From NCBI RefSeq assembly GCF_039634785.1, contig NZ_JBBIAB010000003.1:201724-265723 (forward strand): a stretch of DNA of 64,000 nucleotides, in the 5' to 3' direction. Origin of the DNA: Tistrella mobilis (GTDB lineage: Bacteria > Pseudomonadota > Alphaproteobacteria > Tistrellales > Tistrellaceae). The translations under genes were made by a program, and so were the position numbers. Of this stretch, positions 1 to 64,000 are shown one piece after another. Within the stretch, counting starts at the first letter, position 1. Every line of letters starts with the position of its first letter. Under the pieces are notes generated by a model. The model had not been told where the DNA came from. It was given only the letters and a program-made list of their open reading frames with translations, and ran no database searches.

Positions 1-170
1 GGCTGATCATCCCGGCGCTGTCGCCGGCCGAGCGGGTGCGGCTGCTGGGCGGCGTGCGCGCCACGGCACCGACCGAGGTGTTCCGGCTGCTGATGGACGA
101 GGTCGCCCGGCCGCTGCTGCCGCCGGCCGATTTCGCCGACCTTGCCCTCAGGCTGCAGATCGCGGCCTGA
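1..170 (+). CDS. C-terminal fragment, possibly a hemerythrin-domain protein
   Basis: The reading frame enters from the left edge and ends with TGA at 168-170, leaving 55 visible codons. The fragment has a short motif (LSPAERVRLLGG) followed by a Leu/Ala-rich helical tail. This resembles the C-terminal end of alphaproteobacterial proteins with an HHE hemerythrin domain, but the iron-binding histidines would lie outside the window, so the assignment is tentative. It converges on the hydrolase gene, with only about 10 bases between the two stop codons. Confidence 0.5.
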   Translation, partial: LIIPALSPAERVRLLGGVRATAPTEVFRLLMDEVARPLLPPADFADLALRLQIAA

Positions 171-180
171 CAGGCGGCGC

Positions 181-1239
181 TCAGGGCGTGGCGCCGGTAC
201 CCGCAAAGGCCGAGATCAGCATGGCCACCCGCGGATCCGGCCTGAGCCCCGGGGCGGTATAGGCGGCGATATTGCCCGCCCGGTCGGCCGGGGCCGGTTT
301 CAGCACGTGGTTGAGCCCGGCCAGGATTTCGACCCGGGTATCTTTCGGGCGGCCCGCGGCCAGGCGGCGGGCATCGGCGGTGGTGACCTGAAGGTCGCGA
401 TCGCCCTGCAGGATCAGCACCGGCCCGCCGAAACGCTCCATCACGGTCGCGGGGTCGATGCCCAGCCACGAGATCAGATAGGGCTGGACGGAAGGCCGGA
501 ACAGCGGCGCCAGTTCCAGCGGCACATCGGCGACCTTCCGGCCGGCACCGAGATCGGCCAGGATCCGGTCGGCGGTGCGGCGCAGATCATCCGGCATCGG
601 GGCCTGGGCCAGCTGGCGTTCCAGCGTGCGGATGGCGGGCTCCCCCGGGGTCGCGGCCAGCACGATGGCATCGGGTGCCTCGCGCCGTGCCGCCAGCAGG
701 GCGATCAGCCCGCCTTCGCTGTGGCCGAGCACGATTACCGGCGCCCCATCGGCCAGCCTGCGCGCGGCACGGGTCCATTGGGCGGCGTCCGAGGCCAGCA
801 GGTCGATGGTCATCAGCGCCTCGTCGGCAATCGCCGCCCGGCTGGCGCCGATGCCGCGCTTGTCGACCCGCAGGCTGGCGATGCCGCGCGCCGCCAGATC
901 TTCCGCCAGCATGCGCAACAGATCGGTGCGCAGCCCCGGCTGGTTGCCGTCGCGATCGGTGGGGCCGGACCCCGCCAGCATCAGCACCACCGGCAGCACC
1001 GCATCGGCACCGGCGGCACAGGGAAAACCGAAACTGCCGACCAGATCGCCGGACGCGTCGACCGGTGCCGGCATCGGCGCCTTGATCGCGATCTGACGCT
1101 CACACAGGGCCGCGGCCGGCGTCGCCAGCTGCGCCTCGGCCCGGGACGGCGTCAGCAGGCCGGCCTGAAACGACACGACCGCGGCGAGCAGAGCCGCCGC
1201 GGTCGCAAAGCGTCCGGTTGTCCGGAAGCGGGCCGTCAT
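181..1239 (-). CDS. Exported alpha/beta hydrolase
   Basis: This 352-residue protein begins with a signal peptide (hydrophobic stretch about residues 12-30, then SRAEA). An oxyanion-type motif GSGPTDRDGN follows, then the nucleophile elbow GHSEGG, an acidic residue in LQGDRD and a late histidine in GLNHVLKP. Together these give the Ser-Asp-His layout of a serine hydrolase, most likely a periplasmic esterase or acyl-hydrolase of unknown substrate. The ATG overlaps the prfB stop codon by one base (TGATG), so translation is probably coupled to prfB and the gene is the last of the amiC-mrcA-prfB run. Confidence 0.85.
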   Translation of the reverse strand: MTARFRTTGRFATAAALLAAVVSFQAGLLTPSRAEAQLATPAAALCERQIAIKAPMPAPVDASGDLVGSFGFPCAAGADAVLPVVLMLAGSGPTDRDGNQPGLRTDLLRMLAEDLAARGIASLRVDKRGIGASRAAIADEALMTIDLLASDAAQWTRAARRLADGAPVIVLGHSEGGLIALLAARREAPDAIVLAATPGEPAIRTLERQLAQAPMPDDLRRTADRILADLGAGRKVADVPLELAPLFRPSVQPYLISWLGIDPATVMERFGGPVLILQGDRDLQVTTADARRLAAGRPKDTRVEILAGLNHVLKPAPADRAGNIAAYTAPGLRPDPRVAMLISAFAGTGATP

Positions 1240-2367
1240 CAGTCGAGATCGCCGACATCGCCGGAGGTGCCCTCGACCCTGGCCGACAGCGCCGCCTGCA
1301 TGAAGGCATCCAGATCGCCGTTCAGCACCGCCTGGGTGTTGCCGGTCTCCACCCCGGTGCGCAGATCCTTGACCATCTGGTAGGGGTGCAGCACGTAGGA
1401 GCGGATCTGGTGGCCCCAGCCGATATCGGTCTTGGCATCCGCCTCGGCCTGGGCCTTTTCTTCCCGCATCCTGAGTTCACGCTCGTAAAGGCGTGCCTTC
1501 AGCATGCCCATGGCGGTGGCGCGGTTCTTGTGCTGCGACCGGTCCTGCTGGCACTGCACCACGATGCCGGTGGGCACATGGGTGATGCGGATGGCGCTGT
1601 CCGTCCGGTTGACGTGCTGGCCACCGGCACCCGAGGCCCGGTAGGTATCGATGCGCAGATCCTTGTCCAGGATCTCGATGTCGATCGAGTCGTCGATCAC
1701 CGGATAGACATGGACGGCGGCGAAGCTGGTCTGGCGCCGGGCCTGGCTGTCGAAAGGCGAGATGCGCACCAGCCGGTGGACGCCGGTCTCGGTCTTCGCC
1801 CAGCCGAAGGCGTTCTGGCCCTTGATCAGCAGGGTGGCCGATTTGATGCCCGCCTCTTCGCCGTCGGTCTCTTCGACCAGTTCGGTCTTGTAGCCATGCG
1901 ATTCCGCCCAGCGTGTATACATGCGCAGCAGCATCAGCGCCCAGTCCTGGCTTTCGGTGCCACCGGCGCCGGCATGGACTTCAAGATAGCTGTCATTGCC
2001 GTCGACCTCGCCCGAGAGCAGGCTTTCGACCTTGAGCTTCAGCAGCTCGTCGAGCAGCCGGCCGAGCGAGGCCTGGGCCTCGTCGACGACGCTTTCATCG
2101 TCTTCCATCTCGCCCAGTTCGGCGAGTTCCAGATCGTCGCGGAACGCCTGTTCCAGCTTGCGATAGCGCTCGATGGCGCCTTCCAGCTGGGTGCGTTCGC
2201 GCATCACCTTCTGCGCGCGCGCCGGATCATCCCAGAGCTTCGGATCTTCGGAGAGGGCGTTCAGCTCTTCGAGCCGGATGAGCGCGTTCTCCCAGTCAAA
2301 GATACCTCCTCAGCAGACCGAAGGTCTGCTCGATCTCGTCGGCGAGCGACTTGATCTCGGCGCGCAT
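1239..2367 (-). CDS. prfB: Peptide chain release factor 2 (programmed +1 frameshift)
   Basis: RF2 recognises UGA and UAA and hydrolyses peptidyl-tRNA. The first 23 codons start at ATG 2365-2367 (GGGAGG upstream) and run into an in-frame TGA at 2296-2298. A +1 shift joins them to the main frame, giving about 375 residues. The anticodon-mimic tripeptide SPF (in RISPFDSQ) and the catalytic GGQ (in [10 protein letters not shown]) are both present. The shift site is the canonical CTT TGA C preceded by AGGAGG, so low RF2 should favour frameshifting and autoregulate the gene. It lies downstream of mrcA and directly upstream of a coupled hydrolase gene. Confidence 0.97.
2295..2310 (-). promoter_or_regulatory. 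prfB programmed +1 frameshift signal
   Basis: On the minus strand the sequence reads AGGAGGTATCTTTGAC: an internal Shine-Dalgarno-like AGGAGG, a three-base spacer, the slippery codon CTT and the stop TGA followed by C. This matches the well-known RF2 autoregulatory frameshift site. Decoding CTT and then GAC restores the frame of the downstream RF2 body. Confidence 0.97.
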
Positions 2368-2391
2368 ACGCACGTCCTCCCGTTGATGATG

Positions 2392-2416
2392 ATGCCGGCG
2401 CGGATGGCGCCGGCAT
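2392..2416 (-). terminator. Hairpin between mrcA and prfB
   Basis: A perfect 10-bp stem (ATGCCGGCGC and its complement) with a 5-nt loop lies between the mrcA start side and the prfB start, just upstream of the prfB leader. There is no T-tract on either side, so it may be a weak or Rho-assisted terminator, or a processing hairpin, rather than a full intrinsic terminator. Confidence 0.35.
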
Positions 2417-2436
2417 GGATATCGCGGTGACCCCGA

Positions 2437-4977
2437 TCAGTAGAGGCCGCCCGGTGCCGGCGCCGCGGCGCCGCCATAGGGGTTCGAAGGCCGGGCCGGC
2501 AGGCTGCCGCCGGTGCCCGCACCGGCGCCCGGATCGCCATAGGTGCCGTAATCGTCCTGCATGCCCGAAACCATGGTCGGCTCGGTCCCGGGCTTGAACG
2601 CCTCGGTGATCACCGTCGCCGTATCGGGGCCGGGCAGCAGGCCGGTCTTGGCGTCGATGCGCACCAGGCGGATGCCGCTGGGGGTGCGGAACGGCGTCGC
2701 CGGTGCATCGGCCAGCGCGCCCTTCATGAACTCGATCCAGATCGGCAGCGCCGCCGAGGCACCCTGCTCGTTATCGCCGAGCGAACGCGGCGTGTCAAAG
2801 CCGACATAGACGCCCACCACCAGGTCGGGGCTGAAGCCCATGAACCAGGCGTCGAAGCTGTCATTGGTGGTGCCGGTCTTGCCGGCCAGCGGCTTGCCGA
2901 TCGACAGCGCCCGGCGGCCGGTGCCGCGCTGGATCACGCCTTCCATGACATGCACCAGCTGATAGGCGTCGAGCGGGTTCAGCACCTGGTCGCGGGTGTC
3001 GGGCAGCACCGGCGGCTGCAGGCCCGGATGCCATTCCGGCACCGAACAGGCCTCGCAGGGGCGCTCGTCGCGGCGGAAGATGGTCTTGCCGTCGCGGTCC
3101 TGGATACGCTCGACCAGCGCCGGATGGATCTGCCTGCCACCGTTGACGACCATGGCATAGGCGGTGGCGAGACGCATGAGCGTGGTTTCGCCGGCGCCCA
3201 GCGCCGTGGAGAGATAGGGCGGCCAGTCGCCGATGCCGAGCCGGCGGGCGATTTCCGAAATCGATTCGGCCCCCAGGTCGCGGGCAAGGCGCACGGTCAT
3301 CAGATTGCGCGACTGTTCCACGCCGACGCGCAGCGTGGACGGACCATAGAACCGGCCGCTGTAATTCTTCGGCCGCCAGGTGCCGAGACCGGCGCCCTGA
3401 TCCAGGGCAAGCGGGGCATCCTGGACGATCGAGGCCGGCGTCCAGCCGTGTTCGAAGGCCGAGAGATAGACGAAAGGCTTGAAGGCCGAGCCCGGCTGAC
3501 GCTGGGCCTGGGTGACGCGGTTGAACTCGCTGGCGGCGAAGTTGAAACCGCCGGTCATCGCCAGCACCCGGCCGTTATGCGGGTTCATCGCCACCAGACC
3601 GCCCGAGACATCGGGCACCTGGACCAGTTTGAGCGCGCCTGCGGCGGCCTTGGGCGCCGGGCCCTCGCCGTCTTCGGCCCGGCGGTCGGCCTCTGCCGCC
3701 ACCTCGGTCGGGTCGTCGGCCGGCGCCACGACCACGATGTCGCCGGTGCTGACCACATCGTCCACCGCCCGGATCGCCGGCCCGCGCCGGTCGACCGAGA
3801 CGTATTTCCGCGCCCATTTCACCGCTTCGAGATCGAGCGTGCCGGCGGCGCCATCGGCGAAGATCAGCTTCGCGGCCTTGCCGCCCGCCTCGGTGACCAG
3901 CGCATAGCGCCAGCCCGGCACCAGCGGCTTGTCGCGGCCCAGATCCTCCAGCCGCTTGCGGGCGGCCTCGATATCGTCGGTGGCAACGCCGCTCTGCACC
4001 GGCCCGCGATAGCCGTGGCGGCGGTCGTAAGAAACCAGCCCGTCGCGAAGCGCGGTATCGGCCAGGGCCTGAAGCTTGGGATCGACGGTGGTCATCACCG
4101 TCAGCCCGCCTTCATAGAGTTCGTCGGACCCGAAGCGCTGGGCGATGTCGCGGCGGACCTCTTCGACGAAATAATCGGCGCGGGCCTGGTCCTCGCCGCC
4201 GCGCGGGCGGGTGACCAGCGGCCGGGCTTCGGCGGCACGGGCCTCGTCGGCCGAGATGTAGCCGTCCTCGGCCATGCGGCTCAGCACCCAGTCGCGACGG
4301 GCCTTGGCGGCATCGGCGCGGCGGATCGGGTTGTAGTTGTTCGGGGCCTTGGGCAGGGCCGCCAGATAGGCCGCCTCTTCCGCGGTCAGCTCGTCGAGCG
4401 ACTTGTCGAAATAGGCGAGCGCCGCCGCCGCGACGCCATAGGCGCCATAGCCCAGGTAGATCTCGTTCAGATAGAGTTCGAGAATGTGGTCCTTGGTGAA
4501 AGCGCGCTCGATCCTGAGCGAGAGCAGCGCCTCCTTGACCTTGCGCTCGATCGACACCTCGTTGGTCAGCAGGAAGTTCTTGGCCACCTGCTGGGTGATG
4601 GTCGAGGCGCCGATGGGCCGGCGGTCGCTGGCCAGATTGTCGATATTGGTCACCGCGGCGCGCAGGATCGCGACCACGTCGATGCCGGGATGGGTGTAGA
4701 AGTTCTGATCCTCGGCGGCGATGAAGGCGTGTTTCACCACATCCGGGATCGCGTCGATCGGCACGAAGACGCGCTTCTCACGGGCATATTCGTCCAGCAG
4801 ACGGCCATCGCCGGCATAGATCCGGGTGACGGTCGGCGGCTTGTAATCGGCCAGCTGCTCGAAATCCGGCAGGTCGCCGTCATACATGGTGACGCCGTAA
4901 TACAGCGCCGCGCCGCCAGCGATGGCGAGCAGGACGATGCCGGTCAGGAGAAAACCGAGCAGGCGGATCAGGCTCAT
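2437..4977 (-). CDS. mrcA: Penicillin-binding protein 1A (bifunctional transglycosylase/transpeptidase)
   Basis: This 846-residue class A PBP polymerises and cross-links peptidoglycan in the periplasm. An N-terminal membrane anchor (about residues 5-28) is followed by the GT51 glycosyltransferase motifs AAEDQNFYTHPG (catalytic Glu89), GASTITQQ and RIERAFTKDHILELYLN. The transpeptidase domain carries GSAFKPF (the SxxK serine), SRN and KTGTT, in that order. The C-terminus is rich in Pro, Gly and Ala. It follows amiC on the same strand, which groups wall synthesis with wall hydrolysis, and precedes prfB. Length and motif order are normal for the family. Confidence 0.96.
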   Translation of the reverse strand: MSLIRLLGFLLTGIVLLAIAGGAALYYGVTMYDGDLPDFEQLADYKPPTVTRIYAGDGRLLDEYAREKRVFVPIDAIPDVVKHAFIAAEDQNFYTHPGIDVVAILRAAVTNIDNLASDRRPIGASTITQQVAKNFLLTNEVSIERKVKEALLSLRIERAFTKDHILELYLNEIYLGYGAYGVAAAALAYFDKSLDELTAEEAAYLAALPKAPNNYNPIRRADAAKARRDWVLSRMAEDGYISADEARAAEARPLVTRPRGGEDQARADYFVEEVRRDIAQRFGSDELYEGGLTVMTTVDPKLQALADTALRDGLVSYDRRHGYRGPVQSGVATDDIEAARKRLEDLGRDKPLVPGWRYALVTEAGGKAAKLIFADGAAGTLDLEAVKWARKYVSVDRRGPAIRAVDDVVSTGDIVVVAPADDPTEVAAEADRRAEDGEGPAPKAAAGALKLVQVPDVSGGLVAMNPHNGRVLAMTGGFNFAASEFNRVTQAQRQPGSAFKPFVYLSAFEHGWTPASIVQDAPLALDQGAGLGTWRPKNYSGRFYGPSTLRVGVEQSRNLMTVRLARDLGAESISEIARRLGIGDWPPYLSTALGAGETTLMRLATAYAMVVNGGRQIHPALVERIQDRDGKTIFRRDERPCEACSVPEWHPGLQPPVLPDTRDQVLNPLDAYQLVHVMEGVIQRGTGRRALSIGKPLAGKTGTTNDSFDAWFMGFSPDLVVGVYVGFDTPRSLGDNEQGASAALPIWIEFMKGALADAPATPFRTPSGIRLVRIDAKTGLLPGPDTATVITEAFKPGTEPTMVSGMQDDYGTYGDPGAGAGTGGSLPARPSNPYGGAAAPAPGGLY

Positions 4978-5180
4978 CGGCTGTGCAACGCCGCGGGCCA
5001 GGGCCGGCGGCTCCCATGTGGTTGACGGGCGGCGCCAGCGGACGGATCCGTCCCTGGTCGCGGAGCCGGAGTGTGGCCGCGCGCGGCCCTGGCGTCAATC
5101 GCAGGGGTACCATCCCCGCCCTGCAAGCCACGCAAATGACACGGCATCGGAAGGGTTTGGCAGGCCCGGCCACCGCCTGC

Positions 5181-5226
5181 GATCAGAGAGGGGCCAGGAT
5201 CAGAGAGGGGCCGGGGTCAGAGACGG
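5181..5226. repeat. 17-bp tandem duplication at the 3' end of amiC
   Basis: Two near-identical 17-bp copies (GATCAGAGAGGGGCCAG at 5181-5197 and one-base variant at 5198-5214) are followed by a partial third copy. The third copy contains the amiC stop codon at 5217-5219. The array looks like a local slippage duplication of the gene's terminal codons into the downstream spacer. Confidence 0.8.
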
Positions 5227-6608
5227 CTCCAGGTCTGTTCGGCGGCGAAGAACTGATCGACGGCACCGACGATGCTGCGGGCCAGCTTCGCCCGATGGGC
5301 GGAATCCTGCAGCACTTTTTCATCCTGCCGGTTGGACAGGAAGCCGGTCTCGATCAGCACCGACGGCATGTCGGGCGCCTTGAGCACCGCAAAGCCGGCC
5401 GAACGCACCGGCTTGGTCAGCAATTCGGTATGCGGCTGGACCTGGCCGATGACATGGCCGGCAAACCGCGCCGACAGGTTCATGGTCTCGCGCCGGGCCA
5501 GATCGATCAGGATCGAGGTGACCTCGGCGCTTTCGGTCGAAAGATCGACGCCGGCGATCAGGTCGGACTTGTTTTCGCTGTCGGCCAGCTGGGCGGCGAC
5601 ACCGTCCGAGGCGCGTTCCGACAGCGTGTAGATCGACAGGCCCCGCGTGCGCGGGTTCTGCACCGAATCGGCATGGATCGAGATGAACAGCTCCGCCTGG
5701 GCGGCACGGGCGATGGCGACCCGGTCTCGCAGCCGGATGAAGATGTCGCGATCGCGGGTCAGCACCGCCTTGTAGCGGCCGGTCTTTTCAAGCTCCTGCG
5801 CCAGCGCCTTGGCCATGGCCAGCGTGATCGACTTTTCCTGCACGCCGGTGATGCCGATGGCGCCGGGATCGATGCCGCCATGGCCGGCGTCAATGGCGAC
5901 GATCCGCCGGCCATCGGTCCGGGCCCGCGGCCTGGCCGCATCGGGCAGGATCGGCGCGGCGGCGACCGCCGCCTGCCCCGCAGGCGGCTGCGGGGCGGCC
6001 GCGACCTTGGTGCCGTCGAACCGGTCTTCCGGCTCTCCCTTCAGGGTGGTCCGGGCGAAGGATTGCGCCGAGGTGCGCGACAGATCGACCACGAAACGCG
6101 GCGGCAGACCGTCCTGCGCCGGCAGCACGAACATCGAATCGATCTGCGACGGCTGGGACAGGTCGAGCACCATGCGATAGACGCCGGGTTCGAACAGGCC
6201 GACGCGATAGCGCGCGATCAGCCCGGCGCCCGAATTCTCACCCTTGTCGAGGATCTGCCAGTCCAGATTGCGGAAGTCTATCACCACCCGGTCGGGGCCC
6301 GACAGGGTGAAGGCCCTGAAATCCACCCGACGGTCCAGATCGATCACCAGCCGGGTCTTGTCGGGATGCATGCCGAACCGCAGGCCGACCGCGCGGGCGG
6401 TTTCGGCGGCCACCGCCTCTTCCGGACCGACGCCCGGCAGCGGCCCTGCAATCACCGCGACCAGCGCCAGCAGGCAGATCACCGCCCAGCCCATGGCGCG
6501 TTTCGCCATCCGGCCCAGCCGTGCGGCAGCCCGCCCCGGCCGGAACGGCGGAGCGGCGGAGACGCGGCAAAGATGGTCGGCGGTCTGGCGAATGGCAGGC
6601 GCGGACAT
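5217..6608 (-). CDS. amiC: N-acetylmuramoyl-L-alanine amidase with AMIN domain
   Basis: This zinc amidase cleaves the bond between muramic acid and the stem peptide during cell separation. The start at 6606-6608 (MSAPAIRQ, 463 residues) has a GGAG at a suitable distance; a later ATG at 6509 (MAKRAMGW) is an alternative and begins closer to the hydrophobic export signal. An N-terminal AMIN domain is followed by an Amidase_3 domain. Zinc ligands appear in AIDAGHGGID, VQEKSI and SIHADS, and the catalytic glutamate in LIETGFLSN. A strong promoter lies upstream at 6718-6747. It is probably cotranscribed with mrcA across a 240-bp spacer. Confidence 0.93.
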   Translation of the reverse strand: MSAPAIRQTADHLCRVSAAPPFRPGRAAARLGRMAKRAMGWAVICLLALVAVIAGPLPGVGPEEAVAAETARAVGLRFGMHPDKTRLVIDLDRRVDFRAFTLSGPDRVVIDFRNLDWQILDKGENSGAGLIARYRVGLFEPGVYRMVLDLSQPSQIDSMFVLPAQDGLPPRFVVDLSRTSAQSFARTTLKGEPEDRFDGTKVAAAPQPPAGQAAVAAAPILPDAARPRARTDGRRIVAIDAGHGGIDPGAIGITGVQEKSITLAMAKALAQELEKTGRYKAVLTRDRDIFIRLRDRVAIARAAQAELFISIHADSVQNPRTRGLSIYTLSERASDGVAAQLADSENKSDLIAGVDLSTESAEVTSILIDLARRETMNLSARFAGHVIGQVQPHTELLTKPVRSAGFAVLKAPDMPSVLIETGFLSNRQDEKVLQDSAHRAKLARSIVGAVDQFFAAEQTWSRL

Positions 6609-6717
6609 GTGACGGCTCCAGGAGGCGTCGGCGGCTGATCCTCTGACCGGCCGCGCCGCCCGAAAACCACCCGCGAACGGGCAGCTCCGATGACACCGCA
6701 ACCAGCGACTCCTTCGT

Positions 6718-6747
6718 TTTATAGGCGGAAGTCGCCCAATCTTTCAA
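6718..6747 (-). promoter_or_regulatory. Predicted sigma-70 promoter for amiC
   Basis: On the minus strand TTGAAA (6742-6747) and TATAAA (6718-6723) are separated by 18 bp, which is close to consensus. Transcription would start near 6710, about 100 bases upstream of the chosen amiC start. Confidence 0.65.
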
Positions 6748-6921
6748 TGCGTTTATCCATGTTGTTGGCACCGGGGGTGAACTTGCACGAAGGGTTGTGG
6801 CCGCGGTGTGACTCAAGCCGCCGCCATGCCCGCCCCGAAACGGCTGTCGCAGGACGCGCCCGGGGTGGCCGCATGCCTGCGCAACACGCGCTTGCCCTGT
6901 CGCCGGATTGCAACAGCGCGA

Positions 6922-6951
6922 TTGTGGAAGGGCCGCGACCTGTTCTATAGT
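6922..6951 (+). promoter_or_regulatory. Predicted promoter for rne
   Basis: TTGTGG (6922-6927) and CTATAG (6945-6950) are separated by 17 bp and lie upstream of rne on its strand. A start near 6957 would give rne a 5' leader of roughly 640 nt. Long leaders used for autoregulation are known for RNase E in enterobacteria. Confidence 0.5.
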
Positions 6952-6957
6952 GCGGCC

Positions 6958-7598
6958 GCGCGTTCCGCTTCGGTCACCGGCCCTGCCCCGCCTGGGACAG
7001 GATCGACCACCGGATGGGAGGCGCCGGAATTCCGTATGGCCGGAGGCATCGGACCGAGTTGATCGGACCGCGCCGCTCCGGGAGGGAGCATCCCCCGGCC
7101 GACGGTTGAACCCGCCGCGAGGCAGGACGACGACGACCCAGGGCATGCCGGCCACGCGACAAGCGGGCCGGGCCGGCCGGCGGAGAGCGAAATCCTTGTG
7201 ACGCGGCGGCGGAGCGGGGTGTGCGGCAATTACGCGGCGCGCCCCTCCGACCAACAAGGAACGGTCATGAACGACGCGCGCGATTTCGCGCAGAGCGTCG
7301 GTCGCACGGGCCCTGAGGCGTCTTCCGATGCCACATCCGTCTGAGCGTCCGGTGCATAGCCTGAGAGGCTTCGACTGCCGCCGATCGCTCGGCGGTATGC
7401 GTTCCGTCGTCTTCGTATCGTTCCCCTGCCATCCGACACCGGGCCTGACCGTGCCGCCTGCCGCCACCGCCCTGACCGGCGCCCGCGCAGCCGACGGCCG
7501 CAACCCCGCGCGTCGTTCCTCCACATCCTGCCCGACGGATCTGCGCCGCCTGACGAAGGCCGGCGCCCGTTGCGGTCATATCCGGAGTTCCACGCTCG
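6958..7598 (+). promoter_or_regulatory. Long GC-rich 5' leader of rne
   Basis: This stretch of about 640 bases between the predicted promoter and the rne ATG contains no convincing long gene. Several overlapping open frames on both strands have no family motifs and look like GC-rich chance ORFs. It is the expected place for structures through which RNase E controls its own mRNA. A short translated leader ORF may lie within it at 7267-7344. Confidence 0.45.
7267..7344 (+). CDS. Possible 25-codon upstream ORF in the rne leader
   Basis: An ATG at 7267 is preceded by AAGGA with a short spacing, which is one of the better ribosome-binding sites in this region. The frame encodes 25 residues beginning MNDARDFAQSVGRTG and stops at TGA 7342-7344, about 255 bases before rne. 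No function is recognisable. It may be a leader peptide linking ribosome occupancy to rne mRNA stability, or simply chance. Confidence 0.3.
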   Translation: MNDARDFAQSVGRTGPEASSDATSV

Positions 7599-10500
7599 AT
7601 GACGAAGCGTATGCTGATCGACGCGAACCACCCCGAAGAAATGCGGGTGGTCGTCACCAACGGCAACCGGCTTGAAGAATTCGATTTCGAAACCTCGACC
7701 AAGAAGCAGCTGAAGGGGAATATCTATCTCGCCAAGGTGACCCGGGTGGAGCCCTCGCTCCAGGCCGCGTTCGTGGATTACGGCGGAAACCGGAACGGTT
7801 TCCTGGCCTTCAGCGAGATCCATCCCGACTACTTCCAGATCCCCCTGGCCGACCGTGAGGCCCTGGTCCGCGAGGTCGAAAAGGCGGCGCGCGAGGATGC
7901 CGAGCGCGAAGCCCGCGCCGATGCCGGCGAAGGCCCCGAGATCGAAGAGGTCGGCGGTTCCGACGTCGACGACATCGCGGCCGGCGGCGCCAGCCGGCGG
8001 CGGCTGCAGCCGCACCGCCAGTACAAGATCCAGGAAGTCATCAAGAAGCGGCAGCTGATCCTGGTCCAGGTGGCCAAGGAAGAGCGCGGCACCAAGGGCG
8101 CGGCCCTGACCAGCTATATTTCGCTGGCCGGCCGCTATTGCGTGCTGATGCCCAACACGCCCAATGGTGGCGGCATCTCGCGCAAGATTTCGGATGCCCG
8201 CACCCGCAAGAAGCTGCGCGAAACCCTGACCGAGCTGGGCACCCCGGCCGGCATGAGCGTGGTGCTGCGCACCGCCGGCGCCGAGCGCACCAAGACCGAG
8301 ATCAAGCGCGACTACGAATATCTCTCGCGGCTGTGGGACGACATCCGCGAGCGGACCCTGTCGTCGCGCGCCCCGGCCCTGATCTATGAAGAGGCCGACA
8401 TCATCAAGCGGTCGATCCGCGACATCTATTCCAACGACATCGACGAACTGCTGGTCGAGGGCGGCGACGGCTATCGCGCCGCGAAGGAGTTCATGCGGAT
8501 GCTGATGCCCAGCCGCGCGCGGCTGGTGAAGCAGTATGGCGACCGCATCCCCCTCTTCCACCGCTATCAGGTCGAAACCCAGCTCGCCTCGATGCACTCC
8601 CCCACCGTGCGCCTGCCCTCGGGCGGCTATGTGGTGATCAACCAGACCGAGGCGCTGGTCGCGATCGACGTCAATTCGGGCCGCTCCACCCGCGAGCGGA
8701 ACATCGAAGAGACCGCGCTCAAGACCAATCTGGAAGCTGCCGACGAGGTCGCCCGCCAGCTGCGCCTGCGCGACCTGGCCGGGCTGATCGTCATCGACTT
8801 CATCGACATGGACGACCGCAAGAACAACCGTGCGGTCGAACGGCGCCTGAAAGAGGCGATGAAGGCCGATCGCGCCCGCATCCAGCTGGGCCGGATCAGC
8901 GGTTTCGGCCTGCTGGAACTGTCGCGCCAGCGGCTGCGCCCGTCGCTGATCGAGGCCAGCACCATGCAGTGCCCGCATTGCGGCGGCACCGGTCTGGTCC
9001 GTTCGGTGGAAAGCACCGCCCTTGCCGCCCTGCGCGCGGTTGAAGAGGAAGGCATCCGCGAGCGCACCGAGGAGCTGGTGCTGCGCGTGCCGACCGAGGT
9101 TGCGCTCTATATCTTCAACCACAAGCGCGACATGCTGGCGGATATCGAGGCCCGCTATGTCTTCCGCGTGCTGGTGGAAGCCGCCGACAACCTGACGCCG
9201 CCCACGCCTTACGAGCTGGAGCGCACCCGCCAGCGCAAGGAAGGCGAGATCCCCGAGCGCCCGGCCGGCAGCGAGCGCCCGGTGACCGCCGAATCCTCGG
9301 CCGCCGCCGCCGATGCGGATGCCGCGCGCATCGCCGCCGAGGTCGCCGAAGCCGAGGCCGAGGAAGAGGCGATGGCCGAGGCAGAGGCCGCCGCCGAGGC
9401 CCGGAGCGAGGCCGAAGCCGAGACCCGGCCCGAGGCCGACAGCCAGAGCGAGGAAGAGCGGAACCGCCGCAAGCGGCGCCGCCGGTCGCGCCGGCGGAAG
9501 CGTCGTGACGACGAGACCCAGTCGACCGCCGAGGGCGAGGATCAGGCCGAGGACCAGGACGAGGACGGCGAGGCCGAGGGTGACACCGAGGCCGAAGCCG
9601 AGAGCACCGAAGACGCCCGGAATGCCGACGACCGGAATGGCGAGGAGAACGGCCGCCGTCGCCGTCGGCGTCGCCGGCGTCGCCCGGGCAATGGCGAGGC
9701 CCGCACCGAGGCCCAGACCACCGACGGGGAGCAGACCACTGACGGGGAGCAGGCCACCGACGAAGAGCAGGCCGGCGACGAGGCCGAGAACGCCGAGGCC
9801 GAGACTGCCGAGGCGGTGAGCGAAACGGAAACCCCGGCAGTCGAAGCGCCTGGCGCGGAGAGCGAGGTCGTCGAGCCCGTGGCCGAGGTGGCCGAAGCCG
9901 AAGAGGGTCGCGGCCGTCGCCGCCGCCGTCGTCGGCGGCCGGGTGAGGTCGAGGCGGTCGCGGCCGTCGAAGCCGATGCTGCCCCCGCTCCGGTGAGCGA
10001 CGAGGCGCCCGCGAGCGAGGCAGCTTCCGTGAGCGAGCCGACTTCGGTGAGCGAAATGGGGCCGGTAAGCGACGAGACGCCCGCCGAAGCGGCACCTGCC
10101 GACACCGCAGCGGTCGACCTGGCACCGGCTGAAGAGGCCGTGGCCGCCGACGCCCCCGCCGCGGAGCCCGAGGCGCCGGTCAGCGAGCCCGCCGCCGAAC
10201 CCGAGCCCGCCACCGAACCCGAGATGGTCGGTGCGGATCTGGTGCCCGAAGCCGATGCCGTGGTCGAGGCCGATGCGGTGGTTGCCGCCGAAGAGCCGGT
10301 GGCCGCACCGGAGAAGCCGAAGCGCCGTCGCAAGGTGAAGGCCGAGACCGAAGCCGAGGCGCCCGCCGAGGCCGAGGCTGAGGCCGCGCCCAAGCCGCGC
10401 CGCCGCCGCAAGGTGGCCGAGACTGCCGCCGACGCCCCGGCCGAAGCCGAGGCGGTGGCAGAGGCGGCCCCCGCCCGCAAGCGGGCGACGCGCGCCAAGG

Positions 10501-10970
10501 CGACGACGGCCAAGGCTGCGACCACCAAGGCCGCCGCGGCCAAGACCACCCGCGCCCGCAAGGCGAAGGCGGTCGAGGGGGGTGAGCCCGTCGAGGCTGC
10601 CGCCGAGGCACCGAAGCCGCGCCGCCGCCGCAAGGCGGAGCCTGCGGTGGAGGCGGCCGAGCCGGCCCTGGTCGTGACCGCCGTGGAAACCGGTGCCGAG
10701 CCGCCGGTGATCGACGGGCCGGCCGCCGCCGCGGTGGCCGAAGCCGCCGAAGCCCCGGCCGCCCCGCTGGAGCCGCCCTTCCGCGAGGAAGCGGCCGCCA
10801 AGGCGACGCCCGAGGCCCCCGAGGCGGAGACCGGCACCGAGGCGGAGACCGGCACCGGGGCCGAGCCGCAGCCGGCCGGCGATGACGAGCCGGCCGTGAC
10901 GGTGATCGAGGCCGAAGGCGCGCCCGCGCGCCCGCGCCGCGGCTGGTGGGCCTCTCGCGGCCGCAGCTGA
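7599..10970 (+). CDS. rne: Ribonuclease E
   Basis: This 1123-residue endoribonuclease handles mRNA decay and rRNA/tRNA processing. The catalytic half has an S1 domain (GNIYLAKVTRVEPS onward) with the long acidic insert usual in alphaproteobacterial enzymes. Metal-binding aspartates appear in AIDVNSGRST (about residue 356) and IDFIDMDD (about 400), and the Zn-link motif CPHCGGTG at about 458. From about residue 570 the protein is low complexity: Ala/Glu-rich acidic stretches alternate with Arg clusters and repeated KPRRRRK-like blocks. This is typical of the disordered RNA- and degradosome-binding arm. A GGAG lies slightly far upstream of the ATG. Confidence 0.96.
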   Translation: MTKRMLIDANHPEEMRVVVTNGNRLEEFDFETSTKKQLKGNIYLAKVTRVEPSLQAAFVDYGGNRNGFLAFSEIHPDYFQIPLADREALVREVEKAAREDAEREARADAGEGPEIEEVGGSDVDDIAAGGASRRRLQPHRQYKIQEVIKKRQLILVQVAKEERGTKGAALTSYISLAGRYCVLMPNTPNGGGISRKISDARTRKKLRETLTELGTPAGMSVVLRTAGAERTKTEIKRDYEYLSRLWDDIRERTLSSRAPALIYEEADIIKRSIRDIYSNDIDELLVEGGDGYRAAKEFMRMLMPSRARLVKQYGDRIPLFHRYQVETQLASMHSPTVRLPSGGYVVINQTEALVAIDVNSGRSTRERNIEETALKTNLEAADEVARQLRLRDLAGLIVIDFIDMDDRKNNRAVERRLKEAMKADRARIQLGRISGFGLLELSRQRLRPSLIEASTMQCPHCGGTGLVRSVESTALAALRAVEEEGIRERTEELVLRVPTEVALYIFNHKRDMLADIEARYVFRVLVEAADNLTPPTPYELERTRQRKEGEIPERPAGSERPVTAESSAAAADADAARIAAEVAEAEAEEEAMAEAEAAAEARSEAEAETRPEADSQSEEERNRRKRRRRSRRRKRRDDETQSTAEGEDQAEDQDEDGEAEGDTEAEAESTEDARNADDRNGEENGRRRRRRRRRRPGNGEARTEAQTTDGEQTTDGEQATDEEQAGDEAENAEAETAEAVSETETPAVEAPGAESEVVEPVAEVAEAEEGRGRRRRRRRRPGEVEAVAAVEADAAPAPVSDEAPASEAASVSEPTSVSEMGPVSDETPAEAAPADTAAVDLAPAEEAVAADAPAAEPEAPVSEPAAEPEPATEPEMVGADLVPEADAVVEADAVVAAEEPVAAPEKPKRRRKVKAETEAEAPAEAEAEAAPKPRRRRKVAETAADAPAEAEAVAEAAPARKRATRAKATTAKAATTKAAAAKTTRARKAKAVEGGEPVEAAAEAPKPRRRRKAEPAVEAAEPALVVTAVETGAEPPVIDGPAAAAVAEAAEAPAAPLEPPFREEAAAKATPEAPEAETGTEAETGTGAEPQPAGDDEPAVTVIEAEGAPARPRRGWWASRGRS

Positions 10971-11037
10971 CCGTCGCCCCCGGAGCCGGCCATGCCGGCT
11001 CCGGTCACTGACAAAAGCCAGCCACTGACAAAAGAAT

Positions 11038-11070
11038 GGGCCGCCGGTTCGACCGGCGGCCCTTTCTTTT
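11038..11070. terminator. Bidirectional intrinsic terminator between rne and the aminotransferase
   Basis: A perfect 11-bp stem (GGGCCGCCGGT with its complement) and a TCG loop are followed by TTTCTTTT. The upstream side carries an A-rich run (AAAAGAAT), so the structure can also terminate the convergent minus-strand gene. A second perfect 10-bp hairpin without a T-tract lies just upstream at 10981-11003. Confidence 0.93.
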
Positions 11071-11095
11071 GTCCAGGCAGCTGTCGCGCGTCTGG

Positions 11096-12265
11096 TCAGG
11101 CGACCTTGCCGACGCCGAAGCTGCGGCGCATCCAGCCATCCAGCCGGTCGACCACCTGCACCATGTCTTCGGTGGACCCGGCAAAGGCCATGCGCAGATA
11201 GTGATGGCCCTTGAAGGGGTCGAAATCGACACCCGGCGTGGCGGCAATGCCGGCCTCGTGCAGCATGCGGCGGCAGAAATCGATGCTGTCGGTGCTGTAG
11301 TCGGAAATGTCGGCCCAGACATAGAAGGCACCGTCGATCGGCGCGATCCGGCCCAGCCCGACCTTGGGCAGACCCTCCAGCAGCACCCGGCGGTTCTCGG
11401 CATAGCGCTTCACCGCAATCTCTGCCTCGTCATAGCCGTCGAAGGCCGCCGTGGCGGCGATCTGGGCAACGGCCGAGGGCGAGAGGAAGAAGTTCTGCGC
11501 GAGCTTTTCGGCCGTGCGGGCCATGTCTTCCGGCACGACCATCCAGCCCATCCGCCAGCCGGTCATGGCGAAATACTTGGAGAAGCTGTTCACCACGATC
11601 GGCGCCTGAGAGAAGTTCAGCGCGCTGCGGGTCGGCAGGCCATAGGTCAGCCCGTGATAGATCTCGTCCGAGATCAGCGTGATGCCCTTCGCCTCGCAAT
11701 AGCGCACCAGGGCTTCCAGCTCTTCGGGCTTCAGCGTGGTGCTGGTGGGGTTGGAGGGGCTGGCGACGATCAGCCCGTCGATCGGCCTGTCCAGCGCCTC
11801 CAGATGGGCAATGGTCGGCTGGAAGCGGCTTTCGGGGCCGGTCTCGATCGACACGACCTCGATGTCGAGCGCCTTCAGCACATTGCGATACGAGGTATAG
11901 CCGGGCTCCGCCATCGCCACCCGCGCGCCGGCATCGAAGGCCGCCAGAAAGGCGATGGTGAAGCAGCCCGAGGCCCCATGGGTGATCAGGATGCGCTCGA
12001 TCGGGATGTCGAGCCCGTACCACGACCGGTAATGCGCGGCGATCCGCCGGCGCAGCGCCGGCTGCCCGGCCCCTTCGGTGTAGCCGAAAGCCGGCCCGTC
12101 GAGCGCGGCGCGGGCCGCACGGATCGCTGGCGCCGGCGCACCGGTCGACGGCTGGCCGACTTCCATATGGATGATGTGACGGCCGGCAGCCTCGAGCGCA
12201 TTCGCCTCGGCCAGCACCTCCAGCGCGTGGAACGGGGGGATCTGCGAACGACGGGAAACGGGCAT
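11096..12265 (-). CDS. Class I/II PLP-dependent aminotransferase
   Basis: This 389-residue fold-type I aminotransferase transfers amino groups between an amino acid and a 2-oxo acid; the substrate cannot be told from sequence alone. The start MPVSRRSQIPPF is chosen because the aminotransferase fold begins there and an AAGGA lies upstream. Recognisable motifs are VASPSNPTST (the cofactor-site NP motif), SDEIYHGL (the Asp/Tyr that contacts PLP) and NSFSKYFAMTGWRMGW, with the Schiff-base lysine in SFSK. It is a single gene ending at the shared terminator with rne. A palindromic element lies about 80 bases upstream of its start. Confidence 0.9.
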   Translation of the reverse strand: MPVSRRSQIPPFHALEVLAEANALEAAGRHIIHMEVGQPSTGAPAPAIRAARAALDGPAFGYTEGAGQPALRRRIAAHYRSWYGLDIPIERILITHGASGCFTIAFLAAFDAGARVAMAEPGYTSYRNVLKALDIEVVSIETGPESRFQPTIAHLEALDRPIDGLIVASPSNPTSTTLKPEELEALVRYCEAKGITLISDEIYHGLTYGLPTRSALNFSQAPIVVNSFSKYFAMTGWRMGWMVVPEDMARTAEKLAQNFFLSPSAVAQIAATAAFDGYDEAEIAVKRYAENRRVLLEGLPKVGLGRIAPIDGAFYVWADISDYSTDSIDFCRRMLHEAGIAATPGVDFDPFKGHHYLRMAFAGSTEDMVQVVDRLDGWMRRSFGVGKVA

Positions 12266-12345
12266 GGGATGGGGTATCCTTCTGCAGGGGCCGTGCCCCC
12301 GGGGGGAAGACGACCTGCACGGAGCGCGACAGATCTGGCCGGGAC

Positions 12346-12365
12346 TATGAAACCATAAGTTCATA
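12346..12365. promoter_or_regulatory. Inverted repeat upstream of the aminotransferase
   Basis: TATGAA and TTCATA flank an 8-base centre (ACCATAAG) in a locally AT-rich spot within very GC-rich DNA. Its position about 80 bp before the aminotransferase ATG suggests an operator. The core AACCATAAGT recurs exactly at 29005-29014 inside another inverted repeat. Confidence 0.4.
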
Positions 12366-12409
12366 ATCCCGGCCATACCATGTGCGCGATGCGATCAGCC
12401 GCAATCTGC

Positions 12410-12459
12410 GGCGCACCGCCGGCGCGACGGCTCAGGCGCACCGCCGGCGCGACGGCTCA
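12410..12459. repeat. Perfect 25-bp tandem duplication at the end of the GGT-like gene
   Basis: Two identical 25-bp copies lie head to tail at 12410-12434 and 12435-12459. The second copy supplies the stop codon of the gamma-glutamyltransferase-like gene (12457-12459), so the array duplicates the terminal bases of the gene into the spacer. Confidence 0.9.
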
Positions 12460-13800
12460 GCGGATCGCCAGCCCCGGCGACGAGGGCGAGACGAGGGCGT
12501 TGCAGCGCTGATCGTCGGAGGGAATGCCGTTGGCACAGGCGGCGGCACCGATATCGGCACCGGCCGTGGCGGCGGCGGCAAGCGAGTCGTCCAGCGGCTC
12601 GCCGCCGTAGAAGCTGCCGATCAGCCGGCTCATCGCCGGCACGGCGCCCTCGCCGGTCGCCGTCGCGGCCATATAGGGCTTGTAGATGTTGGTGTTGACC
12701 GCCAGCACCGCGGCGCCCGAGGCGGTTGCCGCCGGATCGAGCGGCCGCGCGGCGATGATGCCGGTATCGTCGCCCATCCGGCCGGTGCCGAAGGGGGCAC
12801 CCTGGGTGAAGGTGCAGGCCACCGCCTGACCGTACTGGTCGACGGCCAGAATGCCGGACTGCACGGCATCATGGCCGGCCACCGGCAGCGCCGTGCCGGT
12901 GCGCACGGTCGAAAGCGCATCCAGCGCCGCCGCCCCGCCGGTGCCGGGGATGGTGACCATGTCGAAATTGCCGAGCGAGCGCATCAGCGCGTCGCCCTTG
13001 GCGGGCTGATAGGCGCGCAGTTCCCCGGCCCTGAGCGTGACGCCCGCCTGGGCGAAATCCTCGATCATCCGCCGGCCGAGCGGGCCCGCATAAAGCGTGC
13101 CCGGGCCTTCGGTGCGCAGCGAGCCCAGCGAAGAGGCGAGATCCGGCCGGGTCATCTGATTGCCCTGGGCCAGATTGCCGAAGCTGCGCGCCAGCGTGGG
13201 CGAGGCCGAGATCACCTCGCGATAGGCGGCGAGATCGGCCGCAAAGGCCGGCGAGACCTGCACGCCGAACCGGGCCAGCTGTTCGGCCGGCGACACCAGC
13301 TGCGGCAGGCGCAGCACGCCGTAATCGGCATGCATGGTGAACAGCCCGCGCGCGAAGCCCGGCACCGCCACCGTCTCGCCGGGCACGGCGGCCTGGGGCA
13401 TGAAGGCATAGGCGCGGGGCGGCTCCGCCTCCTTGGGCTTGGTGCGGCGCGACTGGGCCTTGTAGACCACGCAGGCCCCGCCACCGCCCAGCCCCACGCG
13501 GCTGGGCAGGGTAACGGTCTGGGTGAAGGCCATGGCCACCGCCGCATCGACCGCGCTGCCGCCGGCCGACAGGATGTCGCGGCCGACCAGCGCCGAGCGC
13601 GGCTCGTCGGCGGCGATCAGGCCGATGAAGCCGGTCACGGCATCCACCTGGCCCACTTCCACACGCGGCCCGCAGCCCGCCAGCACGGCGAGGCTCACGA
13701 TCGCGAGAGCTGCCGGTGCTTCACGGAGATGCCACGGTTGCCGAGATTGACGGGCGTGTCGTGCGACCCTACGTTCGGTGAAGACATCCGGGGTCTGCAC
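12457..13800 (-). CDS. Gamma-glutamyltransferase-like lipoprotein
   Basis: The protein resembles the Ntn-hydrolase gamma-glutamyltransferases in DAAVAMAFTQTV, GLGGGGACVVY and the small-subunit segment AVDQYGQAVACTFTQ followed by FGTG. A lipobox LAGC after a hydrophobic run suggests a membrane-anchored exported protein. The start is unresolved: the frame has no good ATG near the signal. The only nearby upstream candidate is GTG at 13798-13800, which leaves a long n-region and abuts the divergent M48 start. By eye, the threonine that normally begins the small subunit is not where expected (AVQSGILAVD), so activity is uncertain. Confidence 0.7.
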   Translation of the reverse strand: MQTPDVFTERRVARHARQSRQPWHLREAPAALAIVSLAVLAGCGPRVEVGQVDAVTGFIGLIAADEPRSALVGRDILSAGGSAVDAAVAMAFTQTVTLPSRVGLGGGGACVVYKAQSRRTKPKEAEPPRAYAFMPQAAVPGETVAVPGFARGLFTMHADYGVLRLPQLVSPAEQLARFGVQVSPAFAADLAAYREVISASPTLARSFGNLAQGNQMTRPDLASSLGSLRTEGPGTLYAGPLGRRMIEDFAQAGVTLRAGELRAYQPAKGDALMRSLGNFDMVTIPGTGGAAALDALSTVRTGTALPVAGHDAVQSGILAVDQYGQAVACTFTQGAPFGTGRMGDDTGIIAARPLDPAATASGAAVLAVNTNIYKPYMAATATGEGAVPAMSRLIGSFYGGEPLDDSLAAAATAGADIGAAACANGIPSDDQRCNALVSPSSPGLAIR

Positions 13801-13801
13801 C

Positions 13802-15178
13802 GTGCGCTCAAGCTTCCTCCGCATCGCCGTCCTTATCTGCTTCCTGATCGTGTCGGGGATCGGTGCCGTGGGCCCCGCTTCGGCGCAGCAGCGAAGCCTG
13901 TCCTTCATCCGCGACGCCGAGGTGGAACATACCATCCGGCAGATAGCGACTCCACTGTTCAAGGCGGCCGATCTCGACCCGAACGCGATCGACATCCACC
14001 TGATCCGCGACAACGCCATCAACGCCTTCGTCGGCGGCGGCATGCACCTGTTCATCTTCACGGGGCTGCTGATGGCCAGCGACAACCCCAATCAGATCGC
14101 AGGCGTGATCGCACATGAAACCGGCCATATCGCCGGCGGCCATCTGTCGCGCATCGGCGGCGCCGTCGAGATGGCGACCGCCCAGGCCATCGCCTCGGCC
14201 CTGCTGGGGCTTGCGATCGGTGTCGCCGGCGGCAGCGCCGATGCCGGCATGGCGATCGCGATGGGCGGCCAGCAGATGGCCCAGCGCGGCATGCTGAGCT
14301 TCAGCCGCGCCCAGGAGAATTCGGCCGATCAGGCGGGCATCCGCTTCCTGCACCGGGCGGGCGAATCCGCGCTGGGCATGCTCCAGTTCTTCGAGAAGCT
14401 CGACACCCAGAACGCGCTGATCGGCAGCCGCCAGAGCCCCTATCTTTCCACCCACCCCATGGCCGCCGACCGGGTGCGGGTGGTCGAGAACGTGGTGGCG
14501 CAGGAAAAGGGCGTCACCGCCGAGGCGACGCCCGCCCAGCAGATGGCCTATGACCGGATGATCGCCAAGCTGCGAGGCTTCCTGGACCCGCCGGGCCGCA
14601 CCTTCGCCGCCTACAAGGCCGACGATCCCTCGGTGCCCGCACGCTATGCCCGCGCCATCGCCTATTATCGCCAGGCCGATCTGGACCATGCCCTGCCGCT
14701 GATCCGCGGGCTGATCGCCGAACAGCCCGACGACCCCTATTTCCACGAGCTGGAAGGCCAGATGCTGTTCGAGAACGGCCGGGTGGCCGAGGCGATCAAA
14801 CCCTATCGGCTGGCGGTGGAAAAATCCGACCGCGCGCCGCTGATCGCGGTCGGCCTGGCCCAGGCGCTGATCGAGACCGGCACCGATGCCGCCTATGCCG
14901 AGGCCCAGGCGCTGCTTGAAAACGCGACCGCGAAAGACCGCGACAACGCCACCGCCTGGCGGCTGCTGGGCATCGCCTATGGCCGCGCCGACCGCATGCC
15001 CCAGGCCTCGCTGGCCCTGGCCGAATACAACGCCCAGATCGGCCGCTGGGACGAGGCCGAGGTCCAGGCGACCCGCGCCCGCGACAACCTGCCGGTCGGC
15101 TCCCCCGGCCAGCTGCGCGCCGATGATCTGGCCGAATACGTCAAGCGCCAGCGCGAGGAAGCCCGCGCCAACCGCTGA
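13802..15178 (+). CDS. M48-family periplasmic metalloprotease with TPR-like C-terminus
   Basis: This protein of 458 residues resembles BepA/YfgC-type chaperone-proteases that act on outer-membrane proteins. The GTG at 13802 gives a clean signal peptide ending ASA before QQR; an in-frame GTG at 13778 is the alternative. The zinc motif HETGH is at about residues 105-109 inside IAHETGHIAGGH, followed by the typical SRAQENSADQAG segment that supplies the third ligand. The C-terminal third has alternating Ala/Leu helices consistent with TPRs. A DsbA-like gene follows 65 bases later, so the pair may serve envelope protein quality control. Confidence 0.9.
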   Translation: MRSSFLRIAVLICFLIVSGIGAVGPASAQQRSLSFIRDAEVEHTIRQIATPLFKAADLDPNAIDIHLIRDNAINAFVGGGMHLFIFTGLLMASDNPNQIAGVIAHETGHIAGGHLSRIGGAVEMATAQAIASALLGLAIGVAGGSADAGMAIAMGGQQMAQRGMLSFSRAQENSADQAGIRFLHRAGESALGMLQFFEKLDTQNALIGSRQSPYLSTHPMAADRVRVVENVVAQEKGVTAEATPAQQMAYDRMIAKLRGFLDPPGRTFAAYKADDPSVPARYARAIAYYRQADLDHALPLIRGLIAEQPDDPYFHELEGQMLFENGRVAEAIKPYRLAVEKSDRAPLIAVGLAQALIETGTDAAYAEAQALLENATAKDRDNATAWRLLGIAYGRADRMPQASLALAEYNAQIGRWDEAEVQATRARDNLPVGSPGQLRADDLAEYVKRQREEARANR

Positions 15179-15243
15179 GGCCGCGGGGCACCTGCCCTGC
15201 CCTCCCGAACCACCCCACTCCGTTCCGAAAGACACCAGACCCC

Positions 15244-16002
15244 ATGTCGAAACTCCTCGTCCCGGCCCTGGCCCTGATCCTGGGTGCTGCCGGCGGTGCC
15301 GCCGCGACCCTGGTCATCGACCGCATCCACGCCGTGGACCCGGCATCGGAAGCCCGTGCCGGCGAGGATATGGTCCGGGCCCTGCTGGCGCGCGAACCCG
15401 AACTGGTGGTGGAAAGCATCCGGGCCTGGCAGGCGAAGCAGCAGACCGCGGAACTGGAAGCCCAGGGCTCGGCGATCCGCGACAGCGAGGCCGCCCTCGT
15501 CGCCGATGGGCGCGACCCGGTCGTCGGCCCGGCCGATGCGGCGGTGACGGTGGTCCAGTTCTTCGACTATCGCTGCCCCTATTGCCGCCGCGCCATGGGC
15601 ACGGTGGACCAGCTGATCGAAAAGCGCGACGACATCCGGGTGGTCTACAAGGAATTCCCGATCCTGGGCCCGGATTCGCTGGTCGCCGCCCGCGCGGCCC
15701 TGGCCGTGAACCAGGTGGCCCCCAAGGCCTATCCTGAAATCCACACCGCGCTGATGACCCAGCAGGGCAGCCTGACCGAAGACCGCGTGCTCGCCATCGT
15801 CGCCGATCGGGGTGTCGACGCCGAGGCGGTCAAGGCACGCATGCACGCGCCCGAGACCGAGGCCCATATCCGCGATACCATGGACCTGGCCCGCAAGCTC
15901 GGCATCGGCGGCACCCCGGCCTTCGTGATCGGCGACACCCTGCTGCCGGGCGCCGTGGAACTCGACGCCCTGGACCGTGCGGTCGAGGCGGCGAAGGGCT
16001 GA
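15244..16002 (+). CDS. DsbA-family thiol:disulfide oxidoreductase
   Basis: This 252-residue protein has an N-terminal hydrophobic signal or anchor (about residues 4-26), a helical linker and a thioredoxin-fold DsbA domain. The redox motif CPYC at residues 111-114 sits in FFDYRCPYCRRA, and the cis-proline region is GGTPAFVIG. The arrangement resembles the Com1/BdbD-like DsbA proteins common in alphaproteobacteria. It probably forms or isomerises disulfides in envelope proteins and may share a transcript with the M48 protease. The ribosome-binding site is weak. Confidence 0.92.
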   Translation: MSKLLVPALALILGAAGGAAATLVIDRIHAVDPASEARAGEDMVRALLAREPELVVESIRAWQAKQQTAELEAQGSAIRDSEAALVADGRDPVVGPADAAVTVVQFFDYRCPYCRRAMGTVDQLIEKRDDIRVVYKEFPILGPDSLVAARAALAVNQVAPKAYPEIHTALMTQQGSLTEDRVLAIVADRGVDAEAVKARMHAPETEAHIRDTMDLARKLGIGGTPAFVIGDTLLPGAVELDALDRAVEAAKG

Positions 16003-16037
16003 CCTGCCACCACGCTCACGCCCGGGAGGTGCTCCTC

Positions 16038-17330
16038 ATGTTGACCGCCATCACGCTCGAAAACTTCAAGAGCTACCGGTCGGCACGCCTCCCGCTGGCA
16101 CCGCTGACCGTGTTGATCGGCGCCAATGCCTCGGGCAAGAGCAATGCCGTGGAGGCGATGCGGCTGCTGTCGTGGCTGGCTCAGGGGCAGAAGCTGTCGG
16201 CCATCCGCTATGCCATTCATGACGGCGAGCAGGTGGTGCGGGGCAAGGTCCAGGATCTGGCCTACTGCGAAGGTGACAGCTTCGGCATCGGCTGTGAGAC
16301 CGAGGATGGCGATTTCAACCGGCTGAGCATGACCATCTCGCTGCGCGAGGACGGGCTTCACCTGACAGGGGAGCAGATTGCCGGCATCCGCCTGCCGCTC
16401 TATGACCTGGACCAGCCGTCCACCGGCCGCAGCACCGATGTCCGGGTCGCCTATGACAATTTCAGCCCGGGTGGCAGGAAACCCCATGTGGTGTGCAGCG
16501 ACCAGATGGCGATTTTCACCCAGCTGACCAGCCCGGCCACTTTCGACGCCAAGCACAGGAGATCGCGCGAGACCATTCCGAAGATCGCCCGCGCCTATGA
16601 AGCGAGCCTCGGGTCGATGCTGTTCCTGGATCCGGTCCCGGCACGTATGCGAGACTACAGCTTCCCCGGCGAGCACCGGCTAAATGGTGATGGCAGCAAT
16701 ATTTCCTCGGTTCTCTGGGACCTGACGGAAGGCGCACGAAGTACAGACGAGGCCACAGCCGATGTGCTCGGCTTCGTCAAGAGCCTGCCTGAGCAGAACA
16801 TCGCCGGCTTCGATTTCCTGAAGGAGCCCCGGGGCGGGGTCATGATCCAGCTGGAAGAGACGTTCGGCGCACAGACGCGGAGGTATGATGCCTCGCTGCT
16901 GTCTGACGGCACATTGCGCGTTCTCGCCATCGCCGCCGCCATGCTGTCGGCGCAAAGCGGCAGTCTGGTGGTGATCGAAGAGATCGACAACGGCGTCCAT
17001 CCGAGCCGCGCCCGCCACCTGCTGGACAGCATCCGCAACCTCGCCCGGCGGCGGAACCTGCGGGTTCTGCTCTCGACGCACAATCCCGCCCTGCTGGATG
17101 CCCTGCCGGACGAAGCCGTTCCCGATGTGGTGTTCTGCTATCGCGACCCCGAAGACGGATCGAGCCGGCTGGTCCGCCTGGACGATCTGCCGACCTATCC
17201 GGAACTCGTCGCACAGGGCAGCCTGGGTGATCTGGCCACCAGCGGAGCGCTGGAGCGGGCCGCGAAGATCCGGATCGACGAGGCCACCCGCAGAAGCTTG
17301 GCCCTCGCCTGGATGGATCGGCTGGGTTGA
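16038..17330 (+). CDS. AAA/SMC-like ATPase (AAA_21 type), putative defence ATPase
   Basis: The 430-residue protein begins MLTAITLENFKSYR, the N-terminus typical of RecF/SMC/OLD-like ATPases. Walker A is GANASGKS (residues 28-35). An ABC-like signature LLSDGTLRVLAIA comes late, then Walker B LVVIEEIDNGVHPSR and the switch histidine in LLSTHNPALLDAL. No TOPRIM nuclease domain is visible after the ATPase core, so it is not a full OLD nuclease. GGGAGG precedes the ATG at 16038 by 8 bases. Ten bases separate it from a PIN-domain gene, so the two are almost certainly cotranscribed. A role in phage defence or DNA surveillance is inference. Confidence 0.88.
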   Translation: MLTAITLENFKSYRSARLPLAPLTVLIGANASGKSNAVEAMRLLSWLAQGQKLSAIRYAIHDGEQVVRGKVQDLAYCEGDSFGIGCETEDGDFNRLSMTISLREDGLHLTGEQIAGIRLPLYDLDQPSTGRSTDVRVAYDNFSPGGRKPHVVCSDQMAIFTQLTSPATFDAKHRRSRETIPKIARAYEASLGSMLFLDPVPARMRDYSFPGEHRLNGDGSNISSVLWDLTEGARSTDEATADVLGFVKSLPEQNIAGFDFLKEPRGGVMIQLEETFGAQTRRYDASLLSDGTLRVLAIAAAMLSAQSGSLVVIEEIDNGVHPSRARHLLDSIRNLARRRNLRVLLSTHNPALLDALPDEAVPDVVFCYRDPEDGSSRLVRLDDLPTYPELVAQGSLGDLATSGALERAAKIRIDEATRRSLALAWMDRLG

Positions 17331-17340
17331 GGACCGGGCC

Positions 17341-17826
17341 ATGCGGACCGTCATCCTGATCGACACCTCCGTCTATCTCAACATCCTCAAGGTTCCGGGT
17401 TTCGACCAGCAGCAACAGACCGTCCACACAGATTTCAGACAATACCTGTCCGGAAATGCCCGTTTCCTCCTGCCGATGGCCACGATCTGGGAGACAGGCA
17501 ATCACATCGCCCATCTGGGCGACGGCCGACTGCGGCGGCAACATGCTTTGCGTTTCATCGAAGACGTTCGTGGTGCGCTGTCGGGAGATGCCCCCTATAC
17601 GGCGACCCACTTCCCCGAGCGCGACGAGTTCCTGAACTGGCTGACGGACTTCCCCGATCATGCCCAGCGGAACAAATCGGACGACAGGACCAGCGAAGGC
17701 ACCAGCCTCGCCGACCTGTCCCTGATCAAGGAGTGGCAGCGGCTTTGTACGCTGGATCCCAGGGCGCGTGTCGTCATCTGGTCGCTCGACCGCGACCTTC
17801 TGGGCTACGACCGGAAACCCGACTGA
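17341..17826 (+). CDS. PIN-domain-like protein, putative nuclease partner of the ATPase
   Basis: This 161-residue protein starts MRTVILIDTSVYLNIL. The acidic residues are spaced like a PIN active site: Asp8 (IDTS), Glu51 (ATIWETGNH), Asp125 (GTSLADLSLI) and Asp150/152 (WSLDRDLLG). PIN domains are metal-dependent ribonucleases found in toxins and RNA processing. No separate antitoxin gene is present; the partner is the upstream ATPase, 10 bases away. Base composition appears less GC-rich than the flanks, which hints at acquisition. It ends only four bases from the convergent gph stop codon. The PIN call rests on motif spacing alone. Confidence 0.72.
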   Translation: MRTVILIDTSVYLNILKVPGFDQQQQTVHTDFRQYLSGNARFLLPMATIWETGNHIAHLGDGRLRRQHALRFIEDVRGALSGDAPYTATHFPERDEFLNWLTDFPDHAQRNKSDDRTSEGTSLADLSLIKEWQRLCTLDPRARVVIWSLDRDLLGYDRKPD

Positions 17827-17830
17827 GGCC

Positions 17831-18517
17831 TCACACCCGCGGCACGGCCACAGCGATCCCCCGCGCCGCCAGCAGGCGCGGGGCGATGGTGGCGAGATCG
17901 GGGAAGCGGTCGGCGATGGCATCGGCGCCCTCGGCCATGGCGAGGGGGCCGTGGCCCCAGCCGGCGAAGATGACCGGCATGCCGGCGCCCCGGGCCGAGA
18001 CGACGTCGTTGCGGTGGTCGCCCACCATCACCGCCGGGGCGTGGTCGAGGCCGGCCGCCTGCAGCGTCAGGGTCAGGTGGCGCGGATCGGGTTTGGAGAC
18101 CGGGAAGCTGTCGCCGGCGCCGATGCCGTCGAAACGCGACAGCAGGCCCAGCCCGTCGAGCAGGGTGCGGGTGGCGGCCGCCGGTTTCTTGGTGCACAGC
18201 AGCACCGCCCAGCCGGCAGCGCGGAAGGCATCCAGGGTTTCGGGCACGCCCGGAAAGGCCGTGGTCGCCTCGGCGGCATGGGCGGTGTAATCGGCGAGGA
18301 AGCGGTCATGCGCCGCCTCGTCCATCGGCCGGTCGCGGGCAGCCAGCACCCGTTCCACCAGCTTGCGCGGCCCGTCGCCCAGATAGCCGGCGATTTCAGG
18401 ACCCGACACCTCGGGCAATCCCAGCGCCGCCATCAGCCGGTTCATCGCCGCCGCGAAATCCGGCACGGCATCGACCACGGTGCCGTCGAGGTCGAGAAGA
18501 AGGGCGGGACGGGTCAT
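17831..18517 (-). CDS. gph: HAD-family hydrolase, phosphoglycolate phosphatase-like
   Basis: This protein of 228 residues starts at MTRPALLLDLDGTVVD, with the nucleophile Asp9 and acid/base Asp11. Later HAD motifs are the Thr in VLLCTKKP, the lysine in SKPDPRH and the acidic motif GDHRNDVVSA. Length and the helical cap after the first motif fit Gph, which dephosphorylates 2-phosphoglycolate. Related HAD enzymes such as pyrophosphatase PpaX look similar, so the substrate is not certain. It is transcribed convergently with the ATPase-PIN cassette. Confidence 0.87.
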   Translation of the reverse strand: MTRPALLLDLDGTVVDAVPDFAAAMNRLMAALGLPEVSGPEIAGYLGDGPRKLVERVLAARDRPMDEAAHDRFLADYTAHAAEATTAFPGVPETLDAFRAAGWAVLLCTKKPAAATRTLLDGLGLLSRFDGIGAGDSFPVSKPDPRHLTLTLQAAGLDHAPAVMVGDHRNDVVSARGAGMPVIFAGWGHGPLAMAEGADAIADRFPDLATIAPRLLAARGIAVAVPRV

Positions 18518-18674
18518 CGGCCGAAGACTCCGGCTTTGGGGGGAATTGAGAGGCGCCGCAGCATAGCAGCCGCCGCCCGATGCCGCGACAGCCGGTTCCC
18601 CGCGCCTGCGGCCGGCTGACGCAGGCGATGACGCCCCCTGTCCCCCGCCCGCCGCAGACTGCATACTCGCCGCC

Positions 18675-19208
18675 ATGGACCTGTATCGCCCGACCGCCCA
18701 TCCTTTGCCCCAGGACTCGCGTCTCCGCCCGATGTTCGTCGGCGCGGATCTGGCCGACTGCTATGCCATCGGCCTGCCGGCCGGAGTGGGCGGCGATCCG
18801 GAACATCTGGCGCGCGTCCTGTTCGCGGGCCAGGCCGGCTGGGCCCGGAGCCTGCTGAAGCTGCGCGACCTGCTGGTCCGCCCCTTCGGGCTGAAGACCT
18901 CGGACCGCATGGCCGCTGCCGGGGATCCTGCCGATCCGGGCAACCGCCGGATCGGCATCTTCCGGATCTACGAAATCCGGCCGGACGAGATCATCCTGGG
19001 CGAGGATGACCGCCATCTGGATTTCCGCCTGACGGTGCGCCTGGCCCCCGATCCCGACCGCCCGGGAGAGCGGCTGGTGATGACCGCAACCGCGGTTCGC
19101 TGCCACAACGGCCTCGGCCGGCTGTACATCGCCCTGATCCGCCCCTTTCATGTGGCGGTGGTGCGCTCAGGCCTGGCGCGGGCGGCGCGGGCGGGATGGA
19201 AGGTGTAG
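18675..19208 (+). CDS. DUF2867 domain protein
   Basis: This 177-residue protein of unknown function has the DUF2867 pattern: a conserved RDLLVRPFGLKT segment, then IGIFRIYE and EIILGEDDRHLDFRLTV. It ends with a hydrophobic segment (LYIALIRPFHVAVV). It has no signal peptide and may be a cytosolic or membrane-associated small-molecule binding protein. It is divergent from gph and stands alone. Confidence 0.8.
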   Translation: MDLYRPTAHPLPQDSRLRPMFVGADLADCYAIGLPAGVGGDPEHLARVLFAGQAGWARSLLKLRDLLVRPFGLKTSDRMAAAGDPADPGNRRIGIFRIYEIRPDEIILGEDDRHLDFRLTVRLAPDPDRPGERLVMTATAVRCHNGLGRLYIALIRPFHVAVVRSGLARAARAGWKV

Positions 19209-19271
19209 CTGTCCCATCAACGGCCCGTGCTTCAGACATATGTCCGAGGTGCCGGTCGTGAACGCGACGGC

Positions 19272-20204
19272 TCAGGCCGCCCCGAAGCCGCGCCCTGGCA
19301 GATGATCCATCGGCATTTTCTCCCGCGCCGCATCCAGCAGGCGCAGAAAGCGGGCGGCAACGCTGGTCAGCAGTTCCGGATCGCGGCAGAGCACCCCCAC
19401 CTCCAGCACCGGCATCGGCCCGGGCAGGTTCAGGGCACGCAGGCGGGTGCGCATGCCGGGCACGGCATAGATCACCTCGGACCAGACGCTGATCAGGTCG
19501 GTTTCGGTCGCAAGCTCAAGAAACAACATCGCCGAGCTGCAGCGAAGCACGCTCGCCGGGGACGGCAGACCATGCGCTGCGAAGATACCGGCGATCAGGC
19601 TGGAAGGCTCGCCGCCCGGATCCCAGCTCAGCCACCGCTCGGCACCAAGATCGGCCAGTGAGGTGACACCGGCCAGCCGATGGCCGTCTCGCACCGCGGC
19701 AAAGGTCGGCACGGTGTAGAGCGGGCGCCAGTGGAAACGCGCCTCGGCCGGGGGAGTGGTCAGCGAGACCAGGGCCAGATCGATGGTGCCATCGGCAAGC
19801 CCCGCGTCAATGGCTGCCGGCCGCAATTCCACCACCGATACCGTCACCTGCGGTTCATCGCGGATGAAGCGCTTCAAGGCCGCGCCCACCGGTCCCGTGG
19901 CGGTGACCGGGGTGACCGCCACAGTCAGGCTGCCGCGGGCGATGCCGAGCAGAGCATCGATTTCCTCGGCGGCATGGCGCAGTTCCTGTTCCACCACCCG
20001 GGCATGTTTCACCAGGCTGCGGCCATAGCGGCTGAGCCGGACACCGGTGGTTGCGCGCAGCAGCAGCGGCGCGCCCAGGCCTTCCTCAAGCTCACGCAAC
20101 GCTTTACTCACCGCCGGCTGGCTGAGATGCAGCCGGCGGGCAGCCTCGTGGATGCTGCCGGTCTCGGACACCGCGAGCAGCGCCCGCAACTGATGCAGTT
20201 TCAT
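19272..20204 (-). CDS. LysR-family transcriptional regulator
   Basis: This protein of 310 residues has an N-terminal winged HTH (MKLHQLRALLAVSETG, then HLSQPAVSKALRELEEGLG) and the usual effector-binding C-terminal domain. AAAGGTGG precedes the ATG at 20204. It is divergent from an MFS transporter gene followed by an M20 amidohydrolase, so it most likely activates that unit in response to the transported compound. A T-N11-A type site lies in the shared intergenic region. Confidence 0.92.
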   Translation of the reverse strand: MKLHQLRALLAVSETGSIHEAARRLHLSQPAVSKALRELEEGLGAPLLLRATTGVRLSRYGRSLVKHARVVEQELRHAAEEIDALLGIARGSLTVAVTPVTATGPVGAALKRFIRDEPQVTVSVVELRPAAIDAGLADGTIDLALVSLTTPPAEARFHWRPLYTVPTFAAVRDGHRLAGVTSLADLGAERWLSWDPGGEPSSLIAGIFAAHGLPSPASVLRCSSAMLFLELATETDLISVWSEVIYAVPGMRTRLRALNLPGPMPVLEVGVLCRDPELLTSVAARFLRLLDAAREKMPMDHLPGRGFGAA

Positions 20205-20236
20205 GGGCCACCTTTCCCCGCAGCGCCGCGGCAATG

Positions 20237-20251
20237 ATAACCAACGGCTAT
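20237..20251. promoter_or_regulatory. Candidate LysR-type binding site
   Basis: ATAACCAACGGCTAT is an imperfect dyad containing the T-N11-A core typical of LysR regulators. It lies 33 bases upstream of the LysR start and in the divergent promoter region. Confidence 0.4.
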
Positions 20252-20264
20252 CTCCATGAAAATA

Positions 20265-20280
20265 TGTGATCAGGATCACA
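20265..20280. promoter_or_regulatory. Near-perfect CRP-type palindrome
   Basis: TGTGATCAGGATCACA has exact half-sites TGTGA and TCACA spaced by six bases, flanked by AT-rich sequence on the left. This is the consensus for cAMP-CRP sites. It sits about 108 bp upstream of the MFS start, beside the LysR-type site. Catabolite or cAMP control of the transporter/amidohydrolase unit is therefore plausible. Confidence 0.6.
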
Positions 20281-20387
20281 TCCGGCATTGGCCGCAAACT
20301 GCGCGGATGTCGACGCCCCTCCCCGCCCGACATGTGCCCCGCCCCCCTGTATCTGCTCCTGTCACGATGCTCAACGGGATTACGCCC

Positions 20388-21701
20388 ATGCCAGACACCC
20401 ATGTCGCGGCCGCGGACCGCCTCGCCGCGTCACCGGCCACCACCACCGCCGGACGGCACGGCACCCGCCGTGTGGTGGTCGCCACCACGCTCGGCAACGC
20501 CTTCGAGATCTTCGATTTCACCGTCTTCAGCTTTTTCGCAACCCTCATCGGCCGGCTGTACTTCCCGTCGGACAGCGAATACGGCTCGCTGCTGATGGCG
20601 GTCGCAAGCTTCGGAATCGGCTTCGTGATGCGTCCGCTGGGCGGGGTGGTGATCGGCGCCTATGCCGACCGCGCCGGGCGCAAGGCGGCGCTCACCCTCA
20701 CCATCGCGCTGATGGCGCTGGGCACCGCCATCATCGGCTTCGCCCCCACCTACGCGCAGATCGGCATCTTCGCACCGCTGTTGATCGTGACCGGCCGGCT
20801 GCTTCAGGGCTTCTCCGCCGGGGGAGAGATCGGCGCCTCGACCACTTTTCTGATGGAATCGGGCACGATCGGCCGGCGCGGCCGGATGGTGTCGTGGCAG
20901 CTGGCGAGCCAGGGTGCCGCAGCACTGGCGGGTGCTGCCTGTGGCGTGCTGCTCTCCCAGGCCCTGCCTGCCGACAGCTTCGAAAGCTGGGGCTGGCGCC
21001 TGCCCTTCATCCTGGGCCTCGCCATCGCCCCGGTCGGCATCTGGATCCGCCGGAGCCTGGATGAAACCCACAGCGCCCCCATGCCCGACCACTCCCCGAT
21101 CGCCCTGGTCTTCCGCGATCATCGCCGGACGCTGCTGCTCGGCACACTCGCCATGGTCAGCGGCACCGCCACCATGTACATCGCCGTGTTCTACATGCCG
21201 ACTTTCCTGATCCGCGTGATGGGCATGGCACCGGCCGCAGCCTTCGCAGCAACCGTGGTCTCGGGCCTGACGCTGATGGTGGTGTCACCGCTCGCCGGCC
21301 TGGCCGCCGACCGGCTGCCCAGGCGCAAGCCGCTGGTGCTGGCGGCATGGATCGCCGGTGGCATCGCGATCTGGCCAGGCTTCGCCGCGATCACCGGTGG
21401 TGCTGGCATCGTGACGGCCATGGCGGTGGTGGCGATCCTGGCCGCCTGCCTCGCCGCCGGCTCCAGCGCCTGTTTCCTGTTGCTGATGGAAGCTTTCCCG
21501 CGGCCGGTGCGGGTCACAGGCCTGTCGGTGATCTACAGCCTGGGTGTGGCGATCTTCGGCGGATTGGCGCAGTTCATCGTCACCTGGCTGCTGGCGGTGA
21601 CCGGCGATGCCATGGCCCCGGCCTGGTACATGACCGCCTGCGCCGTGATCTCGGTCCTCGCCCTGCTGGGCTTCCGTGAACAGGCCCGCCGGGCCGACTG
21701 A
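20388..21701 (+). CDS. MFS transporter, metabolite:H+ symporter type
   Basis: This protein has about 437 residues and twelve predicted membrane segments. The signature of the MHS subfamily (ProP, ShiA, KgtP relatives) is visible: GNAFEIFDFTVFSFFATLI near the start, the loop motif DRAGRKAAL between segments 2 and 3, and GRLLQGFSAGGEIGAS in segment 4. It should import a small organic acid or betaine with protons. MPDTHVAA at 20388 is chosen as the start; ATG 20367 is possible. It is followed 45 bases later by an M20 amidohydrolase that probably acts on the imported compound. Confidence 0.88.
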   Translation: MPDTHVAAADRLAASPATTTAGRHGTRRVVVATTLGNAFEIFDFTVFSFFATLIGRLYFPSDSEYGSLLMAVASFGIGFVMRPLGGVVIGAYADRAGRKAALTLTIALMALGTAIIGFAPTYAQIGIFAPLLIVTGRLLQGFSAGGEIGASTTFLMESGTIGRRGRMVSWQLASQGAAALAGAACGVLLSQALPADSFESWGWRLPFILGLAIAPVGIWIRRSLDETHSAPMPDHSPIALVFRDHRRTLLLGTLAMVSGTATMYIAVFYMPTFLIRVMGMAPAAAFAATVVSGLTLMVVSPLAGLAADRLPRRKPLVLAAWIAGGIAIWPGFAAITGGAGIVTAMAVVAILAACLAAGSSACFLLLMEAFPRPVRVTGLSVIYSLGVAIFGGLAQFIVTWLLAVTGDAMAPAWYMTACAVISVLALLGFREQARRAD

Positions 21702-21746
21702 TCCCTGCCCTCTTCCGCACGACCCATTATCGGAAAGCCGCCCGTC

Positions 21747-22934
21747 ATGTCTGATACCGCCTGCTTCGCCCGCCTGCCCGATCTGGATCCGGATGCGCCG
21801 GATTTCATTGCCCTGCGCCGCCATCTCCACGCCCATCCGGAACTGGGTGCAGACGTGCCCGAAACGGCAGCCCTGGTCGCCGCCCTGCTCCGCCGCTGGG
21901 GCTATGAAGTGCATGAAGGGATCGGCGGCCAGGGCGTGGTCGGGCGGCTGCGACAGGGCACAGGGCCGCGGTCGATCGGTATCCGCGCCGACATGGATGC
22001 GCTGCCGATCGCCGAGGCGACCGGTCTTGAATACGCAAGCCGGGTACCGGGGGCAATGCATGCCTGCGGCCATGACGGACATACCGCCATCCTGCTCGCC
22101 GCCGCCTGGCGGCTCGCCCGGAGCTGCCGTTTCGACGGCACGCTGGTGCTGATCTTCCAGCCCGATGAAGAGGGGCTGACGGGGGCGAAACGCATGGTCG
22201 AGGACGGGTTGTTCGACCGCTTTCCAGTGGATGCGGTCTATGCCCTGCACAACGGCCCGGGCATTCCCGTGGGCACGATCGTGGCGGTGGAAGGGCCGAC
22301 CAGCCTTGCCTCCGACATCGCCACGATCACATTGACCGGCCGGGGCGGTCATGGCGCGATGCCCGACAAGGCGCGAGATCCGGTGGTGGCTGCGGCAGCC
22401 ATCGTGATGGCGCTGCAGACCGTGGTTTCACGCAATCTGCCGGCCGGAGAGACCGGCGTGGTCAGCATCGGGGCCATCCATGCCGGCACCACCCACAACG
22501 TGATCCCCGAGACTGCGGAGCTGAAACTCAACATCCGCTCGGCCGATGCCGGCATCCGGGGGCAGATCGAGGCACGGATCCGCACGATCGTGGCGGGCCA
22601 GGCCGCCGCCTTCGACGTGACCGCTGCGATCGACTATCGCCATCTGGTCCCCGCCGTGGTCAACACACCCGACGAGACAGCTCTCCTCCGCCAGGTGGCG
22701 GCCGGGATCGTCGGCGAAACCAATGTGCTCACCACCCTGCCGGGTATTGCCGGCAGTGAAGATTTCGCCTGGATGGCGGCCGGGCGACGTGCCTGCTATG
22801 CGGTCATCGGCAACGGGGTCGGATCGGCGGGCGGCTGCATGATCCACAACCCCGGCTACGATTTCAACGACGCCGCCCTGGAGACGGGCATATCCCTTTG
22901 GGTGAATCTTGTCGAAGAAATTCTCGCCATTTGA
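21747..22934 (+). CDS. M20-family amidohydrolase (hippurate hydrolase-like)
   Basis: This 395-residue metal-dependent amidohydrolase removes the acyl group from N-acyl amino acids such as hippurate or N-acetyl-amino acids. The motifs are RADMDALPI, HACGHDGHTA (Cys107, His109 and following His as metal ligands), QPDEEGLTGAKRM with the catalytic Glu, and a final histidine in CMIHNPGYDFND. The dimerisation domain occupies the middle third. It is cotranscribed with the MFS transporter, so uptake followed by hydrolysis is the likely logic. The exact substrate is unknown. Confidence 0.9.
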   Translation: MSDTACFARLPDLDPDAPDFIALRRHLHAHPELGADVPETAALVAALLRRWGYEVHEGIGGQGVVGRLRQGTGPRSIGIRADMDALPIAEATGLEYASRVPGAMHACGHDGHTAILLAAAWRLARSCRFDGTLVLIFQPDEEGLTGAKRMVEDGLFDRFPVDAVYALHNGPGIPVGTIVAVEGPTSLASDIATITLTGRGGHGAMPDKARDPVVAAAAIVMALQTVVSRNLPAGETGVVSIGAIHAGTTHNVIPETAELKLNIRSADAGIRGQIEARIRTIVAGQAAAFDVTAAIDYRHLVPAVVNTPDETALLRQVAAGIVGETNVLTTLPGIAGSEDFAWMAAGRRACYAVIGNGVGSAGGCMIHNPGYDFNDAALETGISLWVNLVEEILAI

Positions 22935-22948
22935 TATGCAAAGGTCAT

Positions 22949-22974
22949 TGCCGGGTCATCGTCATCACCCGGCA
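22949..22974 (+). terminator. Hairpin downstream of the amidohydrolase
   Basis: An 8-bp perfect stem (TGCCGGGT and ACCCGGCA) with a 10-nt loop lies 15 bases after the stop codon. No T-tract follows, so termination efficiency is doubtful. The rest of the spacer to 23216 is unusually AT-rich and holds no gene. Confidence 0.4.
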
Positions 22975-23216
22975 GATGATCACGCTCAGGCAACAGATGA
23001 CACTGAATCCATGAGATGTCCTCGTTTTGCAAGTATTTCATTCACGTATTTTCAACTTTTGAACGGTAATTTCTGATCAGCCGCGATATGATTCTGGAGG
23101 CCACTGTCATCTCCGGTTGACGAAGAAGATGTGGGACATATCGCCGAACCGCCGTGGTAACTTGCCCCCCACATGCGGTCTCGGCCCTCCCACGCCATGC
23201 GGAAGGGTGAGATGCG

Positions 23217-24923
23217 ATGTCCTTCATCAAGCTGCCGTCCTTAACCGATCACGACATCCTGAAGGCGCTCGACCTGTCGCAGGCGATCGTCCATTTCTCC
23301 CCCGAGGGCACGGTCCTTGCGGCCAACGACAATTTCCTGAAGCTGATGGGCTATCGGCTGGAGGAGGTCGCCGGCAAGCATCACGGCATGTTCGTGACCC
23401 AGGCCGAGCGCAGCGCCCCGGACTACCGGGCCTTCTGGCAGGATCTGGCCGCGGGCAGCTTCCGCAAGGCGGTGTTCAAACGGGTGACCCGCGAGGGTCG
23501 CGAGATCTTCATCCAGGCGACCTACAACCCGATCCGGGATCACAAGGGTCGGGTGCGACGGGTGGTGAAGTTTGCGACCGAGGTGACGGCCGAAGTTCTG
23601 AAGACCGCGGAATATGAAGGCCAGATCACCGCGATCCAGAAGAGCCAGGCGGTGATCCACTTCACGCCCGAGGGTACGGTGCTCTGGGCCAATGAGCTGT
23701 TCCTGAACCTGATGGGCTATCGTCTGGACGAGATCCAGGGCAAGTCGCACGCCCTGTTCGTCGACGAGACCGATGCCGCCAGCCAGGACTATCGCGCATT
23801 CTGGGCCGGGCTGCGCCTTGGCAAGGCCCGGACGTCGGAGTTTCGCCGCATTGCCAAGGGCGGGCGCGAGGTGTGGATCCAGGCGACTTACACGCCCATC
23901 CTGGATCCTGCCGGCAAGCTGATGAAGGTGGTGAAATATGCAACCGACATCACGGCGCAGAAGCTGGTGACGGCGGACTATCAGGGCCAGATGGCGGCCA
24001 TCGGCCGGACCCATGCGGTGATCGAATTCGATCTGGACGGCAGGGTGCTGCAGGCCAACGACAATTTCCTCGCCGCCACCGGCTATCGGCTCGACGAGAT
24101 CCAGGGCAAGCCCCACAGCATGTTCATGCCCGAGGCCGAGGTGAAGACCGACGCCTATCAGGCCTTCTGGCAGAAGCTTCGTGCCGGCGATTTCGTCACC
24201 GGCATCCATAAGCGGCTCGGCAAGGGCGGCCGGACGGTCTGGCTGCGCGCCACCTATAACCCGATTTTCGATGCCTCGGGCCGGGTCTGCAAGGTGGTCA
24301 AATACGCAACCGACATCACCCGGCTGATGACCTCGCATCTGGCCGCGGTGTCGTCTGCCGAAGTGACGCTCGCCAATGTCGAGGCGGTGGCCGCCGCCTC
24401 GGAAGAGCTGACGGCCTCGGTCGCCGAGATCACCCGTGCCGCCGACAGCGGCCACCGCTCCGCCGAGAGCATGCGCGACAACGTCTCCCGCGGCGAGGAA
24501 GCCGTCGGCCGGCTGAAAGAGACCACGGCCGCGATGAACGGGGTGATCAAGCTGATCCAGGACATCGCCTCGCAGATCAACCTGCTGTCGCTCAACGCCA
24601 CCATCGAGGCGTCGCGCGCGGGCGAAGCAGGCCGCGGCTTCACCGTCGTCGCCTCGGAGATCAAGACCCTGTCGGGCCAGACGGCCACCGCCACCGAGAA
24701 CATCGCCCGCCAGATCGCCGAACTGCAGGAGGTCTCGCAGACCGTCGACGGCACGATGTCCGGCATCACCGGCGGCATCCTGCAGCTGCACGAGGCAAGC
24801 GCCGTGCTCTCTTCGGCGATCGAGGAACAGCTGGCCATGACCCGCAGCATCGCGAGCAACATGCACAAGGCGGTCGACGGCGTGACCGGGACGACCGACA
24901 GCCTGGCAAAGATGGTGCAGTAA
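23217..24923 (+). CDS. Soluble methyl-accepting chemotaxis protein with three PAS domains
   Basis: This 568-residue receptor has no membrane segment. Three tandem PAS/PAC units (about residues 15-125, 138-247 and 260-369) share the pattern of an [16 protein letters not shown] core and a terminal VVKYATDIT. They are followed by a short signalling domain of about 190 residues with the CheA-contact tip [22 protein letters not shown]. It probably senses redox state, oxygen or an intracellular ligand (heme or flavin) and feeds the chemotaxis kinase. No che genes are nearby. A GGTGAG precedes the ATG. Confidence 0.92.
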
Positions 24924-24944
24924 GGAAGCCGCATCGGAAAACGA

Positions 24945-24966
24945 CCCGCCGGTTTTCCCCGGCGGG
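24945..24966. terminator. Hairpin between the PAS receptor and the homogentisate operon
   Basis: CCCGCCGG and CCGGCGGG form a perfect 8-bp stem around TTTTCC. The minus-strand side has CGTTTTCC after the stem, so it may terminate the minus-strand operon better than the plus-strand receptor gene. Confidence 0.5.
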
Positions 24967-25002
24967 CCGCTTCACGTCAGACAGAACCGGATCGGCCGAC
25001 CC

Positions 25003-25986
25003 TCAACCCCACTTCACAATCTTCTGGTCGATCGCGCCGAAGATCGAGACCTCCTCGCGGTCGGTCATCTCGATGCGCACGCGGTCGCCGAAAGACATGA
25101 AGGGCGTGGCGGGCTTGCCGGCATCGATCGTCTCCAGCATGCGCCGCTCGGCGATGCAGCACGAACCGCGGCTGCGGTCGAGATTGGAGACGGTGCCCGA
25201 GCCCACGATGGTGCCGGCGCCCAGATGGCGGGTGCGCGCGGCATGGGCGACCAGGCGGCGGAAATCGAAGGTCATGTCCTCGCCCGCCTCTGGCGCGCCG
25301 AACAGCTCGTCGTTCAGCCAGACCTTGAGCGGCAGGTTGACCTTGCCGCCATCCCAGGCGTCGCCCAGCTCGTCCGGGGTGACCGCGACGGGGGAGAAGC
25401 TGGAGGCGGGCTTCGACTGGAAGAAGCCGAAGCCCTTGGCCAGCTCTCCGGGGATCAGATTGCGCAGGCTGACATCGTTGACCAGCATGACCAGACGGAT
25501 ATAGCCGCCCGCCTGCTCCGGCGCCGTGCCCATCGGCACGTCGTCGGTGACGACCGCGACCTCGGCCTCGAAATCGATGCCGAAGGCCTCATCGGCGCAT
25601 TCCACCGGATCCATCGGGCCGATGAAGCGGTCGGAGACGCCCTGATACATCAGCGGGTCATGCCAGAAGTTCTGGGGCATCTCGGCGCCGCGCGCCTTGC
25701 GGACCAGCTCGACATGGTTCACATAGGCCGAGCCGTCGGCCCATTGATAGGCGCGCGGCAGCGGCGCCATCGCCGCCACGGGATCGAAGCCGATCACGCC
25801 ATCGGCCTCGCCCGCATTCAGCGTCTCGGACAGGGCCTGAAGCCGGGGGGCGGTTTCGGCCCAGCGGTCCAGCGCCGCCTGCAGGGTGGGGGCGATGCCC
25901 TCCGCCGGCACGCAGTGCTTCAGGTCCCGCGAGACCACCACCAGCCGCCCGTCGCGGCTGCCGTCCTTGAGGGTCGCCAGCTTCAT
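25003..25986 (-). CDS. Fumarylacetoacetate hydrolase family protein
   Basis: This protein of 327 residues begins MKLATLKDGSRDG with GGAGTGACG before the ATG. The FAH fold is shown by the metal-binding E-x-E in GIDFEAEVAVVTDDVP and by GSGTVSN. As the third gene of an hpd-hmgA operon it most likely cleaves fumarylacetoacetate or maleylacetoacetate into fumarate and acetoacetate, the last step of tyrosine breakdown. No maleylacetoacetate isomerase is next to it. Two bases separate it from the hmgA stop codon. Confidence 0.9.
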   Translation of the reverse strand: MKLATLKDGSRDGRLVVVSRDLKHCVPAEGIAPTLQAALDRWAETAPRLQALSETLNAGEADGVIGFDPVAAMAPLPRAYQWADGSAYVNHVELVRKARGAEMPQNFWHDPLMYQGVSDRFIGPMDPVECADEAFGIDFEAEVAVVTDDVPMGTAPEQAGGYIRLVMLVNDVSLRNLIPGELAKGFGFFQSKPASSFSPVAVTPDELGDAWDGGKVNLPLKVWLNDELFGAPEAGEDMTFDFRRLVAHAARTRHLGAGTIVGSGTVSNLDRSRGSCCIAERRMLETIDAGKPATPFMSFGDRVRIEMTDREEVSIFGAIDQKIVKWG

Positions 25987-25988
25987 CG

Positions 25989-27140
25989 TCACTCCGCTGC
26001 TTCGTTGGTCGCGGCCGGCGGCGTGCGCCAGCTGTCGACGTAACCGGTCCATTCCACACGGGCGGCACCCGCCTGAACCTCCAGCGGGTCGCGGGTGTCG
26101 ATCATCACCGCCACCTCGTCGGTTTCCTTGCGCGCGGCCTTCTGGCCGATGGCAAAGGCCTTGGGGTGCGGCCCGTGGGCAAAGCCCGCCGGGTGCAGGC
26201 TGATCATGCCGGGATGGATGTTGTCCCGGCTGAAGAACGAGCCCCGGTGATAGAAGATGAACTCGTCATAGTCGACGTTCGAATGGAAGAACGGCACCTT
26301 GAGCGCACCGGGATCGCTCTCGATCGGCCGGGGCACGAAGGTGCAGACCACGAAGCGCTCGCCGACGAAGGTGGTGTGGGCCGAGGGCGGCAGATGGTAG
26401 CGATGGCTCATCAGCGGCCGGATGTCGCGCCAGTTCACCTTCACCGGCGCCAGATCGCCGTGCCAGCCCACCGCATCCAGCGGGTTGTACGGAAAGACCA
26501 TGGTCGAAACCTCGCCGAAGCGCTTCACCGCCACCCGGGTCTCGGTTTCGGAGCGCTGGTCGTCGAAGGCCTCGTCGATCACCGGCACCGCCAGGATCGC
26601 CGGATCGAAGATCGCATGCGGCCCCACGATGCCCTTGTCCGGCAGCTTGTAGGCGGAATCCGTCGCCTCGATCATCAGCACCCGGGTCGGCGCCTCGGGC
26701 ACCAGGCGCCACATCGTGCCGCGGGGCAGCAGGATGTAATCGCCTTCGGCATAGGTCATATGGCCGAAATCGCAGAACAGATGGCCGGCGCCGTCATGGA
26801 TGAACAGCAGCTCGTCGCCATCGGCATTGCGCGCCAGATGATCCATCGGCGCATCGATCCGCCAGAAGCGCACGGCGCAGCGGCGGTTGCCGACCAGCGC
26901 CTCGGCCGACCAGGGGCCGGCGGGCACCGCATCGAATTTCGTAGTGTCGAAGGCGCGCGGCCGGATCGGGCCTTCGAACCGCACCCAGCCGGTCGGGGCA
27001 TGGGCGTGGTGGATATGGGCGGCCGGGCCGAAGAAGCCCTCCCGCCCGATCTCGTGCTCGAACGTGCCGTCGGGCAGGTCCGCATGGGCCTGCCGCGACG
27101 CCCGGCCTTCGACGCGCGGGATGTTGATCCAGTTACGCAT
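25989..27140 (-). CDS. hmgA: Homogentisate 1,2-dioxygenase
   Basis: This 383-residue cupin-type iron dioxygenase opens the ring of homogentisate to maleylacetoacetate. Motifs seen include HIHHAHAPTGW near the N-terminus, FIHDGAGHLFCDFG, and the late iron-site region NVDYDEFIFYHRG followed by SLHPAGFAHGPHPKAF. The protein is shorter than the roughly 430-residue enzymes of Pseudomonas and human, matching the short bacterial form. Its start overlaps the hpd stop codon by eight bases, so the two are translationally coupled. Confidence 0.92.
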   Translation of the reverse strand: MRNWINIPRVEGRASRQAHADLPDGTFEHEIGREGFFGPAAHIHHAHAPTGWVRFEGPIRPRAFDTTKFDAVPAGPWSAEALVGNRRCAVRFWRIDAPMDHLARNADGDELLFIHDGAGHLFCDFGHMTYAEGDYILLPRGTMWRLVPEAPTRVLMIEATDSAYKLPDKGIVGPHAIFDPAILAVPVIDEAFDDQRSETETRVAVKRFGEVSTMVFPYNPLDAVGWHGDLAPVKVNWRDIRPLMSHRYHLPPSAHTTFVGERFVVCTFVPRPIESDPGALKVPFFHSNVDYDEFIFYHRGSFFSRDNIHPGMISLHPAGFAHGPHPKAFAIGQKAARKETDEVAVMIDTRDPLEVQAGAARVEWTGYVDSWRTPPAATNEAAE

Positions 27141-28233
27141 CGGCGCTCAACACTCCGCGCTTGATCTGGTCGAGTTCCATCGCCTCGAACAGCGCCTTGA
27201 AATTGCCTTCGCCGAAGCCCTCATTGCCCTTGCGCTGGATGATCTCGAAGAAGATCGGGCCGATGACGTTTTCGGTGAAGATCTGCAGCAGCATGCCGAC
27301 ATGATTGTCGGGCAGACCGTCGATCAGGATATGGTCGCGGCGCATCCGCTCCAGATCCTCGCCATGGTTCGGCACGCGGGTGTCGACCATGTCGTAATAG
27401 CTGGAAGGCGTTTCCAGGAAGGCGACGCCGCGATCGCGCATGCCCTCGACCGAGCGGAAGATCGCCTCGGTGCCGAGCGCGATATGCTGAATGCCCTCGC
27501 CGTTATAGGCCTGGAGGTATTCCTCGATCTGCGACTTGTCGTCGGCCGATTCGTTGATCGGGATCCGGATCTTGCCGCAGGGGCTGGTCATCGCGCGCGA
27601 ATGCAGGCCGGTCAGCTTGCCTTCGATGTCGAAATAGCGGATCTCGCGGAAATTGAACAGCTTGGTGTAGAATTCCGCCCAGTGATTCATCCGCCCGCGA
27701 TGGACGTTGTGGGTCAGATGGTCGATATAGGTGAGGCCCTGATCATTGGCGGCGGCCTCCGCCCCCTCGATCGGCTCGAAATCGATGTCGTAGATCGTGC
27801 CCCGGGCGCCGTAGCGGTCGACCAGATAGATCACGCTGCCGCCGATGCCCTGGATGGCCGGGATGTTCAGCTCCATCGGGCCCACCTGGCCCAGATGCGG
27901 CTTGGCGCCCAGTTCCAGTGCGCGCTTATAGGCGAAGCGCGCATCCCTGACCCGGAAGGCCATGGCGCAGGCGCCGGGGCCGTGCACCCGGGCGAAGGAC
28001 TGCGCGAAGCTCTCGGGCTCGGCATTGACGATGAAATTGATGTCGCCCTGGCGGTAGAGGGTGACGTCCTTGCTGCGGTGACGCGCGACGGCGGTAAAGC
28101 CCATCCGCTCGAACAGCGCCCCCATCTCCACCGGGTCGGGGCTGGCAAACTCGACGAACTCGAAGCCGTCGGTGCCCATCGGGTTCTCGAAACCGAACGG
28201 CGTATCGCCGCCAATCCTGCTTTCCGCGCTCAT
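27133..28233 (-). CDS. hpd: 4-Hydroxyphenylpyruvate dioxygenase
   Basis: This 366-residue VOC-fold iron enzyme converts 4-hydroxyphenylpyruvate to homogentisate. The iron ligands are visible in HLTHNVHRG (His), GIQHIALGTEAI (His) and FFEIIQRKGNEGFGEGNF (Glu), and the C-terminal helix motif FGEGNFKALFEAME is typical. The start MSAESRIGG follows a strong GAGGGGGAAAG. It is the first gene of the operon hpd-hmgA-FAH. A MarR-type regulator is divergent at 190 bp and probably controls it. Confidence 0.95.
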   Translation of the reverse strand: MSAESRIGGDTPFGFENPMGTDGFEFVEFASPDPVEMGALFERMGFTAVARHRSKDVTLYRQGDINFIVNAEPESFAQSFARVHGPGACAMAFRVRDARFAYKRALELGAKPHLGQVGPMELNIPAIQGIGGSVIYLVDRYGARGTIYDIDFEPIEGAEAAANDQGLTYIDHLTHNVHRGRMNHWAEFYTKLFNFREIRYFDIEGKLTGLHSRAMTSPCGKIRIPINESADDKSQIEEYLQAYNGEGIQHIALGTEAIFRSVEGMRDRGVAFLETPSSYYDMVDTRVPNHGEDLERMRRDHILIDGLPDNHVGMLLQIFTENVIGPIFFEIIQRKGNEGFGEGNFKALFEAMELDQIKRGVLSADA

Positions 28234-28362
28234 CGCTTTCCCCCTCGACGTGCCACGGCTACCATCCTGCCCCCGGGACGGCACGCGGACGACGCCCCGC
28301 AGGACTGCGAGGGTCGGGAGACCGGGCCTTCCGGGGCTCGACGTCGCCGTCGGCACCTGATA

Positions 28363-28376
28363 GTTTCATTTGTAAC
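28363..28376. promoter_or_regulatory. Candidate MarR operator between hpd and marR
   Basis: GTTTCATTTGTAAC forms an imperfect dyad (GTTTC/GTAAC, four of five bases paired) in the only AT-rich patch of the divergent spacer. The position suits a regulator acting on both promoters. The call rests on symmetry and position only. Confidence 0.3.
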
Positions 28377-28423
28377 CAAGTTGCCCCCGGACCCGGGCAA
28401 TGTCAAGCGGAGGCCATCATCCG

Positions 28424-28993
28424 GTGAGCGAAAGCGCCAGCCCTGCCCCCGGTTCCAATCCTGCCCCCGGTTCCAATCCCGCCCCCGCCCCCAGTGCCGA
28501 GCCGGGTTCCGGTTCCGGCGGCCGGCCGAACCCGGCACGCGGCGAGGACGGCAAGAGCCTGAGGCTGGAGCGTTTCCTGCCCTACCGGCTGTCGATCCTG
28601 GCCAACCGGATCTCCTCCACCCTGGCCCGCGCCTATGCCGAGACGTTCGACCTGACCATTCCCGAATGGCGGGTGATGGCGGTGCTGGGCCGGTTTGCCC
28701 CCCTTACCGCCAATGCGATCTGCGAGGCGACGCAGATGGACAAGGTGACGGTCAGCCGCGCCGTGCAGCGGCTGGAGCGCGCCCGGCGGATCGAGCGCAC
28801 CACCGACGCGGCCGATCGCCGCCGGGTGCTGCTGCGGCTGTCGGCCGACGGGCTGGATGTCTATGGCCGGATCGCGCCGCTGGCGCTGGATTACGAAGAA
28901 CGGCTGATCGCCGAACTGACGCCCGAGGAACGCGACGCCCTGGTCCTGCTGATCGATCGCCTGACCGACATGGCCGCCCGCACCGAGATCTGA
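28424..28993 (+). CDS. MarR-family transcriptional regulator
   Basis: This protein of 189 residues has a winged HTH: RLSILANRISSTLARAY, EWRVMAVLG, the recognition helix around MDKVTVSRAVQRLE, and the wing DAADRRRVLLRL. GTG at 28424 is preferred because GGAGG precedes it; ATG 28400 is possible but has a poor site. The first 40 residues are a Pro/Ala/Gly/Ser-rich tail with a tandem repeat that is not part of the fold. Being divergent from hpd, it probably represses the homogentisate operon until an aromatic ligand binds. Confidence 0.88.
   Translation: MSESASPAPGSNPAPGSNPAPAPSAEPGSGSGGRPNPARGEDGKSLRLERFLPYRLSILANRISSTLARAYAETFDLTIPEWRVMAVLGRFAPLTANAICEATQMDKVTVSRAVQRLERARRIERTTDAADRRRVLLRLSADGLDVYGRIAPLALDYEERLIAELTPEERDALVLLIDRLTDMAARTEI
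28442..28477. repeat. 18-bp tandem repeat in the MarR N-terminal tail
   Basis: Two identical 18-bp units encode PAPGSN twice, followed by a degenerate third unit (PAPAPS). The repeat extends the disordered N-terminus of the regulator in frame. Confidence 0.85.
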
Positions 28994-29423
28994 CCGGATT
29001 CATCAACCATAAGTGGATGAAATGGACAAGACTGCCAGGCGGCGGTGCCCTGCGCCGGCAGATGGGTGTGGCAGAATGTGACGCGGCGCAGCACATTTAT
29101 CGGCTTTGTGTCGTTTTCGATCGATATTTTATGCAGATGACTTCTGTGAAAACTGGCGGAATACAGCCGAATTCTATGCCGTGACAGCCTTCCAGCCCGT
29201 GGGTCCACGATGTGTGCACCGCACGATATATCCTCTTGTTGCGCTGCCGCATCCTGCTCTACAGTTAAAGCAGGGTGACATACAGGCGTGACACTTCGGC
29301 ATCGCAGGATCGGTGCAGCCCCCGGGTGGATCGCCTTCAGCGCGTGACATACACAAGCAATACGCGGCAAACCGCGACCGGAAACGCCTGCTGCGACCGG
29401 AAAAAGTGATAGGGGGTTTGGTG
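28994..29423 (+). promoter_or_regulatory. AT-rich 430-bp spacer upstream of the Cache chemoreceptor
   Basis: No gene is supported here. It opens with an inverted repeat TTCATC...GATGAA (28999-29021) around AACCATAAGT, which could end the marR transcript or be an operator. A candidate promoter is TTGTTG (29236-29241), 18 bp, TACAGT (29260-29265). GTGACATACA occurs twice as a direct repeat at 29275 and 29344. The lower GC content sets this spacer apart from most of the window. Confidence 0.4.
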
Positions 29424-30491
29424 ATGACCAGTCAGATGCCACTTGCCGTGCGTGCCGCGGCCGATACCGTCGCCGCCGAAGCCGTTTCGGCGCAGAAGGT
29501 CCGCGGCCTGATGCAGGGGCTGAGCGACGACGTCCGGCGTTTTTCCAGCGGCAACCAGGAAATCGCAGCCCGCACCCGTCTTCTGGCCCTGAACGCGGCG
29601 ATCGAGGCCGCCCGCGCCGGCAATGCCGGTCGCGGCTTTTCGGTGGTCGCGGGCGAGGTCAAAAGCCTGGCCGAACAGGCCGACGGCGCCGCGAAACGCT
29701 TTCAGGAAGAGATCATCGGCCGCATCGCCGAATGCGAGGCGGTGACCCAGCGGCTGGTGGGCCAGCGCGGCCAGGAACTGGCCCATGGACTGGTCCAGCT
29801 GATCGTGCGCAATCTGTATGAACGCACCTGCGACGTGCGCTGGTGGGCGACCGACACCGCCTTCTGGGAGGCGCTGGAACAGCCATCGCGTGAGGCGCTG
29901 GAACACGCCGCCATGCGGCTGTCGGTCATCCACCGCTACTACACCGTCTATACCAATCTGGTGCTGACCGACGCCTCGGGCCGGGTGGTCGCCATGGCCG
30001 ACGACCGCTTCCAGCGCATGCGCGGTGCCGATCTCTCCCGCGAGGCCTGGGTTCGTGACGCGCTCGCCACCCGCAGCGGCGACGAATACATCGTCGACGA
30101 TGTCCGCGCCGATGCCATGCACGACAACCGCTCGGTGCTGGTCTATGCAACCGCGGTGCGCGAAGGCGGACGCACCGACGGCCGGATCATCGGCACGCTC
30201 GGCATCTATTTCGACTGGGAACGCCAGGGCCGCTCGATCGTGGTCGACGAACCCTCGCTTTCGGCCGACGAATGGACCCGCTCGCGGGTGCTGCTGCTGG
30301 ATCGCGCCCGGCGCGTGATCGCCGCGTCCGACGGCCAGGGGCTTTACCAGACCTTCCACCTGTCGACCGACGGCGCCAAACAGGGCACCTACATGACCGG
30401 CGACACCGTGATCGGCTTTTCCGAAACCATCGGCTATCAGGAATATGACGGTCTGGGCTGGATGGGTGTGGTCGTCCAGCGCATGAGGTAA
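29424..30491 (+). CDS. Soluble chemoreceptor-like protein with N-terminal signalling helix and C-terminal Cache-like sensor
   Basis: The 355-residue protein starts MTSQMPLAV after AGGGGG. The conserved chemoreceptor tip [20 protein letters not shown] lies near the N-terminus (about residues 50-70). The rest looks like a Cache-type sensory domain: [35 protein letters not shown], then a second lobe with [18 protein letters not shown]. No membrane segment is visible. The usual order is sensor then signalling domain, so this is an inverted and shortened layout. It may bind a cytosolic ligand and engage CheA/CheW, or act as a stand-alone modulator. Confidence 0.82.
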
Positions 30492-30594
30492 GCCTGGGGC
30501 TGCCGTCGGCCGCCCGGTCCGCTAGGATGGGGCGTCCGGCCGCAGCACCCGCCTTCCGCGCGGTCCGGCCAGCCCGGAGCCCGAGCCGCGAGCC

Positions 30595-32316
30595 ATGACC
30601 AGCCCCAGCCTTCCCCTGCCCCAGGGCCGCCCGCAAAGCCGGCGCAACCGTCTGGTGCGCCGCCTGCGCGCGATAACCGGCGCCATCATGCTGGTCTTCG
30701 TCACCGGCCATCTGATCGCCCATGCCAGCGGGCTGTTCGGCATCGGCGTTGCCCAGAAGGTGCTGGACGTCACCATGGCGCCCTGGACGGTGCCGCCGGG
30801 CAGCCTGCTGCTGCCGGCGGCCTTCCTGCTTCACGCAAGTCTGGGCCTGCGCGCGCTCTATCTGCGCCGCAGCCTGCGCATGCCGCCCACCGAGGCGCTG
30901 CAGCTGGCGCTGGGCCTGCTGCTGCCGATGCTGCTGGCGGCCCATATCACCGGGGTCGATGCCGCACTCAGCGTCGATGCGGGGGTCGACAGCTATACCC
31001 GGATCATGGCCCTGCTCTGGACACCCACCGGGGCGCTGCGCCAGTTCGTGCTGCTGGGGGTGGTCTGGCTGCACGGCATGATCGGTCTCGGCTTCTGGCT
31101 GAAGGGGCGCGGGGCCGGGGCGGGCTGGATCGCCGCCTGGCGGATCGGCGCCTGGGCGCTGCCGCTCGCCGCCCTGCTGGGCTTCCTGGATGCCGGCCGC
31201 AGCGTGGCCGGGCTGATGAAGCTGGGGCTGCTGTCGCCGACGCTGTCTGCCCTGCCCGCCGATCTCCATGCCCGGGCCCAGGCAAACGAGTTTGCGATGA
31301 TTGCGAATTGGACCTTCGCAATCTTCGCAACCTTCGCCGCCCGCGGCCTGCGCCACCTGATCTCGCTGCGTCATGGCCGGGTCGTGGTGACCTATCCGGG
31401 CGGACGCACGGTGCGGATGCTGCCGGGCGGTTCGGTGCTGGAGGCAAGCCGGCTGGGCAATGTGCCCCATGTCGCGGTCTGCGGCGGCCGCGGCCGCTGT
31501 TCCACCTGCCGGGTGGAAATCGTGCGCGGGCTGGAAAACCTGCCGCCGGCCGATGCCGAAGAATCGGCCCTGCTGTCGCGCATCCGCGCGCCCGCGGGCG
31601 TGCGGCTGGCCTGCCGGCTGCATCCGACCGGGCCGGTGACGGTGCATCCGCTGCTGAAGGCCCAGGGCCGCGGCCGGCGGCCGTCGGAGGATCCGATGGT
31701 GCATGGCGGGCGCGAAAAGCGGGTCGCGATCCTGTTCACCGACATCCGCGGCTCTACCGCCATCGCCGAACAGCGCCCGCCCTATGACATCATGTTCCTG
31801 CTGGAACGCTATTTCGAAACCATCGGCGGCGCGGTCGAAGCGGCCGGCGGCACGCCCAACGCCTTTGTCGGCGACGAGGTGATGGCGATCTTCGGTGCCG
31901 ATGGCGGCGATGGCCCTGAAGATTTCGCCGCGGCGGCGACCCAGGCCCTGCATGCGGCAGGCGAGATCGCCCGCCGGCTGGAGGTGCTGAACCGCAGCCT
32001 GGTGCGCGATCTGGGCCAGCCGCTCAGGATCGGCATCGGCATCCATGGCGGGCCGGCGGTTGTCGGCCGGCTGGGTTATGGCGAAACCCGGATGCTGACC
32101 GCGGTGGGCGATACCGTCCATGTCGCCCGGCGGCTGGAAGAGCTGACCAAGGCCCATGCCTGCCTGCTGGTGGTGTCTGACGACATCCTGCAGGCGGCGG
32201 GACGGGCGCCGGCGACGCTGGATGCCAGCTGCCACGAGATCACCGTCCGCGGCCGGGTGGAGCCGCTGGCGGTGCATGCGGTGCCGGCCGTGGCGGTGGA
32301 CCGGCTGGGGGGCTGA
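30595..32316 (+). CDS. Membrane class III nucleotidyl cyclase with histidine-rich anchor and 2Fe-2S domain
   Basis: The 573-residue protein has three parts. About residues 15-245 form a multi-helix anchor with paired histidines (VTGHLIAHASG, FLLHASLG, LLAAHITG, WLHGMIG), resembling diheme-b anchors related to succinate dehydrogenase. A ferredoxin domain follows with Cys296, Cys302, Cys305 and Cys340. The class III catalytic domain has metal aspartates in FTDIRGST and VGDEVMAIFG. CyaC of Sinorhizobium has a quinone-responsive anchor of this kind. The usual VNVAARLE asparagine region reads VHVARRLE here. Redox-controlled cAMP synthesis is the likely role. Confidence 0.85.
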   Translation: MTSPSLPLPQGRPQSRRNRLVRRLRAITGAIMLVFVTGHLIAHASGLFGIGVAQKVLDVTMAPWTVPPGSLLLPAAFLLHASLGLRALYLRRSLRMPPTEALQLALGLLLPMLLAAHITGVDAALSVDAGVDSYTRIMALLWTPTGALRQFVLLGVVWLHGMIGLGFWLKGRGAGAGWIAAWRIGAWALPLAALLGFLDAGRSVAGLMKLGLLSPTLSALPADLHARAQANEFAMIANWTFAIFATFAARGLRHLISLRHGRVVVTYPGGRTVRMLPGGSVLEASRLGNVPHVAVCGGRGRCSTCRVEIVRGLENLPPADAEESALLSRIRAPAGVRLACRLHPTGPVTVHPLLKAQGRGRRPSEDPMVHGGREKRVAILFTDIRGSTAIAEQRPPYDIMFLLERYFETIGGAVEAAGGTPNAFVGDEVMAIFGADGGDGPEDFAAAATQALHAAGEIARRLEVLNRSLVRDLGQPLRIGIGIHGGPAVVGRLGYGETRMLTAVGDTVHVARRLEELTKAHACLLVVSDDILQAAGRAPATLDASCHEITVRGRVEPLAVHAVPAVAVDRLGG

Positions 32317-32421
32317 GCCTCAGCCGGGCCCCGATGCGGGCGCCAGATCGAAGATCGCCCCCTCGCGCTTGGATTCGGCCCGGATCTCCGAGATCGGATG
32401 ACGGCCGCCCGGCCGCAAACC

Positions 32422-33384
32422 TCAGGCGACGCCTGCCCTGAGCGTGGTCAGCCGGGTTTCGATGGCGTCCCACACATCCCGTTCGAGCGTAACGCCGTCG
32501 AGGCGGTCGATCTCCTGGATGCCGGTGGGACAGGTCACGTTGATCTCGGTCAGGTGGTCGCCGATCATGTCGATGCCGACCAGGGTGAGCCCCCGGGCAC
32601 GGAGTTCCGGCCCGACCGCTTCGCAGACCTCGCGGTCGCGCGCCGTCAGCGTGGTCTTCACCGGCCGGCCGCCGACATGCATATTGGCCCGGGCCTCGCC
32701 CCGCTGCGGCACGCGCAGCACCGCGCCGCGGGGCTCGCCCTCGACCAGGATGATCCGCTTGTCGCCCTCGCGCACCGCCGGCAGATATTTCTGGATCACC
32801 AGCGGCTCGCGCCCGCGGAGCGCGTGAAGCTCCAGCAGCGCGCCCAGATTCTCGTCATCCGGCCTGACCCGGAACACCCCCAGCCCGCCGAAGCCATAGA
32901 GCGGCTTGATCACGATGTCGCCGTGTTCCTCGCGGAAGGCACGGATCTCGTCGACCGAGGACGACACCAGGCTGGGCGGCATCAGGTCGGGGAAACGGGT
33001 GATGAACAGCTTCTCGGGCGCGTTGCGCACCTGCACCGGATCATTGGAGACCAACGTCCGCGGGCCGGCATGCTCCAGCAGGTGGGTGCTGGTGATGTAG
33101 GCCATGTCGAAGGGCGGATCCTGACGCAGCAGCACCACATCCATCTCGCGGAGCGGAACGCGTTCCTTGGGGCCCAGGCGGTAGTGATCGTCGCGCACCC
33201 GCTGCAGCCCCAGAGGCCGCATCCAGGCCACCGCGCCCTCGGGGGTGAGGCTCAGATCCGAGGGCTGGTAGTGATAGAGGTTATGGCCGCGGCGCAGGGC
33301 CTCCAGCCCGAGCATGAAGGTCGTATCGCCATCGAAGTTGATGGTCTCGATCGGGTCCATCTGCAGGGCGACGGTCAGCGCCAT
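32422..33384 (-). CDS. gshB: Glutathione synthetase
   Basis: This 320-residue ATP-grasp enzyme joins gamma-glutamylcysteine and glycine. It begins MALTVALQMDPIETINFDGDT, the characteristic GshB N-terminus, and carries MDVVLLRQDPPFDMAY, the ATP-binding segment IVIKPLYGFGGLGVFR, GDKRIILVEGEPRGAVLR and the C-terminal GIDMIGDHLTEINVTCPTG. Length is normal. It is a single gene between the cyclase (convergent) and a GST on the same strand, which is functionally consistent with glutathione metabolism. Confidence 0.96.
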   Translation of the reverse strand: MALTVALQMDPIETINFDGDTTFMLGLEALRRGHNLYHYQPSDLSLTPEGAVAWMRPLGLQRVRDDHYRLGPKERVPLREMDVVLLRQDPPFDMAYITSTHLLEHAGPRTLVSNDPVQVRNAPEKLFITRFPDLMPPSLVSSSVDEIRAFREEHGDIVIKPLYGFGGLGVFRVRPDDENLGALLELHALRGREPLVIQKYLPAVREGDKRIILVEGEPRGAVLRVPQRGEARANMHVGGRPVKTTLTARDREVCEAVGPELRARGLTLVGIDMIGDHLTEINVTCPTGIQEIDRLDGVTLERDVWDAIETRLTTLRAGVA

Positions 33385-33542
33385 ATGTCCTCCGGGGCGG
33401 TTCTGGAGCGACCGGGACGGGGCTGCGGTTTGGAGATGCAGGGGGCCCGCCAGACGAAAAACTCTCTGGCCGGCACCCTATCATTCTATCATGAGTTGGT
33501 CCAGGCCTGCGATTGCACCCAAACCGACGGTTTTGTGATCGG

Positions 33543-34286
33543 TCACCCCGAGACGACCGGAGCGTCCAGCTCCGGATAGTGGCGGAAAATCCCGTCCTGG
33601 TTGAATTCAATCCGGCGGTCGCTGCCGAGATAGGCGGCGATCCGCGGCAGGGCCGCCACGCGATCGACCAGCGCCTCCACCCCCGGCCAGCGCCCGGCAA
33701 GACCCGCCATGTGGTTGGGGAAGGCGTAGCGCAGGCCCAGCACGGTCTGGAACAGGCCCAGATCGGCATAGGAAAGACCGGCGCCCACCAGCCAGCCCGA
33801 TGCGGCCGGGTTGCGGGTCAGCACCTGTTCGTACCAGCCGAGGAATTTGGGGATCCGCTGGTCGCGGAACCCCGCCGCCCGGCGTGCCGCCTCGGGCTTC
33901 TGGTCCTCGTAATAGTCCCAGGAGCCGAGCGGGTGATGGACGTCATGGGCCTCGTTCACCAGATCGGCGGTGGTGAGCGCGATCTGCCGCGCAAACAGCC
34001 GCGCCGCCTCGTCGGCCGGGGCCAGCCCGTAGGTCTCGCCCAGATAGGCGCAGATCAGCGGCGTCTGGGCGATCAGCAGATCGCCATCCTTCAGCACCGG
34101 GCAGGCGAAGGGGGCGAAGGGCTCGCGCTCATCCCCCAGCACGCGCAGAAGCCCGTCCATGCCGCCGCCCTGGCGTTCGGCCAGGCGGGCCATGTCGCGC
34201 CAGGGGGCATCGATCGCGACAAGCACCAGGCGGACATATTCGCCCCGCCCCGGCAGGCCCGGCCAGTAGTAGAGTTCCATGCTCAT
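33543..34286 (-). CDS. Glutathione S-transferase family protein
   Basis: This protein of 247 residues has a thioredoxin-like N-terminal domain (MELYYWPGLPGRGEYVRL, the cis-proline segment ACPVLKDGDLLIAQT and the SNAIL-like PLICAYLGETYGL) followed by an all-helical C-terminal domain. It resembles sigma/alpha-type GSTs and should use glutathione for conjugation or peroxide removal; the substrate is unknown. AGGAG precedes the start, and the ATG at 34280 is an alternative. It neighbours gshB on the same strand, 158 bases apart. Confidence 0.9.
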   Translation of the reverse strand: MSMELYYWPGLPGRGEYVRLVLVAIDAPWRDMARLAERQGGGMDGLLRVLGDEREPFAPFACPVLKDGDLLIAQTPLICAYLGETYGLAPADEAARLFARQIALTTADLVNEAHDVHHPLGSWDYYEDQKPEAARRAAGFRDQRIPKFLGWYEQVLTRNPAASGWLVGAGLSYADLGLFQTVLGLRYAFPNHMAGLAGRWPGVEALVDRVAALPRIAAYLGSDRRIEFNQDGIFRHYPELDAPVVSG

Positions 34287-34334
34287 GGGGGTGGGGCTCC
34301 TTGGCTGAACCGGGAACCGCCCCCCGCACCCGGC

Positions 34335-35330
34335 TCAGATCAGGCCGGCGAGCGGTGAGGACGGGTCCGCATAGAATTTGCGCGGCATGCGCCCGGCCAG
34401 ATAGCCGAGGCGCCCGGCCTCGACCGCGGCCTTCATGGCGCGCGCCATCATCACCGGATCCTTCGCCCCGGCGATCGCGGTGTTCATCAGCACGCCGTCG
34501 CAGCCGAGTTCCATGGCCACCGCCGCTTCCGAGGGCGTGCCGACACCGGCATCGACCAGCACCGGCACTTTTGCCTGCTCGACGATGATCCGGATGTTGA
34601 CCGGGTTCTGGATGCCGAGCCCCGAGCCGATCGGCGCCGCCAGCGGCATGATCGCGCAGCAGCCCAGATCTTCCAGCTTCTTCGCCACGATCGGGTCGTC
34701 GCTGGTGTAGACCATGACGTCGAAACCGTCGCGGATCAGGGCCTCCGCCGCCTTCAGGGTTTCGGTCACGTCGGGATAGAGGGTCTTGTGATCGCCCAGG
34801 ACTTCCAGCTTGACCAGGTTCCAGCCGCCGGCTTCACGTGCCAGGCGCAGCGTGCGCACGGCATCGTCGGCGGTGAAGCAGCCGGCGGTGTTGGGCAGGT
34901 AGACGTAGCGCTTCGGGTCGACGTAATCCATCAGCATCGGCGCCGACGGGTCGGTGACGTTCACCCGGCGGACCGCCACGGTCACGATCTCGGCACCCGA
35001 GGCCTCGATCGCGCGGGCGGTTTCCTCAAAATCCTTATACTTGCCGGTGCCGACCAGCAGGCGCGAGGTGAAGGTCCGGCCGGCGACGACGAAAGGATCT
35101 TCCACGGGCGCGGCGGACGCGTCGGCGCCGCTGCCGCCGCCGATGAAATGCACGATCTCCAGCCGGTCGCCATCGGCCAGCTGCGTGGTCTCGAACGCGG
35201 CCCGGCGGACGATCTCCAGATTGCGTTCAACCGCGATCTTCCGCGCATCCAGCCCCAGCTGGCTCAGAAGCCCGGCGACGGTCGGCTCGCCTGCAACCTC
35301 GCGGGCCTCGCCGTTGATCATCAGTCGCAT
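34335..35330 (-). CDS. thiG: ThiS-ThiG fusion: sulfur carrier and thiazole synthase
   Basis: The 331-residue protein joins two thiamine-pathway proteins. Residues 1-66 are ThiS, a ubiquitin-like sulfur carrier ending in HFIGGG. A 13-residue linker leads to ThiG, with [35 protein letters not shown] and the Schiff-base Lys174 in [17 protein letters not shown]. ThiG makes the thiazole from deoxyxylulose phosphate, glycine imine and ThiS thiocarboxylate. In a fusion the ThiS C-terminal glycine is not free, so processing or a different mechanism is needed. No thiF or thiC lies nearby, and no TPP riboswitch is visible upstream. Confidence 0.93.
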
Positions 35331-35393
35331 ACCAGGATCTCCGCTCCACGTGATGTTCGGGCGCGGGTGGCGGAACGCCCGCTTCGAACGGCG

Positions 35394-35423
35394 TTGCGCC
35401 CCGCGGCACGGGTGCTTTATAAC
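35394..35423 (+). promoter_or_regulatory. Predicted promoter for aroQ-accB-accC
   Basis: TTGCGC (35394-35399) and TATAAC (35418-35423) are 18 bp apart, about 58 bases before the aroQ ATG. The AT-rich -10 stands out from its surroundings. Confidence 0.5.
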
Positions 35424-35480
35424 GCAGGGCTGACGTGGCGTCCTCTCCTAATCACCGTTCACGGGGTATCGACAGCCCGC

Positions 35481-35960
35481 ATGGCGCCGACCATCCTGGT
35501 CCTGAACGGACCGAACCTGAACCTGCTTGGCACCCGCGAGCCCGAGGTCTACGGGCATACGACGCTGGACGACATCCGGCGTCTGTGCGAAGCCCGTGCC
35601 GCGGCCCTGGGGCTGGCGGTCGATTTCCGCCAGTCGAACCACGAAGGCGTTCTCGTGGACTGGGTACAGGACGCCCGCACCTCTGCGGCAGGGATCGTGA
35701 TCAATCCCGCTGCCTACACCCATACCTCGGTCGCCCTGCTCGACGCGCTCACCGCGACGGCACTGCCGGTGATCGAGGTGCATTTGTCGAATATCCATCG
35801 TCGCGAAACGTTCCGGCATCATTCCTATGTGTCCCGGACGGCGGTCGGCGTGATCTGCGGCCTGGGGGCCACGGGTTACGCGCTGGCGATCGAGGCGATG
35901 GCCGGGCTGATCCCTGGGGGACAGGCCCGCGCGGCCACGAAGGACCAATCGCATGTCTGA
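35481..35960 (+). CDS. aroQ: 3-Dehydroquinate dehydratase, type II
   Basis: This 159-residue enzyme of the shikimate pathway converts 3-dehydroquinate to 3-dehydroshikimate. The family motifs are [18 protein letters not shown] (with the catalytic Tyr), [25 protein letters not shown] and [16 protein letters not shown] (with the catalytic His). It ends eight bases inside accB, so it is translationally coupled to the acetyl-CoA carboxylase genes. The aroQ-accB-accC order is common in alphaproteobacteria. Confidence 0.96.
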
Positions 35961-36438
35961 CACCAAGGCTCGTGCCGTCGATACCGGCCTGATCCGCGAA
36001 CTGGCGCTGCTGCTCGACGAGACCGGCCTGACCGAGATCGAGGTCGGCGCGGGCGAGGGTCGCATCCGCATCGCCCGCCAGGCGCCGGCGCAGATGACCG
36101 CCCCGCAGATGCTGTTCCAGGCGCCCGCCGCCGCCGCGGCCCCCGCGGCGGCCCCGGCCGCCGCAGCCCCTGCGGCACCGGTTGCCGCCGATCCCGCCAG
36201 CCATCCGGGCGCCGTGCCCTCGCCGATGGTGGGCACCGTCTATCTGGCCCCGGAACCGGGTGCGCCGGCCTTCGTCGCCGAAGGCCAGAGCGTGCGCGAG
36301 GGCCAGACCCTGCTGATCATCGAAGCCATGAAGGTGATGAACCATATCCGCGCCCCGCGGAGCGGCACCGTCAGCCGGCTTCTGGTGCAGAACGGCCAGC
36401 CGGTGGAATTCGGCGAGCCGCTGGCGATCATCGAGTGA
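35953..36438 (+). CDS. accB: Biotin carboxyl carrier protein of acetyl-CoA carboxylase
   Basis: The 161-residue carrier shuttles carboxybiotin between biotin carboxylase and carboxyltransferase. An N-terminal helical region is followed by an Ala/Pro linker (about 57-78) and the biotinyl domain with [11 protein letters not shown], the biotin being attached to Lys127. The thumb-like loop segment [15 protein letters not shown] is present. The start overlaps the aroQ stop by eight bases, and accC follows 13 bases later. Confidence 0.97.
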
Positions 36439-36451
36439 CGCGGGAGCGATC

Positions 36452-37795
36452 ATGTTCGAGAAGGTGCTGATCGCCAATCGCGGCGAAATCGCATTGCGCG
36501 TCCATCGCGCCTGCCAGGAGATGGGCATCCGCACCGTTGCGGTCCATTCCACCGCCGATGCCGATGCCATGCATGTCCGTCTCGCCGACGAGAGCGTGTG
36601 CATCGGCCCGGCGCCCGCGCGCAATTCCTATCTGAACATCCCGGCGATCATCGCCGCCGCCGAAATCACCGGCGCCGAGGCGGTCCATCCGGGCTATGGC
36701 TTCCTGTCCGAGAACGCCCAGTTCGCCGAGATCGTCGAGGCCCATGGCCTGACCTTCATCGGCCCCACCCCGGACCATATCCGGCTGATGGGCGACAAGA
36801 TCGAGGCCAAGCGCGCCGCCAGGGAGCTGGGCCTGCCGCTGGTGCCCGGCACCGACGGGCCGGTGACCGACGAGGCCGAGGCGATGAAGATCGCCCGCGA
36901 GATCGGCTTTCCGGTGCTGGTCAAGGCCGCCGCCGGCGGTGGCGGCCGCGGCATGAAGGTGGCCGAAAGCGCCGAGGGCCTGCGCGAGGCGCTGCAGACC
37001 GCCCGCGCCGAGGCCAAGGCCGCTTTCGGATCGGATGCGGTCTATCTTGAGAAGTATCTCGCCAATCCGCGCCATATCGAGATCCAGATCCTCTGCGACA
37101 CCTTCGGGACCGTGGTGCATCTGGGCGAGCGCGACTGTTCTCTGCAGCGCCGCCATCAGAAGGTGCTGGAAGAGGCGCCGTCGCCGGCGATCGATGCGGC
37201 CGACCGCGCCCGCATGGGCGAGATCGTCGCCAATGCCATGCGCAAGCTGGGCTATCGCGGCGTCGGCACGGTGGAGTTCCTCTACGAGAACGGCGAGTTC
37301 TACTTCATCGAGATGAACACCCGCCTGCAGGTGGAACATCCGATCACCGAGGCGATCACCGGCATCGATCTGGTGCGCGAGCAGATCCGGGTCGCCGCCG
37401 GCCAGCCGCTGGGCTTCACCCAGGAGGACGTACGCGTCCAGGGCCATGCCATCGAGTGCCGGATCAACGCCGAGAACTCCGAGACCTTCGCCCCCTCGCC
37501 GGGGCTGGTCGACACCTATCACGCCCCGGGCGGGCTGGGTGTGCGCGTGGACAGCGGCCTCTATCAGGGTTATCGCATCCCGCCCTATTACGACAGCCTG
37601 ATCGCCAAGCTGGTGGTCCATGGTCGCAACCGCAACGAGTGCATCATGCGGCTGCGCCGGGCGCTGGAGGAATATGTCGTGGGCGGCATCGACACCACCC
37701 TGCCCCTGCATCAGCGCATCGCCCGCCATCCGGATTTCGTCGACGGCGTCTACGACATCCGCTGGCTGGAGGCCCTGGTCGCCAATCGCGGCTGA
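36452..37795 (+). CDS. accC: Biotin carboxylase subunit of acetyl-CoA carboxylase
   Basis: This 447-residue ATP-grasp enzyme carboxylates biotin on AccB, the first step of fatty-acid synthesis. It begins [20 protein letters not shown] and shows [10 protein letters not shown], the glycine-rich ATP lid [34 protein letters not shown] and the catalytic [14 protein letters not shown]. Length and motifs are normal. The last gene of the aroQ-accBC operon, it is followed by a hairpin terminator. Confidence 0.97.
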
Positions 37796-37820
37796 TCCGG
37801 GAGCATCATGCATCAAGGGG

Positions 37821-37862
37821 CGGGCGGGCCGGAGGCGTTTCCGGCCCGCCCGTCTGCGTTTG
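37821..37862 (+). terminator. Intrinsic terminator after accC
   Basis: A 12-bp stem (CGGGCGGGCCGG with its complement at 37841-37852) and 8-nt loop is followed by TCTGCGTTTG, a modest T-rich tail. It lies 25 bases after the accC stop. Confidence 0.7.
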
Positions 37863-37892
37863 ACCCATGCCCCCTTCTCGCGGAGCCCCGTC

Positions 37893-39029
37893 ATGGCCGG
37901 TCTCTTCCCCGATCTGCAGACCCCCTGCCTTGTGGTCGACGAGGCGAAGATGACCGCTAATCTCGACCGGATGGCCCGGCGGATCGCCGGGCTCGGCGTG
38001 GGCTTCAGGCCGCATCTGAAGACCGCCAAATCGGTGGAGATCGCCCGGCGGATGCTGCCCGACACAGGCGGGCCGGCCACCGTCTCCACCCTTCGCGAGG
38101 CCGAGGTCTTCGCGGCGGCGGGCGTGCAGGACATCCTTTATGCGGTCGGCATCACGCCCGCCAAGCTTGATCGGGTGCAGGCGCTGAGGGCCCGGGGCTG
38201 CGATCTGGCGGTGATCCTGGATTCCGCCGGACAGGCGCAGGCGGTTGCGGCGGCCGGGGCCGGTGCCGGCCCGATCCCGGTGCTGATCGAGATCGACTGC
38301 GACGGCAAGCGCGCGGGCCTCGCCCCCGATGCCGCAGAGATCATCGAGATCGGCCGGATCCTGCACGAAGGCCGCGCGGAACTTCGCGGGGTGATGACCC
38401 ATGCCGGCGGCAGCTACGACGTCTCGGGCGATGAGGCCCATGCCGCCTTCGCCGAACGCGAGCGCCGGGCGGTGGTGACGGCGGCAGACCGGCTGCGCGC
38501 GGCCGGCCTGCCCTGCCCCGTGGTCAGCGTCGGCTCCACGCCCACGGCGCTTGCCGCCCGTGACCTTGCGGGCGTGACCGAGGTCCGCGCCGGGGTCTAT
38601 GTCTTTTTCGATCTGGTGATGGCCGGGATCGGCGTCTGCGCGGTAGACGAGATCGCGCTCTCCGTCGCCACCACCGTGATCGGCCACCGCCCCGACCGGG
38701 GCTGGACCCTGGTCGATGCCGGCTGGATGGCGCTGTCGCGCGATCGCGGCACGGCCGGCCAGGCGGTCGATCAGGGTTATGGTCTGGTGGCGGATGCCGC
38801 AGGCCGGGTGATCCCGGATCTGATCGTCACCGGCGCCAATCAGGAACACGGTATCCTGGCCCTGCGCCCCGGTGCGGTGGCCACGCCGCCGGACCTGCCG
38901 GTCGGCACGGTGCTGCGCATCCTGCCCAACCATGCCTGCGCCACCGCCGCACAATTCGACGCCTATCATGTCATCCCGGCGGATACTGGCGCCGCCCCGG
39001 CGGTCTGGCCGCGTTTCGGTGGCTGGTGA
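37893..39029 (+). CDS. DSD1-family PLP enzyme (D-threonine aldolase / D-serine dehydratase-like)
   Basis: This protein of 378 residues has a fold-type III (alanine racemase-like) barrel. The PLP lysine lies in GFRPHLKTAKSVEIA, and a C-terminal metal site is marked by LPNHACATAAQFD (the His-x-Cys zinc pair). PCLVVDEAKMTANLDRM opens the domain. Such enzymes act on D-threonine, D-serine or 3-hydroxyaspartate; the sequence does not decide between them. GGAG precedes the ATG by 8 bases. It is monocistronic, following the accC terminator. Confidence 0.87.
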   Translation: MAGLFPDLQTPCLVVDEAKMTANLDRMARRIAGLGVGFRPHLKTAKSVEIARRMLPDTGGPATVSTLREAEVFAAAGVQDILYAVGITPAKLDRVQALRARGCDLAVILDSAGQAQAVAAAGAGAGPIPVLIEIDCDGKRAGLAPDAAEIIEIGRILHEGRAELRGVMTHAGGSYDVSGDEAHAAFAERERRAVVTAADRLRAAGLPCPVVSVGSTPTALAARDLAGVTEVRAGVYVFFDLVMAGIGVCAVDEIALSVATTVIGHRPDRGWTLVDAGWMALSRDRGTAGQAVDQGYGLVADAAGRVIPDLIVTGANQEHGILALRPGAVATPPDLPVGTVLRILPNHACATAAQFDAYHVIPADTGAAPAVWPRFGGW

Positions 39030-39154
39030 CCGGGATGCGGCCGCATGTGGCCGCAACCGGTGACGCGACATCATAAACCGGACCGCCCAGACTTCCCCGG
39101 TCAGCCCCGCCCGCCAGCCCGGCGGCGCGGCGCACCATACCGGGGATCATCAAG

Positions 39155-40696
39155 ATGCCGATCTTTACCGCCTGCCTTATCTGCGTGACGGATTTCGGGG
39201 CCGTCGGCGACGACGTGACCGACGACACCGCCGCCATCCAGGCCGCCATGGACCATGCCGCCAGCCTGCCCACCGGCGGCTCGGTGCTGTTTCCGGCCGG
39301 CTACTACCGCATTTCGGCGCCGCTCATTCAGGACAGCCGGGTCTTCCTGACCTCGGGCGGCGGCCTGTGGGACGTGGTGATCCGCCCCACCACCGGCTTC
39401 ACCGGCTCGGCGCTGATCAAGACCCGCGGCTTCGACACCTACAATGCCGGCAACTATTCCAGCGTCCGCGACGATGGCATTCCCTATGGCTACGGCGTCT
39501 GGGGCCTGGCGCTGGACGGCATGCAGGCCGTCAGCCGCTGCTATGAAGGCTACGGCAAGTTCCGGTACATGAAGATCACCTGTACCGATGCCGTCGACGA
39601 CTGCTTCTTCCATGCCTGCGGCAAGGATCCGGGCATCGAGACCACGCCGGTCGACGGGGTGATGCGCGACCTCTGGGAAGGCGTGCTCGACATCGACACC
39701 GCCCGCAGCGGCCGCTATGGCGTGCACTTCATGGGCCCCCACGACGCCCATATCATCCGTTCGGTGAACGCGCTGCACAGCGACTGGCACTTCTTCATCG
39801 ACTATGATGACAACCGCGACGGCGGCTGCCGCATCGGCCGCGTGCACACCTATGGCGGCAGCGGGCGCGGCGTCCGCTTCAGGTCTTCGGTTCAGGGCGA
39901 TCACGTGATCGCCGAGAACGGCGTCCTGATCGAGGGCTATACCGAAACCCTGCTCAACATCATCCAGACCCGCAACTCGTCCTCGCCCGCCTGCGTGCAG
40001 ATCACCGGCCCCTGCGACATCGGCATGATCCGCGCCAACTGCAACATGGGCGACGTTTATCCGGCGGCGAACGGTGTGGAGGTTTCGGCCTCGCGGGTGA
40101 AGATCGGCCAGATGCGCGTTCTCGGCGCCAGCGGCGGCGGGGCCGGCACCGGCCTGGTGATCGCCAGCACCGCTTCGGACTTCTGGGTCGGCAAGGCCGA
40201 TATCCGCGCCTTCGGCGCCGTCGGCGGCCAGGGTCTGTCGATCGACGGTGCGGACAATGTCCGGATCAACGGGCGCATCTCGTCGTGCAAGACCAACGCC
40301 TCCTTCGCGCCCGGCTGCGACGACTGCCATGTGGAATTCGACAGTTACGTTCTGACCGGTCAGCAGCATTTTTCGGGCAGCCCGGGTGCACGCTCCAAAC
40401 TACTGATCAACGGCTTCGGCGCGACGACGATGGCGAAAGAAGCGGTGGTGGCAGATACCGTCGATACCTCGATCAGTCAGTACGTGTCCAAGACCCTGGT
40501 CTTCCCGCGCCCGCTCTCGTATACGCCCAGCCCGGCTCAGGTGAATGTGGTGATGCTGCCGCCATCTGCGCCGCTGGCGGCCGCCCGGCCGGCACGGATC
40601 GTGGCGGTTTCCGATACCGAAGCGACGGTCGAATTCGAAGTGACCGGTGCGGTCGCCGGCTCCACCCAGGGTTTCGAACTGCGGGTCGCACCCTGA
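39155..40696 (+). CDS. Orphan right-handed beta-helix protein (pectate-lyase-3-like)
   Basis: This 513-residue protein opens with VTDFGAVGDDVTDDTAAIQAAMDHA and SVLFPAGYYRI, the hallmark of the Pectate_lyase_3 domain in phage tailspikes, exopolysaccharide lyases and epimerases. Repeated short strands follow, with scattered Cys (such as CVQITGPCDIGMIRANCNMG and CDDCHVEFD). The last 70 residues form a separate beta-rich tail. No clear signal peptide is visible. It has no phage or polysaccharide genes beside it, and it lies between hairpins. It could be a cargo tail-fibre-like or a cell-surface carbohydrate-binding protein. Confidence 0.75.
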   Translation: MPIFTACLICVTDFGAVGDDVTDDTAAIQAAMDHAASLPTGGSVLFPAGYYRISAPLIQDSRVFLTSGGGLWDVVIRPTTGFTGSALIKTRGFDTYNAGNYSSVRDDGIPYGYGVWGLALDGMQAVSRCYEGYGKFRYMKITCTDAVDDCFFHACGKDPGIETTPVDGVMRDLWEGVLDIDTARSGRYGVHFMGPHDAHIIRSVNALHSDWHFFIDYDDNRDGGCRIGRVHTYGGSGRGVRFRSSVQGDHVIAENGVLIEGYTETLLNIIQTRNSSSPACVQITGPCDIGMIRANCNMGDVYPAANGVEVSASRVKIGQMRVLGASGGGAGTGLVIASTASDFWVGKADIRAFGAVGGQGLSIDGADNVRINGRISSCKTNASFAPGCDDCHVEFDSYVLTGQQHFSGSPGARSKLLINGFGATTMAKEAVVADTVDTSISQYVSKTLVFPRPLSYTPSPAQVNVVMLPPSAPLAAARPARIVAVSDTEATVEFEVTGAVAGSTQGFELRVAP

Positions 40697-40707
40697 CACA
40701 CCGAAGG

Positions 40708-40735
40708 ATGACACGGCGATGATTCGCCGCGTCAT
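40708..40735 (+). terminator. Hairpin after the beta-helix gene
   Basis: ATGACACGGCG pairs with CGCCGCGTCAT with one mismatch around a 6-nt loop, 12 bases after the stop codon. There is no T-tract, so the terminator call is moderate. A second GC-rich hairpin lies nearby before ycjX. Confidence 0.4.
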
Positions 40736-40828
40736 GTTGACCTGGCGTCACCGGCTTCCGATCTGAAAGGGCGATGCGGCCGGCAATCCGTCGGCCGCGT
40801 TACCGTTCAACGACCGGGACCGCCGCCC

Positions 40829-42280
40829 TTGTCCGCCTCTCCCTTCGATCGTCTGGGCCTGGAAGCCCGCCGCCTTGCCCGCCGCCTGACGCCCGAGGCG
40901 CTGGCCGAAGAGGCGGCGTCTCTGCTCGACCGGCCGCTCCGGCTGGGGGTGACCGGTCTTGCCCGGTCGGGCAAGACCGTGTTCACCACCGCGGTTGCCC
41001 GCGCCCTGCTGTTTCCCGACCGCCTGCCCTTTCTGCAGGCCCGCGCCGACGGCCGGCTGATCGGCGCCGAGCTGCGCCGGCCGGGCGATCCCGAGATCCC
41101 CCGCTTCGCCTACGAAACCCATCTGGCGCGGCTGGCCGGCAGCGATGGTGAGATGCCGGGCTGGCCCGCCTCCACCCGCATGCTCTCGCAACTGCGCATG
41201 GGGCTGCGCTGGAAACCGGCCGGCATGGTCAACCGGCGGATCAGGCCTGTACGCGAGCTGACGCTCGACATCATCGACTATCCGGGCGAATGGCTGCTGG
41301 ATCTGGCCCTTATCGAACGCAGCTTCGCCGACTGGTCGGCCGAGGCGCTGGCCATGCTGCGCCAGGGCAAGCGGGCAGAGCTGGCCCGCCCCTTCCTCGC
41401 CCGGCTGGAAACCCTGGATCCGGCCGCCCCGGCCGACGACGTGACGCTCGCCGAGCTCGGCCAGGGCTGGAGCGCGCATCTGATCGCCTGCCGTGCGGCG
41501 GGACTTGCCGTCTCGCGCCTCGGCCCCGGCCGTTTTCTGGTGCCGGGCGATCTGGAAGGCGCGCCGGTGCTGGCCTTCTCCCCCCTGCCGGAGCCCAAGG
41601 GGCGCGCACCCTCGGGCAGCCTGTATGCCGTGGCGGCGGAGCGTTTTGACCAGTATCGCAAGCGTATCGTCGGCCGCTTCTTCCGCGAGCATTTCGCCCG
41701 GCTGGACCGCCAGGTGGTGCTGGTCGACCTGCCCGGCGCGCTCAGCGCCGGGGCCGACGCCGTGGAGGATCTGAAACTTGCCCTGACCGAAAGCCTGGGC
41801 GCCTTCCGCTATGGCCGCGGCCACGGCATGATCGGGCGGCTGCTGTCGGGCGTGCGCATCGACCGGGTGCTGTTCGCCGCCACCAAGGCCGACCAGGTGC
41901 CGGCCGCCCAGCACGCCCGGCTGGACGCGCTGATGCAGTCGCTGGTGGCCGATGCCGCGCGCGCGATCCGTTTCGAGGGCGCCGAGACCCGCACACTGGC
42001 CATCGCCGCGGTCAAGGCGGCGGAAAGCGTGTTCGCCGAGCATGACGGCCGCAACCTCGCCTGCGTGCGCGGCCGCATCGCCGGCCGCGAGCGGCCGTCG
42101 GTGGTCTATCCGGGCGAGTTGCCGGCCGATCCGGCCGAGGCGCTGGCCAGGGCCGCCGGTGGCGGTTTCGACTTCCCACCCTTCCTGCCGCCCGAGGGTC
42201 TGGTCCGCAACGGCCACGGGATGGCCCATATCCGCCTGGATCAGGCGCTGGATCATCTGATCGGAGACCGGCTCGGATGA
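40829..42280 (+). CDS. ycjX: YcjX-family P-loop ATPase/GTPase
   Basis: This 483-residue DUF463 protein has Walker A GLARSGKT at residues 43-50, the aspartate of LDIIDYPGEWLLDL and, near the C-terminus, FDFPPFLP, all typical of YcjX. The start is TTG with a weak ribosome-binding site, so the exact beginning is uncertain. In enterobacteria ycjX is part of the phage-shock regulon, but no psp genes are present here. It overlaps ycjF by four bases (ATGA). Confidence 0.9.
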   Translation: MSASPFDRLGLEARRLARRLTPEALAEEAASLLDRPLRLGVTGLARSGKTVFTTAVARALLFPDRLPFLQARADGRLIGAELRRPGDPEIPRFAYETHLARLAGSDGEMPGWPASTRMLSQLRMGLRWKPAGMVNRRIRPVRELTLDIIDYPGEWLLDLALIERSFADWSAEALAMLRQGKRAELARPFLARLETLDPAAPADDVTLAELGQGWSAHLIACRAAGLAVSRLGPGRFLVPGDLEGAPVLAFSPLPEPKGRAPSGSLYAVAAERFDQYRKRIVGRFFREHFARLDRQVVLVDLPGALSAGADAVEDLKLALTESLGAFRYGRGHGMIGRLLSGVRIDRVLFAATKADQVPAAQHARLDALMQSLVADAARAIRFEGAETRTLAIAAVKAAESVFAEHDGRNLACVRGRIAGRERPSVVYPGELPADPAEALARAAGGGFDFPPFLPPEGLVRNGHGMAHIRLDQALDHLIGDRLG

Positions 42281-43344
42281 CCGACCGCCCGCGCATTTTC
42301 GACGAACCGGCCGCAACGCCGCCCCGCCGTCCGGCAGCCCCCCATGCGGCGGCGTCCGGCCCGCTGGAGCTGCCCGAAGCGGCCGCCCTGACCGCACGGC
42401 CGGCGGAAGAGGCGGCACTGCCCGCCACCGTACCCGGCCGCGGGCTGATGCCGGATCTGGCGCCCGGGGCCGCGACGCGACGCACCGGCCGCCGGCTGCT
42501 CTGGGGCGGGCTCGGCGGCCTTGCCGTGGCGCTGATCGGCTTCGAGACCTGGGATCTCGCCACACGCGCCTTCGCCCATGCCGACTGGCTGGGCTGGATG
42601 GTCACCGGGCTGGGCGTCGCCACGCTGGGCGGGCTCGGCATTCTGGGCGGCGCCGAGATTGCCGCACTCCGGCGGCTCGCCCGGGTCGACGGGCTGCGGA
42701 ACGAGGCGGAGCGGCTGGTGGCACCGGAAGCCCTGCACGACCCCGCCGCAGCGGCCGACGCCACAGCCCTGTCCGCACGGGTCGCGGCGCTCTACGAGGC
42801 CCGGCCGGGGCTTGCCGCCGCGCGGGCCGATTTCGCCGCCCAGCTGACCGATGCCCATGACGCCGCCGAGGCGCTGGCCCTGACCGAACGCCTGCTGCTG
42901 GCCCCGATCGATGCCGAGGCGCGGCGGCTGGTGCTGCTGGCCGCCCGCGACACGGCGCTGGCCACCGCCGCCAGCCCGGCGGCCCTGCTGGATGCCGCGG
43001 TGGTGCTGTGGCGCAATGCCCGGCTGGTGCGCGAGGTGGCGGCACTTTACGGCGTGCGCCCGGGCCGGATCGCCAGCCTGAAGATCGTGCGCCGCAGCCT
43101 GGGTGCGGCCGCCGTCGCCGGCATGGGCGAGGCCGGCCAGGATACCGCCGTCGACGCGCTGGGCGGCGGGCTTGCCGCCGCGGTCTCGGCCCGGCTGGGC
43201 CAGGGCGTGGTCAACGGCCTGGTCGCCGCCCGCATCGGGCTCGGCGCCATGGAGGCCTGCCGCCCCCTGCCCTTCCGGGCGGTAAAGCGGCCGCGCACGA
43301 CCGATCTGCGCCGCGACATGATGCGGATGCTGACGGGCAATTGA
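42277..43344 (+). CDS. ycjF: YcjF-family membrane protein (DUF697)
   Basis: This 355-residue partner of YcjX has a Pro/Ala-rich N-terminal tail, two membrane segments (about residues 75-92 and 105-130) and a C-terminal domain with SLKIVRRSLGAAAVAG and GRIASLKIV typical of the TIGR01620/DUF697 family. ATGA overlap with ycjX indicates coupled translation. The function is unknown, presumably envelope stress or membrane protein regulation. Confidence 0.88.
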   Translation: MTDRPRIFDEPAATPPRRPAAPHAAASGPLELPEAAALTARPAEEAALPATVPGRGLMPDLAPGAATRRTGRRLLWGGLGGLAVALIGFETWDLATRAFAHADWLGWMVTGLGVATLGGLGILGGAEIAALRRLARVDGLRNEAERLVAPEALHDPAAAADATALSARVAALYEARPGLAAARADFAAQLTDAHDAAEALALTERLLLAPIDAEARRLVLLAARDTALATAASPAALLDAAVVLWRNARLVREVAALYGVRPGRIASLKIVRRSLGAAAVAGMGEAGQDTAVDALGGGLAAAVSARLGQGVVNGLVAARIGLGAMEACRPLPFRAVKRPRTTDLRRDMMRMLTGN

Positions 43345-43476
43345 CGGCCACTCTTGCCACCCGGCGCCACGGGGTGCAGGTTGGGTGCCGGCTGCAGGTC
43401 GGGGACCGGGGCGACGTTGAGGAACGCGGCCGGCCACCCCACATCTGGAGCAGTTTCCTCCCCAGGGACATCCGGC

Positions 43477-44199
43477 ATGCATCTGACGCCCGACCTGCTG
43501 CTGCGCGCCTATGTCTGCGGCATCTTCCCGATGGCCGAGTCGGGCGACAAACCCGAACTCTACTGGGTCGACCCCGACCGGCGCGGCGTGCTGCCGCTGG
43601 ATGGCTTTCACCTGCCGCGCAAGCTGCGCAAGACCATCCGCCGCCAGCCGTTCACCGTGACCGTGGATGCCGATTTCGAGGGCGTGATGTGCGGTTGCGC
43701 GGCCCCCGCCCCCGGGCGCGAGCGGACCTGGATCAATGACGAGATCCTGGCGCTTTATACCGAGCTGCACCAGATGGGCCATGCCCACAGCATCGAGGTG
43801 CGGGAGGGGGCTGAACTGGTCGGCGGGCTGTACGGCGTGTCGCTGGGGGCGGCGTTTTTCGGCGAAAGCATGTTCAGCCGCCGCACCGATGCCAGCAAGG
43901 TGGCGCTGGTCCATCTGGTGGCCCGGCTGAAACGCGGCGGCTATCGGCTGCTCGACACCCAGTTCGTGACCGACCATCTGACCCGCTTCGGCGCGATCGA
44001 GATCCCGCGCGGGGTCTATCAGGACCGGTTGCGCAATGCGCTGGGCATCAGGGCGAGCTTCATCCCCGAGCCTTTCGGCTTCGGCGCGGGCACGCCCGAT
44101 CAGGTGCTGGCGGCGATCGACGGACCGGTGGCACAGCCCCGGCGACGGCGGCCGCGCGATCCGATGGACGATGCCGATGCGGTGGTGTTGGAGGTCTGA
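43477..44199 (+). CDS. aat: Leucyl/phenylalanyl-tRNA-protein transferase
   Basis: This protein of 240 residues transfers Leu or Phe from tRNA to the N-terminus of proteins with basic N-termini, marking them for ClpAP degradation under the N-end rule. It has [44 protein letters not shown] and the catalytic region [21 protein letters not shown], then [15 protein letters not shown]. The start at 43477 ([12 protein letters not shown]) matches the family. It converges on the DUF2155 gene. Confidence 0.96.
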
Positions 44200-44205
44200 G
44201 CGGGA

Positions 44206-44649
44206 TCAGCCCGCGGGCTTCGCGGAGCCCTCGTCCGACGGCTCCGGCGCCTTGTCGACGCAGGAGATCGGCCAGATGTCGTAGATCGGGTTGTCGAGTG
44301 CGTTCAGACCCGGCGAGGAGGCGAACATCCAGCCGTCGAAGATCCGCTCGGTCGGTGCCGAGGCGGTGGTCTGCTGCACTTCCAGGAAGACCCGGGCCTC
44401 GGGGGCCTGTTCCGGCGGCGCGCTTTCGCAATAGCGCACGGTGATCACCAGCGAGCCGAATTCGACCGGCTGGTCGATGGGCGCCACGATCCGGCTGATC
44501 CGCGCCGTCACCTTGTTCAGGCCGTTGAAGATCGCGACCTTGCCCGGGATGCCGCCCGTTCCACCCGTCTGCTGCTGCGCGGCGGCAGGGCCCGAGGCCA
44601 GAAGCAGGGCGCCGAGCGCCACGGTCGCAAGGCTGCGCATCCTGATCAT
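44206..44649 (-). CDS. Exported DUF2155 protein
   Basis: This 147-residue protein has a signal peptide ending AAAQQQ, then the DUF2155 core (KVAIFNGLNKVTARI, VEFGSLVITVRYCES, FLEVQQ, RIFDGWMFASSPGLNALDNP, DIWPISC). It is of unknown function, periplasmic, and almost universal next to aat and ndufA12 in alphaproteobacteria. ATGA overlap with mlaD suggests a shared translation unit. Confidence 0.93.
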   Translation of the reverse strand: MIRMRSLATVALGALLLASGPAAAQQQTGGTGGIPGKVAIFNGLNKVTARISRIVAPIDQPVEFGSLVITVRYCESAPPEQAPEARVFLEVQQTTASAPTERIFDGWMFASSPGLNALDNPIYDIWPISCVDKAPEPSDEGSAKPAG

Positions 44650-45167
44650 TCCGCGAACGGATCCTTCTTCGCCGCACCGCCGGTGGCGGGGGCTTCGGCA
44701 CCGGCCGGCTTCTCCTCGCCGCTGCCGCCGGACGAGAAGAGATAGCGGCCGATCAGCGATTCGAGGCTGACCGAGGACTGGGTATAGGTGATCGCCTGGC
44801 CCGGCTGCAGCATGCGATCATCGCCGCCCGGCACCACCGAGACGTATTTGTCGCCCAGCAGGCCCGAACTTGCGATCTCGGCCGAGCTGTCGGCCGGCAG
44901 CTTGATCGTGGGGTCGATCGACAGCGTGATCTCGGCGCGATAGGTCTCGGGGTTCAGATGCTGGCCGGTGACGCTGCCGACCTTGATGCCGCCGATGCGG
45001 ACCTCCGAGCCGGGCACGATGCCGTCGACACTGTCGAAAGCGGCGGTCAGGGCGTAGCCACTGCCGCTGCCGCCGCGCCCGGCGCCGGTATAGGCATGGA
45101 CGGCGAAGCCGACCGCGACCGCGATGACGGCCGCGCCGAGCAGGGTTTCGACGACACTGCGCTGCAA
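44646..45167 (-). CDS. mlaD: MlaD-type MCE lipid-transport protein
   Basis: This protein of 173 residues begins with TTG at 45167, preceded by GGAAGGAAG and giving MQRSVVETLLGAAV, the usual alphaproteobacterial MlaD N-terminus. A single membrane segment (about 8-28) is followed by the MCE domain (GLTAAFDSVDGIVPGSEVRIGGIKVGSV) and a charged tail. It forms hexamers in the MlaFEDB complex that moves phospholipids between outer and inner membranes. The other mla genes are not in this window. It overlaps the DUF2155 gene. Confidence 0.9.
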   Translation of the reverse strand: MQRSVVETLLGAAVIAVAVGFAVHAYTGAGRGGSGSGYALTAAFDSVDGIVPGSEVRIGGIKVGSVTGQHLNPETYRAEITLSIDPTIKLPADSSAEIASSGLLGDKYVSVVPGGDDRMLQPGQAITYTQSSVSLESLIGRYLFSSGGSGEEKPAGAEAPATGGAAKKDPFAE

Positions 45168-45248
45168 GCTCTGCTTCCTTCCGGCCGTTGGATCCGGATC
45201 AGCTGCGACGGCCGGCAATGGGGGCCGGCCGGCAGATACCCGATCAGA

Positions 45249-45596
45249 TCAGGACGGCGTCCAGGGTTCGTAGTCACCGGTGGCCTTGGGCCGCTCGCCG
45301 CCGGCCAGGATATGGCCCTTGGGCAGATAGGCTTCGGCACTGCCGGTGTGGTTCGGCTCGAACGGCTTTTCCCAGGTCTTGCGCGCCAGCGGCGCCTCGA
45401 CCGGGGTCTTGTCGGTGGTGCCGTGCAGCCAGCGATGCCATTCCGGCGGCACCGTGGTCGGGTCGACACCCTTGCCATAGGTCACCCAGCGCCGGGACGG
45501 GTTGTCCTTGTGCCGGAAATAACGGTTCCCGAACTCGTCCTCGCCCACGGACACGCCGTGGCGCAGGGTGTAAAGACGTGTCATGAGATTGGTCAT
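45249..45596 (-). CDS. NADH dehydrogenase accessory subunit NDUFA12-like
   Basis: This protein of 115 residues shows VGEDEFGNRYFRHKDN, RRWVTYGKGVDPTTVPPEWHRWLHG and KPFEPNHTGSAEAYLP, the pattern of the 17.2-kDa (NDUFA12/B17.2) complex I accessory subunit. Such subunits are shared by mitochondria and alphaproteobacteria, where they assist assembly of NADH:ubiquinone oxidoreductase. The ATG at 45596 is chosen; an in-frame GTG lies nine bases upstream and another ATG further in. The other nuo genes lie elsewhere. Confidence 0.93.
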   Translation of the reverse strand: MTNLMTRLYTLRHGVSVGEDEFGNRYFRHKDNPSRRWVTYGKGVDPTTVPPEWHRWLHGTTDKTPVEAPLARKTWEKPFEPNHTGSAEAYLPKGHILAGGERPKATGDYEPWTPS

Positions 45597-45751
45597 GGGG
45601 TCCACTATCCGGATGACTGGCCGCCGCCAAGATAGGGGTTGCCCCCCGGGTGCGCAAGCCTCGGCCGTGCAGGGCGGGCATATGTGCCGTGCAGGGGTGG
45701 CCGCGGCGCTGCATTACGCATCGATGACAGTCATCCTGTCCACAGGCCGCT

Positions 45752-45760
45752 TGTGGAAAA
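45752..45760 (-). promoter_or_regulatory. DnaA-box-like site 1 upstream of nrdJ
   Basis: On the minus strand TTTTCCACA matches the DnaA-box consensus TTWTNCACA. It lies about 490 bases upstream of the nrdJ ATG. A weaker 7/9 match (CTGTCCACA) lies at 45736-45744 on the plus strand. Confidence 0.4.
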
Positions 45761-45849
45761 CCCGGGGAAAAATCGCCCGGTTCCGGCGCGGAATCAAGGC
45801 ACTCCGGGGCTTTGCGCGGATGCTGCGCGAACGCGCCGGCGCGCCGGGC

Positions 45850-45858
45850 TTATCCACA
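45850..45858 (+). promoter_or_regulatory. DnaA box upstream of nrdJ
   Basis: TTATCCACA is the perfect DnaA box. It lies eight bases before the first NrdR-like box in an AT-rich spot within the 640-bp spacer between the ndufA12-like gene and nrdJ. Confidence 0.6.
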
Positions 45859-45865
45859 CATGACC

Positions 45866-45911
45866 ACACCATATAGATAAAATCCCCCACAAGACCCCCT
45901 AGATATTGTAA
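45866..45911 (+). promoter_or_regulatory. Paired NrdR-like boxes in the nrdJ promoter region
   Basis: Two 16-bp imperfect matches to the NrdR consensus (ACACWATATATWGTGT) lie at 45866-45881 (ACACCATATAGATAAA) and 45896-45911 (CCCCTAGATATTGTAA). They start 30 bp apart, the spacing typical of tandem NrdR boxes. NrdR represses ribonucleotide reductase genes when dATP is abundant. The remaining spacer to 46240 has no gene and no visible cobalamin riboswitch. Confidence 0.6.
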
Positions 45912-46240
45912 GGCAGGGCGCTCGGAAAACACTTGCGGCGTGGGGCCGTGCAGGCTTACGATCCGGGTCAGACGGGCAGGCCGAAGACATCTTCCTCGGG
46001 GATCCCGCCGCAGATTTGGCGCCGGTCCGGCCGGCGACCTTCGGACATAACCCCAACCCGACAGACCCGACCCCCGACACCACACCCCGCGCGCCCGGGA
46101 ACGAACCGATGCAGTCGATGCGCCGGTGGCCGGGCTTCGGGGTGTTTCCGTGCCCGGGGCGTCGTTGCGTCGCCATTTTCCGTTGAATCCCACGCGAGCG
46201 GGCCCCAAGCCGCCCGCCAGCATGATGGAGGCAGGATACG

Positions 46241-49200
46241 ATGCGGATCGCCCGCAAGCTCACCGTCGATGGCCGCTCCCCTTACCAGGGGATCGAGATG
46301 CGGACCGCCACCAGCGAAATCCGCAACCCCGACGGCTCGGTCGTCTTCAAGCTCGAAAATATCGAGGTGCCCGCCTCGTGGTCGCAGGTCGCCTGCGACA
46401 TCATCGCGCAGAAGTACTTCCGCAAGCGCGGCGTTCCCGCCGTCACCCGGCGCGTGCCCGAAGAGGGCGTGCCCGAGTTCCTGTGGCGTTCGGAACCCGA
46501 CGAGGCGGCGCTGGCCGCCCTGCCCGAGGGTGAGCGCTATACGGGGGAGCGCACCGCCGCCCAGGTCTTCGACCGCATGGCCGGCACCTGGGCCTATTGG
46601 GGCTGGAAGGGCGGCTATTTCGACAGCGAAGCCGATGCGGCCGCCTATCGCGACGAGATGTGCCGGATGCTGGCCGACCAGATGGCCGCACCCAACTCGC
46701 CGCAGTGGTTCAACACCGGCCTGCACTGGGCCTATGGCATCGACGGCCCGGCCCAGGGCCATTATTACGTCGACCATGTCACCGGCGAGCTGACCCGCTC
46801 GGCCACGGCCTATGAACACCCGCAGCCCCATGCCTGCTTCATCCAGTCGGTCTCGGACGATCTGGTGAACGAGGGCGGCATCATGGACCTCTGGGTCCGC
46901 GAGGCGCGGCTGTTCAAATACGGCTCGGGCACCGGCACCAATTTCTCGTCGGTGCGCGGCGAGGGCGAGCCGCTGTCGGGCGGCGGCCGCTCGTCGGGCC
47001 TGATGAGCTTCCTGAAGATCGGCGACCGCGCCGCGGGTGCCATCAAGTCTGGCGGCACCACCCGCCGGGCCGCGAAGATGGTGGTGGTCGATGTCGACCA
47101 TCCCGATATCGAGGCCTATATCAACTGGAAGGTGATCGAAGAGCAGAAGGTGGCGGCGCTGGTCACCGGCTCCAAGCTCGCCAACAAGCATCTGAACGCG
47201 GTGATCAAGGCCGCCTCGGATCTGAAGGTGGCCGAGGACGACCGCTTCGACCCGCGCCGCAACCCGGCGCTGAAGGCCGCGGTCAAGGCCGCCCGGGCGG
47301 CGCTGATCCCCGAGAATTACGTTCAGCGCGTCATTCAGTTCGCGCGCCAGGGCTATACCGAACTCCACATCCCGGTGTTCAACACCGATTGGGATTCGGA
47401 AGCCTATCTGACCGTTTCGGGCCAGAACTCGAACAATTCGGTGCGCGTCACCGATGCCTTCCTGAACGCGGTGCTGGCCGATGGCGAGTGGACGCTGACC
47501 CGCCGCACCGACGGCAAGGCCGTGCGCACCATCCGCGCCAAGGATCTGTGGGAGCAGATCGGCAACGCCGCCTGGGCGAGCGCCGATCCCGGTATCCAGT
47601 TCGACACCACGATCAACGACTGGCACACCTGCCCCGCCCACGGCCGGATCAACGCGTCCAACCCGTGTTCGGAATACATGTTCCTCGACGACACGGCCTG
47701 CAACCTGGCGTCGCTGAACCTGATGACCTTCCGGCGCGAGGACGGCTCGTTCGACATCGAGACCTACGAGCATGCGGTCCGGCTGTGGACCGTGACGCTG
47801 GAAATCTCGGTGCTGATGGCGCAGTACCCCTCGGCGACCATCGCCCAGCTGTCCTATGATTTCCGCACCCTCGGCCTCGGCTACGCCAATCTGGGCGGCC
47901 TGCTGATGGCCTCGGGCCTTGCCTATGACAGCCACGAGGGCCGCGCCCTTTCCGGTGCGCTGACCGCGATCATGACCGGTGTCGCCTATGCGACCTCGGC
48001 CGAGATGGCGAAGGAACTCGGCACCTTCCCGAAATACGCGCCCAATGCCGAGGCGATGCTGCGGGTGATCCGCAACCATCGCCGCGCCGCCCATGGCGCG
48101 AGCGAGGGCTATGAGCAGCTGTCGGTGGCGCCGGTGGCGCTGGACCACGCCAACCTGCCCGATCCGCGCCTGGGCGATGCCGCCCGCCGCGCCTGGGACC
48201 AGGCGCTGGAGCTGGGCGAGGCCCATGGTTTCCGCAATGCCCAGTCGACCGTGATCGCCCCCACCGGCACGATCGGCCTGGTGATGGATTGCGACACCAC
48301 CGGCATCGAGCCCGATTTCGCGCTGGTGAAGTTCAAGAAGCTCGCCGGCGGCGGCTACTTCAAGATCATCAACCGCACCGTGCCCGAGGCGCTGGCCAGG
48401 CTCGGCTATGAAGAGCCGCGGATCCGCGCGATCATCGACTATGCGGTCGGCCGCGGCACCCTCGCCGGCTCGCCCGCCATCGGCCATGACGCACTGCGGG
48501 CCCGCGGCTTCGACGATGCCGCGATCGAGCGGCTGGAGAAGTCGCTGGGCCAGGCCTTCGAGCTGAAATTCGCCTTCAACAAGTGGACGCTGGGCGCCGA
48601 GTTCTGCCGCGACGCGCTGGGCTTTACCGATGCCCAGCTCGACGATCCGGCTTTCGACATGCTCCAGGGCCTGGGCTTCTCGAAGGACGAGATCGAGGCC
48701 GCGAACATCTGGGTCTGCGGTGCGATGACGCTGGAAGGCGCGCCGGGGCTGGAAGCCCGGCACCTGCCGGTCTTCGACTGCGCCAACCCCTGCGGCCGCA
48801 AGGGCACCCGCTACCTGTCGGCCGAAGCCCATATCCGCATGATGGCGGCGGCGCAGCCCTTCATCTCGGGCGCGATCAGCAAGACCATCAACATGCCGAA
48901 TGCGGCCACGGTGGAAGACTGCAAGGCGGCCTACATGCTGTCCTGGCGGCTGGGCCTCAAGGCCAATGCGCTCTATCGCGACGGCTCCAAGCTCTCGCAG
49001 CCGCTGAACGCCATGATCCTGGACGACGATGTCGAGGACGTGGAAGAGGCGGTGGCCGAGTTCGCAGCCAGGCCCGCCGCCGAACAGGCGCGCGTGGTGG
49101 CCGAGCGGATCGTCACCCAGTATGTGAGCGAGCGCCAGCGCCTGCCCCATCGCCGCAAGGGGTACACCCAGAAGGCGGTGGTCGGCGGCCATAAGCTCTA

Positions 49201-49903
49201 TCTGCGCACCGGCGAATACGAAGACGGCAAGCTGGGCGAAATCTTCATCGACATGCACAAGGAAGGCGCCGCCTTCCGCAGCCTGATGAACGCCTTCGCC
49301 ATCGCCATCTCGATCGGCCTGCAGTACGGCGTGCCGCTGGACGAATATGTCGACGCCTATGTCTTCAGCCGGTTCGAGCCCTCGGGCATGGTCGAAGGCA
49401 ATGACGCGATCAAGATGGCGACCTCGGTGCTCGACTACGTGTTCCGGGAACTCGCGATCTCGTATCTGGGCCGCACCGACCTTGCCCATGTCCAGCCGGT
49501 CCAGGCAGCCGATCTGCTGCCCGACAGCGTGGGCCGCGGCGTGCGCGAGGGCACCCGCGAAGACGGCCAGGGCGGCACCCCCACCCCGGCGCCCGCGGTC
49601 GCCGCGGCCATGGGGCTCGCCAGCGCCGGCTTCGTGCGCAGCAATCTCTACGTGCTCCGCGGCGGCGCGGGCGGCAACACCGCCACCGCCTATGCCGAGC
49701 CGCATGCCCATGCGCATGAAGACCTGTCGCCGACCGCCATCGGCCGTGCCGAAGTGGTCGACGAGCGCCTGGAGGCGATCCGCATCGCCCGCCAGAAGGG
49801 CTTCGAGGGCGACCCCTGCGGCGAATGCGGCAACATGACCCTGGTCCGCAACGGCACCTGCCTGAAATGCGTCACCTGCGGCTCGACCAGCGGCTGCTCC
49901 TGA
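46241..49903 (+). CDS. nrdJ: Adenosylcobalamin-dependent ribonucleotide reductase (class II)
   Basis: This 1220-residue enzyme reduces ribonucleotides with adenosylcobalamin and needs no oxygen or tyrosyl radical. Recognisable segments are [32 protein letters not shown], the active-site [20 protein letters not shown] and the C-terminal zinc-ribbon-like region ([18 protein letters not shown]). Length fits the long bacterial NrdJ. GGAGG precedes the ATG. Paired NrdR boxes and DnaA boxes upstream suggest cell-cycle and dNTP control. A strong terminator follows. Confidence 0.96.
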
Positions 49904-49951
49904 CCGGCCGGGCGGCCCGTCCGCCCCTGCCTGCACCCCGATGACCACCCG

Positions 49952-49989
49952 ACGCCGCCCCGGTTCCGACCGGGGCGGCGTTCGGTTTT
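49952..49989 (+). terminator. Intrinsic terminator after nrdJ
   Basis: A perfect 12-bp stem (ACGCCGCCCCGG with its complement) and TTCCGA loop is followed by TCGGTTTTG. It lies about 50 bases after the nrdJ stop. Confidence 0.85.
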
Positions 49990-50027
49990 GGTGGCAGCGG
50001 CGGCCCGCCATGCCTAGAGTCAGGGCC

Positions 50028-50258
50028 ATGGCCCAGGACATCGCCCCACCCGCCCTCATCGTCCCGGCCGAGTATCCAGAACTCCGGCTGCTCGCCTGGA
50101 ACCGCGATCCGGCACGACCGCTGCCGGAAGCGGAGGTGTTTGCGCTCTACGAGGCCAATTGGCGCCATGTCGACCAGGACCGCCTGACGCCCCGCGAACG
50201 GGCGCTGATCGACCGCCTGACCCGGCGCTGGGGGGCCGGGCGGATGCTGGTCCGATGA
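50028..50258 (+). CDS. Small protein paired with AbiEii-like nucleotidyltransferase (possible antitoxin)
   Basis: This small 76-residue protein starts MAQDIAPPALIVPAEYPEL and has the segment VFALYEANWRHVDQDRLTPRERALIDRL. I cannot assign a domain with certainty; similar small proteins with an R-x-V-D and RERALI pattern often precede nucleotidyltransferases. The four-base overlap (ATGA at 50255-50258) with the next gene means coupled translation and a likely functional pair, such as an antitoxin or specificity partner. ATG 50010 is an alternative start. Confidence 0.7.
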   Translation: MAQDIAPPALIVPAEYPELRLLAWNRDPARPLPEAEVFALYEANWRHVDQDRLTPRERALIDRLTRRWGAGRMLVR

Positions 50259-50956
50259 CCGGCTATCGTCGCCCCGAGCATCAGGCGGTCGCGGTCCTGC
50301 TCGATCGGCTGGACGCGGCGGTTCTGGAGGCGGGCGCCTGCCGCTTCGGCGGTGGCACCGCGATCGTGCTGGCGCTTGGGGAATACCGGGTCTCCGCCGA
50401 TGTCGACTTCCTTTGTGCCAGCACGGAAGGGTATCGCTTCCTCCGTCAGCGCATCTTCGACGGCGGGTTCGGAAGCCTGTTCAGAGCCCCCGTCACCCTG
50501 CCCCGCGGCCACCGCGCCGATCAGTACGGCCTGCGTGCCCTGATCGAGATCGACGGCCGACCGGTGAAGTTCGAAATCGTCCGCGAAGCCCGCATCGACC
50601 TGGATCCGCCAGATGCCCGGCTGTGCGGCTGCCCGGTGCTGAGCACCGCCGACCAGTACGCCGAAAAACTGCTCGCCAATGCCGACCGCGGGGCAGACAA
50701 GGCCGTCGCCTGGCGGGATGCGATCGATCTCGGCATGCTGATCCAGCATCTGGGCCCTGTCCCGGATGCAGCGGTCACAAAGGCCGTCGGCGCCTACGGC
50801 CCCTCGGTCCTGGCCGCCCTCTCACGGGTTCACGAGACGCTCGACCTGCCGGACAACCGCCGCCATGCCCGCGATCGCCTGGGCATGACCGGGGAGGATC
50901 TGGACAGGGCCGTAGACGCGCTCGGCACCGATCTCCGGCGGCTGACGGGCGGCTGA
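50255..50956 (+). CDS. AbiEii/MNT-like nucleotidyltransferase
   Basis: The 233-residue protein has the minimal nucleotidyltransferase signature FGGGTAIVLALGEYRVSADVDF, where the G-G/T motif and Asp49 and Asp51 form the metal site. A later VLSTADQYAEKLLANADR segment matches the AbiEii/AbiGii toxin family. Such proteins modify tRNA or proteins by nucleotide transfer, as in type IV abortive-infection or toxin-antitoxin systems. It is coupled to the small upstream gene by four bases. The toxin role is inference. Confidence 0.78.
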   Translation: MTGYRRPEHQAVAVLLDRLDAAVLEAGACRFGGGTAIVLALGEYRVSADVDFLCASTEGYRFLRQRIFDGGFGSLFRAPVTLPRGHRADQYGLRALIEIDGRPVKFEIVREARIDLDPPDARLCGCPVLSTADQYAEKLLANADRGADKAVAWRDAIDLGMLIQHLGPVPDAAVTKAVGAYGPSVLAALSRVHETLDLPDNRRHARDRLGMTGEDLDRAVDALGTDLRRLTGG

Positions 50957-50979
50957 TCCACCAAGGCGACGATATCGCC

Positions 50980-51399
50980 TCACCTCAACAGTTTCAGGCT
51001 CCCGGTCAGCGAGCGCACCCATTTGTCCGGGCCCAGGAGGCCGAAGCCGTCGATCGTCTCGGTGCCGAGATCGCGCGTGGGGAAGGCGGCGACATAGTCG
51101 GCGAAGACGTGCAGGCTGCGGGCAAAGCCCGGAAAGGGGACGACGGTGGCCTCTTCGGGGGCCGGCAGGGCCTTCAGCAGCAGGCTGCGGATCACCTCCG
51201 CCGGTGCCTGAAGCACGGGAACCGGCAGGTTGGTGATCGTGGCCGTGCTGCGGCCGGCGGCGTCGGTGAGGGCGACGGCGCCGAGTTCAGGCCGGGCGGC
51301 CCCCAGGCCGATGGCGATACCGGCGATGGTGTTGGCAAGCAGTCCGGCCGGCAGGGCCGGGTCGATGATGATGGCGATGCGGCTGCTGGCGGCAGTCAT
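50980..51399 (-). CDS. DUF2000-family protein
   Basis: This protein of 139 residues begins MTAASSRIAIIIDPALPAGLLANTIAG, the DUF2000 N-terminal pattern, and continues with AVALTDAAGR, TITNLPVPVLQAPAEVIRSLLLKAL and FARSLHVFADYVA. The function of this small cytosolic family is unknown. AAGGG lies upstream of the ATG. It converges on the nucleotidyltransferase gene. Confidence 0.85.
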   Translation of the reverse strand: MTAASSRIAIIIDPALPAGLLANTIAGIAIGLGAARPELGAVALTDAAGRSTATITNLPVPVLQAPAEVIRSLLLKALPAPEEATVVPFPGFARSLHVFADYVAAFPTRDLGTETIDGFGLLGPDKWVRSLTGSLKLLR

Positions 51400-52047
51400 C
51401 CGGGGATCCCTTCGCATGAAAACCGGGATCGGGCGTCCACCCGCTCCCGGTCGCGAAGTCTGGGCGGCGGCCGCGGGAATGTGCTGTCTATCCACCCGCC
51501 GGCAGAGAGGCCGGAAGGCAGGATCGTCCCGGTTTTGCATCAATCGGGGCAGAAGTTTGCGCACCACCGGAAGTGGTGAGTTCCCATACAATCGCAATCA
51601 CGCCCGAGATGATGGTATACCAGTTCGGGATCAAATCGACCGGATCCAGGATGTGGCCACGCACAATATTTCTTGTGCAACGCAATATCATTCCGATCCG
51701 GCGGTCGGGATCAGATCCGAACGCCTCTTCCGGAAATAATCGGGATCGCGCACCGGTTCGGGGATCGCGAAACATGCGGCCCAAACCTCGGAATCGACAC
51801 CGTTCGCTCTGGTCGGGTTTCGCGGTTGCCAGCGCGCGACGGTTTGGTTACTTAGGTCCGGAGCCTTCAGGGGAGGCCCGCGGAGGGGCTGCGGTGCTGG
51901 GGGAGAAATGATGCACCGCACGTGCTTCCGAACACGTTACGGCTGGACGCGCGAAACCACAGCGCGCAGCATTCCATCAGGGCAACCGCCGTCCGGCCGT
52001 CCGGCCCCCGCGGGACGATCGGTGCGGCATGCGGCCAACTTCGACAT
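51400..52047 (+). other. Spacer of about 650 bp before the liv operon
   Basis: No gene is supported. The central part (about 51560-51720) is clearly less GC-rich than the rest. Short open frames occur on both strands here, including a minus-strand one with a hydrophobic stretch, but without a convincing start site or family pattern. TCGGGATC-containing segments recur at about 51627, 51707 and 51739. The livG promoter must lie in this spacer, but I see no strong match. Confidence 0.4.
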
Positions 52048-52854
52048 ATGGAAGCGATGTCGGCCTTGATTTCCGTACAGAACATCGTGAAGCGCTTCGG
52101 CGGGCTCACAGCCGTCGACGACTGCTCGCTGGACGTGCCGAAAGGTTCCATCACCGGCCTGATCGGGCCCAATGGTGCCGGCAAGAGCACGCTCTTCAAC
52201 ATCATCGCCGGGGCCCTGCCGCCCTCCAGCGGCAAGGTGCTGCTGGAAGGCCGCGACGTGACCGGGCTCAAGCCCCATCAGCTGTTCCGGCAGGGGCTGG
52301 TGCGCACCTTCCAGATTCCGCACGAACTCGGTCGGATGACCGTGCTCGAGAATCTGATGATGGTGCCCTCCGGCCAGGCGGGCGAGAATCTGATCTCGGC
52401 CTGGCTGTCCTGGGGACGGGTGCAGCGCGAGGATGCCGAAATCCGCCGCAAGGCGATGGAGGTGCTCGACATCCTCGAGATCACCCATGTCGCGGGCGAA
52501 CTGGCCGGCAATCTGTCCGGCGGGCAGAAGAAGCTGCTGGAACTCGGCCGGACCATGATGGTCGACAACTGCCGGGTGATCCTGCTCGACGAACCGGCGG
52601 CGGGCGTCAACCGCACCCTGCTGGTCAAGCTGGCCGATGTGATCCGCCGGCTGAACCGCGAGCGCGGCATGACCTTCTGCATCATCGAGCACGACATGGA
52701 CCTCGTGACCGAGCTGTGCGACCCGGTCATCGTCATGGCCCAGGGCACCGTGCTGACCCAGGGCACCATGGCCGAGATCCGCGCAAACCAGACGGTGCTC
52801 GACGCCTATCTGGGCTCGGCCGGCGATCCGGAAGCCTTCCGCCGCAAGGCGTGA
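52048..52854 (+). CDS. livG: Branched-chain amino-acid ABC transporter ATP-binding protein LivG
   Basis: This 268-residue ATPase energises the LivHM permease. It has Walker A GPNGAGKST, the Q-loop, signature LSGGQKK, Walker B VILLDEPAAGVN and the switch histidine in IIEHDMDLV. QGLVRTFQIPHELG is typical of LivG. ATG 52048 or 52057 could be the start. It leads a tight cluster livG-livF-livH-livM with gaps of 19 bases or overlaps. Confidence 0.93.
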   Translation: MEAMSALISVQNIVKRFGGLTAVDDCSLDVPKGSITGLIGPNGAGKSTLFNIIAGALPPSSGKVLLEGRDVTGLKPHQLFRQGLVRTFQIPHELGRMTVLENLMMVPSGQAGENLISAWLSWGRVQREDAEIRRKAMEVLDILEITHVAGELAGNLSGGQKKLLELGRTMMVDNCRVILLDEPAAGVNRTLLVKLADVIRRLNRERGMTFCIIEHDMDLVTELCDPVIVMAQGTVLTQGTMAEIRANQTVLDAYLGSAGDPEAFRRKA

Positions 52855-52873
52855 CGCAGCGAACGAGGAACAG

Positions 52874-53593
52874 ATGAGCCTGCTCGAAGTCGAGGGCGTC
52901 CGCGGCGGCTATGGCGAAGTGGACATCCTGAACGGCGTCAACATGCGGGTCGAGGAAGGCGAGATCGTCGTCATCATCGGCCCCAACGGCGCCGGCAAGT
53001 CGACGGCCATGAAATCGGTCTTCGGCCTGGTGAAGATCCGCCAGGGCCAGGTCCGCTTTCAGGGCCACGACATCACCAATCTGCGGCCCGACCGCATCGT
53101 CCATCACGGCATGTGCTACGTGCCGCAGGAAAACAACGTCTTCCCGACGCTCACCGTCCAGGAAAACCTGGAGATGGGGGCCTTCATCCGGCGCGACGAC
53201 TATCGCCCGACCATGGAGCGCATCTACGACCTGTTCCCGGTGATGCGCGAGAAGCGCAGGCAGCCCGCAGGCTCGCTCTCGGGCGGTCAGCGCCAGATGG
53301 TGGCGATGGGCCGCGCGCTGATGCTGGAACCCAAGCTGCTGCTGCTGGACGAACCGACCGCCGGCCTCGCGCCTGCGATCATCGACCAGATGTTCCAGAA
53401 CATCATCAAGATCAATGAACTGGGCGTCGGCATCCTGATGGTGGAACAGAACGCCAAACAGGCGCTGGCCATGTCGCATCGCGGCTATGTGCTGGTGCAG
53501 GGCCGCGACCGCTATACCGATACCGGGGCGGCGCTGCTCGACAATCGCGAGGTGGCCGAGATGTTCCTGGGCGGCGGAGGCCACGCGGAATGA
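52874..53593 (+). CDS. livF: Branched-chain amino-acid ABC transporter ATP-binding protein LivF
   Basis: This 239-residue ATPase pairs with LivG. Walker A GPNGAGKST, the family marker YVPQENNVFPTLTVQENLEMG, signature LSGGQRQM, Walker B LLLLDEPTAGLAP and the H-loop region MVEQNAKQAL are present. GAGGAA precedes the start. The end overlaps livH by four bases (ATGA). Confidence 0.95.
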   Translation: MSLLEVEGVRGGYGEVDILNGVNMRVEEGEIVVIIGPNGAGKSTAMKSVFGLVKIRQGQVRFQGHDITNLRPDRIVHHGMCYVPQENNVFPTLTVQENLEMGAFIRRDDYRPTMERIYDLFPVMREKRRQPAGSLSGGQRQMVAMGRALMLEPKLLLLDEPTAGLAPAIIDQMFQNIIKINELGVGILMVEQNAKQALAMSHRGYVLVQGRDRYTDTGAALLDNREVAEMFLGGGGHAE

Positions 53594-54453
53594 CCGATCT
53601 CCTTCAGCTCACCGTCTATGGCATCGTGCTGGGCAGCATCTTCGCGCTGGGTGCCGTGGGTCTGTCGCTGGTCTATGCGATCCTGCGCTTCCCGCATTTC
53701 GCCCATGGCGACTTCATGACGCTCGGCGCCTATATCTCGCTCGCCATCGTCACCACCTTCGGCGTGCCGCCGATCATCGCCCTGCCCTTCGGCGCCGCCG
53801 GTGCGGTGCTGTTCGCCATTGCCGTCGACCAGACCATCTATCGCCGCCTGCGCAAGACCCAGCCGGTCATCCTGCTGATCTCGTCGGTCGGCACCGCGCT
53901 GATCCTGCGCGCCCTGCTGCAGATGATCTTCGGCTCCGAAACCCAGGTCTATCAGTCGGGCATTCAGATGCCGGTGCGGCTGGGCGACATCCGGGTCAAG
54001 CCGGCGCATTTCATGATCGTGGGCGTCGCCGCCTTCCTGGTGCTGGCGTTGCACCTGTTCCTGCAGAAGACCCGGGTCGGCAAGGCCATGCGCGCGATGA
54101 GCGACAATCGCGATCTGGCGCAGGTCACCGGCATTTCGGTCGACCGGATCGTGATCTGGACCTGGGCGATCGGCATCGCCCTTGCCGCCACCGCCGGCGT
54201 TCTGCTGGGCATGGACACCCGCCTGCACCCGACCATGGGCTGGAACATCCTGCTGCCGGTCTTTGCCGCCGCGATCCTGGGCGGCATCGGCAGCCCCTAT
54301 GGCGCCATCGCCGGCGGGCTGGTGATCGGCATCGTTCAGGAATGGTCGACCATGGTGATCTCGCCCGCCTACAAGCCCGCGGTCGCCTTTGCGATCATGG
54401 TGGTGATGCTGCTGGTCCGCCCGACCGGCCTGTTCGCAGGGAGGAAGGTGTGA
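53590..54453 (+). CDS. livH: Branched-chain amino-acid ABC transporter permease LivH
   Basis: This 287-residue inner-membrane permease has about eight hydrophobic segments. It shows the LivH pattern: GIVLGSIFALGAVGLSLVYA, RFPHFAHGDFMTLGAY, the coupling-helix segment KAMRAMSDNRDLAQVTGI and the terminal LLVRPTGLF. It forms the translocation path with LivM. It overlaps livF and, by one base (TGATG), livM. Confidence 0.94.
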   Translation: MTDLLQLTVYGIVLGSIFALGAVGLSLVYAILRFPHFAHGDFMTLGAYISLAIVTTFGVPPIIALPFGAAGAVLFAIAVDQTIYRRLRKTQPVILLISSVGTALILRALLQMIFGSETQVYQSGIQMPVRLGDIRVKPAHFMIVGVAAFLVLALHLFLQKTRVGKAMRAMSDNRDLAQVTGISVDRIVIWTWAIGIALAATAGVLLGMDTRLHPTMGWNILLPVFAAAILGGIGSPYGAIAGGLVIGIVQEWSTMVISPAYKPAVAFAIMVVMLLVRPTGLFAGRKV

Positions 54454-55439
54454 TGATGGGTATGGGTGGTCTTGAAACCTATGCAGTCTTCTTCCTCACC
54501 TCGGTCGGCATCTATGCCATCGTCTGCCTGGCGCTGAACGTGCAGTGGGGCCTGTCGGGCCAGTTCAATTTCGGCATCGTCGCCTTCTATGCGCTCGGCG
54601 CCTATACCTCGGCCATCCTGACCGGGCCCGACAGCGGCGGCAGCTATCTGGGCGGTTTCGGCCTGCCCCTGCCGATCGGGTTGATCGGCGGCATGATCGT
54701 GGCCGGCCTGCTGGGCCTGGTGATCGGGCTGATCTGCCTCAACCTCCGCGCCGACTATCTGGCGATCGCGACCATCGGCATTGCCGAAATCGTCCGCCTG
54801 TTCCTGAAGAACGAGGCCTGGCTGACCAACGGCGTGCGCGGCATTCCCGGCATTCCGCGGCCCTTCTTCGACAGCGGCTATTTCGAACTCGCCTATCTGG
54901 CGCTGGTGCTGGTGCTGGTGGTGCTGGTCTATCTGGCGATCGAACGCGCCCGCAAGGCCCCCTGGGGGCGCGTGCTCCGCGCGATCCGCGAGAACGAGGA
55001 CACCGCGGCGGCGGCCGGCAAGGATGTGGTCGGCTTCCGCATCCAGGCCTTCGTCTTCGGCGCGGCGATCATGGGGCTTGCCGGCGGGCTCTACGCCCAT
55101 TTCATCGGCTTCATCAGTTCCGAAGCCTTCATGCCCGAGGTCGGCACCTTCCTGATCTGGGTGATGCTGATCGCCGGCGGCAGCGGCAACAACAAGGGCG
55201 CCATCCTGGGCGCGCTGGTGATCTGGGTCATCTGGTCGGGCAGCGAGTTCATCATCAGCCAGGTTCTGCCGGCCAGCCTGACGACCCAGGCCGGTGCTCT
55301 GCGCCTGCTGCTGATCGGCGTGCTGCTGCAGGTGATCCTGCTCACCCGTCCGGCCGGCCTGTTGTCGGAAGAACGGCTCTACCGCACCGGGCGCACCGCC
55401 CAGGCCGACCCCAAGGCCCATCGCCGCGAGGTCCGCTGA
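54453..55439 (+). CDS. livM: Branched-chain amino-acid ABC transporter permease LivM
   Basis: This protein of 328 residues is the second permease, with many hydrophobic segments and LivM hallmarks: LALNVQWGLSGQFNFGIVAFYALGAYT broken across two helices, NLRADYLAIATIGIAEIVRL and the coupling-helix IRENEDTAAAAGKDV. The short Met-rich start (MMGMGG) follows GGAGGAAGG. It ends the cluster before a terminator. No periplasmic binding-protein gene is within the cluster, so substrate specificity is undetermined; a urea-type (Urt) role is not supported by the sequence. Confidence 0.93.
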   Translation: MMGMGGLETYAVFFLTSVGIYAIVCLALNVQWGLSGQFNFGIVAFYALGAYTSAILTGPDSGGSYLGGFGLPLPIGLIGGMIVAGLLGLVIGLICLNLRADYLAIATIGIAEIVRLFLKNEAWLTNGVRGIPGIPRPFFDSGYFELAYLALVLVLVVLVYLAIERARKAPWGRVLRAIRENEDTAAAAGKDVVGFRIQAFVFGAAIMGLAGGLYAHFIGFISSEAFMPEVGTFLIWVMLIAGGSGNNKGAILGALVIWVIWSGSEFIISQVLPASLTTQAGALRLLLIGVLLQVILLTRPAGLLSEERLYRTGRTAQADPKAHRREVR

Positions 55440-55465
55440 CGACGACCCACCGGTCGCGCACGACC

Positions 55466-55504
55466 CCGGGGACGGATGCCACGGCATCCGTCCCCGGTTG
55501 CGTT
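55466..55504 (+). terminator. Intrinsic terminator after livM
   Basis: A 14-bp perfect stem (CCGGGGACGGATGC with its complement) around a CACG loop is followed by TTGCGTTTG. It lies 26 bases after livM. Confidence 0.8.
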
Positions 55505-55510
55505 TGAAGG

Positions 55511-56680
55511 TCAGCGCATTGCGGCGGGAAAGCCGTGGCGACGCGCGCCGGCCAGAATGGCGGCCGCGGGCAGCAGCAGCACCAGGGCCACCGGGCCCAG
55601 GACGTCCGGCCCCCGAAGGTCGAGCAGCAGACCGCCGACCAGCCCGCCCCCGGCGATGGCAAGGTTCCAGCCTGTGACCAGCATGGACTGGGCGATATCG
55701 GCGGCAGGGCCGGCCGCGCGGGCGAGTGCGGTCTGAAACAGGGTTGCAGCCCCGCCGAAGGCAAGCCCCCAGAGGCCGATGGCTGCCACGACCACCGCAG
55801 CGTCACTGCCCGCCGCCAGCAGAACGGCCGAGAGCACGAACCCCCAGAGACTGAGCTGCATTGCCTGGCGGAGATGCCGGTCGACCACCAGCCCGGTTGC
55901 CCAGATGCCGAGGATGGCAGCCAGGCCGAAGACCGCCAGCACCAGATCGACCCGCGCGCCCAGCCCGGCGAGCGCCAGCAGAGGGGCGATGTATGTGTAA
56001 AGCAGGTTGTGGGCGAGGACATAGAGCATCATCACGGCCAGCACGCCCGCCACCCCCGGCAGGGCCAGCACCCGGGACGCCGGCACCCGCTGGCCGGCCG
56101 GCTCGCCGGGGAAATCGGGGACGCCCAGCCGGATCCAGACCATCAGCAGCGCGGCCCCCAGGCTCATCAGCGCAAAGCTCGCCCGCCAGCCGATGATGCC
56201 CCCCAGGAAAGTGCCGGCCGGCACCCCCAGCGACAGGGCGAGTGGTGTGCCGGCCATGGCGATGGCGATCGCCCGGCCGCGCAACGCATCCGGCGCCATG
56301 CGTGCGGCATAACCGGCAAGCAGCGCCCAGAGCACCCCGGCCGCGATCCCGGCGGCAAAGCGTGCGACGAGCGTGAGGATGAAGCTGCCGGAGATGGCCG
56401 TGATGCCATTGGCCAGAACGAAACCTGCGACCGAAACCAACAGAAGCGGTCGCCGGCGCAGGCCGCGGGTCGCCAGGGTGACCGGCACCGCGGCCAGCAG
56501 CGATCCGGCGGCATAGACCGTGACCATCTGCCCGGCCAGGGCCTCGGGAATGTCGAAAACGGCGGCAATGCCCGGCAGCAGCCCGGCCGGCAATGCCTCG
56601 GTCAGCACGGTGATGAAACTCGCGAGCGCGAGGGCGAGCAGGCCACCGAGCGGCAGCCTGCCTGGGGATGATGTCGTCAT
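55511..56680 (-). CDS. MFS transporter (AraJ-like efflux)
   Basis: This protein of 389 residues has about twelve membrane segments. It begins MTTSSPGRLPLGG and has TEALPAGLLPGIAAVFDI and MVTVYAAGSLLAAVPVT, typical of the DHA1/AraJ-type sugar and drug exporters, and an arginine-rich loop RGLRRRPLLLV between segments 2 and 3. The substrate is unknown. It is downstream of a LysR gene on the same strand (135 bases), so that regulator is the likely controller. Confidence 0.88.
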   Translation of the reverse strand: MTTSSPGRLPLGGLLALALASFITVLTEALPAGLLPGIAAVFDIPEALAGQMVTVYAAGSLLAAVPVTLATRGLRRRPLLLVSVAGFVLANGITAISGSFILTLVARFAAGIAAGVLWALLAGYAARMAPDALRGRAIAIAMAGTPLALSLGVPAGTFLGGIIGWRASFALMSLGAALLMVWIRLGVPDFPGEPAGQRVPASRVLALPGVAGVLAVMMLYVLAHNLLYTYIAPLLALAGLGARVDLVLAVFGLAAILGIWATGLVVDRHLRQAMQLSLWGFVLSAVLLAAGSDAAVVVAAIGLWGLAFGGAATLFQTALARAAGPAADIAQSMLVTGWNLAIAGGGLVGGLLLDLRGPDVLGPVALVLLLPAAAILAGARRHGFPAAMR

Positions 56681-56815
56681 GTCGGACCCTGCGGAAAGAT
56701 GTCGGAGGAGGTGCGGCCGCCCGGCCTTGTCTGGTACCGGCTTCCAATAGGCATCAGCACCACCCCGGAATAAACCGGCCGATATGCCGGACTTTCCGGA
56801 CAGTTCGGTCCGCAA

Positions 56816-57685
56816 TCAGGTCTTCAGATGATCATGCAGCACGTCGACGAAGGCCCGCACCCTGGGTGAGGCCTGACGGCTGGCCGGCCAGACCGCCTGT
56901 ATCACCCCGTCATGCACCGCCTTGTCGGGCAGCACCTGAACCAGGCGGCCGGCCGCCAGATCGGCGGCGACGGTGAAATCCGGCAGGCAGGTGATGCCGC
57001 GCCCGGCCAGCGCCAGATGCAGCAGGGCCTCCACCGTGGTTGCGACCACGCTTTCAGGCAGCGGCACGGTTTCGGGCACCGGCCAGGGCTCCAGCCGGCC
57101 GGTCTGGGCGAAGCGGTGATGCAGGCAGAGATGATCCGCCAGATCATCCGGCCCTGCGGGCGTGCCGTGGCGGGCCAGATAGTCCGGGGCCGCGACCAGG
57201 ATCAGACGGAAGCGGCCGATCAACCGGCTCTTCAGCCGGGAATCCGCCAGCGGCCCGGTTCGGATGGCGACGTCGAAACCTTCTTCGACCAGATCGACCA
57301 GCCGGTCTGAGAAATCGAGATGCAGTTCGATCCCGGGATGGGCGGCATTGAACGCGGCCAGCGCCGGCAGCAGCAGGTGATGCACCAGCGGCAGCGCGAC
57401 ACGCAGCCGGCCACGCGGGGTGGTCGCCCGCCGCTCAAGCTCCAGTTCCACCGCCTCGATCTCGCTCAGGATCCGCCGGCAGCGTTCCAGGAACAGCAGC
57501 CCCTCATCGGTGAGGCTGAGACTGCGGGTGGTGCGGCGGAACAGGGTGACACCCAGCCGCTCCTCCAGCCGGGCGATGCCCTTGCCCACCGCCGAGGCGG
57601 AAATGCCGAGCCGGCGCGAGGCGGCAACGAAGCTGCCCGCTTCCGCGACCTGCAGGAACAGGGTCAATCTGCCGAGCCCGTCCAT
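56816..57685 (-). CDS. LysR-family regulator of the MFS gene
   Basis: This 289-residue protein has an N-terminal winged HTH (MDGLGRLTLFLQVAEAGSFV, then SASAVGKGIARLEERLGV and LFRRTTRSLSLTDEG). The C-terminal domain with GLAVTCL-type residues (RGITCLPDF) is the usual effector pocket. It overlaps the next upstream LysR gene by 22 bases and precedes the MFS gene, suggesting a short operon of two regulators and one transporter. Confidence 0.9.
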   Translation of the reverse strand: MDGLGRLTLFLQVAEAGSFVAASRRLGISASAVGKGIARLEERLGVTLFRRTTRSLSLTDEGLLFLERCRRILSEIEAVELELERRATTPRGRLRVALPLVHHLLLPALAAFNAAHPGIELHLDFSDRLVDLVEEGFDVAIRTGPLADSRLKSRLIGRFRLILVAAPDYLARHGTPAGPDDLADHLCLHHRFAQTGRLEPWPVPETVPLPESVVATTVEALLHLALAGRGITCLPDFTVAADLAAGRLVQVLPDKAVHDGVIQAVWPASRQASPRVRAFVDVLHDHLKT

Positions 57686-58605
57686 TCCCCCTCCCCCCGC
57701 TCTTGCCGATCCATGGCCGGCATCTGCCCGGTCAGGGCCGGCTGACGGGCGGCAAGGGCCGCCGCCAGATGATCCATCAGCACCCGCACCCTGGGCGTGT
57801 CGCGCAGATCGGGATGGGTCAGGATCCAGAGGTCAAAGCCCAGCCCGTTGAGCGTGCGCAACCGCACCAGCCCCGGATCGGCATCACAGAGATAGCAGGC
57901 GAAGAGCCCGAGACCGATGCCGGCCCTGACCGCCTGGATCAGCATGCCGGTATGGTCGGTGCGCAGCACGACCTGGCTGTCGGGAATATTGGCCGCCACC
58001 CAGCGCGCCTGGGGCAGATCCGCCCGCCCTTGGGCATAGGTCACCCAGGGGGCCTCGGCAAGCGCGGCCCCCGGCGGCAGCGGCAGGCGATCGCGGGCGC
58101 CATAGATGCCGTGGACCAGGGTCGCGATCCGCCGGCCGATCAGGCTGTCGGGCGGGTTGCGACTGATCCGGATCGCGATATCGGTCTCGTGCCTGGCAAG
58201 GCTGACGGTTTCATGGGAAATGGCAATCTCGGTGCGGATGCCGGGATGCAGCCCCCGGAACGCCGCCAGCGCCTCGGCCAGCCAGGGCGCCAGCGCGCCG
58301 AGCGTCGCGATCCGCACCGTGCCGGTCAGCCGCTGATCACGGCCCGACAGCCGCCGTTCCAGCGCCACCAGCCGGGTTTCGACCTCCGCCGCCTCTTCCA
58401 GCAGCTCACGGCCGGCGGCGGTGAGCGCATACCCGCCCGGCCCGCGATCGAACAGCCTGAGCCCGAGCCGCGCCTCGAACCCCGCCATCCGCCGCAGCAC
58501 CGTCGAATGGCGCACACCCAGGGCCCGGCCGGCCCCCGTCAGGCTGCCGGCGCGGGCGACGGCCAGAAACAGCCTCAGATCGTCCCAGTCCATGCCTGCC
58601 GCCAT
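57664..58605 (-). CDS. LysR-family regulator divergent from the SLC13 permease
   Basis: This protein of 313 residues begins MAAGMDWDDLRLFLAVARAG, with GGAGG before the ATG at 58605; the ATG at 58593 and an upstream ATG at 58647 are alternatives. The HTH spans GRALGVRHSTVLRRMAGFE and is followed by LFDRGPGGYALTAAG. It is divergent from the SLC13 permease gene, 135 bases away, and so likely controls it, while its 3' end overlaps the second LysR gene. Confidence 0.9.
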   Translation of the reverse strand: MAAGMDWDDLRLFLAVARAGSLTGAGRALGVRHSTVLRRMAGFEARLGLRLFDRGPGGYALTAAGRELLEEAAEVETRLVALERRLSGRDQRLTGTVRIATLGALAPWLAEALAAFRGLHPGIRTEIAISHETVSLARHETDIAIRISRNPPDSLIGRRIATLVHGIYGARDRLPLPPGAALAEAPWVTYAQGRADLPQARWVAANIPDSQVVLRTDHTGMLIQAVRAGIGLGLFACYLCDADPGLVRLRTLNGLGFDLWILTHPDLRDTPRVRVLMDHLAAALAARQPALTGQMPAMDRQERGEGEWTGSAD

Positions 58606-58740
58606 CCTGCCCGCCTCCGGAAGGTTCATCTCCATCTGTGCATTCACGCACAGGGCAGGTCAAGTTTCAGCGGCTTGCGCGATGAGGCGGATAGGGAAAT
58701 CCTCCCCACGTTCCCCGCCTGCCCGGAGACCTGCCAGCCC

Positions 58741-60147
58741 ATGTCCGCCACCGCTGCCCGCCCGCCGCTCGTCACCGCCGTCATCGCCGGCCTGCTGCTG
58801 ATCGTGGGCGCGGCCATCCGCCTGCTGCCCGAGGCGGGCGCCGCACCGGGTGGTCTCGACGCCGCGGCGGCGCCGGCGGCGGCCCTGGTGGTGATGACGC
58901 TCGGGCTCTGGGCGACGGGGCTGCTGCCGGAATCGGTCACGGCGCTGGGCTTCTTCACCATCGCCATGCTGACGGGGCTGGCACCGCCCGAGGTGGTGTT
59001 TTCGGGCCTCACCTCCTCGGCCTTCTGGCTGATCTTTTCGGGGCTGGTGATCGGGGTCGCCGTCCGCCATAGCGGGCTCGGCGCCTGGATCGCCGGCCAT
59101 CTGGCGCGGCGGGTGGGCACCAGCTATCGGGGCGCGCTGCTGGGGGCGCTCGCCTTCGGCCTGGTCATGGCCTTCCTGATGCCGTCGGCCATGGGGCGGA
59201 TCGTGTTGATCCTGCCGATCCTGGCGGCGCTGGGCGAACATCTGGGCCATCAGCCCGGCGACCGCCGGCATGCGGGGATGATGCTGGCCGGGGTGATCGG
59301 AACCTTCCTGCCGTCATTCACCATCCTGCCCGCGAATGTGCCGAACAACATCATGGTCGGCATCCTGGAAGCGGCGGGTGCGCCCGTGCCCAGCTTCTCC
59401 ACCTATCTGATGACCAATTTCCCGGTGCTGGGGCTGCTGAAGACGCTGGTCCTGGCCGGCGTGCTGCTGTTTCTCTACGGCCGCGGCCGGCAGAAGCCGG
59501 TGACGCGCCCCCACCGCCCGGCACCGATGACCCGCGACCAGCGCCGGCTGGCCCTGGTGCTGCTGGTGGCGCTGGGCTTCTGGATGACCGACGCGCTGCA
59601 CCACATCTCGCCCGCCTGGGTCAGCATGACGGTGGCGGTGATCTGCCTGATCCCGCGCTTCGCCTTTCTGCCGCCCCGCGCCCTGCAGACCCTGAACATG
59701 GAGCCGATCTTCTATGCCGGCGGCGTCATCGGGCTCGGTGCGCTGATCGTGCATGCGGGGCTCGGCGACTGGCTGGCCGCCGTGCTGCTCGATGCGGTGG
59801 GGCTGCAACCGGGGGATGCCGCCGGCAACTTCCTCCGCACCGGCGGGCTGGCGACGGTGGTGGCGATGGCCACCACCCTGCCCGGCGTGCCCGCCATCCT
59901 CACCCCGCTCACCGGCGACCTCGCCGCCGCCACCGGCCTTGCCACCCCCGCCGTCCTGGCGGCGCAGGTGATGGGCTTCTCGACCGTCATCCTGCCCTAT
60001 CAGGCCCCGCCGCTGATGATGGCGATCCTGATCGGCGGGCTGCCGATCCGCGATGTGGCGAAGCTCTGCCTGCTGACCGCGATCGTCACCATTCTGGTGC
60101 TCTGGCCTTTGCAGGTGCTGTGGCTGCGGGTGATCGGGGTGATCTGA
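58741..60147 (+). CDS. SLC13/DASS-family permease
   Basis: This protein of 468 residues has around twelve hydrophobic segments. Features include TGLLPESVTALGFFTIAML, SGLTSSAFWLIFSGLVIGVAV, LPANVPNNIMVG (the SNT-like loop) and TPLTGDLAAATGLA, typical of the divalent anion:sodium symporters that carry dicarboxylates or sulfate. The exact substrate is unknown. It lies next to a divergent LysR gene and before a VOC gene on the other strand. Confidence 0.83.
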   Translation: MSATAARPPLVTAVIAGLLLIVGAAIRLLPEAGAAPGGLDAAAAPAAALVVMTLGLWATGLLPESVTALGFFTIAMLTGLAPPEVVFSGLTSSAFWLIFSGLVIGVAVRHSGLGAWIAGHLARRVGTSYRGALLGALAFGLVMAFLMPSAMGRIVLILPILAALGEHLGHQPGDRRHAGMMLAGVIGTFLPSFTILPANVPNNIMVGILEAAGAPVPSFSTYLMTNFPVLGLLKTLVLAGVLLFLYGRGRQKPVTRPHRPAPMTRDQRRLALVLLVALGFWMTDALHHISPAWVSMTVAVICLIPRFAFLPPRALQTLNMEPIFYAGGVIGLGALIVHAGLGDWLAAVLLDAVGLQPGDAAGNFLRTGGLATVVAMATTLPGVPAILTPLTGDLAAATGLATPAVLAAQVMGFSTVILPYQAPPLMMAILIGGLPIRDVAKLCLLTAIVTILVLWPLQVLWLRVIGVI

Positions 60148-60156
60148 CCGGCGCCG

Positions 60157-60528
60157 TCAGCCGCCGGCCAGCGCATAGACCCTGAGCCGGTGCCCGTCGG
60201 GGTCGAGGCCCATAAAGCTGTAGCCGAAGCCCTGCTTCATCGGCGCCGCGGCGATGGTGACGCCGCGGGCCTGCCAGTCGGCGAAGGCGGCATCCACCGC
60301 GGCATCATCGGCCATGCGGATGCCGAGTTCGGATGCCCCCGGCGCCGCCGACGGCGCCGGCGCAACCACGGATTGTGCCCACAGACCAAGCATCATGCCG
60401 CCCTCCAGCGCGAACAGGGCGAAGGCCGGGGACACATCCACCGGGCGGGTGTCGAAGAGATCGGCATAGAAGGTGGCACTGGCCGCCGGGTCGGCGACAT
60501 AGAGCAGCGCATAGCTCGGATGGGTCAT
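60157..60528 (-). CDS. VOC-family (glyoxalase-like) protein
   Basis: This 123-residue protein has one VOC domain: SYALLYVADPAASATFYADLF at the start, FALFALEGGMMLGLW in the middle and GYSFMGLDPDGHRLRVY at the end. It resembles bleomycin-resistance or phenazine-related proteins that bind a small ligand. The metal residues are only partly evident, so catalysis is uncertain. It stands on the minus strand downstream of rtcB, with a long hairpin between. Confidence 0.85.
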   Translation of the reverse strand: MTHPSYALLYVADPAASATFYADLFDTRPVDVSPAFALFALEGGMMLGLWAQSVVAPAPSAAPGASELGIRMADDAAVDAAFADWQARGVTIAAAPMKQGFGYSFMGLDPDGHRLRVYALAGG

Positions 60529-60587
60529 CGTTTCCGCTCCCGTTCGGGCAGCCCCCGATGAGCCGCCCTGACGGGATCATGCGCCCT

Positions 60588-60614
60588 GGCTGCTGACAGG
60601 GTCTGTCAACAGCC
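60588..60614. terminator. Long hairpin between rtcB and the VOC gene
   Basis: GGCTGCTGACAG pairs with CTGTCAACAGCC (one G-U type mismatch) around a GGT loop, and the stem extends several bases further. It lies 31 bases after the rtcB stop. There is no T-tract on either strand; it could be a terminator, a processing hairpin, or an operator with TGACAG half-sites. Confidence 0.5.
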
Positions 60615-60644
60615 GGGGATGTGCGGCGTCGCCCCTGCGGCATG

Positions 60645-61886
<1,242 letters not shown>

Positions 61887-61927
61887 CGGAGGTGGTCCTC
61901 AACTGCGAAAGGTGGCGTGGCGCTCTT

Positions 61928-61943
61928 TGCGAGGCGCGTGCCA
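61928..61943 (-). promoter_or_regulatory. Sigma-54 (RpoN) promoter for rtcB
   Basis: On the minus strand TGGCACGCGCCTCGCA matches the -24/-12 consensus TGGCAC-N5-TTGCW with one change (TCGC for TTGC). The GG and GC dinucleotides are 12 bases apart, as required. Transcription would begin near 61917, 30 bases before the rtcB ATG. This fits the known RtcR activation of rtcB. Confidence 0.8.
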
Positions 61944-62082
61944 GACCGGCCCTGCGCGAGGGAAATCCACCCAAGCCCTTGCTTTGTAACGGCCTGATGG
62001 CCAGAGGTCGCACCGGCTGGGCAGAGGCATCCCGGCCGGATATGATCCTGTCATCTCGGAAGTTATACGTCAGGATAAGACC

Positions 62083-63690
62083 ATGTCGAAGCGCCGGGTC
62101 GTGATCGGGTTCGTGGGCACCACGCTGGATGTGGCGGCCGGCCCGCATCGCTGGAAGGCCTGGCGGCCGACAATCTCGCTGATCCAGCAGCCGGGGATCG
62201 GCATCGACCGGCTGCATCTTCTGCACGGGGCCGGTGCCCGCAAACTGGTGGCGCGGCTTGTCGATGATATCCACCTGATCGCGCCCCGGGTGGAGGTGCG
62301 CCCCGAAGAGGTCACGATCCGCGATCCCTGGGATTTCGAAGAGGTCTATGGCCTGCTGCATGATTTCGCGCGCAGCTTTCCCTTCGACACCGAGGCCGAG
62401 GACTATCTGATCCACATGACGACCGGCACCCATGTGATGCAGATCTGCTGGTTCCTGCTGGTGGAAGCGCGCTACATCCCGGCACGGCTGATCCAGGTGT
62501 CGCCGCCGCCGGCCAGGGAACGGCCGGGCGGTTTCGGCAGCCACACCATCATCGACATCGATCTGGCGCGCTATGACCGCATCGCCGGCCGCTTCGGGCA
62601 GGAACGGCGCGAGCGTACCTCGTTCCTGAAAGCCGGGATCGACACCCGCAATCCCGGCTTCAACCGGCTGATCGAGCGCATCGAACGGGTGGCCCTGCAT
62701 TCGACCGCGCCGATCCTGCTGACCGGCCCGACCGGCGCCGGCAAGACCGCCCTCGCCCGCCGGATCTTCGACCTGAAGAAGCAGCGCCGACAGGTCGATG
62801 GCGCCTTCGTCGAGGTCAACTGCGCCACCCTGCGCGGTGACGGCGCCATGTCGGCCCTGTTCGGCCATGTCCGCGGCGCCTTCACGGGGGCGGTGGCCGA
62901 ACGGGCCGGGCTGTTGCGCGCGGCCGATGGCGGGCTGCTGTTTCTGGACGAGATCGGCGAACTGGGGCTGGACGAACAGGCGATGATCCTGCGCGCGATC
63001 GAAGAGGGCCGATTTCTGCCGGTGGGTGCCGATCGCGACGCAGCGAGCCGGTTTCAGCTGATCGCCGGCACCAATCGCGACCTCGGCACCGCCGTGGCGG
63101 ACGGCCGGTTCCGCGAGGATCTGCTTGCCCGCATCGACCTCTGGAGCTTCGACCTGCCGGGGCTTGCCCGCCGGCCCGAAGACATCGACCCCAATCTCGA
63201 CGAGGAATTACGCCGTCATGGTGTCCGGGAAGGCCGCCAGGTCTCGTTCAGTCGCGAGGCCCGGCAGCGCTTCCTGGCCTTCGCCACCGGCCCAGGCGGG
63301 CTGTGGCCGGGGAATTTCCGCGACCTCGGCGCCGCAGTCACCCGGATGGCAACCCTCGCCCCCGGCGGGCGGATCACCGAAGAGGTGGTGGCGGAAGAGA
63401 TCGAGCGGCTGGAACGGGCCTGGCAGCGAAGGACTGCTTCGGCCCGGGAGGACCCGCTGCCCGGCCTGTTGGGCGAGACACGGCTGGCGGAGATCGACCC
63501 GTTTGACCGGGTCCAGCTGGCCGAGGTCGTGCGTGTCTGCCGCAGCACACCCAGCCTGAGCGCCGCCGGGCGGGCCCTGTTCGCAGCCTCGCGTGCCCGG
63601 AAAGCCGCGCCAAACGACGCCGACCGGCTGCGCAAATATCTGGCCCGGTTCGGGCTTGACTGGTCGATGATCAAGGCCAGCCCTGACTGA
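62083..63690 (+). CDS. rtcR: RtcR, sigma-54-dependent activator of the RNA-repair genes
   Basis: The 535-residue protein begins MSKRRVVIGFVGTTLD and has the N-terminal CARF-like RtcR domain with IHMTTGTHVMQICWFLL. The AAA+ domain has Walker A TGPTGAGKTALARR, the sigma-54 contact motif GAFTGA in GHVRGAFTGAV and Walker B LLFLDEIGELGLDEQA. The C-terminal HTH spans the last 50 residues. RtcR is thought to be activated by RNA fragments ending in cyclic phosphate. It is divergent from rtcB, 196 bases apart. Confidence 0.95.
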   Translation: MSKRRVVIGFVGTTLDVAAGPHRWKAWRPTISLIQQPGIGIDRLHLLHGAGARKLVARLVDDIHLIAPRVEVRPEEVTIRDPWDFEEVYGLLHDFARSFPFDTEAEDYLIHMTTGTHVMQICWFLLVEARYIPARLIQVSPPPARERPGGFGSHTIIDIDLARYDRIAGRFGQERRERTSFLKAGIDTRNPGFNRLIERIERVALHSTAPILLTGPTGAGKTALARRIFDLKKQRRQVDGAFVEVNCATLRGDGAMSALFGHVRGAFTGAVAERAGLLRAADGGLLFLDEIGELGLDEQAMILRAIEEGRFLPVGADRDAASRFQLIAGTNRDLGTAVADGRFREDLLARIDLWSFDLPGLARRPEDIDPNLDEELRRHGVREGRQVSFSREARQRFLAFATGPGGLWPGNFRDLGAAVTRMATLAPGGRITEEVVAEEIERLERAWQRRTASAREDPLPGLLGETRLAEIDPFDRVQLAEVVRVCRSTPSLSAAGRALFAASRARKAAPNDADRLRKYLARFGLDWSMIKASPD

Positions 63691-63775
63691 CGGACATGTC
63701 CGGTCTCGCCCATCACGGCTGCTGATGGCATTCTGGTGGGCTTTATACCGCAGATGGATGGAGGGCCTGGTGACG

Positions 63776-64000
63776 ATGCTCCGTCGGATCGATCCGGGCA
63801 TGGACTCCGAGGTGGTGGCCCGGATCGACCGCCGCCTCGACGACCTCGAAGCCGCAGAGGACATGACCATCCTGCTGGCCGTTGAAAGCGGCAGCCGGGC
63901 CTGGGGCTTTCCCTCACCCGACAGCGATTATGACTGCCGGTTCGTCTATCTGCGTCACACGGATCGTTATCTCTCGCCCTGGCCGCCGCGCGATGTGATC
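63776..64000 (+). CDS. RlaP-type nucleotidyltransferase, 5' part
   Basis: Seventy-five codons are visible before the window ends. The segment ILLAVESGSRAWGFPSPDSD with following DCRFVYLR and DRYLS matches the PF10127 (RlaP/YcgL-like) family, with the G-S motif and the D-x-D metal pair of a nucleotidyltransferase. GGAGGG precedes the ATG at 63776; in-frame ATG 63758 and GTG 63770 are alternatives. The family is often next to rtcB, so it is likely part of the RNA-repair module. It lies 85 bases after rtcR on the same strand. Confidence 0.82.
   Translation, partial: MLRRIDPGMDSEVVARIDRRLDDLEAAEDMTILLAVESGSRAWGFPSPDSDYDCRFVYLRHTDRYLSPWPPRDVI

Follow-up and report, generated by a model that had tools for sequence, protein, structure and literature searches.

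An OLD-type ATPase and a predicted PIN-domain nuclease of Tistrella mobilis form a pair belonging to the candidate antiviral system PDC-M07

Two adjacent genes of Tistrella mobilis, encoding an OLD-type ABC ATPase and a putative PIN-domain nuclease, are, on sequence grounds, a member of PDC-M07, a candidate system of PADLOC-DB v2.0.0: both proteins match at full length, and the genes occur in the same order. The pair lies in what we call the window, the whole stretch of 64,000 nucleotides that was analysed. Considering a defence role alone, we regard it as highly probable that the pair is a mobile antiviral defence module. That in such a module the PIN protein is the nuclease that acts as effector, under control of the ATPase, seems to us fairly probable, and caging and release of the PIN protein by the ATPase is a tentative addition to that picture.

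The sequence-only reading had recognised no named system in this pair, and here it is superseded by the PADLOC catalogue, from which nothing distinguishes the window pair apart from its standing alone between housekeeping genes. The PDC models, which denote candidate systems, originate in a guilt-by-embedding preprint (Payne et al. 2024, doi 10.1101/2024.01.29.577857); PMC12988326, which cites and describes that work, states that validation is pending for most PDC systems. We found neither a published test of PDC-M07 nor its name in papers, in a search whose coverage stopped short of most subscription journals and of bioRxiv. The features of the locus are as follows.

15244..16002, + strand: dsbA-like gene, left flank, outside the module (Pfam DSBA, E 1.7e-28)
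16003..17826, no strand: 1824-bp segment missing from T. mobilis KA081020-065 (BLAST and direct comparison with the empty site, NC_017958.1)
16024..16037, + strand: Shine-Dalgarno-like GGAGGTG (from 16026) ahead of the ATPase ATG (from sequence)
16038..17330, + strand: PDC-M07A, OLD-type ABC ATPase, 430 aa, no TOPRIM (ATG 16038, stop 17330)
17341..17826, + strand: PDC-M07B, predicted PIN-domain nuclease, 161 aa (ATG 17341, stop 17826)
17831..18520, - strand: gph-like HAD hydrolase, right flank, convergent, outside the module (Pfam HAD_2, E 2.7e-26)

The locus and its two proteins

The two genes run in the same direction with 10 bp between them, and the PIN stop lies 4 bp from the convergent gph stop (17831). 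These distances and the gene positions reproduce those first read from the sequence, as does the isolation of the pair between dsbA-like and gph genes: Pfam agrees on both flanks, where the neighbours are an M48 peptidase, a DSBA-type thioredoxin and a gph-type HAD hydrolase. The pair had also been described as less GC-rich than its surroundings, and it is so by GC (64.3% for the ATPase and 60.7% for the PIN gene, versus 68.5% for the M48 peptidase, 70.4% for dsbA and 73.2% for gph) and by GC3 (0.81 and 0.77, versus 0.87-0.88 for the same three genes). Some further window genes (amidohydrolase, LysR) have GC3 as low as that of the pair. A promoter scan of 15100-18000 found no promoter, and hence none belonging to the pair. 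Given this and the short gap of 35 bp between dsbA and the ATPase gene, the pair is likely expressed by read-through from the dsbA side. An Rfam scan of the locus returned no RNA element, which makes a retron-type RNA component unlikely.

We rejected a reading of the 64-kb window as a defence island, as a PADLOC scan of its 43 other proteins matched only an AbiEii-like protein and an RtcR regulator, besides cross-hits to ABC transporters and a single weak match to a cyclase. The AbiEii-like protein (50159-50953, E 4.9e-75) lies 32 kb from the pair, and the RtcR regulator (E 6.2e-248) lies beside an RtcB-like gene, recognised by eye, in an RNA-repair operon (60648-63687). Also by eye, the region 1242-10967 encodes RNase E, release factor 2 and a class A penicillin-binding protein. 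The syntenic replicon of T. mobilis KA081020-065, NC_017958.1 (1.13 Mb), is filed as a plasmid; "chromid" would be the better name.

The ATPase matches PDC-M07A over residues 1-429 of 430 (E 2.9e-187). Pfam assigns it AAA_21 (E 2.1e-30) and AAA_15 and finds no TOPRIM, fused at the C-terminus or elsewhere, in its 430 residues. Its Walker A (GANASGKSN), signature (LLSDGTLRV), Walker B (VVIEEIDNG) and H-loop (STHNPALLD) motifs are intact, as they are nearly everywhere among 30 aligned loci. An AlphaFold2 model has a mean pLDDT of 75.8, with poor stretches mid-protein and near the C-terminus, and shows no long coiled coil. It scores about the same (tied, Z 18.5 to 17) against the heads of Rad50, SMC and PtuA, and Foldseek ranks retron/Septu PtuA chains first. 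The initial description of an OLD/SMC-like ATPase without TOPRIM thus stands. Two other PADLOC models also match: the HEC-01 ATPase (E 6.7e-37) and the AriA profile (E 3.8e-30), the latter a general AAA_21-like profile that PDC-M07A far outscores. Lone ATPase relatives with housekeeping genes on either side and no PIN partner occur at three loci (L062, L063 and L064, in G459, G433 and G425). Their Walker B is altered (VVDDID or VVMDGID) and the H-loop histidine is gone (VGRDPALLD), so that they are apparently ATPase-dead, domesticated copies.

The second protein matches PDC-M07B over residues 1-159 of 161 (E 7.6e-66). Searched by itself, it has no match in Pfam or NCBIfam, and a profile of the protein finds only chance-level matches among the sequences of solved structures. 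At the family level, 9 of 19 members match Pfam PIN and 8 of 19 match PIN_12. Its AlphaFold2 model is confident (pLDDT 90.1); VIA-align places VapC20 first (Z 13.3, 2.2 A over 125 residues) with other VapC/PIN proteins next, and the Foldseek ranking opens with VapC, FitB and further PIN proteins, with weak E-values (best 1.8e-3) and a probability of 1.0. The family-level matches and the predicted fold together settle its identity as a PIN-fold nuclease, and so the structural check proposed for the earlier PIN assignment came out in its favour. The acidic residues put forward with that assignment fared less evenly: D8, E51, D125 and D150 form a quartet conserved in intact relatives, but D152 is replaced by G, H or Q in divergent family members and so lies outside the conserved active site.

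An empty site and the age of the pair within Tistrella

In T. mobilis KA081020-065 (NC_017958.1), the dsbA stop runs directly into the gph side and 1824 bp are absent. CTGA stands at both junctions (15999-16002 and 17823-17826), leaving the ends of the segment uncertain by 4 bp. With three Tistrella genomes compared, a loss by deletion through microhomology and a gain by insertion would both account for the difference; no transposase gene was seen within the 1824-bp segment.

A second Tistrella species (G001) carries the pair at the same place, with a 77-bp frameshifting deletion in the PIN gene. Between G001 and the window, the ATPase gene has a dN of 0.010 and a dS of 0.148 (ratio about 0.07), and dsbA has 0.015 and 0.196, indicating that purifying selection has acted on the ATPase over a period similar to that of its flank. 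The presence of the pair in G001 at the same place, with flank-like divergence, led us to rule out a recent, strain-specific acquisition. The pair looks old within the genus, being common to two species and missing from one strain. Thus the "inserted" cassette of the sequence-only reading holds insofar as one strain has a clean empty site, but not as a fresh insertion, since two species carry the pair. Identity to G001 climbs to 0.98-0.99 across about 17.0-18.5 kb, which may reflect a recombination origin of the segment, but gph is also well conserved between G001 and T. mobilis KA081020-065.

Beyond gph, a block comprising a LysR regulator, an MFS transporter and an M20 peptidase/amidohydrolase (19210-23200) occurs only in the window genome, and T. 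mobilis KA081020-065 and G001 share different DNA at that site. A strain-specific block beside the pair marks the neighbourhood as a site of gene turnover.

Linkage, context and spread of relatives

PIN relatives were sought in genome contigs, in relatives and the class, in the phylum, on plasmids and in viral contigs. At every locus read with a PIN match (about 30), an ATPase gene adjoins the PIN gene upstream, often with an overlap of a few bases; the exception is G035, where the ATPase is reduced to an N-terminal piece beside the PIN gene. Approached from the other gene, all six ATPase matches in the phylum sample with E < 1e-100 and kept ATPase motifs adjoin a PIN gene. The divergences of the two proteins are correlated (Mantel r 0.82, p 0.0005; 30 loci, one duplicate included). 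Rare adjacency of homologues would have spoken against a functional cassette; instead the two are essentially always adjacent, and this adjacency, with the full-length matches to curated models, indicates that the pairing is not due to chance.

Relatives are embedded in several kinds of defence locus. On pAQU1 of Photobacterium damselae and on a Vibrio campbellii plasmid, the order is hsdM-hsdS-ATPase-PIN-hsdR, with each gene overlapping the next; as close relatives, these two pairs were counted as one lineage. Three relatives lie in BREX loci. In a Thiomonas BREX operon (L008), confirmed by profile scan, the order is brxA-brxB-brxC-ATPase-PIN-pglX, followed by a HEC-01 pair, pglZ and brxL. 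By eye, a second locus (L013) has downstream genes in common with L008, and a third (L059, in G660) has a brxC-like end upstream of the pair and a pglX-like gene downstream. Elsewhere, a type III R-M methyltransferase gene lies upstream of the pair (L007), LmuA and LmuB (Lamassu-type) genes lie nearby (L004), the contig is prophage-like with integrase-, HNH- and terminase-like genes (L043), or a terminase-like gene and a PDC-S06 protein are present (L044). Of the copies on genome contigs, about half sit by themselves among housekeeping genes, where there is no R-M or BREX gene for them to guard; this, like the lack of a defence island around the window copy, speaks against the antiviral reading.

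The PIN model matches 6 of 387 class genomes and 10 of 397 phylum genomes, and plasmid-borne copies include one on a 9-kb mobilisable plasmid. Phage records gave no match, and a DNA search of E. coli genomes with the Photobacterium pair was likewise empty. With the Tistrella ATPase, one gammaproteobacterial and one magnetococcal relative share 66% identity, one from Chlorobiaceae 62% and an actinobacterial one 61%, as against 56-62% for other alphaproteobacterial ATPases. Identities distributed in this way form a pattern of horizontal spread. Such a patchy distribution in the class, with copies in R-M operons, BREX operons and prophages, is not that of a pair inherited vertically with no link to defence, an outcome that would have counted against the initial reading.

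Catalysis has been lost one-sidedly at some loci. On plasmid pANACY.01 of Anabaena cylindrica PCC 7122 (L037, 10001-10480), a PIN gene encoding D8Y stands beside an ATPase with intact motifs, and close relatives of this PIN protein on other cyanobacterial plasmids retain Asp8. In G437 (L050/L057), the PIN protein carries E51V and D125S, is fast-evolving and is 25% identical to the window PIN; its ATPase is well conserved (E 5e-186) with motifs intact. Both genes are disrupted at L013, which may reflect a metagenome assembly error. Loss of the PIN protein first is expected of a costly effector, and also in a toxin-antitoxin pair.

Proposed mechanism, rival explanations and known systems

What we established is the gene pair with its intact active-site motifs, the strict linkage of the two genes, their mobility and their place within defence operons; the folds are those of predicted models. 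From analogy with related systems, we infer sensing, caging, a trigger, an RNA target and growth arrest. The OLD-type ATPase would dimerise or oligomerise, as related ATPases do, keep the PIN protein inactive and sense infection. The trigger, perhaps a phage protein that knocks out restriction or BREX, would alter the state of the ATPase, and this would free or activate the PIN nuclease. Host RNA would then be cut by the nuclease, with tRNA or the sarcin-ricin loop of rRNA as the likeliest substrate, and translation and phage production would stop in an abortive infection. RNA as the target is assumed from the modelled fold, and the likeness to VapC20 would allow sarcin-ricin loop cleavage. 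The tRNA- or RNA-cutting model follows from analogy with PARIS, whose AriB cuts tRNAs (PMC12409363), and with Septu, which cuts tRNA-Tyr and requires both ATPase and nuclease (PMC13096335). In addition, systems of other architecture, DS-3 and DS-5, have been shown to need their PIN domains for defence (PMC13092281). Taken together, PDC-M07 might be an immune system set off by infection, with an ATPase of the PARIS/Septu type controlling a PIN RNase that attacks tRNA or the ribosome, a proposal that we put forward as possible.

Several features of the pair would also suit a toxin-antitoxin-like addiction module, in which a VapC-type PIN toxin and an ATPase antitoxin stabilise their element without specific phage sensing. 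VapC toxins are the best structural matches of the PIN protein, copies are carried on plasmids (the 9-kb mobilisable one among them), and the PIN protein decays ahead of the ATPase. We nevertheless consider such a module unlikely: nothing like VapB accompanies the PIN gene, type II antitoxins do not resemble an ATPase of 430 aa that keeps every catalytic motif, placement inside hsd and BREX operons points to immunity, and the clean empty site in one strain means that loss is tolerated, at least there. Those same operons could instead suggest an accessory, inactive alone, that acts by modifying R-M or BREX or by backing them up, in keeping with the backup-effector proposal of PMC12839542. This is quite unlikely in our view, as the copies in the window and at L003, L005, L006, L010 and L012 have no recognisable R-M or BREX gene alongside, and partners vary between hosts, so that dependence on any one of them is impossible.

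Turning to the target, the ATPase might load on phage DNA like SMC/Rad50, with the PIN protein cutting the DNA there. The ATPase fold matches Rad50/SMC heads as well as PtuA, and the wider PIN superfamily includes FEN-like nucleases, which cut DNA. Yet the nearest solved folds of the PIN protein are RNA-cutting VapC toxins, the ATPase model lacks a long coiled coil, and the analogues PARIS and Septu cut tRNA, making DNA targeting very unlikely. We give the smallest chance to the idea that the Tistrella copy is a decaying passenger, silent or non-functional and being lost. The broken PIN gene of G001, the absence of the pair from T. mobilis KA081020-065 and the failure of the 15100-18000 scan to find a promoter of its own would fit such decay, but in the window strain neither frame is interrupted and every catalytic residue is kept, and the ATPase dN/dS of about 0.07 between two species argues for its maintenance.

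We therefore return to an antiviral module with a PIN effector under ATPase control. At 1.8 kb and with clear predicted active sites, the pair is compact and readily testable, and ready-made comparisons exist in the naturally empty site and in G001, whose PIN gene is broken. If defence is confirmed, the ATPase-plus-tRNase plan of PARIS and Septu would extend to a PIN effector, and PDC-M07 calls in genome surveys would gain a mechanism. If the proposed mechanism is true, TOPRIM and HNH would be joined by PIN as the third nuclease fold on one ATPase plan, and the recurrent loss of PIN catalysis beside an intact ATPase would imply that the ATPase retains a role without its effector.

Among known systems, VapC toxins share with PDC-M07B the PIN fold and acidic quartet, a likeness at the level of fold only, but identity is about 13% over aligned residues and the partner here is an ATPase. 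Unlike in VapBC, no small VapB-type antitoxin gene lies next to the window PIN gene, whose sole partner encodes the 430-aa ATPase. OLD nucleases with fused TOPRIM, such as GajA of Gabija, differ in that the window ATPase ends at 430 aa with no TOPRIM. HEC-01, a PADLOC candidate, has a related ATPase and co-occurs with PDC-M07 in one BREX operon (L008), whereas its partner, HEC-01B, is from another family. Septu and retron Ec78 PtuAB resemble the pair in having a separate nuclease and an ATPase, PtuA, to which the window ATPase fold is near (Z about 18), but PtuB is an HNH nuclease and the second gene of the pair encodes a PIN protein. Septu and retron Ec78 PtuAB are each reported to cut tRNA and to depend on both activities. 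PARIS (AriA and AriB) combines an OLD-type ATPase without a fused nuclease with a separate small nuclease, a layout that the window pair may share, and the trigger and abortive outcome that we propose for PDC-M07 would resemble those of PARIS; its effector AriB, however, is a TOPRIM protein rather than a PIN. By their published description in a 2026 BREX survey (PMC12839542), the OLD-ABC/PIN dyads of BREX share with the window pair an OLD-ABC ATPase coupled with a PIN endoRNase that replaces TOPRIM. The survey views these dyads as backup suicidal effectors in BREX, whereas the window copy has no adjoining BREX gene. As the OLD-ABC/PIN pairing is already described there, the window pair is not a new kind of system but belongs to a known kind.

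Follow-up and report, generated by a model that had tools for sequence, protein, structure and literature searches.

A CyaC-type cyclase gene and its surroundings

The window, a 64,000-nucleotide stretch of Tistrella mobilis DNA, contains an ATG-initiated gene for a CyaC-type cyclase of 573 amino acids at positions 30595–32316 on the plus strand, to which all residues and domains of the protein given below also map. Open reading frame, Pfam matches and alignment agree on the three parts that the original prediction had read from the sequence: a membrane anchor (residues 15–260; 30637–31374), a 2Fe-2S ferredoxin domain (residues 270–344; 31402–31626) and a class III nucleotide cyclase domain (residues 368–570; 31696–32304). 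The ferredoxin domain is recognised by the Pfam model Fer2 (PF00111) over residues 270–344, scoring 29 bits against a cut-off of 21, as well as by matches to ferredoxins in the PDB and by the conservation of its cysteines. The cyclase domain is recognised by Guanylate_cyc (PF00211) over residues 373–534, with 46.9 bits against a cut-off of 21.9, and by a structural match to the PDB entry 1wc1_A, while the anchor found no Pfam match at E-values up to 1. The nearest named record for the gene is the plasmid pTM3 of Tistrella mobilis KA081020-065, which is 97% identical.

A gene on the same strand (29313–30491) ends about 100 bases upstream of the cyclase; its product combines an MCP signalling hairpin (Pfam MCPsignal, 75.1 bits) with a cache-like stretch at the C-terminus, where dCache_1 scored under its cut-off. 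This MCP-like gene adjoins the cyclase in all three Tistrella genomes, and it is possible that the two share a transcript; no such gene was found beside any family locus outside Tistrella among 34 loci searched, mostly with 1.5 kb or less of flanking sequence. Farther upstream, the stretch 25003–28993 contains minus-strand genes that likely encode tyrosine/homogentisate breakdown enzymes, as named by eye, and, at 28400–28993 on the plus strand, a MarR-type regulator gene recognised by Pfam. In Pycsar systems, the effector gene lies next to the cyclase gene. Models of the Pycsar cyclase PycC matched the class III domain with a best E-value of 2e-16, and matched the second Tistrella copy described below as well; these models carry no score cut-off and are uninformative here. 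A Pycsar effector gene was not found among the immediate neighbours of the cyclase: the MCP-like gene precedes it, and a glutathione synthetase gene on the opposite strand follows.

A structure model predicts six long helices in the anchor (residues 15–47, 69–94, 98–125, 144–171, 175–209 and 222–259) at low to moderate confidence, with block means of about 40–76 pLDDT in the full model and a mean of 49.5 for the anchor folded alone. Model and alignment together place one conserved histidine on each of helices 1–4, and these four residues are the predicted heme ligands: His39 (30709–30711) on helix 1, His80 (30832–30834) on helix 2, His117 (30943–30945) on helix 3 and His160 (31072–31074) on helix 4. 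Each is a histidine in 111 of the 112 homologue rows that our alignment holds besides the window's own, the sole exception being one row (L202) that lacks the anchor region altogether. A fifth histidine of the anchor, His43, is less conserved (104 of 112 rows). The anchor histidines that had been pointed out from the sequence are present, as are the four cysteines assigned to the cluster, Cys296, Cys302, Cys305 and Cys340, each of which is found in all 112 homologue rows; conservation of this degree is not due to chance.

Searching the PDB with a profile of 58 anchors returned one match at E-values up to 1, a weak one (E 0.062) to the C subunit of succinate dehydrogenase, in which two of the anchor histidine columns fall on histidines. 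The Pfam family Sdh_cyt matched one of the same 58 anchors when they were scanned singly, the window's anchor not being that one. Structure-search matches listed for the full model are cyclases and cover model residues 360–570, so that they carry no information on the anchor. Most of the ferredoxin part lies below 50 pLDDT in the model, probably because the underlying alignment held just one other full-length row. Outside its histidines, the anchor is not especially conserved, with 31 of 243 columns reaching 85% or more compared with 75 of the 213 catalytic columns, so that any contrast between sensor and pocket in this family is one of key residues and not of whole domains.

An altered nucleotide pocket in Tistrella

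The model of the catalytic domain is confident, with most block means above 90 pLDDT, and superposes on 1wc1_A with a Z-score of 26.2 and an rmsd of 1.7 over 190 aligned residues. Alignment shows that the domain retains both metal-binding aspartates, Asp383 (31741–31743) and Asp427 (31873–31875), together with Thr502 and the transition-state arginine, Arg513 (32131–32133). Other pocket positions have changed. Ala423 (31861–31863) stands in place of the substrate-specifying lysine, which specifies adenine in canonical class III adenylate cyclases and is present in 91 of the 112 homologue rows, with a gap in two. Ser387 (31753–31755) replaces a phenylalanine, giving RGST for RGFT; Asp422 has become Asn; His509 (32119–32121) occupies the column of the transition-state asparagine, leaving the canonical transition-state pair half kept; and Arg512 (32128–32130) replaces a serine at the position just before the catalytic arginine. 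Judged by these pocket residues, the protein is not a canonical adenylate cyclase.

The histidine had been picked out by the original prediction in the motif VHVARRLE, which we locate at residues 508–515. The motif is the same in all three Tistrella genomes and is thus not an error of one assembly; sequencing error was rejected as its source on these grounds. The alignment led us to reject the histidine as a clade feature of CyaC-type cyclases: the residue-509 column holds Asn in 106 homologue rows, His in three, Ser in one and a gap in two, and the three histidines belong to the two other Tistrella rows and to one outside the genus (L180, with Gln, Thr, His and Arg, or Q-T-H-R, in the Lys, Thr, Asn and Arg columns). 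The notion of an altered pocket stands with respect to the asparagine, but the replacement of Lys by Ala at 423, which is the more telling change, had been missed.

Read across the same four columns, 91 of the 111 rows that contain the pocket region, the window's own included, are K-T-N-R; A-T-H-R is confined to the three Tistrella orthologues, and the remaining 17 rows show other combinations. Lysine and asparagine are both gone in Tistrella, in L180 and in the very divergent row L199 (S-T-S-R), and in no other row. In a separate set of 96 class III domains, histidine appears at the asparagine column in the window gene only, with a gap in one row. This set is not a random sample: the window gene, the second copy and repeated entries from Tistrella genomes are among its members, and 79 of its loci were found with peptide patterns derived from the window protein, one such pattern lying next to the lysine column.

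The window protein departs from its relatives elsewhere, too. Where columns are conserved to at least 85% in the 91 K-T-N-R rows, it carries another residue at 17 of 75 catalytic columns, 6 of 31 anchor columns and 5 of 36 ferredoxin columns, against medians of 2, 1 and 1, respectively, in those rows themselves. The catalytic differences include F387S, N404E, D422N, K423A, G428E, N509H and S512R. Since change is above the usual level in all three domains and the branch is long, some of the catalytic differences may just reflect fast evolution: on this residue-level evidence the whole protein is fast-evolving, but its pocket is plainly altered.

Comparison of the three Tistrella genomes in pairs gave dN/dS values of 0.037, 0.067 and 0.099 for the catalytic part. 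In the same pairs the anchor had 0.25, 0.14 and 0.22, and the ferredoxin part had 0.21, 0.18 and 0.09, which makes the catalytic part the most constrained of the three domains in two of the three pairs. The changed pocket residues are identical in all three genomes. Together, constraint and identity argue against decay of the domain, though not for catalysis, because purifying selection fits an active enzyme and a binding-only domain alike and does not separate the two. The altered pocket may have been kept for a function.

Non-canonical relatives and a second Tistrella copy

Of 385 sampled genomes of the class, 110 contain family matches at an E-value of 1e-40. With the best three candidates per genome scored, there were 119 matches; 113 loci cover 114 of these, and five partial ones were left out. 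The usual lysine and asparagine are present in named relatives from Sinorhizobium sp. RAC02 and Rhizobium etli CFN 42. Twenty of the 111 rows with a pocket region lack the lysine, and serine replaces Phe387 in 16 of those 20, compared with none of the 91 K-T-N-R rows (89 Phe, 2 Tyr). Loss of the lysine requires at least five changes on the full-length tree, and at least six on a tree built from the anchor and ferredoxin parts of 65 chosen rows (the sensor-only tree), where Ser387 requires five and His509 two. Tests of whether Lys423 changes together with Phe387 or Ser512 gave no significant result, the independent pairs on supported branches being too few: two in the full-length tree and four in the sensor-only tree.

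Non-canonical copies are found in seven of eight genomes with two family matches and in 9 of 95 with one (Fisher p 4e-6, genomes treated as independent). This comparison covers the 103 genomes with examined rows, again from the best three candidates per genome; it counts Tistrella three times, and G067, the eighth of the two-match genomes, owes its second match to L202, the row without an anchor. As the three Tistrella genomes represent one lineage, the association with copy number is overstated.

Several further loci of the family are worth recording. One (L214:2420–3580, plus strand, genome G061) encodes 386 amino acids comprising the anchor and ferredoxin part without a cyclase domain, and its end overlaps with the beginning of a mechanosensitive-channel-like gene; it may be a redox sensor serving another output. 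Another (L200, genome G347) carries a CyaC-like frame broken between the ferredoxin and cyclase parts, either a broken gene or a sequencing error. At four loci (L025, L028, L035 and L045), the cyclase is immediately preceded, 0–25 bases away and in the same orientation, by a gene that by eye resembles a PfkB-type sugar/adenosine kinase.

Tistrella itself carries a second full-length CyaC copy (G000:C41:1213–2922), which is 41% identical to the window gene. The two share the three-domain architecture, the heme histidines and the cluster cysteines; the second copy differs in its pocket, which reads G-Q-N-R, and in having a divergently oriented neighbour, a CRP-family regulator gene with cNMP_binding and HTH_Crp_2 domains (L013:345–1247, minus strand, on G000:C41). 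The predicted starts of the regulator gene and the second copy overlap, and a CRP-type neighbour suggests that this copy is tied to cyclic-nucleotide signalling. Its catalytic part is also constrained (dN/dS 0.036, 0.080 and 0.069). Both copies are present in all three Tistrella genomes, on different contigs in each. In the full-length tree, the two copies fall together with L192 within one set of seven rows; in the sensor-only tree they are not grouped, and the window copy lies beside the long row L199. Both trees carry long-branch warnings.

Possible outputs and comparison with known systems

We consider it likely, on the residues described above, that the window gene encodes a membrane-bound redox sensor of the CyaC family with a pocket altered in a manner specific to Tistrella. 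The literature searched yielded no paper naming both 'Tistrella' and 'adenylate cyclase'. Wissig et al. 2019 is reportedly the primary paper on CyaC. The CyaC protein of Sinorhizobium meliloti (SMc01818) is described as having a class III cyclase domain, a [2Fe-2S] cluster and a hexahelical anchor that carries two heme b; ubiquinone can oxidise or reduce these hemes, and this affects the activity of the cyclase (PMC10463352). By analogy, the Tistrella anchor, with residues proposed to hold two heme b, would pass electrons to and from ubiquinone, and the hemes would signal their redox state, perhaps via the one [2Fe-2S] cluster expected in the ferredoxin part, to the cyclase dimer. The catalytic part would then receive this signal with a class III fold that, from its sequence, keeps the metal aspartate pair and the catalytic arginine around a pocket changed at Ala423, Ser387, Asn422, His509 and Arg512. 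The passage of electrons from quinone through heme, as originally proposed, finds its support in homology with S. meliloti CyaC (PMC10463352) and is carried over from there to the Tistrella protein.

What such a signal would control depends on the state of the pocket, and here we are evenly divided on whether the domain is an active cyclase whose nucleotide preference has been lowered or altered. A changed yet working pocket is plausible by analogy with Ma1120 of Mycobacterium avium, which is active with alanine in place of the transition-state asparagine and in which changing this residue to Asn lowered activity, and with Cya2, in which a tyrosine before the catalytic arginine is said to enhance guanylyl cyclase activity (PMC4215837). 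An inactive pocket is also plausible by analogy with CyaC, for which a form with both Lys410 and Thr484 replaced by alanine has been used as the inactive protein on account of its very low background activity (PMC10463352); in seven of our homologues, with starts chosen by script, Lys and Thr fall at exactly 410 and 484. This near-inactivity speaks against a normal cAMP output of the Tistrella protein. It also favours a nearly inactive domain that has become a redox-dependent dimerisation or binding module, perhaps acting with the second CyaC copy, as do the loss of both Lys423 and Asn509, the presence of another full-length copy in the genome and the concentration of non-canonical copies in two-match genomes. 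Against it, the metal aspartates and Arg513 are kept, the catalytic domain is strongly constrained, and the copy-number association, which is drawn from three candidates per genome and includes the anchorless L202, is inflated by the single Tistrella lineage; we therefore regard this as a tentative alternative, somewhat on the doubtful side.

That the changes are simply tolerated, with cAMP made under redox control as in S. meliloti CyaC, appears unlikely to us. Thr502, Arg513 and the metal aspartates are in place, the activity of Ma1120 with Ala for Asn (PMC4215837) is a favourable precedent, and the repeated origin of Lys-less pockets, on either tree, indicates that the family tolerates loss of this residue; yet most homologue rows retain the lysine, and its joint loss with the asparagine is confined to Tistrella, L180 and L199. 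Similarly improbable is a pocket rebuilt, through Ala423, Ser387, His509 and Arg512, for a redox-gated cyclic nucleotide other than cAMP. Were this so, a second messenger with no established link to this sensor so far would report the state of the quinone pool, and the second copy beside its CRP-type gene would represent a different branch of the same split. In mammalian adenylyl cyclase, two halves form a mixed enzyme, and the A-T-H-R and G-Q-N-R copies of Tistrella could be imagined to do likewise: both occur in all three genomes, the second copy supplies the asparagine missing from the window copy, and another genome (G128) also holds two non-canonical copies (N-T-N-R and S-Q-N-R). However, neither Tistrella copy has the lysine, so a mixed dimer would not restore a standard site, and in every genome the two copies sit on separate contigs, leaving this the least probable of the readings considered.

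For the preferred assignment, a CyaC-family sensor with a changed pocket, the wider interest lies in the contrast between input and output. The proposed cofactor ligands are invariant wherever their region is present, while the output pocket has lost its lysine at least five or six times, depending on the tree. The family therefore lends itself to the question of which features of the substrate pocket a cyclase requires, and to that of whether redox signals in some Alphaproteobacteria are sent by something other than cAMP. A Tistrella domain that proved inactive would amount to a naturally occurring pseudo-cyclase attached to a redox sensor.

The likeness to CyaC of Sinorhizobium drawn in the original prediction holds, as that protein is described with the same three parts (PMC10463352). 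Of that protein the prediction had mentioned the diheme anchor; the 2Fe-2S domain should not be read as an addition to it, since CyaC has the cluster itself (PMC10463352, Fig. 6 legend). Compared by description, S. meliloti CyaC shares the anchor, cluster and cyclase architecture of the window protein and differs at the ATP site, with Lys410 and Thr484 against Ala423 and Thr502, plus His509 for Asn, in Tistrella, and in its upstream gene, the TetR-type cycR in place of the MCP-like gene (PMC10463352). A 2016 eLife paper likewise describes, as its cluster 1, 30 class IIIb cyclases with six transmembrane helices and a ferredoxin, in which four histidines are predicted to bind two hemes, Q132R4 of Rhodopseudomonas palustris being an example (PMC4821796). 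These resemble the window protein in their four spaced anchor histidines and in the ferredoxin between membrane and catalytic domain; they are described there as adenylate cyclases, whereas the window protein is without two of the usual pocket residues. A new domain combination was accordingly rejected (PMC10463352, PMC4821796): with CyaC, the 2016 cluster and the matches of our survey, the architecture is both known and common. At the level of the pocket, Ma1120 is like the window protein a class III cyclase without the transition-state asparagine and unlike it in keeping the pocket Lys and Asp; the portion of the source drawn on here describes no anchor or ferredoxin domain for it (PMC4215837). 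By sequence, the catalytic domain matches the guanylyl cyclase Cya2 (2w01) best among PDB entries (E 3.7e-17). Cya2 has a glutamate at the position of Ala423, where the PDB entry 6fht has lysine; it retains the asparagine and carries its tyrosine at the position of Arg512. Set beside these systems, and on the residues compared, what is new in Tistrella is a genus-level variant of the pocket within an architecture already known.
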